From a virus: a DNA stretch of 38,082 nucleotides. Numbering within the stretch: position 1 is the stretch's first letter; each line of letters begins with the position of its first letter. The notes below the pieces were generated by a model. The model did not search any database and was not told the origin of the DNA. It worked only from the letters and a program-made list of their open reading frames with translations. The stretch covers positions 1 to 38,082 of IMG/VR virus record IMGVR_UViG_3300035184_000265. One strand, written 5' to 3'. Of the stretch, positions 1-38,082 are shown in pieces. A program made the translations under genes and the position numbers.

Positions 1-142
1 AGAAAATGCCAGTCTCGCAACCGGCAGCTTGTGCTTGTTCTATATACCAATCAATAAAGTCTTCGCAATCTTGGTTATGTACCTTACTATTGCCTTTTAA
101 TCCAAAATGGATGTCTGTAAAGACAGCTGCTTTCTTAAACAA
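1..142 (-). CDS. gp47: Recombination endonuclease subunit gp47 (SbcD-like), 5' end only
   Basis: Only the first 47 codons lie in the window; the gene runs off the left edge. I read the start as TTG at 142, because GGAG sits 8 bases upstream and the reading frame gives MFKKAAVFTDIHFGLKGNSK. The in-frame D-x-H (TDIHFG) is the first metal-binding motif of calcineurin-like phosphoesterases, as in T4 gp47 and SbcD. The family acts with the gp46 ATPase to resect DNA ends in recombination-dependent replication. The nearby ATG at about 155 gives a frame that stops after 19 codons, so it is not the start. The gene lies downstream of gp55 on the same strand, a neighbourhood seen in other T4-like phages. 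The identification rests on one motif plus context; the catalytic core is outside the window. Confidence 0.72.
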   Translation of the reverse strand, partial: MFKKAAVFTDIHFGLKGNSKVHNQDCEDFIDWYIEQAQAAGCETGIF

Positions 143-170
143 ATTCTAATCTCCATTATTATATACTCTT

Positions 171-199
171 ATGATACACTCAATCTAACAAAAAGTCAA
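171..199 (-). promoter_or_regulatory. Sigma-70-type early promoter for gp47
   Basis: Reading the minus strand, TTGACT (194-199) is followed after exactly 17 bases by TATCAT (171-176), about 29 bases upstream of the gp47 start. The -35 box overlaps the gp55 stop codon (196-198). It matches the spacing and form of the two other early promoters in this window. Confidence 0.6.
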
Positions 200-1044
200 G
201 TAGTTTTGGCATTCTTAGCTTTTTCAGCAATGTCATGCTCTCTTTTTTGAGCTGATTCCCATTCTGCGTTATGCTGTCTAGTATAACTAGGATTCATATC
301 ATTCATTTCAAGAATATCGTCTCTAATGTTTTGATTACGCTTTTCTAGGTTAATAACACGTACAAACGAGTTAGTAACTGCTGCGGTGTAGTAAGCAAAC
401 GGGTTATTTGACTTAGATTCGTCAAACTGTAAACCAATTTGTGCTAATTGTAAGATTGCTTGTCCACGCATTTCGTCATTGTACGTGTATCCTCGTACAT
501 TGCCTCTAGTTGCATAGCGTTCACACAATTTAATCCACATTTTTGCTAACTCGTCGGTTGCTCTAGTGTGTTTCATACTAAAGTTACCATTATCCATACC
601 GCCTTCCCAGTGACTTTTGCCTACAAGTATTAATTCACCTTCGTCATTAAATTTATAATGCACAAATGGTGGAAAGTTTAACTTGACTCTAGTATCAGCA
701 ATAGTCTTTGGGTTCTTTTTACGTCCGGGCTCTTCCGGAATATGGTCAAACGTCATTACACGGAAGATTAATTCTTCTTTTGTAATTTTTTTATAATCTA
801 TTTCGCATTGTGCTTGTTTAACCTTTTCTCCTGCCAGCTTACGTGCAGCATAATCAGCATCGCCTAGTCGTTTTGCTTTATTGCGTTTAGCTTCAGCAAT
901 GGTTCTGATGTTAATTTTATCAATATCAAGCAAAATAATATCATATTGGTTAAATTCAGCATCTATAAAGCTAGAAAACTTTGATTTTGATTTATGTATT
1001 TCTTTAAGTATATCTTTGTTGTTTAAGTAATTTACTTTTCTCAT
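196..1044 (-). CDS. gp55: Late-transcription sigma factor gp55
   Basis: The 282-aa protein resembles the T4 gp55 family of divergent sigma-70-like factors, which bind host RNA polymerase and recognise the -10-only late promoters. The clearest region is residues about 195-250, with NNPFAYYTAAVTNSFVR followed by a basic helix (NLEKRNQNIRDDIL). This matches the region-2-like core of the family. I chose the ATG at 1044 because GGAGG lies just upstream; an ATG at 1095 would add 17 residues (IIIYTTTGG) coded by the promoter itself. T4 gp55 is 185 aa, so this one carries a long charged N-terminal part, including a GKSHWEGG segment around residue 155. Its own promoter is sigma-70-like, as expected for a gene needed before late transcription. 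Five matching late promoters occur in the window. Confidence 0.82.
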   Translation of the reverse strand: MRKVNYLNNKDILKEIHKSKSKFSSFIDAEFNQYDIILLDIDKINIRTIAEAKRNKAKRLGDADYAARKLAGEKVKQAQCEIDYKKITKEELIFRVMTFDHIPEEPGRKKNPKTIADTRVKLNFPPFVHYKFNDEGELILVGKSHWEGGMDNGNFSMKHTRATDELAKMWIKLCERYATRGNVRGYTYNDEMRGQAILQLAQIGLQFDESKSNNPFAYYTAAVTNSFVRVINLEKRNQNIRDDILEMNDMNPSYTRQHNAEWESAQKREHDIAEKAKNAKTT

Positions 1045-1066
1045 ATTTCCTCCAGTGGTTGTATAT

Positions 1067-1095
1067 ATTATAATATACTCTGTTAATAAAGTCAA
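1067..1095 (-). promoter_or_regulatory. Sigma-70-type early promoter for gp55
   Basis: On the minus strand TTGACT (1090-1095) and TATAAT (1067-1072) are separated by 17 bases, and the gp55 start lies 22 bases beyond the -10 box. It is divergent from, and touches, the late promoter at 1095-1102 that serves the structural genes. Confidence 0.75.
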
Positions 1096-1102
1096 CTAAA
1101 TA
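1095..1102 (+). promoter_or_regulatory. T4-type late promoter for the first baseplate unit
   Basis: ACTAAATA keeps the TAAATA core of the late octamer TATAAATA and lies 20 bases before the start codon of the 1123 gene, at a spacing like the other late promoters here. Its first two bases depart from the consensus, so it is the weakest of the five by sequence. Its first base is shared with the -35 box of the gp55 promoter on the other strand. Confidence 0.55.
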
Positions 1103-1122
1103 ATGTATATAGGAGACAATGA

Positions 1123-1932
1123 ATGGCAAATGACCCTCAAAGTAGTATAGAAAATTTAGGCGGTAGCGTAATTAGCGCAGGCGAAAATATTGTTAATACA
1201 GTAATAACTAAGCCTATACAAAGTGTAACCGATAGTATTTCCGATACTGGATTTGGTAAAGCATTAAGAGCATTTGGGTTATTACCTGGTGCTGTACCTA
1301 GTGCTGGCGTAGGTTTTACATCTGCAAATTGGGGCTCCAAAACTGATCTTGATTGGCGTGTTAGACTATCAGTCCCGGCAACATATAAAACCAGTCCAAT
1401 TTTACAACCATTACTTGAAACTGATGGGTTCATGTTTCCATATACTCCTCAGATAATTATGGAACACAGTGCTAACTATAATTCACTGCATCCTACACAT
1501 AGTAATTATGCCTTTCCTGCTTATCAGAACAGTCAAGTGAACGCTATGACAATAATTGGAGACTTTTTTGTTGAAAATGAAAAAGAAGGACAGTATTGGG
1601 TAGCGGCAACACATTATTTAAGATCTATAACAAAGATGGCATATGGTGCTAGTTCTAATGCAGGAGCACCACCGCCGGTTGTTAAGTTAAATGGGTATGG
1701 CGACTATGTTTTTAAAGATGTACCAGTTGCAGTACAAATGTTTACAGTTGAATTACCGAACGATGTTGACTATATCCAAGTTGGTATCGGAGAAAATGGT
1801 ACTTGGGTGCCGACACGTAGTTCTTTTTCAGTTGTTGTACAGCCAATATACAGTAGAAAAAGTGTATCTGACTTTAGTTTAGATGCATTTGTAAATGGCG
1901 CATATGTAGTTAATAAAAAAGGATTTATTTAA
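1123..1932 (+). CDS. Probable baseplate tail-tube cap/initiator-like protein (gp48/gp54 type)
   Basis: The protein has 269 aa. Residues about 1-65 are low in charge and Gly/Ala/Val-rich. The rest looks like a beta-rich tail-tube-type domain with LDWRVRLSVP, FPYTP, PTHSNYAFPAYQNS, then ATHYLRSITKMAYG, a proline-rich APPPVVKLNGYG and PNDVDYIQV. This pattern is familiar from marine T4-like phages in proteins that join the tube to the baseplate, but I cannot choose between gp48 and gp54. Its position directly before gp53 and the hub/spike genes supports a baseplate role. AGGAG lies 7 bases before the start; an ATG four bases upstream stops after four codons. Its stop codon overlaps the next ATG by one base. 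Confidence 0.5.
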   Translation: MANDPQSSIENLGGSVISAGENIVNTVITKPIQSVTDSISDTGFGKALRAFGLLPGAVPSAGVGFTSANWGSKTDLDWRVRLSVPATYKTSPILQPLLETDGFMFPYTPQIIMEHSANYNSLHPTHSNYAFPAYQNSQVNAMTIIGDFFVENEKEGQYWVAATHYLRSITKMAYGASSNAGAPPPVVKLNGYGDYVFKDVPVAVQMFTVELPNDVDYIQVGIGENGTWVPTRSSFSVVVQPIYSRKSVSDFSLDAFVNGAYVVNKKGFI

Positions 1933-2234
1933 TGGCAACTTATACTTCAACTAGTCCTTGGCATACTACACTACAAACTGAAAATCGATATTTAGATATA
2001 TTGAACATCAGACCAGTGCCAGCTGCAGACGATGATATATTATACACCGTACAGCCACAATATGCTTATAGACCAGACTTACTATCCTATGACTTATACG
2101 GATCAAAAGATTTATGGTGGGTATTTGCACAAAGAAATATGGATATTTTAAAAGATCCAATTAACGATCTGTTACCTGGTATTAAAATTTATCTACCTAA
2201 AGGCCCAGATCTATCACAACTATTAGGAGTGTAA
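1932..2234 (+). CDS. gp53: Baseplate wedge subunit gp53-like
   Basis: The 100-aa protein carries the pattern of the gp53 N-terminal domain. After YAYRPDLLSYDLYGSKDLWW (residues about 45-64) come VFAQRN, DPINDL and PGIKIYLP; this Leu-Tyr-Gly / Trp-Trp-Val pattern is shared with LysM-like and gpX-type tail proteins. T4 gp53 is 196 aa, so this is a short form without the C-terminal half. In T4, gp53 joins wedges into the baseplate ring around the hub. The order gp53, hub/spike, gp25, gp6 agrees with T4. The start overlaps the previous stop by one base, suggesting coupled translation. Confidence 0.68.
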   Translation: MATYTSTSPWHTTLQTENRYLDILNIRPVPAADDDILYTVQPQYAYRPDLLSYDLYGSKDLWWVFAQRNMDILKDPINDLLPGIKIYLPKGPDLSQLLGV

Positions 2235-2240
2235 TGTAAT

Positions 2241-4640
2241 ATGGCAACAACACCGTCCGGAAATATTATTACAACAGGATTAAACAATGCAGCATCAACT
2301 GTAACTTCAGGAGTTGTTAATACAGCAAATGTAGTAACTAGCGGAGTGACTGGAATTGCATCTGGAATTATAGGCGGAGCTGTAGGCCAAGCAATCGCAC
2401 CGGTAATTGATATTACATCAAAAGGCAAACAGGTGTTTGATCTAGTAACTAATCCAACACTCGGTGGCGCACTATCTTTACTAGGTAAAGGATTTCCTCC
2501 TTATAGAAATGAATTAGATAAATTTTCAAGCTACAATTATATCTTTACACTTGGCGCATTAACAAATTTAGAATTAAACTTTCCACTAAGTTATAGAACA
2601 GTTGGACCACTAATTAAAATAATTAAAAGTGGTGGAACAGGTGGAAACAAAATTCCTACAATTTATGAATTAGACGGGCAAGTAGAATTTTTTATTGAAG
2701 ATGTTGAAATTCAAAGCCATCTTGCACCGAACCCGGGAACAAGATTAAGCAACGCTACTGTTATTGACTTTAAAGTAATTGAACCATATAGCATGGGACA
2801 GTTTTTCCATTCACTAAGAACAGCAGCTATGGTAGCAGGCCATCCTAATTATTTACAAGCACCTTTTTTATTAAGTATTGGATTCATTGGCTATGACGAT
2901 GATGGAAATGTCCAAGAACCATTGTTTAGTAAAAGACACATACCTATCAAATTTGTACAAGCTGATATGGACGTTAGTGAATCAGGAGCGGTGTATGATG
3001 TTAAGTGTGTGCCTTATAACGAAAGTGCGCTAACAGACGAAATTAACTCAGTAAACACTGACACTGTAATAAAAGGAAGAACTGTTGCAGAAGTATTACA
3101 AACTGGTGCAGAAAGTTTAACAGTAAAACTGAACACATTAGAAGATGCACAAGTTGATGCAAAACAAAAACCTGCGGCAGACTACTATGTTATCAGTTTT
3201 CCAAATGATAGTTTACTATCATCAGTTGGCCTTAGTAATAGTTCAGCAACGCAAGGTGCTACTACAGGTAAATTCCAACAATTATATGAAAGTATTCGAG
3301 GAACAGGAGCAGAAGTTCCAGATGGATTTTCGGAGCAACTACAAGAATTAAGTGGCACTACTACATTAGGCGCACCTTTAGCTGCATCATTACAAGCAGC
3401 GGCAAACGCAAGCATTAATTCTATAGGCGCCCACCGAGTAAATCCTTCGGATCAGGCAAGTGCTACTAATCCGGGCAATGTTGCACCTGGCGATGCTGAA
3501 AGTGAAGACGAAGAAGGCACAATGGTTGCAGAAAGAATGGCAACAGGTGATGCTGATGCAGAAACATTTACATTTAGAGATGGCACAGCTATAACTGATA
3601 TGATTGAAGATGTTATAACAAGTAGTGACTGGGGACGGAATGCTGTTAGGCAAAAAAGAAATGCCAAAGGCGAATATGAATGGTTTAAAATTCATACCCA
3701 TGTTTATAATAGTTCTAGTCTCTTTGGAGGTCTTGTTACAGGTGCTTCTCCTAAAGTTTATGTATTTAGAGTAGTTCCGTACACAGTGCCAGCATCTATA
3801 TTTTCTGGACCAAATACTCAAGGTGTATGGAATGCACTAAGCGCACAAGCCGGCGCTGTAAAAGCATATAACTATATCTATACAGGACAGAATAGCGAAA
3901 TAATTAAATTTGATCTACATTTTAACCAAACTTTTTATACAGGTATGCAAGCTACTCGTTCTCAGAGAATGATGAGTCAAATATTTGGCGGATCTATGTT
4001 ATCAAAAGAAGAAAATTCGCCAGAATATGCAACATCAGATACTGGCGGCACTGGCGTCAGTGGCTCCGAAACAGGATCACCAACAGTACTGTCAACAACT
4101 GAAAACAACCAAGTAAGTGGTGGCGGCGGAACACCTGATACAGCCACTTCTGTTGCTAAAACCTGGAACAATAATCTTATTAATACTGATAGAGATATGA
4201 TTACAGTTGACTTAGAAATAAACGGCGATCCTTATTGGTTAATGGATGCAGGCCTAGGAAACTATCTGGGACTTAGTAACCCGATAAATTCTGCTATAAC
4301 ACTTGAGGGTTCTTGCAATCCAGTAGGTGGTATGGTTACTACAGTTTTAAATTTTAGAACTCCAATGGACTATGATGGCAAAGATGGATTTGTAAAATAC
4401 CCATTAGGCGGATTCTTGCCAATAGCTATGTTTAGCGGAGTTTATAGAACTATATACGTTACTAACCATTTTAAAAATGGCAAGTTTACCCAGACATTAA
4501 ACTTAGCAAGATTAATGAACCAAGATTTATCGCCAACCGCATTAGCAGGTTCTTTACTTAGTGCATTTAGCGGATCAAGTGTTGGACAAGCAATTGGCTT
4601 AGGTACAGACAGAAACAAAATGGGCGGAGAAGAAGTATAA
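2241..4640 (+). CDS. Large baseplate hub candidate (gp27-like context)
   Basis: The protein has 799 aa. Residues about 10-60 are a Gly/Ala/Val/Thr-rich stretch rather like the N-terminus of the 1123 product. Residues about 85-330 form a beta-rich domain with NYIFTLGAL, RLSNATVIDFKVIEPYSMGQ, APFLLSIGFIGYDDDG and RHIPIKF. A linker of acidic, Gly- and Ala-rich sequence (about 370-445) follows. A second domain (about 445-775) includes FRDGTAITDMIEDVI, VFRVVPY, LEINGDPYWL and NGKFTQTLNLARLMN. Similar long proteins precede the spike gene in marine T4-like phages. The hub call rests mainly on position (between gp53 and the gp5 spike) and two-domain build; T4 gp27 is only 391 aa. AGGAG is 11 bases upstream of the start. 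Confidence 0.5.
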   Translation: MATTPSGNIITTGLNNAASTVTSGVVNTANVVTSGVTGIASGIIGGAVGQAIAPVIDITSKGKQVFDLVTNPTLGGALSLLGKGFPPYRNELDKFSSYNYIFTLGALTNLELNFPLSYRTVGPLIKIIKSGGTGGNKIPTIYELDGQVEFFIEDVEIQSHLAPNPGTRLSNATVIDFKVIEPYSMGQFFHSLRTAAMVAGHPNYLQAPFLLSIGFIGYDDDGNVQEPLFSKRHIPIKFVQADMDVSESGAVYDVKCVPYNESALTDEINSVNTDTVIKGRTVAEVLQTGAESLTVKLNTLEDAQVDAKQKPAADYYVISFPNDSLLSSVGLSNSSATQGATTGKFQQLYESIRGTGAEVPDGFSEQLQELSGTTTLGAPLAASLQAAANASINSIGAHRVNPSDQASATNPGNVAPGDAESEDEEGTMVAERMATGDADAETFTFRDGTAITDMIEDVITSSDWGRNAVRQKRNAKGEYEWFKIHTHVYNSSSLFGGLVTGASPKVYVFRVVPYTVPASIFSGPNTQGVWNALSAQAGAVKAYNYIYTGQNSEIIKFDLHFNQTFYTGMQATRSQRMMSQIFGGSMLSKEENSPEYATSDTGGTGVSGSETGSPTVLSTTENNQVSGGGGTPDTATSVAKTWNNNLINTDRDMITVDLEINGDPYWLMDAGLGNYLGLSNPINSAITLEGSCNPVGGMVTTVLNFRTPMDYDGKDGFVKYPLGGFLPIAMFSGVYRTIYVTNHFKNGKFTQTLNLARLMNQDLSPTALAGSLLSAFSGSSVGQAIGLGTDRNKMGGEEV

Positions 4641-4641
4641 T

Positions 4642-6057
4642 ATGGCACAACAAACTCGTACTCCAAGATCAAATAATATTAGCCCTGGCGTTCATATTGG
4701 CAAAGTAATAAGTCACCTCGACGGATCGTTTATGGGCGGTATTGAAGTAATGATTGTTAAAAGAACAGCAGCCGGTCCAATAGAAAATTATGTTACATGC
4801 AAGTATGCTAGTCCGTTTGCAGGACAGTCACCTTATGACGGTGTAACAGATAACGCCGGACACGAGTACTCACAAAAAAGTTATGGCTTTTGGGCGGTAC
4901 CGCCAGATGCAGGTACAATGGTTATTGTACTAATGCCAGACGGAGATTATAGTCAAGCATATTGGGTTGCTTGTGTTCCAGATCTTGGAATGAACTTTAT
5001 GACGCCAGGAAACCCCTCTACAACAGCAAATAGTGAAGATACAACAGTAGCGTTGCCTGTTGCAGAATATAACAAGCGACAAGAAGAAGGCGCTGGGCAA
5101 GATTATACTAAATTTGTAAAACCTACAAATACAGTTGAAAAAGAGCGTTTAGAAAAAGCAGGCTTAGAAAAAGATTCTATTAGAGGATATAATAGTTCTA
5201 GTGCAAGGCGAGAAGCTCCTAGTGCTGTATTTGGATGGAGCACTCCGGGACCACCTGATCTAGATGGACCAAAATATTCATACGGCCGTTCGGGTGCATC
5301 AATACAACGCCCGTTTAATAGACTAGGCGGATCTAGTTTTGTTATGGATGACGGCGATATGAGTCTACGTCGAAGAAAAACACCAGGCGGTGATGATCCA
5401 GACAAGCCTTCATATGCTAATATTAATAAAGGCGAGTCAGACGGTGACAAAACTATTCCTGCTAATGAATTAGTTAGACTTCAAACTCGTCACGGTCATC
5501 AAATTTTATTACATAACTCAGAAGACTTAATTTATATTTCACATGGTAGCGGTAATAGCTGGATTGAAATGACAGCTAATGGTAAAATTGATGTATATGC
5601 TAAAGATAGTATAAGTTTTAGATCAGAAAATGATATTAACTTTTTTGCTGATAGAGATATTAACTTTGAATCAGGACAAAATACAAACTTTACATCTACT
5701 GGTGGAAGTACATTTATTTCGTCTACTAATAACGTAGAAATTAAAGCAGGCAAAGACGGAAAAATTACAGCAGGCAACACTACAAATATTAGTGCTAAAA
5801 CTCATCATGAAACAGCACTGGGCGGCATTTACATGAATTCAGATGAATCAGCATCAGACGCTGTAGATGCAAGTGTACCAGTTAGAATACCTGCTCACGA
5901 ACCGTGGTCAGATCATGAAAATAACAATCCAAAAGAATTCGTGGCTGATAAAACAGTTGCAGCTTCGTTAGAAGAAAGAAAAGAGTTTGTAAACGGAACA
6001 CTTGAAGAAGCGCCTGAACAATTTGTATTAGTTGACACATTTAAGCGTTCAACATAA
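4642..6057 (+). CDS. gp5: Baseplate central spike gp5-like, without lysozyme domain
   Basis: The 471-aa protein is built like gp5/VgrG. Residues about 15-115 form the OB-fold (SPGVHIGKVISHLDGSFMGG, then GFWAVPPDAGTMVIVLMPDG). A Pro/Glu/Gly-rich linker (about 125-270) follows. From residue 276 a beta-helix needle begins with LVRLQTRHGHQILLHNS and continues through short repeats of the type DINFFADRDINFESG to about residue 400. T4 gp5 (575 aa) carries a lysozyme domain between OB-fold and helix; here nothing resembling a lysozyme is visible in that interval. The spike sits on the hub and pierces the outer membrane. The gene starts one base after the hub candidate's stop, with GGAGAAG upstream. 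Confidence 0.8.
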   Translation: MAQQTRTPRSNNISPGVHIGKVISHLDGSFMGGIEVMIVKRTAAGPIENYVTCKYASPFAGQSPYDGVTDNAGHEYSQKSYGFWAVPPDAGTMVIVLMPDGDYSQAYWVACVPDLGMNFMTPGNPSTTANSEDTTVALPVAEYNKRQEEGAGQDYTKFVKPTNTVEKERLEKAGLEKDSIRGYNSSSARREAPSAVFGWSTPGPPDLDGPKYSYGRSGASIQRPFNRLGGSSFVMDDGDMSLRRRKTPGGDDPDKPSYANINKGESDGDKTIPANELVRLQTRHGHQILLHNSEDLIYISHGSGNSWIEMTANGKIDVYAKDSISFRSENDINFFADRDINFESGQNTNFTSTGGSTFISSTNNVEIKAGKDGKITAGNTTNISAKTHHETALGGIYMNSDESASDAVDASVPVRIPAHEPWSDHENNNPKEFVADKTVAASLEERKEFVNGTLEEAPEQFVLVDTFKRST

Positions 6058-6072
6058 TAAGGTAAATACGGT

Positions 6073-6528
6073 ATGAGTACAATAGAAAAAAGTTTATATA
6101 AACAAGTATCTGTAAAGGGTAGTAATAACTCTGACAAAATTACCACAGAAAAAAGTCCTACGTATAGAGGATTTAGTACAGTAAATGAGGAATCAAATAG
6201 TCATATACTGCATGATGTTTCGCTTATTAAGCAAGACATTATTAATCACTTTCATATTCGCCAAGGAGAAAAACTTAGCGATCCTGAATTTGGAACAATT
6301 ATATGGGACATATTATTTGAACCATTAACTGACACAGTTAAAAACGCAATCGTTGAAAATGTATCAAGAATTATAAATTATGATCCCCGTGTTCAAGTAA
6401 ATCAAATTACTGTAGATTCATATGAAAGTGGCATTCAAGTTGAGTGCGAGCTTGCATATTTGCCCTATTCTATAGTAGAAAAACTACAGTTAAAGTTTGA
6501 TGAGGACGCTGGGTTTTTAACACAGTAA
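6073..6528 (+). CDS. gp25: Baseplate wedge subunit gp25
   Basis: The 151-aa protein matches the GPW/gp25 family. Residues about 48-60 (LIKQDIINHFHIR) are followed by GEKLSDPEFGTIIWDILFEP, the loop holding the family's conserved Glu-Pro (E83-P84). Then come VKNAIVENVSRIINYDPRV and a beta-rich end. In T4 and in type VI secretion (TssE) this protein is part of the wedge core and nucleates sheath assembly. The usual EPR motif reads EPL here. The N-terminal 40 residues are extra relative to T4 gp25 (132 aa). Its place just before gp6 is the T4 order. AAGG lies 10 bases before the start. Confidence 0.85.
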   Translation: MSTIEKSLYKQVSVKGSNNSDKITTEKSPTYRGFSTVNEESNSHILHDVSLIKQDIINHFHIRQGEKLSDPEFGTIIWDILFEPLTDTVKNAIVENVSRIINYDPRVQVNQITVDSYESGIQVECELAYLPYSIVEKLQLKFDEDAGFLTQ

Positions 6529-6552
6529 TTATATACGCACTTATCGATCTCA

Positions 6553-6560
6553 CATAAATA
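6553..6560 (+). promoter_or_regulatory. T4-type late promoter for gp6 and the giant gene
   Basis: CATAAATA, one base from the T4 consensus TATAAATA, lies in the 55-base gap before gp6 and 23 bases before its start codon. AAGGAA follows at 6572-6577 as ribosome binding site. Confidence 0.75.
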
Positions 6561-6583
6561 CTGTTATAGATAAGGAATAGCCA

Positions 6584-9500
6584 ATGTCGTCTACAGATAG
6601 ACAAAACAGATTATTATTAGCAGAAGATTGGAAGCGAGTCTACCAGTCATTTAGAAACGCAGATTTTCAAAGTTACGACTTTGACAATTTACGCAGAACT
6701 ATGGTCCAGTATCTAAGGGAAAATTATCCTGAAGATTTTAACGATTATGTTGAATCGAGTGAATACCTTGCACTAATAGATCTTATTGCATTTTTAGGTC
6801 AAAATATTTCTTATCGCATTGATTTAAATGCTAGAGAAAATTACCTAGAACTTGCAGAGCGTAGAGAATCAGTTCTCCGTTTAGCACGTTTGCTTTCATA
6901 CAATCCGAAGCGAAACCAACCTGCTAACGGATTGCTAAAAATTCAAAACATTAGAACTACTGAAGAAGTTAGAGATAGCAATAATGTCAATTTACAAGGC
7001 CAGACTATAACTTGGAATGATCCTGCTAATAGTGAGTGGTATGAGCAATTTATTAAAGTAATGAATACTGCATTACCTGTTAACGGAACATTCGGTCGTC
7101 CGGCAAAGAAATCAGTTATAGCAAATGTTGACACAGAGCAGTATAGATTTAGTAGTACTAATACTGATGTACCTACATATCAATTTAATAAAAACATTGA
7201 TGGTAGAGCTGTGCGTTTTGAAATAGTATCTACAGATATTACGGATACTGTTGAAGAAGAAGCACCGTTTCCGGGAAATAACTTTGCTATGTTATATAGA
7301 GACGATGGCAAAGGACCTACAAGTTCAAATACAGGATTCTTTAGTCACTTTAGACAGGGTGTATTAGACCAAGGTGTATTTACAATTAATGATTATGCAT
7401 CTAATCAGGCAGTTGCAATTGAAACTCCGCAGATTAATAATTCAGATGTTTGGTTATACAGTTTAGATAGTGTCGGTAACGAAAAAGAATTATGGACTAA
7501 AGTTGAATCCTTACAAGGTAGTAATATCATTTACAATAGTCTTAATAAAGATAATAGAAATGTGTATTCTGTATTAACTAGAGTTGACGATAGAGTTAGT
7601 TTAGTTTTTAGTGACGGTGTATTTGGAAATATTCCAACAGGACAATTTAAAACTTATTTTAGAACTAGTTTAAACGAAAGAGTAATTATTACTCCTAAAG
7701 ATTTTAGAGGAATAGCAATTACAATTCCTTATCTGTCAAAACGTAATAAATTAGAATCTCTTACAGTAACCTATAATTTACAATATACTGTTGATAACAG
7801 TACTAACAGTGAATCAACAGAATCAATAAAACAAAATGCTCCGACTACATACTATACACAAAATAGAATGGTTACTGGTGAGGATTATCAAATTGCACCA
7901 TTAGGAATTAACCAACAAATTGTAAAAGTTAAAAGTGTTAATAGAGTGTCAAGTGGTATTAGTAGATACTTTGATTTAGTAGATGCTACTAGTAAGTATA
8001 GTCAAACAACATTATATGCAAATGATGGTGTTGTTTATAAAGAATTTCAAACTAAAAAAGACGGCTTTTCTTTTACTACCAGAACTGATGTAGAAGGCGC
8101 TGTAGAAAATACCATTATACCAATTTTAAGTGATAAGAAAATTAGAAATTATTACTTTGATAAATTTAATAAAATTATAACAAGAGACTTAGGCGTTAAC
8201 TGGGTACAAACTACAAAAGACACAAACATATGTACAGGTTATTTTAAGAACATCGAAGATGTTCCGTCAACATTAGGTAGGTTTACTGGATCTATTTTAA
8301 GTCTAGTTAAAGTAGGGTCGTTAATCAAGGTAATCGCCCCGGGCTATGTTGCTAAAGTTAATCCTGCAGATATCGATACATCAACTAACCACTTTAATTC
8401 AAAGGGCGAATTAGTTAACGGAACAGTAAAACTATTAGGTGACTCTTATTACAAATGGGTAAAAGTTGTTAGAATTAACGGAACTGGATTTGAACCAAAA
8501 GATGACGGCTCTGGCGCTGTTATACTGAATGATATTATTCCATCTGGAGCAATACTATTTGAAATTAAGCCACCGCTGGCTAATAACTTAGAATCAGGTG
8601 TTAAGCAGCAAATAATTGATCAAATATTTTCATACAACACATTTGGTTTAAGATTTGACCAAGTTGCTGCAGAATGGCGTATTGTTACAGAAAACAATTT
8701 GTCATTAGGAACAGGATTTAGTGCAGGTAAAACTGGTGATGTTACAAATCAAAATCTTGATGCAAGTTGGTTAGTTTTATTTGAAACAAACGGAGAGCGA
8801 TATACTATTACATACCGTTCAATGAGATTTGTGTTTGAAAGCGATAACGAAATGCGTTTTTATTATGATTCAACTGATAAAATATTTGATAATAAAAGTG
8901 GAAAAATTATTAAAGACAGTGTCACAGTACTAAACATTAATACACAGCCTGATAATCCAGCACCGTTTACTCAAGATTTTAATTGGGAAATTGTTGATGC
9001 ATACAGAGACATAGATGGCTATATTGATAGTAAAAAATTAGAAGTAAGTTATTATGACAACGACGAAGACGGTGTAGTAGACGATGCAGATTTATTTGAA
9101 GAAATTGTTAAACCAGAAATAAATGCTACTAACAAATACATTATCTTTGAAAAAATTACAACAGCAGACGGCGTAGAAGATTTTAATTATTATCCAAATA
9201 ATAATGATACTATTATTATTCTAAATTCTAAAACAGAAGTTGCTCCGTTCAGCACATATGATGATCAGCAAATATTCTATTATATCGATACTGATGTATT
9301 TGAGATACTAGACAAGTCGACACTTAAATTAAATATCACAGCTAATTATAAAGCAAGGATAGGTAGAGATAACTTAAAATTCCGTTATATTCATGCAGCA
9401 AGTTCTGAGTCTAGAATAGACCCTAGTGCAAGCAACATTATTGATATGTATTTACTAACTAGAAACTACGATAATAACTTTAGGCTTTGGTTGCTAGAAC

Positions 9501-10144
9501 AGTCTCAAACAAAGCCGTTACCTCCAAGTAGCGATCAGTTGTTTATTGAATACGGTGCACAGTTAAACAAGATTAAGTCACTAACAGATGAAATTATATA
9601 TCATCCAGTTAAGTATAAGATACTATTTGGTAACGACGCGGATCAAGAATTGAAAGCTACATTTAAAATTGTAAAGAACGCTAACAAAGTGTTAAATGAT
9701 AATGATATTAAGACAAAGGTAATTACAGCAATTAATCAATTTTTTGCTTTAGATAACTGGGACTTTGGTGAAACATTTTACTTCTCCGAATTATCAGGAT
9801 ATGTAATTAACGAACTTGCTCCTGATGTTTCGTCATTTATTCTTACACCAGTACAAGAAGATCAAAATTTTGGTAGCTTGTATGAAATCAAATCAGAAGC
9901 AGACGAAATTTTTATAAGTGGTGCTAACGTAGACAATGTTGAAATTATTGATGCTATTACAGCTTCAAGATTAAAAGCAACAGGAAGTGTTGTAACAAAA
10001 TCTACAACAATAAATGCTGGAATACAAAGTTCAGCATTTACCGATACAGCAACACCTGTTAAGACGTCAAGTACAAATACAACTACGAGTTCAAGTTCAA
10101 GTAGTTCATCAGGCAGTTCGAGTAACGGAGGATATAGTTACTAA
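6584..10144 (+). CDS. gp6: Baseplate wedge subunit gp6, enlarged
   Basis: The 1,186-aa protein begins like gp6: LRENYPEDFNDYVESSEYLA (residues about 44-63) leads into LIDLIAFLGQNISYRIDLNA and a helical segment ending in RLARLLSYNPKRNQPANG. The C-terminal part (about 1030-1130) has IKTKVITAINQFFALDNWDF and SELSGYVINELAPDVSSF, the baseplate-J-like end of gp6. T4 gp6 is 660 aa; the extra length lies in the middle, which is beta-rich. A DxDxDGxxDxxD loop at residues 825-836 (YDNDEDGVVDDADL) is a good calcium-site candidate. The last 26 residues are Ser/Thr/Gly low-complexity. gp6 forms the wedge dimer ring that rearranges on contraction. The stop overlaps the next start by one base. Confidence 0.83.
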   Translation: MSSTDRQNRLLLAEDWKRVYQSFRNADFQSYDFDNLRRTMVQYLRENYPEDFNDYVESSEYLALIDLIAFLGQNISYRIDLNARENYLELAERRESVLRLARLLSYNPKRNQPANGLLKIQNIRTTEEVRDSNNVNLQGQTITWNDPANSEWYEQFIKVMNTALPVNGTFGRPAKKSVIANVDTEQYRFSSTNTDVPTYQFNKNIDGRAVRFEIVSTDITDTVEEEAPFPGNNFAMLYRDDGKGPTSSNTGFFSHFRQGVLDQGVFTINDYASNQAVAIETPQINNSDVWLYSLDSVGNEKELWTKVESLQGSNIIYNSLNKDNRNVYSVLTRVDDRVSLVFSDGVFGNIPTGQFKTYFRTSLNERVIITPKDFRGIAITIPYLSKRNKLESLTVTYNLQYTVDNSTNSESTESIKQNAPTTYYTQNRMVTGEDYQIAPLGINQQIVKVKSVNRVSSGISRYFDLVDATSKYSQTTLYANDGVVYKEFQTKKDGFSFTTRTDVEGAVENTIIPILSDKKIRNYYFDKFNKIITRDLGVNWVQTTKDTNICTGYFKNIEDVPSTLGRFTGSILSLVKVGSLIKVIAPGYVAKVNPADIDTSTNHFNSKGELVNGTVKLLGDSYYKWVKVVRINGTGFEPKDDGSGAVILNDIIPSGAILFEIKPPLANNLESGVKQQIIDQIFSYNTFGLRFDQVAAEWRIVTENNLSLGTGFSAGKTGDVTNQNLDASWLVLFETNGERYTITYRSMRFVFESDNEMRFYYDSTDKIFDNKSGKIIKDSVTVLNINTQPDNPAPFTQDFNWEIVDAYRDIDGYIDSKKLEVSYYDNDEDGVVDDADLFEEIVKPEINATNKYIIFEKITTADGVEDFNYYPNNNDTIIILNSKTEVAPFSTYDDQQIFYYIDTDVFEILDKSTLKLNITANYKARIGRDNLKFRYIHAASSESRIDPSASNIIDMYLLTRNYDNNFRLWLLEQSQTKPLPPSSDQLFIEYGAQLNKIKSLTDEIIYHPVKYKILFGNDADQELKATFKIVKNANKVLNDNDIKTKVITAINQFFALDNWDFGETFYFSELSGYVINELAPDVSSFILTPVQEDQNFGSLYEIKSEADEIFISGANVDNVEIIDAITASRLKATGSVVTKSTTINAGIQSSAFTDTATPVKTSSTNTTTSSSSSSSSGSSSNGGYSY
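10064..10141 (+). repeat. Ser/Thr/Gly low-complexity tail of gp6
   Basis: The last 26 codons of gp6 code for TSSTNTTTSSSSSSSSG followed by SSSNGGYSY. The eight-serine run mixes tca, agt and agc-type codons rather than repeating one codon, which suggests selection on the peptide rather than simple slippage. A GGAGG within the tail (10127-10131) serves as ribosome binding site of the next gene. Confidence 0.7.
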
Positions 10145-13100
10145 TGGCATACGATAAAGATCAAAACGAATTTCCGCTTCCGGGTGAAAATCCACAGCGT
10201 AGACAAAGTGCTAGACATTTGCCTAAGTATTTTAGGACAGACAAAAATCAAAAGTTTTTACAGTCTACATTAGATCAGTTATTACAACCTGGCGTTTCTG
10301 AAAAAGTTAATTCGTTTGTAGGTAGAAAAACCGCAAAAGCATATGATGCCAAAGCTGACAGATATTTACAAGATGTTTCAGCTGATAGAACTGACTACCA
10401 ATTAGAACCAGTTAGTGTTATTAAAGATGGATTAGGAAATACAGAATATTTAAGAGATTACATGGACTATGTAAATCAAATTGAAAATTTTGGTGGTGAT
10501 AATTCTAATCATAGTAGAAATAATAAACAAGAATATTATTCTTGGAACCCAAGTATTAACTGGGATATGTTTTCAAACTTCCGTGAATACTATTGGTTGC
10601 CTACAGGACCACAAACAGTTGTTGTCCCAGGCGACGAAAAAGAAATTACAAGTACATACACTGTTGCAGTACAAAATGCATTAGGTGATCTGTCTTATCT
10701 GTTTACTCCTGACGGAGCAACAAATAATCCTACACTAAAATTATATAGAGGTGTAACGTATAGATTTGAAATTAACGCTACAGGATTTCCGTTAACTTTT
10801 AGATCTGCAAGAACACTAGAAGATCAGTTTTTATTAACAACTGAAGTATCGCAACAAAATGTAGAAAATGGTGTTATAGAAATAACATTAGGTCCGGGCA
10901 CACCAAATGAAATTTATTATGTTGCTGATAACGACATTAACATGGGCGGCTTAATTAGAGTTGCTAACCAAACTGAAGCAAGTGTAATTGACGTAGAAGC
11001 AGAGATTGTTGGTAAAAAATATTATACTACACGAGATAACTGGAGTTTAACTAACGGACTAAAAGTACGTTTTGCAGGAGATGTATTACCTGCAAAATAT
11101 GCAAACTCGGAATGGTATGTTGAAGGTGTTGGAGACAAAATAACTCTTATAAGTGACATTGATGTTGAAGTTAGTTTTCCGGTTGGTATTGATTTGTTAG
11201 TACCATTTGATGATACTGTTGACGGCTTTGACTCACTTCCTTTTGGCTCAGCAACAGGCTATCCAAGAGATAAAGATTATATTACAATTAACCGCTCAAG
11301 TCCAGACGGCAACTTTTGGTCAAGATATAATAGATGGTTCCATAAAGAAGTAATAGAATTATCTGCAAAAATTAATAACTTAGTTCTTGAAATTGATCAA
11401 TCACAACGTGCTAATAGACCTATTATACAATTTAACCAAGGATTAAAATTATACAACTTTGGTACAAAAACAAAACAAGTAGTTGACTTACTTGATAATT
11501 TTACTACAGATGCATTTAGTACAATTGAAGGTAGCGTAGGCTATAACATTGATAGTGTTCAACTTGCAGAAGGAATGAGAGTATTATTCCTTAATGACAC
11601 AGACCCGTTAGTTAAGGGTAGAATCTTTGAAGTTAAATTTATTAACTTTACAGGAAGCGGTGTTAACGGACAAATTAGTTTAGTTGAAACAACAGATAGT
11701 TTGCCACTAGCAGGCGAAAACGTTTTAATTACTAGAGGTGATGACCATGCAGGTACAATGTGGTATTACGATAGTGTTACTTGGAATAAAGCACAAGAAA
11801 AAATAGCGGTTAATCAACCACCGGTGTTTGATATTTTTGATGCAAATGGAAAAAGTTATTCAGACACAACAATTTATCCTGCATCAACTTTTAGAGGTAC
11901 AAAACTCTTTAGTTATAAAGATGGCCAAGGAAAAAATGACGTTGCATTAGGATTTCCAATTTCTTACAGAAGTATTGAAAACGTAGGCGATATTGTTTTT
12001 AACTTTAATTTTAACCAAGATAAAACACAATACCAAATTGACGACCAAACATATAGTATAAATGTTAATAACGGTTATATAAGACAGTATTTGTCAAATA
12101 ATCAATATCAGTTAATAGGTGCGTATGTTAAAGCAAGTGCATTTAGTAGCCAAGATGTAGTACTACAGTATGTTAACGATGGCACAAAGATTAACTATCC
12201 AATTAATAGTTATAATCAAAGTGCATTTGTTAGTGACCTAAGTGTTAACGTAACTGTTGACAATAAAGTTGTATACGAAAATATCGATTATGAAATAGTA
12301 GCTACAGCAGATAAAATAAAATCAGTTAAGTTTTTAAATAAGGTTTCAGAAAATGCAAACATTATAATTAAAACATCGTCTGATACTTCTAAGAACCAAA
12401 ATGGCTTTTATGAAATTGCTCCAAACTTAGAAAAAAATCCTCTTAATGCCGATGTTGACACATTTACACTAGGTGAAGTTACTGATCATGTTAATAGTAT
12501 TACACAAAATGCTCCGGATTTCGTTGGAGTATTCCCTGGAGTTAGTAATTTAAGAGACTTGTTTAATTTAAGTGTTTACGGTACAAAGTTTATTAAACAT
12601 TCTGCTCCGTTAAACCTTGCAATGTTTTCTACATTAGATAAAGAGTCTAATGTAATTAAATCATTAAGATTTGCTAAAAAAGAATATAGTAAATTTAAAA
12701 GAATGTTTTTAGAACATGCCGAAGAGTTACCTTTTAGTGGAACAGTAAAACAACACGTAGATGCAGTAATTTCAGAAATTACTAAAGATAAAATTAACAC
12801 AATGCCTTTCTACTTCTCGGATATGATAGGCTATGGTGCATCTATTACAACTACTATAACAATTGAAGATAGTGGTACTAGATTTTATGCACTTACAAAA
12901 CCGTTTGTTTTAAACGAACTTAGCACACGTTCAGTTAGTGTATATTTAAACGGAACACAATTAATACACAAACAAGATTATGTGTTTAATACTGAAGGTT
13001 ATTTAGATGTTATTGCAACTAAGCAATTTGGCGACATATTAGAAATTAATGAGTATGAAACTACAAATGGAACATACATACCGTCGACACCAACAAAATT

Positions 13101-16100
13101 AGGTTTATTTCCTAAGTATATTCCGGAATTATTCCAGGACGATACATATGGTTCTGCACCAATGATGATCAGAGGTCACGATGGTAGTATAATAAAAGCA
13201 TTTGGTGATTACAGAGACGAGTTAATTTTAGATTTAGAAAAGAGAATCTTTAACAATATTAAAACAGAATACGATGCTTCTATGTTTGATGTTAACGATT
13301 ACCTTCCTAACACTTTTAGAAATACACAATTTTCTAGATCAGACGTATATCAACCAATGATTACAGATTTTATTCAATGGTTAGAATTAATTGACGAAGA
13401 TTATACTGTTCAAAAATATTATGATAGAGTAGATGCATATTCTTGGAATTATTCAAATATGAATTCGCCTACTGGTGAGCGTTTAGCAGGATGGTGGAGA
13501 GGAGTATATAGACAACTCTTTGATACTGATCGTCCTCATACTAATCCTTGGGAAATGCTAGGATTTAGTATTAAACCTACTTGGTGGGAAACACAATATG
13601 GTCCTGCTCCATATACTAATGAAAATTTATTATTATGGGAAGATTTACAAGCAGGCATTATTAGATCTGCAACAACAGATTTTTCAATTAATAAAAAATA
13701 TGCTCGTCCGGGTTTATTAAATTTTATACCTGTAGATAGTAACGGTAACTTACTAAGTCCGTCAGACTCAAATGCTGTACAGCGTTTTGCGTCAGTTGGA
13801 TTAGATTCCCCATTCACGTTTGGCGATAATGGACCTATTGAAAATGTATGGAGACAGAGTTCAGATTTTCCGTTTGCATTGTTAACAAGTTGGATGATTA
13901 ATTCACCAAGTTCGTTACTAGCAACAGGGTTTGATAGATCAAGACAAATTAGAAATACACTAGGACATATAGTTTACAAGCCTACAATGAATCATTTAAC
14001 ACTTGCTGATTTAGTGTTTCCAAATACTTCAAAAGAAGAAGTACAAGTATTAACATCAGGCATAGTAAATTACGTTGCAGCATATATGGCTAGTAGCATA
14101 ACAGCAAATTATAGTGATTACACTCGTAAACTAAAATCTATAAAAAACTGTTTGGCATTTAAATTAGGCGGATTTACTGATAAGTCTAAATTTAAATTAA
14201 TTCTAGAATCTAGAACACCGTTAAACAGCGGCAATGTGTTTATTCCGGAAGAAAACTATAACATATTATTACATACTAGTTCCCCAATAAAAACAATTAA
14301 TTACAGTGGTGTTATTGTAGAAAAACGACCTACTGGTTTTGTTGTAAGAGGTTATAACAAAGAAAATCCAGTATTTAAATGGTATCAGCCTTTTAGTTCA
14401 AATAAAGATATTAATATAAACATTGGCGGAGTGTCAGAAGCGTTTAGTAATTGGGATGCCGGTAAAGTATACGTTAAAGGAAAGAATATTCAGTACCTGA
14501 ATAATTATTATTCAGTACTAGAAACTCATACAGCAACAAGTGTTTTTGAAACATCTAAGTTTGCAAAACTTCCTAATTTACCTACAGTAGGCGGCGCAGA
14601 CGCAATATTTAAAGAACGATTTAATAAATTTGATACACAAGTTATGTCTTATGGATCTAATTTAGATACAATACAAGATGTTGTAGACTTTTTACTAGGT
14701 TATGAACAATGGTTAAAAGCCCAGGGATTTAGATTTGAATATTACGATGGTGAAGAACAAGTACTTTCAGACTGGAAAAATAGTTGTAGAGAGTTTATGT
14801 TTTGGAGTACACAAAATTGGACAGAAGGCGCACTTATTGCACTAAGTCCAGTCGCTGATGAAATAAACTTTGAAACTGAATATTCAACAGTTGATAATAT
14901 ATTTGATAATTTTTACGGCTACAGTTTATTAAAAGCAGACGGTACTAAGTTTTCAGAAGAATTTACAAGAATAAGCAGACAAGATCCAAACAAATTTAAA
15001 ATACGTCCGAGAAAAACTAGTGACGGTGTGTATGCTGTACAAATACCAATAATAAGAAAAGAACATATTGTATTATTAGATAATACAACAGTGTTTGGTG
15101 ATGTAATATATCAACCACCTACAGGTTACCGTCAGGACAGAATACGTTCATTGGGATATAGAACTGTAGATTGGGATGGTAGTTTAAATATACCAGGCTT
15201 TATATATGACCAAGCTATTGTTACAGAATGGGAGCCTTGGGCAGACTACAACATTGGCGCATTAGTTAAGCATAAACAATTCTTTTATAGTGCAAACAAT
15301 AAACTAACTGGTAGTGAAATATTTGAAGCATCTAGCTGGACACGTCTTGCTAATAAACCGGAAAGTAAATTACTTACTAACTTTGAATATAAAACAAATC
15401 AGTTTGCTGACTTTTATGATCTAGACACAGATAACTTTGATGTAGAACAACAAAAGTATGCACAACACTTAATCGGATACCAGAACAGAGATTACTTAGC
15501 AAACATTATTAATGACGATGTGAGCCAGTACAAGTTCTATCAAGGAATGATTAAAGAAAAAGGTACATTAAATAGTCTTAATAAGTTGTTTGACGTACTT
15601 AGTGGAGCTGATAAAGAAAGCATTGATTTTTACGAAGAGTGGGCAATTAAACAAAGCCAATACGGAGCGAGTGAAGGATTTGACGAAGTTGAATTTAAAT
15701 TAGACGAATCTAAAATTAGATATAATCCGCAACCGTTTATTCTTACTAACGATTTCACAGGCGAAGAAACTGATTTAATTTATAGAATATCTGATTTCCA
15801 AGTTTATAAAAAGCCAGCAAAATATAATAATAAGCCGTTCCCTACAACTGATGATTTACCACAATTTACAAAGTCACCTGGATATGCACATATTGAAGAT
15901 GTATCGATTATATTAAGTGAGTATATAGATCTTGTTAATGTAGACTTTAATAGAATTAAAAACAATCAATATCTTTGGGTAGGAGACAGGAATGCGCAAT
16001 GGAATATATATCAGCATGTAAACTCCGGTTATACTATTACAAGTATTAAAGGAAATGCTACAGCAGTTAGTGTTGGTTCATCAGATAAAGATCAGTTTAA

Positions 16101-19100
16101 AATTACAATTGATACTTCTGTTACAGATATAAAAGTTGGCGACATTGTTGGCATTTATGATCTTATTGAAACTGATTACACTACAACTGATAGTACATAT
16201 CCAATAGCAAATCAAACAACAGTAGATGTTGATGGATTCTTTAAAATACTTAAAATTAGTGTAAACGAAATTATTATCGAAACTAACAAAGTAATTTCCG
16301 ACGTTAATCAATGTAAAGGAATCTTAACAAAATTTACTCCAGTAAGAGCAGAATCTTATGAACAAGCAAATAGTATTGCACAAGCAGGCATTGAAAAAGA
16401 TAGCCTACTATGGGTTGATAGTGATGACAGCGGCGATTGGAGAGTTATTAAAAATAATAAACCATTTAACTTATTACAGCGTATTGAAGGCGAAGATAGA
16501 GTACCGTTTAATAGTTTCTCAGATACAATAGCTATTGATAATAGAAATGTTACAATGGCAGTGTCAACACCTTTAAGTGGATCATTAGATATAAACGGTG
16601 ATCCGGTAGCAGGCGATGGAAAAGTTTTTGTTTACACTAGAGGCGGCAATAATCAAAACTTCCAATTTACACAAATTGTTGAGCCAGTAACACCAATAGC
16701 AGATTTACAAAAAGGATTTGGTAAAGGACTTGGAATTAGTTCAGATGGCAAATATTTAGTTATTGGTTCACCAGATAGTTCAAATGTAAAAACTAAATTT
16801 AAAGGATTGTACAGTACTACAACTGATTATCAAAACACAGAAATTGTTTCATACAATGATCAATTATGGGAAGCTGTAATTGATATTAATGGTGCTAATT
16901 TATCACAGCCGTTTGGTAGCTTTACAGCAATGGTCGAAGTATTATTAGACAACAATATTACTGGTGGCGAAATACAATTTAATAATTTACTAGCAGGTAA
17001 TTATCCGTTTGTAAATACTGAAACAAATCACATACTAGTAAGAGCCGGCAAAGACCAATATACAGCAACAGGCCCAGGCGATACTGTTTTCTTAGATTGG
17101 TATGCTACTACAACGGCAAACCAAGGACAAGATCCTGCTAATTTAACTAGAGCTCCGTTTGGAGGAGAGTTACCGTTAGTAACTGAAGCGTTCTTAGAAA
17201 GTGGATTAGTAGTACAAAAGAAAATTGATGTAGTATTATATATTGATGCATTTTCAGTAATACCAAGCATAGGCGATCAAATAGACGCACAGGGAGTATT
17301 TGGGTATGTAGAATACGTATACCAAGAAGGTCCAAGTTGTGTAGTTTATGTAAGCGGTAGTGTAGGTGTTTGGCAAGAGACTGAAGCATTGTATTTAGAA
17401 ACAGGAGAGTTTATAGGACAATATGTTCGTAACGCTCCTAAGGAATTAGCGCAAGTAGACACTACAGAAGATTTAGGCGGCTATTGGTGGTTTGATCTTC
17501 CTGCAACAGTAACAACAACAAGTATTGTTGAAGATGAAGGTAGAGCATTAGCAATTTATAATATTGTTCCTGCAGGTAAAACAGCAATTACATCCGCTGG
17601 TGGAAATATTTACGATTATAATAATACTGAAATATTTGAAGGTGCTAACAATATTAACAGTTATATTAGAACACTTACATCTGAAGGTACGCCAGGCGCA
17701 TACGGAAACTTTGATATTATTGAGAGTGATTTGTTTGTAGTTAGATCTCCCAAAACACTCACTGACATTCTTGCTGTTGGCGACGATGTTAGTTTATTAG
17801 TGTTAAATCTTCCAAACTTAAATGATCAATCGTATGTTGATATTACACCAGCAGGAATAAATTATACAGAAACAAATAAATCACATACACTGTTTGATTT
17901 GTGGGACGGTTACATTGAATTTTCTTTAGATGAGCCGGATGACTTTGGTAATTATTATGAGCCACTAGTTGGACAATTTGTAAGAGATACTACAACAGGT
18001 GCAACGGCACAAGTTGCTTTCTATCAAAGAGATTCTAGAAACGCAACAATATTTGTTAAAGATGTTCAAGGTACAAACAACTGGTCATTAGGTAGTGAAA
18101 ACGGTGAACCATCTACTATTGAAATGTTGAGAATACCAACTAATCCATCTCCAGTATATAATGTTACAAGAGATTTAGGAAATATTAAAGCTACGTCATT
18201 AGGTAGTACTAACTTAGGCATAGGAAAACTTTGTGTATTCCAGCTTGATGCTGAAATTGCAACTGTTCCTGTAAATGATACTATCATAGGTGCAGAATAT
18301 ATTATCTATAAAGATACTACAATTTTAGGATTACCAACAGATGCAAATATTCCGTCTTCCTTAAACTTAGATTGGAAAAATATATACAGAGTTCCGGTAA
18401 ATGCTGATGGAGAAGCATTACCGTTAAACAATTATGGTATGTTCTCTGTATACATTAGAGAAAACGTAAGCACATTTACTCCACAAGGCTCCTTTATTGT
18501 TCCTGAACAAATTGACGGATTGCGCATAGGATCCAATATTAAAATAGCCAAGCGTAACGAATTGTATAAAGCATTTATTGGGTGTGCTGGCAATGGCACA
18601 GAAGCTAATCCAGGTAGAATTTACTTTTTAAACAATGGAATAGACGAAGAAGGAATATCATACAACTGGGACCTTGCTAAAGATAAGAGATACAAAGGTG
18701 CATTTGGTAATGATAAAGATTACTACTTAAATGATATCGTGTTTAATGATGGCAATTTTTACACTGCACAAACTAACATAGCAAACGGTGATAGCTTTAA
18801 TATATTAGATTGGCAACTTGCTACTGACGATAAAATTAAAAGTATTGATTATATTGGATATATACCAAACGATACTGACCATGTTTATAATAATGATTCA
18901 TCCTTAAAACTTGATGCAACTGGGTTGACATCGTTTGGTAAAGATTTTGATATTAGTGACGACGGTGAAGTATTAGTTGTTACAGCAGAGTACACAGGCG
19001 CTGCTAACAAAGTTATTGTTTATAGAAACGTAAATGATAACTATCAAAATTATCAAGAATTTGAAGCAACGCAAGTAGATGACGGATTTGGCACTCAAAT

Positions 19101-22100
19101 AAGTGTAAGTCAAGACGGCACAATGATTGCAATATCTGCTCCTAATGCTAACACTATAGCTGGCGATGAAAGAGGCACGGTATACATTTATACTTACAAC
19201 TCTAAAGCTAGTGTAAGAGCATTTGAACTAACACAAACACTAGTTAGTTCTAATCCAGTTAGGGGTGAAATGTTTGGCGGAAACATTGACTTTGACGGAA
19301 ACATGTTATATGTCAGTGCATTTGCTGCACCTAGTGATGACGAAACATTATTTGATGCTTATCAAGAACGTTTATATCCTGAAAGCATTAAGCCTGGAGA
19401 AAAATATTTACTAGATCCTAATTCAGCAGGAACAACAGCAACAACATTTGATAACGGATTTACATCGTTTAAAAATATTATAGCTACAAATGGTGTAGTA
19501 TATGCTTATGATAGAATTGAAGATAGTTTAATATTTGGACAAACACTTGATCTTAATAGTCCTAACATAAGATTCTTTGGTAAAAATATTAAAGCTAAAA
19601 ATAACCACTTGTATGTTGCATTACCTAGCTATGATAATGTAAATACTGACGGCACATCTACTAACAAGCCGGGGCTAGTACTAGATTACAGACGTAATGA
19701 CAGTGATAAAATATGGGAAACATACAGAGCACCTAGCAAGCCTGTTAACTTAGAAAAAATAAAACGTGCAATGTTGTACAACAAAGATAAAAATATTATT
19801 TTACAACATTTAGATTATATCGATCCTGTACAAGGAAAGATTGCTGGCCCAGCCGATCAAGAAATTCGTTATAAGTCTAGTTTTGATCCAGCAACCTATG
19901 ATGTAGGCACTTCGGACTTAGATGTTGACACTACTCAATCTTGGGGGTCAATACATGTTGGCCAAGTATGGTGGGATCTAACAACTTCTAAATTTGTAAA
20001 CACATATCTAGATGGTAGTACAACTTACAAAAATAATAACTTTAATAAGTTATTTGAAGGATCTAGTGTTGATGTTTATGAATGGGTTGAATCTAAACTA
20101 AAACCCGAAGCTTGGGACACACTATCTTTACAACCAGAAGGCGAAGCTAGAGGAGTTACTGGCACAACAAAATATGGTCCGGCAGCATATACTGAAAATC
20201 GCGTGTACGATAAAATTGCAGAAACATTTACTTCTTACTACTACTATTGGGTAAAAAATAAAACTTCGGCTCCTAGCTTAGAAGGTAGAAATCTTAGTGT
20301 AGCAACTATTGCTAAGTTAATCGAAGATCCAAGCGGTTCAGGTTACAAGTTTATTAGTTTGTTTGGTGATAATTCTTTTGCATTACACAACTGTGAATCT
20401 TTAATTGAAGATCAGTCTACAATATTAAACATTCAATATTGGACATACAGTAACAAATATGATAACATACATAATCAATACCAAATTTTAGCTGAAGGTC
20501 TTGGCACAAGTAAACCTAATGCAGAAATAGAACAAAAATGGTTTGATAGTTTAGTAGGATACGACAAGCAAGTGCGCCCTGTTCCAGATCCTGCATTAAC
20601 TGTTAATGAAAGATACGGAATGCTTAACAAGCCGAGACAGTCTTGGTTTGTTAACAGAGTTGAATCGTTAAAACAATTAGTTGAGCGTACTAATACAGTT
20701 TTAAAAAGTAACTTAGTTACTGATGAAAAGGATATTTCTAAATTACTAGATTTTGATTCTGCACCAACTTTAATATCACGACATTATGATGTAGCTGTAG
20801 ATACTGAAATTGATTTACAATTTGTAGGAGTTTCTAGATTAATACAAACAGAATTACTACCAATTATAGAAGACGGTAAAATTGTACGTGTTGATATTGC
20901 AAACTCTGGCAGAGGATACAAAACAGCACCAACATACACTATTGCAGGTCAAGGCACTGGCGCTGAATTCGAAGTAGTAATAAACACAGCTGGACAAATA
21001 ACAGAAGTAAACGTACTTAATACAGGGTACAATTATAATAACAACACACAAATTAAAGTTCGTCCGTTTACAGTTTTAGTAAATGCTGATAGTAATATTA
21101 GAGGTAACTGGGCATTATACCAAAGAGACTACACAGCTAGAACTTGGGACAGAATTAACAGTCAATCATATGATGTAACCAAATACTGGTACTATTGTGA
21201 TTGGTATGCAACTGACTACAGTACATTTACTGAAATAGACCATGTTATTGATCAAAGTTATAGCTTACAGGGCCTTAACGATCAGTTTGGTGATATTGTT
21301 AAGATTCTAAATGTAGGAACTCAAGGTTGGTTACTATTAGAAAAAATTGACAGCCAAGATACAACAGACTATACTGTTAACTATAAAACAATTGGTAAAC
21401 AAAACGGAACAATACAACTAAGCGAAAACTTGTATAACTTTGATCTAAGTAGAGTTGGGTTTGACACACAAACGTTTGACACACAATTCTTTGATAGCCA
21501 GCCAATTACAGAAACAAGAATTGTATTAGAAACATTGAGAGATAGTATTTTAGTTGATGATTTAGCATCAGAGTACAATAAATTATTCTTTGCAAGTTTG
21601 CGTTATGTATTTACAGAGCAAGGATATGTTGATTGGGCGTTTAAAACAAGTTTTGTAAAAGCACAGCACAATGTAGGAAGTCTAAGTAATCGTGTTACAT
21701 ATAAAAACGATAGTCTTGAAAGCTATGAAAAATATATTAACGAAGTTAAGCCTTACAAAGCTAAAATTAGAGAATATGTTTCGGACTATACGACTATTGA
21801 AAAGTCTGGAAGTGTAGTAAGTGATTTTGATAATCCTCCAAAGTACAATAGAGATACACAATCAATTGGAGTTAGTGATGTAAGAGTCATTAACGGACTA
21901 CTAGCAGGAACACTTGAAGACTATAATACATATCCAAACAAGATGTGGTTAGATAATGCTTCTTACAAAGTTATTGAAATATCAATTGCAGATACAGGAT
22001 CGGGCTATTTAAGTGCTCCACAAATTATTATTGAAGGTAATGCAACAGCAAAAGCTTCTTTAGGCCCAGGCGGCAAACTATCATCAGTTACTATTGTTAA

Positions 22101-25100
22101 TTCAGGAAGTGATTATATTGTTGCACCAACTGTAACAGTTAACGGTACACAGGCAGATGGCGGCACGCCAGCAAAGATATCAGCTAAAATTGGTGATAGC
22201 TTAGTTAGGTCTATGCACACTACAGTTAAGTTTGATAGAGTTAGTGGAACATATTTCATTACGCAATTAAATGAAACTGAACAATTTGCAGGCACTGGAA
22301 GTGCTACAGATTTTAATCTAAAATGGCCAATGGACATGCGAACTAACACAATTGAAGTTACAATCAATGACGAGTTAGTACTAAACAGTCAGTATGAATA
22401 TAAAAATTATATTGATACAACAGGCACTTTTAACAAATATTATGGAAGAATAGTATTTGATCAACCACCAGCAAATAATTCATTAGTAGTTATTAACTAT
22501 AAAAAAGCTATAGACTTACTAGATGCACAGGATAGAATTAGTTTATTCTATAATCCAACTAGTGGACAAATAGGAAAAGATATTACACAGTTAATGGAAG
22601 GCGTTGACTACGGCGGCGTCCAAGTTAAGAGTTATGAGTTTGCAGGTCCTACAGGATGGGATACAGATAATTGGTATGCTGGATCTTGGGATATCTTTGA
22701 TCAAGATTTTGATGACGAGTCCTTTGAAACAGATGGTTCAACATTAGTATTTGACCTAAGTGCTCCGCTACAATCAGGTGTAAAATATAATGTTTACATT
22801 AATGGAAAACGTGTAGATGACGATGCTTGGGACGGAACTACAAGTGCAGATAGTTTAAACAATAAAAAAGCATTTATGGCTCCGATTATTGGAGACGGAG
22901 TAACTAACACGTTTACTTTTGAAAATGAAACAGGCTATTATAACTATCTTACTGAAATTAATCCAACATGGCAAGATAATCCACCAAAAGAAATTATAAC
23001 AGTACGTAGATCTACATCAGATGGTTCATTAGCACCGGGCCAAGATAGTTTTGATACAGCATTACAAGGTGGTGACTTAGCATATACTACAGCACTTGGT
23101 ATTAAAGCAGAAGAAATCAATGTAGACGGAGACGGATTTGTAACACCAACAACATCAAAAGGACCAGAAGAAACTATTCCAGGACAAGTACTTGATACAT
23201 TAGATATTACTGTATACGAAAGACCAGTAAGTGGTTCTAGTTTAATGCAAAGTCACATATTCAAAGGTGACGGAACTACAACAGTGTTTAATCTAAGAGA
23301 AAAACCTATCTCATATGAAAGTGTTATTGTTAAAGTTAACTATGCTGTAGTTTATGGAAAAACTAATTACAGAATTGATTTTGACAATAACCAAATAGCA
23401 TTTTATGAAGCGCCGGCAGTAGGCGACAATGTTGTAGTAATGACTATGGGAATTTCCGGAGAAAATATACTTGACTATGATGAGTTTATAGCAGACGGAA
23501 CTACACAAGAATTTTTAACTAACATTAAATTTACTAACACAATAAAAGCGTATGTAACTGTAAACGGTGATAGTTTAGCTTATGAGTTAATTGAGTCTGA
23601 TGATAGTTACGAAGTACCAGGAAATTGTGTATTAAGATTCGTTCAACCACCAGAAGCTAATAGATTAATACAATATGGATTATTTGACAATGATATACAG
23701 TCATTTAGCCAAGTTACAATTGATGAAATTACAGCAGATGGTTCTTCCACTAGTTATGAGTTATCAAAAGCACCGTTCAGTCAAGATCCATCACAGTTCT
23801 ATACTATTGTTACAGTTGGTAATGATTCAAATATGAAAGTTCTCAATGCAGGGTACAGTGAAGTGTTTACTGTTGAAGAAAATGTATTAGAATATAAAAT
23901 GAAAGTATGGCAAACTCCAGTTGGGTCGTTGTCAGGCACACGATTAAAAGTATTCCTAAACGATGTAGAAATTAGATTCTTGCAAGACTGGACTTTTGAA
24001 GGTGCTAGTTCCTTTAATCCAAACATTACTCCAGAAGCACAGCCAGGAAGTACAGTGATACTTAATAGGGGGTTTGCTGCAGTAGGTGATAAACTAAAGG
24101 TATATGTCATGGATGATGGCGATTATAGATTTGGCTATTGGACAGAAGATGATGAATTTGTTGATACTACTGGCACCGACAGTGCTACATCAATAATACA
24201 TTTTGATAACACATATGAAGCGGGTGAACTTATAAGAGTTTACCAATTTAGTAATCACGATGGTCAAGGAATTGAGAGAGAACATTATGACGTAGTCCAA
24301 CGTACTGAAATGACATACCAGTCAAAAGGCTATTATGACTATAGACAACTTAAGAAAGGTTTAATTAAATTAAGAGATCAAGCCGTTGGTGTTGATTATG
24401 TATGGGTAGCACTAAATGGTCGTTGGTTAACTCCTACAGCAGATTATATACTATTAGATAATAAACAATACATTGAGTTTACTAGTAAAGTAGACGACGG
24501 CGACAGCATTGAAATTATTCACTTTAGTAATCCTCCAATATCAAATAAGTTTGGTTGGAGACAGTTTAAAGATATGCTAAACCGTACACACTATAAGCGT
24601 TTAGCAAAAGAAGACCAGTATGTACTAGAGCAACCTTTAAATTGGTATGATAGATCAATTACTGTTGTTAACAAAATAGGTAATTTACCTAGTCCAGATC
24701 CAAAGAGTAATATTCCAGGTGTTATCTTTATTGACGGCGAGCGCATTGAATTCTTTAGAAAAGAAGAAAACGTGCTTAAACAACTACGTAGAGGCACATT
24801 AGGTACGGGTGTTAAGGATTTACATACCGCAGGTACTAGCTTTTATAATCAAAGTGCAGACAGTACTATACCTTATAGTGATACTGAAGAAAATGTAGTA
24901 GCACTATCGGGTCAATATCAAGATATGTCAATTACATATCCAAATGATAGTATTGAAATGAGTGTAACAAGTATTGCTTATAACTTTAATAACAACACAG
25001 TATTTCCATTAGGTGGACAAGTAGCAACAGTCGACGGAGAAGGCTTCCGTTTAGGTGTTAAAGTGTTAGTTCAAGATAAAGAATGTGCAACAGACTATGT

Positions 25101-25701
25101 AAGTGCAACACAACTAACATTTACAACACCGGCTATGGATGTTGGGTCATATGATTTGGTAATTATTAATCCAATTGAAACAGAACCGGTATATAGACCG
25201 TCTTCTACATTAGTTGTACCTAAGTATCTACCTTATGTGCAGATACTATTACCTTATGCACCTAAACCAGTAACTTATTGGCCAGATGGATCAGTTAAAG
25301 TACAAAACCCGGCAGTGTTGAATGAATGGTACACTACCGATTTTGATAATGGCGGTATTCCAAGTGAAACATATTGGGAAGCACTAGACATTGAAGTATT
25401 TGCTAATGGACGTAGATTGCGTAAAAACCCAATCGAAGTATATTCAGTAGATGAAGGACAGTATAGTCCAGATGGTGACATTTATTTAGAAGCAGAATAT
25501 GCCGTTAACAAAAACGTTGGAGCATATGTGCGCCTAACTACGCCACCACAACCAAATACTGTGCTAACTATAGTTAGAAAGCAAGGTTTAATCTGGAATG
25601 AAATAACAAATGAAACAACAGGCGACTATAAACCACTGGCTCAGTCTAATACAAAGGTAGCAACGTTCTTACGCGGAAAGAGTATTGATCTACCGCGATA
25701 A
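10144..25701 (+). CDS. Giant multidomain baseplate/tail structural protein in the gene 7 position
   Basis: One uninterrupted frame codes for 5,185 aa (roughly 570 kDa), five times T4 gp7 (1,032 aa). It follows gp6 where gene 7 would be, so it is probably a wedge/peripheral baseplate protein, perhaps replacing several T4 genes. Seen in order: a conserved N-terminus (LPKYFRTDKNQKF, residues 26-38; EYYSWNP, NFREYYWLPTGPQ about 130-160); helical parts near 1010 (GHDGSIIKAFGDYRDELILD) and 1080-1130; four short aromatic modules resembling carbohydrate-binding CBM5/12 (about 1437, 1696, 2222, 2850); an FG-GAP-like propeller (2126-3178); paired GxGY repeats (3576-4001); tandem beta repeats (4047-4570); an IPT/TIG domain (4940-5010); and a conserved end (QSNTKVATFLRGKSIDLPR). 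No peptidase or lyase motif was recognised. The gp7 assignment itself is inference from position. Confidence 0.75.
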   Translation: MAYDKDQNEFPLPGENPQRRQSARHLPKYFRTDKNQKFLQSTLDQLLQPGVSEKVNSFVGRKTAKAYDAKADRYLQDVSADRTDYQLEPVSVIKDGLGNTEYLRDYMDYVNQIENFGGDNSNHSRNNKQEYYSWNPSINWDMFSNFREYYWLPTGPQTVVVPGDEKEITSTYTVAVQNALGDLSYLFTPDGATNNPTLKLYRGVTYRFEINATGFPLTFRSARTLEDQFLLTTEVSQQNVENGVIEITLGPGTPNEIYYVADNDINMGGLIRVANQTEASVIDVEAEIVGKKYYTTRDNWSLTNGLKVRFAGDVLPAKYANSEWYVEGVGDKITLISDIDVEVSFPVGIDLLVPFDDTVDGFDSLPFGSATGYPRDKDYITINRSSPDGNFWSRYNRWFHKEVIELSAKINNLVLEIDQSQRANRPIIQFNQGLKLYNFGTKTKQVVDLLDNFTTDAFSTIEGSVGYNIDSVQLAEGMRVLFLNDTDPLVKGRIFEVKFINFTGSGVNGQISLVETTDSLPLAGENVLITRGDDHAGTMWYYDSVTWNKAQEKIAVNQPPVFDIFDANGKSYSDTTIYPASTFRGTKLFSYKDGQGKNDVALGFPISYRSIENVGDIVFNFNFNQDKTQYQIDDQTYSINVNNGYIRQYLSNNQYQLIGAYVKASAFSSQDVVLQYVNDGTKINYPINSYNQSAFVSDLSVNVTVDNKVVYENIDYEIVATADKIKSVKFLNKVSENANIIIKTSSDTSKNQNGFYEIAPNLEKNPLNADVDTFTLGEVTDHVNSITQNAPDFVGVFPGVSNLRDLFNLSVYGTKFIKHSAPLNLAMFSTLDKESNVIKSLRFAKKEYSKFKRMFLEHAEELPFSGTVKQHVDAVISEITKDKINTMPFYFSDMIGYGASITTTITIEDSGTRFYALTKPFVLNELSTRSVSVYLNGTQLIHKQDYVFNTEGYLDVIATKQFGDILEINEYETTNGTYIPSTPTKLGLFPKYIPELFQDDTYGSAPMMIRGHDGSIIKAFGDYRDELILDLEKRIFNNIKTEYDASMFDVNDYLPNTFRNTQFSRSDVYQPMITDFIQWLELIDEDYTVQKYYDRVDAYSWNYSNMNSPTGERLAGWWRGVYRQLFDTDRPHTNPWEMLGFSIKPTWWETQYGPAPYTNENLLLWEDLQAGIIRSATTDFSINKKYARPGLLNFIPVDSNGNLLSPSDSNAVQRFASVGLDSPFTFGDNGPIENVWRQSSDFPFALLTSWMINSPSSLLATGFDRSRQIRNTLGHIVYKPTMNHLTLADLVFPNTSKEEVQVLTSGIVNYVAAYMASSITANYSDYTRKLKSIKNCLAFKLGGFTDKSKFKLILESRTPLNSGNVFIPEENYNILLHTSSPIKTINYSGVIVEKRPTGFVVRGYNKENPVFKWYQPFSSNKDININIGGVSEAFSNWDAGKVYVKGKNIQYLNNYYSVLETHTATSVFETSKFAKLPNLPTVGGADAIFKERFNKFDTQVMSYGSNLDTIQDVVDFLLGYEQWLKAQGFRFEYYDGEEQVLSDWKNSCREFMFWSTQNWTEGALIALSPVADEINFETEYSTVDNIFDNFYGYSLLKADGTKFSEEFTRISRQDPNKFKIRPRKTSDGVYAVQIPIIRKEHIVLLDNTTVFGDVIYQPPTGYRQDRIRSLGYRTVDWDGSLNIPGFIYDQAIVTEWEPWADYNIGALVKHKQFFYSANNKLTGSEIFEASSWTRLANKPESKLLTNFEYKTNQFADFYDLDTDNFDVEQQKYAQHLIGYQNRDYLANIINDDVSQYKFYQGMIKEKGTLNSLNKLFDVLSGADKESIDFYEEWAIKQSQYGASEGFDEVEFKLDESKIRYNPQPFILTNDFTGEETDLIYRISDFQVYKKPAKYNNKPFPTTDDLPQFTKSPGYAHIEDVSIILSEYIDLVNVDFNRIKNNQYLWVGDRNAQWNIYQHVNSGYTITSIKGNATAVSVGSSDKDQFKITIDTSVTDIKVGDIVGIYDLIETDYTTTDSTYPIANQTTVDVDGFFKILKISVNEIIIETNKVISDVNQCKGILTKFTPVRAESYEQANSIAQAGIEKDSLLWVDSDDSGDWRVIKNNKPFNLLQRIEGEDRVPFNSFSDTIAIDNRNVTMAVSTPLSGSLDINGDPVAGDGKVFVYTRGGNNQNFQFTQIVEPVTPIADLQKGFGKGLGISSDGKYLVIGSPDSSNVKTKFKGLYSTTTDYQNTEIVSYNDQLWEAVIDINGANLSQPFGSFTAMVEVLLDNNITGGEIQFNNLLAGNYPFVNTETNHILVRAGKDQYTATGPGDTVFLDWYATTTANQGQDPANLTRAPFGGELPLVTEAFLESGLVVQKKIDVVLYIDAFSVIPSIGDQIDAQGVFGYVEYVYQEGPSCVVYVSGSVGVWQETEALYLETGEFIGQYVRNAPKELAQVDTTEDLGGYWWFDLPATVTTTSIVEDEGRALAIYNIVPAGKTAITSAGGNIYDYNNTEIFEGANNINSYIRTLTSEGTPGAYGNFDIIESDLFVVRSPKTLTDILAVGDDVSLLVLNLPNLNDQSYVDITPAGINYTETNKSHTLFDLWDGYIEFSLDEPDDFGNYYEPLVGQFVRDTTTGATAQVAFYQRDSRNATIFVKDVQGTNNWSLGSENGEPSTIEMLRIPTNPSPVYNVTRDLGNIKATSLGSTNLGIGKLCVFQLDAEIATVPVNDTIIGAEYIIYKDTTILGLPTDANIPSSLNLDWKNIYRVPVNADGEALPLNNYGMFSVYIRENVSTFTPQGSFIVPEQIDGLRIGSNIKIAKRNELYKAFIGCAGNGTEANPGRIYFLNNGIDEEGISYNWDLAKDKRYKGAFGNDKDYYLNDIVFNDGNFYTAQTNIANGDSFNILDWQLATDDKIKSIDYIGYIPNDTDHVYNNDSSLKLDATGLTSFGKDFDISDDGEVLVVTAEYTGAANKVIVYRNVNDNYQNYQEFEATQVDDGFGTQISVSQDGTMIAISAPNANTIAGDERGTVYIYTYNSKASVRAFELTQTLVSSNPVRGEMFGGNIDFDGNMLYVSAFAAPSDDETLFDAYQERLYPESIKPGEKYLLDPNSAGTTATTFDNGFTSFKNIIATNGVVYAYDRIEDSLIFGQTLDLNSPNIRFFGKNIKAKNNHLYVALPSYDNVNTDGTSTNKPGLVLDYRRNDSDKIWETYRAPSKPVNLEKIKRAMLYNKDKNIILQHLDYIDPVQGKIAGPADQEIRYKSSFDPATYDVGTSDLDVDTTQSWGSIHVGQVWWDLTTSKFVNTYLDGSTTYKNNNFNKLFEGSSVDVYEWVESKLKPEAWDTLSLQPEGEARGVTGTTKYGPAAYTENRVYDKIAETFTSYYYYWVKNKTSAPSLEGRNLSVATIAKLIEDPSGSGYKFISLFGDNSFALHNCESLIEDQSTILNIQYWTYSNKYDNIHNQYQILAEGLGTSKPNAEIEQKWFDSLVGYDKQVRPVPDPALTVNERYGMLNKPRQSWFVNRVESLKQLVERTNTVLKSNLVTDEKDISKLLDFDSAPTLISRHYDVAVDTEIDLQFVGVSRLIQTELLPIIEDGKIVRVDIANSGRGYKTAPTYTIAGQGTGAEFEVVINTAGQITEVNVLNTGYNYNNNTQIKVRPFTVLVNADSNIRGNWALYQRDYTARTWDRINSQSYDVTKYWYYCDWYATDYSTFTEIDHVIDQSYSLQGLNDQFGDIVKILNVGTQGWLLLEKIDSQDTTDYTVNYKTIGKQNGTIQLSENLYNFDLSRVGFDTQTFDTQFFDSQPITETRIVLETLRDSILVDDLASEYNKLFFASLRYVFTEQGYVDWAFKTSFVKAQHNVGSLSNRVTYKNDSLESYEKYINEVKPYKAKIREYVSDYTTIEKSGSVVSDFDNPPKYNRDTQSIGVSDVRVINGLLAGTLEDYNTYPNKMWLDNASYKVIEISIADTGSGYLSAPQIIIEGNATAKASLGPGGKLSSVTIVNSGSDYIVAPTVTVNGTQADGGTPAKISAKIGDSLVRSMHTTVKFDRVSGTYFITQLNETEQFAGTGSATDFNLKWPMDMRTNTIEVTINDELVLNSQYEYKNYIDTTGTFNKYYGRIVFDQPPANNSLVVINYKKAIDLLDAQDRISLFYNPTSGQIGKDITQLMEGVDYGGVQVKSYEFAGPTGWDTDNWYAGSWDIFDQDFDDESFETDGSTLVFDLSAPLQSGVKYNVYINGKRVDDDAWDGTTSADSLNNKKAFMAPIIGDGVTNTFTFENETGYYNYLTEINPTWQDNPPKEIITVRRSTSDGSLAPGQDSFDTALQGGDLAYTTALGIKAEEINVDGDGFVTPTTSKGPEETIPGQVLDTLDITVYERPVSGSSLMQSHIFKGDGTTTVFNLREKPISYESVIVKVNYAVVYGKTNYRIDFDNNQIAFYEAPAVGDNVVVMTMGISGENILDYDEFIADGTTQEFLTNIKFTNTIKAYVTVNGDSLAYELIESDDSYEVPGNCVLRFVQPPEANRLIQYGLFDNDIQSFSQVTIDEITADGSSTSYELSKAPFSQDPSQFYTIVTVGNDSNMKVLNAGYSEVFTVEENVLEYKMKVWQTPVGSLSGTRLKVFLNDVEIRFLQDWTFEGASSFNPNITPEAQPGSTVILNRGFAAVGDKLKVYVMDDGDYRFGYWTEDDEFVDTTGTDSATSIIHFDNTYEAGELIRVYQFSNHDGQGIEREHYDVVQRTEMTYQSKGYYDYRQLKKGLIKLRDQAVGVDYVWVALNGRWLTPTADYILLDNKQYIEFTSKVDDGDSIEIIHFSNPPISNKFGWRQFKDMLNRTHYKRLAKEDQYVLEQPLNWYDRSITVVNKIGNLPSPDPKSNIPGVIFIDGERIEFFRKEENVLKQLRRGTLGTGVKDLHTAGTSFYNQSADSTIPYSDTEENVVALSGQYQDMSITYPNDSIEMSVTSIAYNFNNNTVFPLGGQVATVDGEGFRLGVKVLVQDKECATDYVSATQLTFTTPAMDVGSYDLVIINPIETEPVYRPSSTLVVPKYLPYVQILLPYAPKPVTYWPDGSVKVQNPAVLNEWYTTDFDNGGIPSETYWEALDIEVFANGRRLRKNPIEVYSVDEGQYSPDGDIYLEAEYAVNKNVGAYVRLTTPPQPNTVLTIVRKQGLIWNEITNETTGDYKPLAQSNTKVATFLRGKSIDLPR
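16519..19680 (+). other. Seven-blade FG-GAP-like propeller with a large insertion
   Basis: Within the giant protein I count seven blade-like segments of the form G-F-G-x-x-(I/L)-x-(I/V)-(S/D)-x-D-G-x-x-(L/I)-x-(I/V)-(S/A)-A/P. They start near residues 2126, 2190, 2794, 2930, 2979, 3043 and 3143; clear examples are GFGKGLGISSDGKYLVIGSP and DGFGTQISVSQDGTMIAISA. Blades 1-2 and 3-7 are separated by about 570 residues (about 2218-2790). Blade 3 is the weakest match. Confidence 0.55.
20869..22146 (+). repeat. Two GxGY repeat units in the giant protein
   Basis: Residues about 3576-3645 and 3943-4001 share the plan V-x-(I/V)-x-x-x-G-x-GY-x-x-(A/P)-P, then a G/A-rich strand, then a second V-x-(I/V)-x-N-x-G-x-x-Y. 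Examples are VDIANSGRGYKTAPTYTIAG and ISIADTGSGYLSAPQIIIEG. The units flank about 300 residues of other sequence. This type of repeat is common in phage virion proteins; its function is not known to me. Confidence 0.6.
22282..23853 (+). repeat. Tandem beta-sandwich-like repeats in the giant protein
   Basis: Residues about 4047-4570 hold some six units that begin with a motif like GDG-T-T-x-F-x-L and end with I-x-F-x-x-(A/P)-P-x-x-(G/N)-x-x-(I/V)-x-(V/I). Examples are FKGDGTTTVFNLREKPIS, IADGTTQEFLTNIKF and IGDGVTNTFTFENETG. Repeats of this kind are frequent in fibre-like and peripheral baseplate proteins. Confidence 0.55.
24961..25173 (+). other. IPT/TIG-like domain near the C-terminus of the giant protein
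   Basis: Residues about 4940-5010 follow the IPT/TIG plan: a start strand, G-G-x-x-x-T/V-(I/V)-x-G-x-G-F (GGQVATVDGEGFRLG), a short V-x-(V/I) strand with a Cys, T-x-x-x-(I/L)-x-(F/A)-x-(T/A)-P (QLTFTTPAMDVG) and final Y-D-L-V-I-I-N-P. The Ig-like fold is common on phage surfaces and binds sugars or proteins. Confidence 0.65.
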
Positions 25702-25704
25702 ATA
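25697..25704 (+). promoter_or_regulatory. T4-type late promoter, overlapping the giant gene's stop
   Basis: GATAAATA differs from TATAAATA in one base and lies 18 bases before the next start. Its bases 25699-25701 are the TAA stop of the giant gene. AGGAAA (25712-25717) is the ribosome binding site. Confidence 0.75.
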
Positions 25705-25722
25705 CATTGACAGGAAATAAAA

Positions 25723-26337
25723 ATGACAGATAAATTTTTAGATAAACAGGGTATATTCTTAGAAGGACATGTAAAAATACATGATCCATCAACTGGAGAA
25801 GTACTCCTTAATAAACGTAATGCAATACATTATGAAAATATGAGTATTGCTCTTGCAGAAAGTTTAAGTAATGCAGGCCAGGGATGGGTGCATGAAATGA
25901 GCTTCGGCAACGGCGGTACAAGTTTGGATCCAACAGGCATCATTACGTACCTAACGCCTAATAGCACAGGTACAAATGCAAGTTTGTATAACCAAACATT
26001 TGCAAAGGTAGTTGATGACAGAAGTGTTAACAACGTTGACCCTGCTAGAAACAAGATAGACATACGACACGTAAGCGGAACAAATTATACTGATATATTA
26101 GTTACTTGCTTACTAGACTACGGTGAGCCAGATGGCCAGGATGCTTTTGATACAGCAAGTAATACTGAAAGTTTATATGTTTTTGACGAATTAGGATTGA
26201 GAGGGTATGATCCAGATGGCACAGGCCGTTTGTTAACACACGTTATTTTCCATCCAATACAAAAATCGTTAAACAGGCTTGTACAAATTGACTATACAGT
26301 AAGAGTACAAAGTTTAACAGGATTTAACGAGGGATAA
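25723..26337 (+). CDS. Conserved virion structural protein, probable baseplate/fibre adaptor
   Basis: The 204-aa protein has GHVKIHDPSTGEVLLNKRNA (residues about 13-32), a highly patterned MSFGNGGTSLDPTGIITYL, RNKIDIRHVSG, DILVTCLLDYGEPDGQDAF, FDELGLRGYDPDGTG and a C-terminal HVIFHPIQKSLNRLVQIDYT. I recognise this as a widespread protein of marine T4-like structural clusters but know of no assigned role. It could stand in for T4 gp8 or gp9, judged from position between the wedge genes and the fibres; that is inference only. No signal peptide or membrane segment is seen. It has its own late promoter and probably forms a unit with the next two genes (3-base gaps between coding regions). Confidence 0.6.
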   Translation: MTDKFLDKQGIFLEGHVKIHDPSTGEVLLNKRNAIHYENMSIALAESLSNAGQGWVHEMSFGNGGTSLDPTGIITYLTPNSTGTNASLYNQTFAKVVDDRSVNNVDPARNKIDIRHVSGTNYTDILVTCLLDYGEPDGQDAFDTASNTESLYVFDELGLRGYDPDGTGRLLTHVIFHPIQKSLNRLVQIDYTVRVQSLTGFNEG

Positions 26338-26340
26338 TAA

Positions 26341-28452
26341 ATGTCATATACAATTAATTATACAGATGTTGCAAATAAAGGTACTATTACAGTTGAAGAC
26401 AGCACTATTAATAGAGAAACCACACTTGGATTTCCAGGGCGTAATTCTACAGCATATGGTGCAACAATTGCAGAAAACTTTTTACACTTATTAGAAAGTT
26501 TTGCATCTAATAATCCGCCAAGTAGTCCAGTCGAAGGGCAACTTTGGTATGATAATACATTAACTGAAGAAAAGTTAATGGTGTATAATGACACAAACTG
26601 GGTACCGGCAAGTGGTATTTCTAAATCAATTAATACTCCAGCTATTGCACAACTTGGTGATTTATGGGTAGACACAGATAACCAGCAACTATACTTATTT
26701 ACAGGTGGTGGTTGGGTACTAGTAGGACCTAGTTTCTCAGATGGACTAGCAACTGGTGCAAAAGCAGATCAAATTATTGGTCAAGATAACTTATTATATA
26801 ATATTTTAAGAATTGAAGTATCAGGACAAACTATTGGTATCCTTAGTGGGTCTGAAGTTCCGTTTATTCCTAAATCTACTATTGCAGGATTTGCAACAAT
26901 TAATCCAGGATTTAACTTAATTAATAAAGATACCGATAATGACGGATTGAGTAATTATAAGTTCTTTGGTACAGCTGAAAAAGCAGAAAATTTAATTGTA
27001 AATAATGAAATTGTTGCCGCAGGAAATTTCTTAAGAGGCAATACTACTAGTACAACAACATTTCCGTTAAACATTCAGAATAACCAGGGTATTAACTTTG
27101 GCGTAAATGCAGAACTTACAGTCGGAGTTGAAGGTAATGCTGGTGTAATTCAACATAATATTGGCGGATCAAATATTGATATGCGTGTTAGAAACAACGA
27201 TGTTGCTAAAACAGTTATACGTGTTGATTCGAACTTGCGTGTTGGTATTAATACAGAAGCACCAGAACAAGCACTTGACGTTGTAGGCAACATTCAATCA
27301 AGCGGCGGCATTGCTATTAATGATACAACTCAAAGTACGACTATTAATAATGGCGCATTGCAAGTACGTGGTGGCGCAGGCATTAGACAAGGTCTAAATG
27401 TAGGCGGCGAAACAAAACTTTCTAATTTACTTACTACAAACAGTATAGTTCCAGATGATAATAATATTAGAGATTTAGGTTCTTCGACAAGGTATTATAG
27501 AAATACTTATTCAAGTAACTTTATTGGAACGTTAGACGGAACAGTTAACGGTAAGGTTAACGGTCCATCAACATCATCAGCTAACTTAATTAACAAAACT
27601 ACATTTATTATGCTTGGCGATGTAGCAACACTTGTTCCTGTTGAATTTGATGGAGCATATCAAGACCCACAATTTGATAACGGATCAACTACAGATGAAA
27701 ATGGTGTAGTAACAGTTATAGCACCAGGCGAAGTGCCACTAACAAAAACGTTTAGAACAGAAATTTCAAATCAATTTATATCAAAGAAACCGCGTGAATC
27801 AGATGTTGCATCAGATGACTTATTATTGTTTAATGATGTAGACGGTTCTACACCAGGTCTTAAGAGTGTTACTAAAGAAAACTTACTAAAAACTATTCCA
27901 AGAACACCTGCTGGTGTACTAATGCCATATGGTGGAGATGTTGCTCCAGACGGCGGCAACTGGATTTTATGTGATGGTAGAGAACTTGATAAGACAGATT
28001 ATCAAGCATTGTTCCAAGTACTTGGTTATAAATTTAAACCAGAGTCACAAGTTGGAAATAATAACTTTGCTGTACCAGACATGCGTGGTAGAATGCCAAT
28101 GGGTGCTGATAATATGGGCGGACAAAGTGCTAATATTGTAACAGCAACATCTGCAGATATTGTAGGTGCATTAGATGGTAGTGAAACAAAACTAATTGAT
28201 AAAACTAACTTGCCTGAACACCAGCATGATATGAAGGACCAAGATAATAACCAATTTTATGCCACACAAGATAGACAAGATCCATCAACAGATACTAATG
28301 TTACAGGTATAGACGGCCCAACGGCTACTAATAGTGGCCAGAAATTATCAAATAGTGGTAACGTTATTAGTGATAACCCTGTAGGACAGGATTTTAATAT
28401 TATGCCACCGACAGTAACAATGAATTACATTATATATTCTGGAAGAGGGTAA
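26341..28452 (+). CDS. Short tail fibre-like protein with tail collar domain (gp12-like), fibre paralog 1
   Basis: The 703-aa protein has three parts. Residues 1-133 are a domain shared with the next two fibre genes (ENFLHLLESFA, GQLWYDN, GDLWVDTDNQQLYLF, VLVGP). The middle carries a DTDNDGLSN calcium-loop-like motif (197-205) and shaft-like repeats ending in DLGSSTRYYRNTYSSNFIG. Residues about 523-585 are a phage tail collar domain (PAGVLMPYGGDVAPDGGNWI, LCDGRELDKTDY, FAVPDMRGRMPMG), followed at 627-629 by H-x-H in LPEHQHDM, like the metal-binding His pair of T4 gp12/gp37 tips. This suggests a trimeric receptor-binding fibre. GAGGG precedes the start by 7 bases. Confidence 0.75.
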   Translation: MSYTINYTDVANKGTITVEDSTINRETTLGFPGRNSTAYGATIAENFLHLLESFASNNPPSSPVEGQLWYDNTLTEEKLMVYNDTNWVPASGISKSINTPAIAQLGDLWVDTDNQQLYLFTGGGWVLVGPSFSDGLATGAKADQIIGQDNLLYNILRIEVSGQTIGILSGSEVPFIPKSTIAGFATINPGFNLINKDTDNDGLSNYKFFGTAEKAENLIVNNEIVAAGNFLRGNTTSTTTFPLNIQNNQGINFGVNAELTVGVEGNAGVIQHNIGGSNIDMRVRNNDVAKTVIRVDSNLRVGINTEAPEQALDVVGNIQSSGGIAINDTTQSTTINNGALQVRGGAGIRQGLNVGGETKLSNLLTTNSIVPDDNNIRDLGSSTRYYRNTYSSNFIGTLDGTVNGKVNGPSTSSANLINKTTFIMLGDVATLVPVEFDGAYQDPQFDNGSTTDENGVVTVIAPGEVPLTKTFRTEISNQFISKKPRESDVASDDLLLFNDVDGSTPGLKSVTKENLLKTIPRTPAGVLMPYGGDVAPDGGNWILCDGRELDKTDYQALFQVLGYKFKPESQVGNNNFAVPDMRGRMPMGADNMGGQSANIVTATSADIVGALDGSETKLIDKTNLPEHQHDMKDQDNNQFYATQDRQDPSTDTNVTGIDGPTATNSGQKLSNSGNVISDNPVGQDFNIMPPTVTMNYIIYSGRG

Positions 28453-28455
28453 CAG

Positions 28456-30384
28456 ATGAGTTATAAATTAAATAAAACTAACGGCGAATTATTAGTAGAC
28501 CTTGTAGATGGTCAACTAGATATTACATCAACAGATATTTCGTTAGTTGGTAGAAATTACAGAGGCTACGGTGAAGCGTTTAATGAGAACTTAATTAAGT
28601 TATTAGAAAATTTTGCTAAAACTAGCGCCCCAGGAACACCGCTAATAGGACAACTTTGGTATGATACCGCTGAACAAAGATTAAAAGTTTATACAGGTGA
28701 TACTTTTCGATCAGCAGCAGGAGCTGTTGTTAGTCAAACACAGCCTAATTTAGTAGCAGGTGACCTTTGGATTGATAGTTTAAATAATAAACTATATTTC
28801 TTTGATGGCACTGATACAGTTTTAGTAGGACCACAGTATACAGCTAGTCAAGGTAAAACAGGAACTGAAGCATTTACAATATTAGACGAAAATGGTCAAG
28901 ACCAAACAGTTCTTCAACTATATATAAATGGTTCATTAACAGGAATTTATTCTAAATCAGAATTTAGACCAAGGGTTAATATTGTAGGGTTTCCAGTAGA
29001 CGCAGACGACAACAGAGTTCCAAAGCGTCAAATAATACGAATTGGATTTAATCCTGCAAGTACTAGTTTTTGGTTCCGCGGAACAGCACAAAGTTCAAGA
29101 GGACTAGTTAGTGACGCTGGCGAAGAATTTCAAGAAACTAACTTTATGAAAACTGACAGAAACACTAGTACAACTGGTTCGTTAGCGGTTAAAAACGCTG
29201 GAGGGTTAACGGTTGGAGTTAGTGATACTGTATATGCGGCATTAAAAATTGATAATAATTACATTACTACATTAGAAACACAAAGAATTGGTAGAGATTT
29301 TACTATTAGAACTCGTAGAGGTAACTTATTTGATAATGCATTTTATGCAGATTCAGATCTAAAGCGTGTTGGAATTTACACAACAACTCCTCAAGTAGAT
29401 TTTGATGTAGTAGGCGACGGTAGATTTTCCGGAGACTTAGAAGTTCAAGGAAATTTAACAATACAAGGCGATACAACTTATCTTAATGTGTCGTCACTAA
29501 GGGTTGAAGATAAAAATATTGAACTAGGATTAATGAATGATAGTGCAATTGGCGACGATGCAGTTGTTGATGGTGCTGGAGTAATTATACGTTCAACAGA
29601 CGGCAATAAGTCGTTAACATGGGAAAATGAAACAGGTAGCTGGACATTAAGTGAAGACTTAGATCTAGCAACTGGTAAAACATTCAATATTAATAACGTA
29701 ACTAAACTATCAACAGATAGATTACATGATTCGGTATTGTATGCTACAGGACTTATACAAGTTGGTAGTTTATCAACTCTAACAGTAGTAGGTAATGTTA
29801 CAATTAATGATAATCTAATTTCAAGTAATGCACTTGCAATTAGTAGTAACGGTACAATAACTATCAACAATCAACTCATCACTGGCGCAGATACACCAAC
29901 TAGTGCTAGAGTTGCTAATAACCTAGGAGGCACAGAAGATTTAGACTCTAGTGTTGCTACTAAAGGTTATGTTGATCAAGAAATTAGTGCAGAACCGGTA
30001 ACAATAGCATTAGATGCTACTGGAATGGTAAATCCATCGTCAGTATTTTCTGATAACATCGGACCGCACGAAGATATTAAAGATGCTATAGAATATCTAT
30101 ACCCGGCAGCACAAAAACAAGCCGGTAGCTATGCAAGGGTGTATGCAACATCATATATTGATGCACCAGTAACAGGTATTGATGTAAATTCTGCAATAAC
30201 AAAAACTACAGTTAATGTGTATGTTGATCCTGACGATAGTTCAACACCAGAATTTGACAGTGTACTAAAAGATATTACAATTAGTTCAGTATCTGGTTCT
30301 GCTAACTTATCACCGTCAAGGGCTAAGGTAGAGTTTCAAGTAGTAGGAGGAGTATGGCAATGGCAACGAACCATACCAGTTTAA
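28456..30384 (+). CDS. Tail fibre-like protein, fibre paralog 2
   Basis: The 642-aa protein starts with the same roughly 130-residue domain as its neighbours: LVGRNYRGYGEAFNENLIKL, GQLWYDTAEQRLKVY, GDLWIDSLNNKLYFF and VLVGPQ. The remainder is beta-rich with fibre-shaft features (LEVQGNLTIQGDTTYLNVSS, a run of short V-x-I-x-x-N strands around residues 430-470) and a TKGYVDQEI segment near 510 that is typical before fibre C-terminal domains. The last 120 residues (GIDVNSAITKTTVNVYVDPD and after) match nothing I know and lack a collar domain. A receptor-binding or fibre-connecting role is inferred from these traits and from the neighbours. Confidence 0.62.
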   Translation: MSYKLNKTNGELLVDLVDGQLDITSTDISLVGRNYRGYGEAFNENLIKLLENFAKTSAPGTPLIGQLWYDTAEQRLKVYTGDTFRSAAGAVVSQTQPNLVAGDLWIDSLNNKLYFFDGTDTVLVGPQYTASQGKTGTEAFTILDENGQDQTVLQLYINGSLTGIYSKSEFRPRVNIVGFPVDADDNRVPKRQIIRIGFNPASTSFWFRGTAQSSRGLVSDAGEEFQETNFMKTDRNTSTTGSLAVKNAGGLTVGVSDTVYAALKIDNNYITTLETQRIGRDFTIRTRRGNLFDNAFYADSDLKRVGIYTTTPQVDFDVVGDGRFSGDLEVQGNLTIQGDTTYLNVSSLRVEDKNIELGLMNDSAIGDDAVVDGAGVIIRSTDGNKSLTWENETGSWTLSEDLDLATGKTFNINNVTKLSTDRLHDSVLYATGLIQVGSLSTLTVVGNVTINDNLISSNALAISSNGTITINNQLITGADTPTSARVANNLGGTEDLDSSVATKGYVDQEISAEPVTIALDATGMVNPSSVFSDNIGPHEDIKDAIEYLYPAAQKQAGSYARVYATSYIDAPVTGIDVNSAITKTTVNVYVDPDDSSTPEFDSVLKDITISSVSGSANLSPSRAKVEFQVVGGVWQWQRTIPV

Positions 30385-30391
30385 CAAATCA

Positions 30392-30399
30392 GATAAATA
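30392..30399 (+). promoter_or_regulatory. T4-type late promoter for fibre paralog 3
   Basis: GATAAATA lies in the 40-base gap between two fibre genes, 25 bases before the start. AGGGG (30412-30416) is the ribosome binding site. Confidence 0.75.
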
Positions 30400-30424
30400 C
30401 TAAGTCGCAATAGGGGTTTAATAA

Positions 30425-32005
30425 ATGGCATATACAATAGATACATACAGCAACGGAAGGTCTTGGAAAATTGAAGACGGTACTGTTGATCAAACTACTG
30501 ATTTAAAATTAGTAGGTAAAAATTACGCAGGTTACGGTGAAATACAAAATGAAAATATGGTATTTTTACTGGAAAACTTTGCAGGGCAAACTGAGCCACC
30601 GAGAAAGATATCAGGTCAAATTTGGTTTGATACAGGTAACAGTAAATTAAAATTTTATGACGGAATTAAATGGCGTACAACAGGCGGCGCAGAAGTTAGT
30701 TCAACAGTTCCAACAGGCCTTAAAGAAGGTGACTTTTGGTGGGACCAAAATAACGAACAACTTTACACATATAACGGCGGCGACTTTGTACTTATCGGAC
30801 CCCAGAGTGCAGGATCAGGCCAAACACAAATTGTAAGCCGTACAGTACGCGACACTACTGGCTCTAGTAGAGGCATTATTACAGCAGTTGTAAATGACGA
30901 AGTTATATTTACTGTAAGTTCACAAGATTTTACAATTGATACAAGTGATGTAGACTCTAATATTTTAGGATTTGATAGAATACGTCAAGGTCTTACATTA
31001 AAGAACACACTAAACAGTAGCGGTGGTATTACATCAGGTGACTGGAGACTAGTAGGCACATCTACTAACTCAGAAAAACTTGGTGGATTATCAGCTAACT
31101 CATATGTACTAAAGACAGATGCTAACTTTAGTCAACTAGCTCGCTTTTCAGATCTAGGTATTGCTATTGGCGATTCAAACGATTTAAAAATTAAACAAGA
31201 AATTATTACTGGTAACGGCACACAAGTAGAACGTCCGATAATTTCAAACGAAACTGGCGGCAGTATTGCATTTAAAGCTAAAAATAATTCAGGTGTTGTA
31301 GTTAACTCAATACAAGTATTAGCAAATGCAATTATTCCTGGTTACGTAAACGGCACAGAAACACAAAACAAGCCAACTGCAACACTTTCTACTATGGGTA
31401 CAGCACAGTATCCTTGGCAAGAAATGTATGCAAAAGACTATATTGGTTTAGGAACGGCTGCAAAAGGTCTAGTACTTGAAGACGATGTTGATGCATATGT
31501 ATTTGACTTTACAAATGGTGTAGCTCCTCCTGCTAACTTACTAAGAAAGCCAAGCAAAGCAGCTGCAGCGAACACAGTAGTAGTAAGAGATCAAGATGCA
31601 GACATCTACGCAAATTACTTCCAGGGTATTGCAACAGAAGCACTATATGCTGACTTAGCAGAGAAATATACTACAGATGCTGAATATCCAGTTGGTACAG
31701 TAATGGCAGTTAGCTTAGATGATAATGCAGAAGCAACACAAGCAATGCGTGATACTATGGCAATTGGCGTTATATCATCTAAACCAGCATACTTAATGAA
31801 TAAAGCATGTGACGGACAAGCAATTGGTCTTAAAGGCCGAGTTCCAGTTCGTATTATTGGTCCAGTTAGAAAAGGACATTCAGTATTTGTTGACGAAAGC
31901 GGATGCGCAAGCACTATGATCAATGGCGGATGCTTAGTAGGCATAGCACTTGAGACTAATCTCGAAGAAGACGAGAAATTAGTTGAGTGTGTGTTGAAGG
32001 TATAA
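30425..32005 (+). CDS. Tail fibre-like protein, fibre paralog 3
   Basis: The 526-aa protein carries the shared N-terminal domain (LVGKNYAGYGEIQNENMVFL, GQIWFDT, GDFWWDQNNEQLYTY, VLIGPQ), then a shaft region with TMGTAQYPWQEMYAKDYIGL. Residues about 405-526 form a distinct end domain: LYADLAEKYTTDAEYPVGTV, then IGVISSKPAYLMN, GLKGRVPVRIIGPVRKG and GIALETNLEEDEKLVECVLK. This end domain occurs in many fibre and peripheral virion proteins after an ADLAE motif and may be a trimerisation or tip domain. It contains two Cys in CASTMINGGC. The stop codon lies inside the next late promoter. Confidence 0.65.
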   Translation: MAYTIDTYSNGRSWKIEDGTVDQTTDLKLVGKNYAGYGEIQNENMVFLLENFAGQTEPPRKISGQIWFDTGNSKLKFYDGIKWRTTGGAEVSSTVPTGLKEGDFWWDQNNEQLYTYNGGDFVLIGPQSAGSGQTQIVSRTVRDTTGSSRGIITAVVNDEVIFTVSSQDFTIDTSDVDSNILGFDRIRQGLTLKNTLNSSGGITSGDWRLVGTSTNSEKLGGLSANSYVLKTDANFSQLARFSDLGIAIGDSNDLKIKQEIITGNGTQVERPIISNETGGSIAFKAKNNSGVVVNSIQVLANAIIPGYVNGTETQNKPTATLSTMGTAQYPWQEMYAKDYIGLGTAAKGLVLEDDVDAYVFDFTNGVAPPANLLRKPSKAAAANTVVVRDQDADIYANYFQGIATEALYADLAEKYTTDAEYPVGTVMAVSLDDNAEATQAMRDTMAIGVISSKPAYLMNKACDGQAIGLKGRVPVRIIGPVRKGHSVFVDESGCASTMINGGCLVGIALETNLEEDEKLVECVLKV

Positions 32006-32008
32006 ATA
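32001..32008 (+). promoter_or_regulatory. T4-type late promoter, exact consensus
   Basis: TATAAATA is an exact match to the T4 late octamer, 30 bases before the next start. Its bases 32003-32005 are the TAA stop of the preceding fibre gene. AGGAAG (32025-32030) follows as ribosome binding site. Confidence 0.82.
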
Positions 32009-32038
32009 ATAGTAGCACTTAATTAGGAAGAAACGAAA

Positions 32039-32968
32039 ATGCCAGATTTAGTAAGAGGTACCAATGATCCCCAGGGTGCTTCTAGAATTACCGCAGCTAA
32101 CTACAACGATCTACAGTCGTCTGTTGCAGATTTACTTGGTGATGGATTTGCTGATACTGGTTATGGACAAGAACCTGTTAGTTCAGCACTATTAGCATCA
32201 GACATAGTAAGAGCCGAACACATGAATTTGTTAAGAGACGATATTAACAGAATCCAAGTACACCAAACTGGAAGTCTTAGTTCGTTATTAGAACTTGTTC
32301 CAGGAGAAAGAGTTAGTGCTAATGACATCGGCGGCATAGTTGATAAAGGATTCAACCAATTTGTTGCTGTTGTTAATATTTTAATAGCTAATAAAGATGT
32401 AGTTGATGGAACCCAAGTAACACTTGAAACAGCAACTACTAGTACACGTTTTGCAGCCTGGAATGGTAAAGTAGTACATAGTTTTACAGTAGCATTTGAT
32501 AATGCTACACACAGACGTGCTTATTTTAACGCTGGCGGCCAAATACAACTAAGTGCAACTATTGAAGGTGATACTACACAAAAAGGCGCAGACTGGAATT
32601 CTATATTAACAAATATGGGAACAATTAAGTTTAGTGCTAATACAACTTCAAAAACAGGTTCGGCAGGAATATTACAACCTGTTGGTAATTATGATTTGAC
32701 AACAAGTTATCAAAAGATATTCGAACGTAGAGGGCAAGCTGATTACTACGCAGAAAATAGATTTTTTATATATGCTAAAGAAGTAAGCAATCAGGCAATT
32801 CAATTTAGTATAGAATTTGAGGACAACGACCAGGGCGACCCAAATGATGATGAATTAATCCGCGGCACAATAACTAGTATAGTTAAACAATTAAGACCAA
32901 CCGGATCTTACGTAACTGTAAGCTCGCCATCATACAGCACACAATCTGCATTATCTGAAGGAGATTAA
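32039..32968 (+). CDS. Probable virion protein, NAGG-domain paralog 1
   Basis: The 309-aa protein has an N-terminal helical part (ITAANYNDLQSSVADLLGDG, then HMNLLRDDINRIQVHQTG at about 60-80) and a C-terminal beta-rich part marked by THRRAYFNAGGQIQL (from about residue 156), WNSILTNMGTIKF and AENRFFIYAKEV. It shares both parts with the following gene. A strong late promoter precedes it, so it is almost certainly a virion component; fibre tip, whisker or head decoration cannot be told apart from sequence. It ends in a Ser-rich tail (YVTVSSPSYSTQSALSEG). I know similar proteins from marine phages but no assigned function. Confidence 0.55.
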   Translation: MPDLVRGTNDPQGASRITAANYNDLQSSVADLLGDGFADTGYGQEPVSSALLASDIVRAEHMNLLRDDINRIQVHQTGSLSSLLELVPGERVSANDIGGIVDKGFNQFVAVVNILIANKDVVDGTQVTLETATTSTRFAAWNGKVVHSFTVAFDNATHRRAYFNAGGQIQLSATIEGDTTQKGADWNSILTNMGTIKFSANTTSKTGSAGILQPVGNYDLTTSYQKIFERRGQADYYAENRFFIYAKEVSNQAIQFSIEFEDNDQGDPNDDELIRGTITSIVKQLRPTGSYVTVSSPSYSTQSALSEGD

Positions 32969-32971
32969 TAC

Positions 32972-34069
32972 GTGGTAGCAACTGGTGGAATTATTAATAA
33001 CCAAGAGTATATTGGATTAGTTGAACGACTAACTGATATACTAGGCAACGGCTCTGGACAACAAGGTTACGGTCAACGTGTATTATGTTCAGAAAATTAT
33101 GGAGCAATTGGTAACCTTTTAGTACAAAATGATCATTGGAATGCATTAAGAACAGATATTAATAAAGCCTATAATCACCAAACTGGTGGTGCCTCGGGTA
33201 TAACGTCAATTGACAATGGTGCTATTATTGGTGCAGATGCATCTGGCACAAGTGTTACTAGAATATCGGGTACTGATACATTTACTATTAATGGTACTAA
33301 CACTCTTGAAGGTGTTAATGATTTTGATACTAAAATTTCAAACATCGAATCATCATCTAATTCTATTGCTGCAGGACAGTTTGATCTTACTACAGGAAGA
33401 CAAGCTGTAAATTCTTCAAGAACTACGCCCTGGGGTGTTAATAATATTAATATTATGGTATATTCAGAATTTACTGTTGAGTTCGAAGGCGGGTATACTA
33501 CAACAAATAGTTCCGGCACTTCAATGACAGCTAGTGCTACAGACCATCGTAGACACTTTTTTAATGCCGGTGGTGAAATTAGATTGAGTGCGGGACTTAC
33601 TGGCTCAACAGCAAAAGACTCAGACTGGGGTACACTGTTAGGTAACATGGGTCAAGTTATTTTTGGTAAAAATGCTACTACAAATGGCACAGGTACAGGT
33701 CGAGCAAGAGACGGATCAACTAACGTAGATAATGCCGGCGGCATTGAAAGTGCATTAGGTAATTATCAAGCAACAACTGGTTACCAATTAATATTCCAAA
33801 AGAATGGTTCTCAAGCAGAATACGCTGAAAACCTTGTAGCTATATATGTGAAACGAAACAACACAGCTACTACTCTTACATTTTTGTTTGAATTTTACGA
33901 TAATGACTCAGGTGACCAAACTGGTATCGGCCCTGGCGTTGATGAAAATGTTTTATCTGGTGGAGGAAGTCATTTTTGTGGCCTTGACTTTAAACGTCCT
34001 AATGCAGCAAACGGAGTTGATATTCCGGCACCAGCTGTAGCAGTCCAAACGGAATTACGCCTCACATAA
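32972..34069 (+). CDS. Probable virion protein, NAGG-domain paralog 2
   Basis: The 365-aa protein starts with GTG at 32972, supported by AAGGAG 8 bases upstream and only 3 bases after the previous stop. It repeats the plan of its neighbour: HWNALRTDINKAYNHQTGG (about residues 54-72), DHRRHFFNAGGEIRL (from about 191), WGTLLGNMGQVIFGK and YAENLVAIYVKRN. A Gly/Ser/Thr-rich insert (about 75-130, 160-185) makes it longer. It closes the late block: the next signal is an early promoter that begins 3 bases after the stop. The role is unknown; virion protein by location. Confidence 0.55.
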   Translation: MVATGGIINNQEYIGLVERLTDILGNGSGQQGYGQRVLCSENYGAIGNLLVQNDHWNALRTDINKAYNHQTGGASGITSIDNGAIIGADASGTSVTRISGTDTFTINGTNTLEGVNDFDTKISNIESSSNSIAAGQFDLTTGRQAVNSSRTTPWGVNNINIMVYSEFTVEFEGGYTTTNSSGTSMTASATDHRRHFFNAGGEIRLSAGLTGSTAKDSDWGTLLGNMGQVIFGKNATTNGTGTGRARDGSTNVDNAGGIESALGNYQATTGYQLIFQKNGSQAEYAENLVAIYVKRNNTATTLTFLFEFYDNDSGDQTGIGPGVDENVLSGGGSHFCGLDFKRPNAANGVDIPAPAVAVQTELRLT

Positions 34070-34072
34070 CAC

Positions 34073-34101
34073 TTGACAAATGCTTTTTCAGGCTATATAA
34101 T
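34073..34101 (+). promoter_or_regulatory. Perfect sigma-70-type promoter opening the accessory unit
   Basis: TTGACA (34073-34078), a 17-base spacer and TATAAT (34096-34101) match the bacterial consensus at all twelve positions. The start codon of the next gene is 23 bases beyond the -10 box, with GGAGAA at 34115-34120. No TAAATA late core occurs in this gap. Confidence 0.85.
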
Positions 34102-34124
34102 ATATACTATACCTGGAGAATTAT

Positions 34125-34472
34125 ATGGACGAGAGATTAGAACAAGCGTTAGACTTTTCAAACTACATGGTTACATTAAATAACCAACGTAGAGTTATTC
34201 ATGAACAATTTTTAGAAACTTGTGTACATTATTTAAATGGAGGCAAATTTTCTATAAGCCGAGATTTAATTACCTTTTGTCAAACACTACGACATAATGA
34301 TCAAGATAGTGCAATTCTAATTGACGACAACAATACTCCTGTTGAAGTAGAAGATCTACAGAAATTTCTAGATGATATTCTTGATATTTACTTTACTACG
34401 TCTTATGAATATCTTGATGAATATAATAAAATTAAAAAGAATAGAAAAGTAGAAGGTCTTGTTAATTTATGA
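34125..34472 (+). CDS. Conserved small phage protein of unknown function
   Basis: The 115-aa protein begins ERLEQALDFSNYMVTLNNQR and continues with an all-helical, acidic sequence containing LIDDNNTPVEVEDLQKFLDD. Similar proteins are familiar as conserved hypotheticals in cyanophage- and pelagiphage-type myoviruses, but I know of no function. Being first behind a perfect early promoter, it should be made soon after infection. No DNA-binding, membrane or catalytic motif is visible. Its stop overlaps the next start as ATGA. Confidence 0.6.
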   Translation: MDERLEQALDFSNYMVTLNNQRRVIHEQFLETCVHYLNGGKFSISRDLITFCQTLRHNDQDSAILIDDNNTPVEVEDLQKFLDDILDIYFTTSYEYLDEYNKIKKNRKVEGLVNL

Positions 34473-35329
34473 GTAAAGGTGTACTATTATTTGCACAAAA
34501 CAATCACTCAATTGATTATATTAAACAAGCAATATTTTGTGCTAAAAAAATTAAAAAACACCTTGGTATACCTGTAGCAATTGCCACAGACAATTCAGAT
34601 TATCTAAAAGCTACATATCCTTATTACGAAAAATATATTAGTCATGTAATAGAGTTAGACTGGTACGAATGTAAACAAAAGCGCACATACCGAGATGGTA
34701 CTATGAGCAAAAAAGATTTAGAATGGCGAAATCATGATCGTGCAACAGCATATGATATATCACCGTTTGACGAAACTATAGTAATGGATACTGATTTTAT
34801 TATTGGTAATGATATTTTATTAAATGCATTTGATACAGACCAAGATTTTTTAATATTTCGTCACATAACAGATCTTAATATGGATAGGCCTGATGAATAC
34901 AGGTTTAATAAAATTAGTGATCGAAGTATAGACATGTATTGGGCTACAATATTTTATTTTAAAAAGTCAGAAGGCATGAAACGGTTCTTTGATCTTATAA
35001 CTCACATTAAAGATAATTGGAATTTTTATAGACTTACGTATCAAATTGTAAATAAAACCTATAGAAATGATTTTGCATTTAGCATTGCAATACACATATT
35101 AAATGGTTTTCAGAGAACCAACTGGCCAAATGTATTACCAGGAAGACTATGGTTCACTAGCGATGCTGATGTGTTAGTAAAATTAGAAGACGAAACTTAT
35201 ACTTTTTTATTAGATAAAAAACATTGGGTAGGACATTATCATGCAGGTTGTGTAAAAGATGTAAACATCCATATTCTAAATAAGTTTGCACTAGATAGAT
35301 TTATTGACGAGGACTTAAAAAATGAGTAA
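34469..35329 (+). CDS. Glycosyltransferase-like protein, GT-A type, tandem paralog 1
   Basis: The 286-aa protein looks like a small GT-A enzyme. The N-terminus (GVLLFAQNN) starts a beta strand, PVAIATDNSDY gives a second strand, and FDETIVMDTDFII carries a D-x-D metal/nucleotide-sugar motif at residues 107-109. YWATIFYFKKSEGMKRFFDL follows the acceptor-side pattern of GT8-like families, and HWVGHYHAG near residue 250 could supply the late metal-binding His. No signal peptide or membrane helix is seen, so it should act in the cytoplasm. The donor and acceptor are unknown. It overlaps the preceding gene by 4 bases and the next by 8. Confidence 0.62.
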   Translation: MSKGVLLFAQNNHSIDYIKQAIFCAKKIKKHLGIPVAIATDNSDYLKATYPYYEKYISHVIELDWYECKQKRTYRDGTMSKKDLEWRNHDRATAYDISPFDETIVMDTDFIIGNDILLNAFDTDQDFLIFRHITDLNMDRPDEYRFNKISDRSIDMYWATIFYFKKSEGMKRFFDLITHIKDNWNFYRLTYQIVNKTYRNDFAFSIAIHILNGFQRTNWPNVLPGRLWFTSDADVLVKLEDETYTFLLDKKHWVGHYHAGCVKDVNIHILNKFALDRFIDEDLKNE

Positions 35330-36161
35330 AGGTTTTTGTTTATTAGCACAAAATAATTCTAAAACAAACTATATTCGTCAAGCGTATGCACTTGCACTTA
35401 GTTTACATTTGTATAACAAAGGTCAGAAGATTAGCTTAATTACTAATGACAAAGTTCCTACAGAATGGCAAGGCGTATTTGATCAAATAGTTCCTATTCC
35501 TTGGGACGACAATGCTGAGGACAGTGACTGGAAAATACAAAATCGTTGGAAGGTGTATCATGCTAGTCCTTATGATGAAACTATTGTATTAGAAGCTGAC
35601 ATGCTAATTACATCAGATATAACACACTGGTGGAAAGAACTTTCAAAACGTGAACTATTTTTTGTTAGTAATGTTAGAACATATCGAGACGAAGTTGTAA
35701 CTAGCAGATTTTATAGAAAAACATTTGACGCAAATGAATTACCTAACTTATATAGTGCATTACATTACTTTAAAAAAGGCGATACAGCAAAAGAGTTTTA
35801 TAACCTATTAGAAATTATTGTAAACAATTGGGCTTTGTTCTATTCTAAATATGCGCCAAATGAATACCAAAAATGGTGTAGTATTGATGTGTCGATGGCC
35901 ATCGCTAGTAAGATATTAGGAAACGAACACGATGTTACTGATCCTAATAGTTTTATTACATTTACTCATATGAAGCCGCTTGTACAAGGATGGTATAACA
36001 AACCGGAAAAATGGACAAGGGTTACAGGAAAGTATTTTACTGAAGGTAAATTATTCTTAGGAAATTACTTGCAAAATAGAGTACTACATTATGTTGAAGA
36101 TGAATTCTTAACAGATGAATTATTAGAGAAGATAGAAAATGGAACTACACTTTTACCTTAA
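35322..36161 (+). CDS. Glycosyltransferase-like protein, tandem paralog 2 with altered D-x-D
   Basis: The 279-aa protein is a diverged copy of the previous gene. Both start MSKG-x-x-L-x-AQNN, both have a DETIV strand and both a lone-domain length. Here the metal motif reads E-A-D (residues 91-93, VLEADMLI) instead of D-T-D. SALHYFKKGDTAKEFYNLLE aligns with the acceptor-side segment of paralog 1, and ITFTHMKPLVQGW takes the place of its late His region. E-x-D variants exist in some GT-A families, so loss of activity need not follow. No membrane segment is seen. Its last 23 bases overlap the next gene. Confidence 0.6.
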   Translation: MSKGFCLLAQNNSKTNYIRQAYALALSLHLYNKGQKISLITNDKVPTEWQGVFDQIVPIPWDDNAEDSDWKIQNRWKVYHASPYDETIVLEADMLITSDITHWWKELSKRELFFVSNVRTYRDEVVTSRFYRKTFDANELPNLYSALHYFKKGDTAKEFYNLLEIIVNNWALFYSKYAPNEYQKWCSIDVSMAIASKILGNEHDVTDPNSFITFTHMKPLVQGWYNKPEKWTRVTGKYFTEGKLFLGNYLQNRVLHYVEDEFLTDELLEKIENGTTLLP

Positions 36162-36717
36162 CTTTAAAGATGAAACAGGCGAAATTTGGAAATTAACAAA
36201 TGAGTTAGATGTCTCTACACCTTACATTGAAATTAGTAGAGAAACAATGTTAGATTTTGCAAACGAAGTAAAGAAGATGGATGACTATATGGTTATTCCG
36301 TCCAGCGACAAAACATTAAAATATGAAATTGTTCTTAAACATAAAGATTTAGATATTTTTGATGTAGACAAGAGTGTACATCATCTCCCAAAAGTAACTA
36401 GTGTAGACACTAACAATGCATTTATAATAAAACAAAATTTAGAAAGTGCAACGTGGACAATCAGTTTAACAAGTGAACTTAGAGAATTATTATCAAGCAC
36501 TATGTATTACAAAGATAAAAATCAATACATATATGTTACACAAAAAGATAATCCAACAGTGTTATTAGATACACTTGATATAAAAATGTACAATGTGTTG
36601 TACTCAGAAAGTTTTAACATGACAGAACAAAATAAAAAGGTTGCTCAGAACCCCGATGTGAGTTTATACTGTGGTAAAGTATTTGAAAACTATTTGCATA
36701 TTCAGGAGACAGTATGA
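36139..36717 (+). CDS. Unknown protein in the glycosyltransferase/radical SAM cassette
   Basis: The 192-aa protein (start ELHFYLNFKDETGEIWKLTN) matches no family I know. It is mixed alpha/beta with many charged residues, one Cys near the end (LYCGKVFENYLHI) and no signal peptide or membrane helix. The start at 36139 overlaps the preceding gene by 23 bases and has only a weak purine-rich site (AGAGAAGA) upstream, so translation is probably coupled. Its stop overlaps the next start as ATGA. A scaffold or substrate role in the cassette is a guess from position. Confidence 0.55.
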   Translation: MELHFYLNFKDETGEIWKLTNELDVSTPYIEISRETMLDFANEVKKMDDYMVIPSSDKTLKYEIVLKHKDLDIFDVDKSVHHLPKVTSVDTNNAFIIKQNLESATWTISLTSELRELLSSTMYYKDKNQYIYVTQKDNPTVLLDTLDIKMYNVLYSESFNMTEQNKKVAQNPDVSLYCGKVFENYLHIQETV

Positions 36718-37607
36718 GTACTATAAAGGTAGTTGACCAAGATATTATATTCTTATCGTATGATGAACCTAATGCAGAAAAAAACTATGCAGATTTGTGT
36801 AGTAAAGTACCTTGGGCTAAACGTGTACATGGTGTAGAAGGTAGTGACGCTGCACACAAAGCATGTGCTGACCTAAGCGAAACAGAATACTTTATTACTG
36901 TGGATGCAGACAACATTGTTGATCCAGAATTCTTAAATCAAGAAGTTGATTATGAAGCACTAGGATTATCAGCTGAACATGTGTTTAGTTGGTGTGGCAA
37001 GTTGTATGTTAACGGACTAATGTATGGTAACGGTGGACTTAAAATGTGGACACGTAAGTTTGTACACAATATGAAAACACACGAACATTCAGAAGAAGGC
37101 GATGAACGAGGCAAAGTAGAATTTTGCTTTGACGACAAGTATTATCAGTTTAATGAAAACTTTAGTGTATCTTATACAAACGCAACACCTTGGCAGGCTT
37201 GGAGAGCAGGTTTTAGAGAAGGTGTTAAAATGAGTTTAGATCAAGGATCTAAAGTAGAAGATTTACGTAGAGTATGGTGGCAAAACTATCAACGCTTACT
37301 TGTTTGGAGCCAGATAGGTGCCGATGTTAAAAACGGTATATGGAGTATACTAGGCGCACGACAAGGATGTTATCTAACAAACTGTACACCTTGGGACTAT
37401 GCTAATGTACGTGACTTTGAATGGCTAAACAACTTTTGGGAAAAAGAAGTAAAGGGTGTAGATCCCCTCGAAACATCTATTCATTTAGGAACTGAAATAC
37501 TAAAAGGAACGGGTGCAGATATATCAACTACTCCTCTTGACGAACAACAAAGTAAGTTTTTTAAAAGTGTGTATCAAAACACTCCGAGGATAATTAGAAC
37601 TCGATGA
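36714..37607 (+). CDS. Glycosyltransferase-like protein, GT2-type (third in the cassette)
   Basis: The 297-aa protein begins with a GT-A-like Rossmann half: IIFLSYDEPNAEKNYADLCS, HGVEGSDAAHKACADL and YFITVDADNIVDPEF, giving D-A-D at residues 64-66. The order start strand, acidic/asparagine site and D-x-D is that of GT2 enzymes. Then come FSWCGKLYVNGLMYGNGGLK and a Trp-rich region (TPWQAWRAGFREG, VWWQNYQRLLVWS) that may form the acceptor site. It is unlike the two tandem paralogs apart from the fold. Its product and acceptor are unknown. It overlaps its neighbours by 4 bases on each side. Confidence 0.62.
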   Translation: MSTIKVVDQDIIFLSYDEPNAEKNYADLCSKVPWAKRVHGVEGSDAAHKACADLSETEYFITVDADNIVDPEFLNQEVDYEALGLSAEHVFSWCGKLYVNGLMYGNGGLKMWTRKFVHNMKTHEHSEEGDERGKVEFCFDDKYYQFNENFSVSYTNATPWQAWRAGFREGVKMSLDQGSKVEDLRRVWWQNYQRLLVWSQIGADVKNGIWSILGARQGCYLTNCTPWDYANVRDFEWLNNFWEKEVKGVDPLETSIHLGTEILKGTGADISTTPLDEQQSKFFKSVYQNTPRIIRTR

Positions 37608-38082
37608 GCAATGAACAACGCATACAACTACTAGAAGAAAAGCGTGAAAAAATAAACAGTGTAAGTTGTTCATTTTGTACAGCCAAGTGGCTACAAACTA
37701 CTCTAATGTTACAGAATGGTTACAATCACAGTTGTCATCATCCTGCACCGCACAAGATTCCGTTACATGAAATTGAAATAAATCCAGCAGCATTGCACAA
37801 CAGTAAGTTTAAAAAAGAACAACGTGCTAAGATGCTTAATGGAGAACGTCCTAAAGAGTGTGGATACTGTTGGAAGATTGAAGACTTAGATAAAAACTAT
37901 TTTAGTGACAGGCATTATAAAACAAGTGATACGTGGGCTTGGGATAGATTTGAAGATATTGCTAAAAGCAATCCACAAGACGATGTGTATCCAAGTTACT
38001 TAGAAGTATCATTTAGTAATGCTTGTAATTTTGCGTGTGCATATTGTTCACCCGAGATTAGTAGCAAGTGGATGGAAGATAT
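37604..38082 (+). CDS. Radical SAM protein with N-terminal twitch-like domain, 5' part
   Basis: The first 159 codons are present; the gene leaves the window at the right edge. Residues 141-148 read CNFACAYC, the CxxxCxxC motif that holds the 4Fe-4S cluster for S-adenosylmethionine cleavage, preceded by YLEVSFSNA as in other family members. The N-terminus has C22-x2-C25, C44 with two adjacent His, and C86-x2-C89 (RPKECGYCWKIEDL), the plan of the twitch-type auxiliary cysteine domain found in phage radical SAM proteins, where it precedes the barrel. The start at ATG 37604 overlaps the previous stop as ATGA. The substrate is unknown; peptide or sugar modification would fit the neighbours. Confidence 0.8.
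   Translation, partial: MSNEQRIQLLEEKREKINSVSCSFCTAKWLQTTLMLQNGYNHSCHHPAPHKIPLHEIEINPAALHNSKFKKEQRAKMLNGERPKECGYCWKIEDLDKNYFSDRHYKTSDTWAWDRFEDIAKSNPQDDVYPSYLEVSFSNACNFACAYCSPEISSKWMED

Follow-up and report, generated by a model that had tools for sequence, protein, structure and literature searches.

The locus

The window analysed here, a stretch of 38,082 nucleotides of viral DNA, belongs to a marine T4-like bacteriophage and ends in a cassette of six genes that lies directly behind the tail genes. Recognised baseplate, tail, and late-sigma genes place it in a T4-superfamily context, with a gp6 only about 34% identical to that of any cultured phage. A tblastn search of 50,697 cultured phage records gave no match to genes 2, 3, or 5 of the cassette, so no annotated relative lends them a function. 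The features of concern are the following:

196-1095, minus strand: gp55-like late sigma factor (phmmer to T4 gp55 7d7c, E 9e-6)
32001-32008, plus strand: late-type box, TATAAATA, before the structural gene 32039-32968
32039-34069, plus strand: two small genes, structural or tail-associated by synteny (nearly all relatives have them before the cassette), with no family match of their own
34073-34101, plus strand: sigma-70 promoter, TTGACA-17-TATAAT, 12/12 to consensus, kept in relatives
34125-34472, plus strand: gene 1, conserved protein of 115 aa
34469-35329, plus strand: gene 2, predicted GT8/glycogenin-like glycosyltransferase, paralogue of gene 3
35322-36161, plus strand: gene 3, predicted GT8/glycogenin-like GT-A glycosyltransferase (PDB profile, AF2, Foldseek)
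36139-36717, plus strand: gene 4, beta-strand-rich protein of 192 aa (AF2 pLDDT 89.7)
36714-37607, plus strand: gene 5, probable GT2-like enzyme with cellular relatives
37604-38080, plus strand: gene 6, by its profile match the N-terminal 159 aa of a twitch-domain radical-SAM protein, open at the window's edge

An ORF of 15.6 kb (10144-25701) also lies upstream of the cassette.

An operon with an early-type promoter

The initial annotation described a perfect sigma-70 promoter opening a chain of six overlapping genes, and both parts of that description hold. The promoter is the sole 12/12 site within 30000-38082 and one of few sites scoring 11-12/12 in the whole window. When distinct upstream regions of relatives were scored, a site of at least 11/12 preceded gene 1 in 82 of 107 (about 0.4% in shuffled sequences) and one of at least 10/12 in 97 of 107 (about 5% in shuffles). 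No site of at least 11/12 precedes gene 2 (0/107), gene 5 (0/117), or gene 6 (0/94). The overlaps between successive ORFs are 4, 8, 23, 4, and 4 bases, exactly as claimed. Far from being scattered in related phages, genes 1-2-3-4-5 follow one another in exact and unbroken order in 104 of 111 distinct loci (those with at least four upstream ORFs). With order and promoter both conserved, the cassette is well supported as one coupled transcription unit.

The preceding 33 kb had been taken for late structural genes. This suits the gene at 32039-32968, before which the TATAAATA box is found in 51 of 103 relatives, but not the first gene of the window, at 196-1095, whose similarity to gp55 makes it a putative sigma factor and points to the presence of a T4-type late promoter system. 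The box was found before none of the cassette genes tested in relatives. Control thus changes to the early type directly downstream of genes that carry a late box of T4 type, and a cassette with a sigma-70 promoter and without a late box is probably expressed early in infection.

The core genes

Three genes of the cassette had been called glycosyltransferase-like, a view that survives well for genes 2 and 3 and less well for gene 5. Gene 3 matches glycogenin chains in a PDB profile search (E 8.5e-6), D93 and H216 are invariant, and position 91 is either D or E. The structure check proposed for it did find a GT-A fold: its AF2 model (pLDDT 94.7) has a Foldseek probability of 1.00 to glycogenin, GlyE, and LgtC. 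Its product is therefore predicted to be a GT-A protein of the GT8/glycogenin type. Gene 2, in which D107, D109, and H268 are invariant (41 sequences), is by profile-profile comparison a paralogue of gene 3 (E 2.3e-31) and predicted to share its fold. The two have in common with the CAZy GT8 group of glycogenin, LgtC, and GlyE the GT-A fold, a DxD-type motif, and an invariant C-terminal histidine, but they are very distant from it, at about 12-15% identity. In a test for GT8 membership, Pfam Glyco_transf_8 matched just 1 of 40 members (0.0038) and Mannosyl_trans3 matched 2 of 40.

Gene 5 is probably, if weakly, GT2-like. Its D64 and D66 are invariant in 51 sequences, of which none matches Pfam GT2 at 0.01; the Pfam GT2 match of gene 5 itself has an E value of 0.075. 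Alignment by hhalign with four E. coli GT2 proteins gave E 0.0085 (against 0.22 for a control) and a probability of 4.7%, with the DxD in register. Gene 5 is paralogous to a gene further downstream in relatives, called here GT2b, which often has a sigma-70 promoter of its own. The predicted glycosyltransferases are presumed to be active.

The other two core genes resemble nothing characterised. Gene 1 is well conserved (about 56% mean column identity in its family) and has no family match. Gene 4 evolves fast (27% mean column identity), and the structure check suggested for its product came back empty: there was no PDB match and no solved relative, and a viral structure library returned solely uncharacterised phage proteins.

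The variable island

Gene 6 had been read as a twitch radical-SAM protein, and so it appears from its sequence. It matches NCBIfam NF033640 (N_Twi_rSAM) with E 5e-39 and 134.5 bits, below the curated cut-off of 170 for an ORF that is cut by the window's edge; it carries a CX3CX2C motif at residues 141-148; and a full-length relative (L002:10891-12273) matches PF04055 above the cut-off. As a member of the cassette, gene 6 is present but stands outside the fixed core. Relative contigs have from 0 to 23 radical-SAM matches, some phages possess the core without any such gene, and in 30 of 102 loci gene 5 is followed by GT2b. The radical-SAM genes are a variable insertion, an exchangeable set behind a fixed core of the GT8 pair, gene 4, and the GT2-like gene. 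Several downstream or cellular genes match NF033640 as well; unlike the family elsewhere, the N_Twi_rSAM proteins here occur in islands of multiple paralogues.

That the cassette continues past the right edge is borne out by relatives, which carry on into such islands; the part beyond 38082 was read from a near-identical contig. The relatives' islands also contain 2OG oxygenases, Asp/Asn hydroxylases, methyltransferases, PP-loop proteins, a UDP-sugar dehydrogenase, and an amidinotransferase. The UDP-glucose/GDP-mannose dehydrogenase of phage G008 is 48% identical to a Bdellovibrionota copy, and the amidinotransferase of phage G003 is closest to inosamine-phosphate amidinotransferase (E 1.1e-93). 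Fe-S assembly genes (A-type carrier or IscU-like) were considered as a fixed companion and dropped, as they are present in some relatives only.

About ten enzyme families are common to the phage islands and to chromosomal islands of Bdellovibrionota. Several radical-SAM subfamilies are 44-67% identical between the two, and the GT2-like enzyme, a class-I methyltransferase-like protein, UDP-sugar dehydrogenase, PP-loop protein, and amidinotransferase are also shared. (A first scan of genome contigs with the full radical-SAM protein gave no relative; those in Bdellovibrionota were found otherwise.) In a tree of one radical-SAM subfamily, phage and Bdellovibrionota rows intermix over several branches, giving no direction of transfer. 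The cellular islands differ from those of the phages in being chromosomal and unlinked to tail genes, and genes 1 and 4 and the GT8 genes 2 and 3 were not found in them.

What the cassette may do

I propose, tentatively and at somewhat short of even chances, that the cassette is an early core plus a variable tailoring island that remodels a surface glycan of the host, thereby excluding competing phages. The core, which a promoter for the host's sigma-70 would switch on early, comprises one small protein, a pair of GT8-type glycosyltransferases, a partner protein that evolves fast, and a GT2-like enzyme. A second GT2-like gene lies further downstream, and between it and gene 5, and beyond it, comes a set of enzymes that changes from phage to phage. 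The core would add sugars on the cytoplasmic face to a precursor of a host glycan, such as LPS core or capsule, the variable enzymes would tailor those sugars, and the altered surface of the infected cell would shut out competitors. As the initial annotation suggested, the enzymes may modify a single substrate step by step.

The early part of this model is supported by the fixed order, the sigma-70 site before gene 1, a late box confined to the structural gene, and the encoded gp55-like sigma. The host glycan is a best guess at the substrate, and exclusion would follow from it. The guess is made because the structural neighbours of gene 3 include LgtC, an LPS galactosyltransferase, as well as GlyE, because the DxD-type motifs are invariant, because relatives encode chemistry of a sugar type (the G008 dehydrogenase and G003 amidinotransferase), because in some Bdellovibrionota islands genes for GT2, PMT_2, and UDP-sugar dehydrogenase lie close to the shared ones, and because GT8-rich islands of pelagimyophages have been interpreted in the same way (PMC7029224).

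Several points speak against it. Among the families of the phage islands there was no recognisable flippase, polymerase, or lipid-carrier transferase, and the Bdellovibrionota sets often adjoin housekeeping genes (e.g. that for ribosomal protein L11), with no evident O-antigen locus. Peptides are the more frequent substrate of radical-SAM/SPASM enzymes, Asp/Asn hydroxylases, and B12 radical-SAM enzymes, so the presence of these types would favour a peptide. Finally, a site beside tail genes fits modification of tail fibres equally well.

On that alternative, the targets are tail or fibre proteins of the phage itself: enzymes made early, and so ready for the late proteins, would glycosylate or cross-link the fibres and thereby tune host recognition or conceal the virion. 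In nearly all relatives the cassette does follow immediately on the last structural genes, GlyE glycosylates a protein (an adhesin), and the SPASM-type radical-SAM enzymes and Asp/Asn hydroxylases of the islands are typical modifiers of peptides or proteins. But adjacency may be mere synteny, gene 4 has no sequence link to tail genes, and the cassette has its own early-type promoter instead of a late one. I consider this explanation unlikely, if a serious contender.

Less probable again is synthesis by the island of a product that is diffusible or linked to a peptide (RiPP-like and decorated with sugars), of a cofactor, or of a metabolite, through a pathway common with Bdellovibrionota. The shared enzyme families suit this idea, as does a Bdellovibrionota B12 radical-SAM copy whose best NCBIfam neighbour is a RiPP C-methyltransferase, but the cellular sets yielded neither a precursor peptide nor a conserved small ORF, and the core occurs in some phages without radical-SAM genes. 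Phages elsewhere do glycosylate their DNA, yet that the cassette does so on a hypermodified base, as protection from host restriction, is very improbable despite its early-type signal and a QueE-like radical-SAM gene (read by eye) in the replication region of phage G001: of 10 relatives, just 2 have thymidylate-synthase-family (hydroxymethylase, PF00303) genes and none has a TGT-family transglycosylase (on contigs that may be incomplete), and the known T4 DNA glucosyltransferases have a different fold, GT-B.

Remodelling of the host surface may be part of something broader. It is possible, though I would not expect it, that marine T4-like phages and Bdellovibrionota have in common an undescribed multi-enzyme pathway (several radical-SAM subfamilies of the N-twitch/SPASM kind, with a GT2-like enzyme, a methyltransferase-like protein, oxygenases, a UDP-sugar dehydrogenase, and an amidinotransferase) that passes between islands and chromosomes and would build a modified surface molecule, and that the phages couple it to the early GT8 core to rewrite the surface of their hosts. 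A full-text search, of incomplete coverage, for Bdellovibrio radical SAM with glycosyltransferase or polysaccharide gave nothing relevant.

Comparison with known systems

Genes for radical-SAM enzymes and glycosyltransferases are frequent in marine viruses yet unexplained. A conserved early operon with counterparts in Bdellovibrionota offers a testable handle on whether they serve the host surface, phage fibres, or a metabolite, and the analysis separates core genes from the exchangeable radical-SAM set.

The trio of a GtrABC-type module for O-antigen glucosylation (flippase, lipid-carrier GT2, and membrane transferase) was not found among the genes of the window or the Pfam families of the phage islands. 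The close parallel is the host recognition cluster (HRC) of pelagimyophages and cyanomyophages, a variable island of the structural region, bounded by VrlC and gp14, with GT8-rich glycosyltransferases and radical-SAM cassettes beside tail fibre genes (PMC7029224). The present island is likewise variable, in T4-like marine phages, with both kinds of genes next to those for the tail, and is probably of HRC type. It differs in its phage lineage, in its fixed five-gene core under a conserved sigma-70 promoter, and in the many more radical-SAM genes of several relatives. These last recall TARA_ERS488813_N000010, a T4-like environmental genome from the sea that has 12 radical-SAM genes together with genes for Fe-S assembly (PMC5332604); that source gives counts, and the glycosyltransferase core, promoter, gene order, and cellular counterparts are described here. 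Islands of glycosyltransferase and radical-SAM genes beside T4-like tail genes are therefore already published (PMC7029224, PMC5332604). No description was found of an invariant core of early type or of counterpart gene families on the chromosomes of Bdellovibrionota, and both are apparently new.

A fixed core of five genes

Within the window the cassette comprises six genes, and the ORF coordinates and overlaps of the initial annotation are all exact:

34125-34472, plus strand, gene 1, small conserved protein
34469-35329, plus strand, gene 2, GT-A-like protein
35322-36161, plus strand, gene 3, GT-A-like protein
36139-36717, plus strand, gene 4
36714-37607, plus strand, gene 5, GT2-like protein
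37604-38080, plus strand, gene 6, twitch radical-SAM protein, open at the window edge

Genes 1 to 5 keep together in related phages. Their order is exact in 104 of 111 distinct loci, each with at least four upstream ORFs, and broken by one insertion in three more; these core and neighbour counts are drawn from the best-matching contigs, related ones among which are not independent, and describe one lineage rather than all phages. In 94 of the 104, the 5' neighbour of gene 1 is a structural gene (type 32039, 32972 or 30425). The 3' neighbour of gene 5 varies: a twitch radical-SAM gene (54), GT2b, a paralogue of gene 5 (30), or others (18). A radical-SAM gene lies within 12 genes in 67 of the 90 loci with enough downstream sequence and is absent from 23. 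What stays fixed, then, is genes 1-5 together with GT2b, and radical-SAM genes are insertions between and beyond these. In some relatives gene 5 is separated from the radical-SAM gene by an inserted gene (L011:10894-11394, L241:2304-2801) that matches the malonyl-CoA decarboxylase C-terminal domain, possibly an acyltransferase-type fold.

The sigma-70 site at 34073 is indeed perfect (12/12, 17-base spacer), and relatives retain it before gene 1: at least 11/12 in 82 of 107 distinct upstream regions (shuffled, about 0.4%) and at least 10/12 in 97 (shuffled, about 5%). In relatives, gene 2 (0/107), gene 5 (0/117) and the radical-SAM gene (0/94) all lack a preceding site of at least 11/12; 33 of 90 GT2b copies are preceded by one. 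The late-type box TATAAATA occurs within 60 bases before structural gene 32039 in 51 of 103 relatives and before none of the cassette genes tested. Since the sigma-70 site is kept before gene 1 and TATAAATA, among the genes tested, appears only before the structural gene, sequence comparison gives good support for control changing at 34073 from the late to the early type. Of the early expression first claimed, this signal stands, and the timing itself I infer. Long relatives have further strong sigma-70 sites between genes, placed ahead of genes that lie outside the structural block.

The enzymes

In a profile search gene 3 matches glycogenin (8.5e-6), and Foldseek pairs its AF2 model (pLDDT 94.7) with glycogenin, GlyE and LgtC at probability 1.00. 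Because the TM-scores over the whole chain reach only moderate values (0.36-0.50, normalised to the query), the model identifies it as a GT8-like GT-A glycosyltransferase at the level of fold class only. Gene 2 is paralogous to it (E 2.3e-31, 26% identity), so both stand as GT-A-like, gene 3 by fold and gene 2 by homology. Their catalytic-type residues are invariant, the first motif position of gene 3 being D or E (E in the window). Gene 5 belongs to the same family as GT2b, with an invariant DxD; scores compared with a control support GT2 membership weakly, and gene 5 is kept as a probable GT2-like enzyme. Gene 4 is fast-evolving, with a confident beta-rich model (pLDDT 89.7, pTM 0.66); a search for a solved relative found none. 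Gene 6, though truncated, matches N_Twi_rSAM (NF033640), confirming a twitch radical-SAM protein.

The island beyond the window

That the cassette runs past the right edge can be read from a contig (L002/L082) whose genes 3 and 5 are 100% identical in protein to the window's. There follow a pair of twitch radical-SAM genes, a protein of 452 aa, an N-SPASM radical-SAM, a protein of 275 aa, two unknown genes, a further radical-SAM/SPASM, GT2b and one more radical-SAM. No family match bears out an SGNH-like reading, made by eye, of the 275-aa protein. The structural gene directly ahead of the cassette (32972-34069) is a clearly different version in this near-identical contig (L002:6259-7356), possibly an allele swap of a tail-associated gene.

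Each contig of the longer island-bearing relatives yields between 3 and 23 matches to Radical_SAM (some under Pfam's cut-off), most of which sit in a single island; in two relatives there are none. Among the other island genes are ones for Asp/Asn hydroxylases, 2OG oxygenases, methyltransferases, short-chain dehydrogenases, a UDP-glucose/GDP-mannose dehydrogenase, a QueC-like PP-loop protein and an amidinotransferase whose nearest match is inosamine-phosphate amidinotransferase (E 1.1e-93).

I propose, tentatively, that the cassette would alter a host glycan early in infection, the radical-SAM and oxygenase genes serving as an exchangeable tailoring set; this is the best-supported reading, and under it the enzymes would be active on that glycan and might exclude competitors. 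What the comparisons and models establish is the architecture, its conservation, the GT-A fold and the radical-SAM content. Modification of phage tail proteins and, at slightly lower odds, a peptide or metabolite product are less likely than this but serious alternatives. DNA glycosylation is improbable.

Counterparts in bacterial genomes

Gene 5/GT2b also has relatives in bacterial genomes. Several such matches probably come from phage contigs that were binned into MAGs, because tail genes and genes 1-4 lie on them. The Bdellovibrionota loci L268, L270-L272, L274, L275 and L281 are clearly chromosomal: in each neighbourhood a GT2-like gene is accompanied by twitch radical-SAM genes, radical-SAM/SPASM genes of other types and a methyltransferase-like gene, and the sets adjoin housekeeping genes (ribosomal protein L11 in one genome). 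Neighbouring families include GT2, UDP-sugar dehydrogenase, PMT_2, HTTM and Asp/Asn hydroxylases. Best phage-Bdellovibrionota identities are 67% for the radical-SAM 'R5' type, 59% for the twitch type, 48% for both UDP-sugar dehydrogenase and a second radical-SAM type, and 45% for the methyltransferase-like protein. Strong N_Twi_rSAM genes occur in 30 of 114 Bdellovibrionota genomes searched (up to 12 among the matches listed in one) and, at the same threshold, in 0 of 14 control genomes. Because one radical-SAM subfamily tree interleaves phage and Bdellovibrionota rows, exchange in either direction or old shared ancestry is likely.

A 30-kb stretch of one Bdellovibrionia chromosome contig (G019:C1:745000-775000; L335, L336) contains roughly a dozen twitch/SPASM radical-SAM genes, or more. 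Gene-5-like genes are also present in many genomes of Streptomyces, Micromonospora and Salinispora, as well as in Photorhabdus (L278, L279, L283, L287-L334). In Photorhabdus, by eye, they apparently adjoin an ABC transporter and further glycosyltransferases.

Known systems

The window, 38 kb from a single virus record, holds T4-superfamily baseplate genes (gp53-, gp5-, gp25- and gp6-like; PHROGs), an ORF of 15.6 kb (10144-25701), tail-fibre-like genes and:

196-1095, minus strand, gp55-like late sigma factor with N-terminal extension (match to T4 gp55, E 9e-6)

In gp6 the window shares only about 34% identity with its best matches among cultured phages, for the most part jumbo phages. Cultured Vibrio jumbo phage K566 has a small cluster of radical-SAM genes (L239, OZ196521.1 161548-165950) that are distant kin of this family (22-26% identity), the nearest culturable phage system found.

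A T4-like genome carrying 12 radical-SAM genes was described in 2017 (PMC5332604). The fixed early core and the Bdellovibrionota counterparts may be new: no account of either was found in a literature incompletely covered, where absence proves little. GT8/radical-SAM islands in the structural region are already described: pelagimyophages carry hypervariable islands there with both kinds of gene (PMC7029224), and surface alteration was the guess made for them as well.
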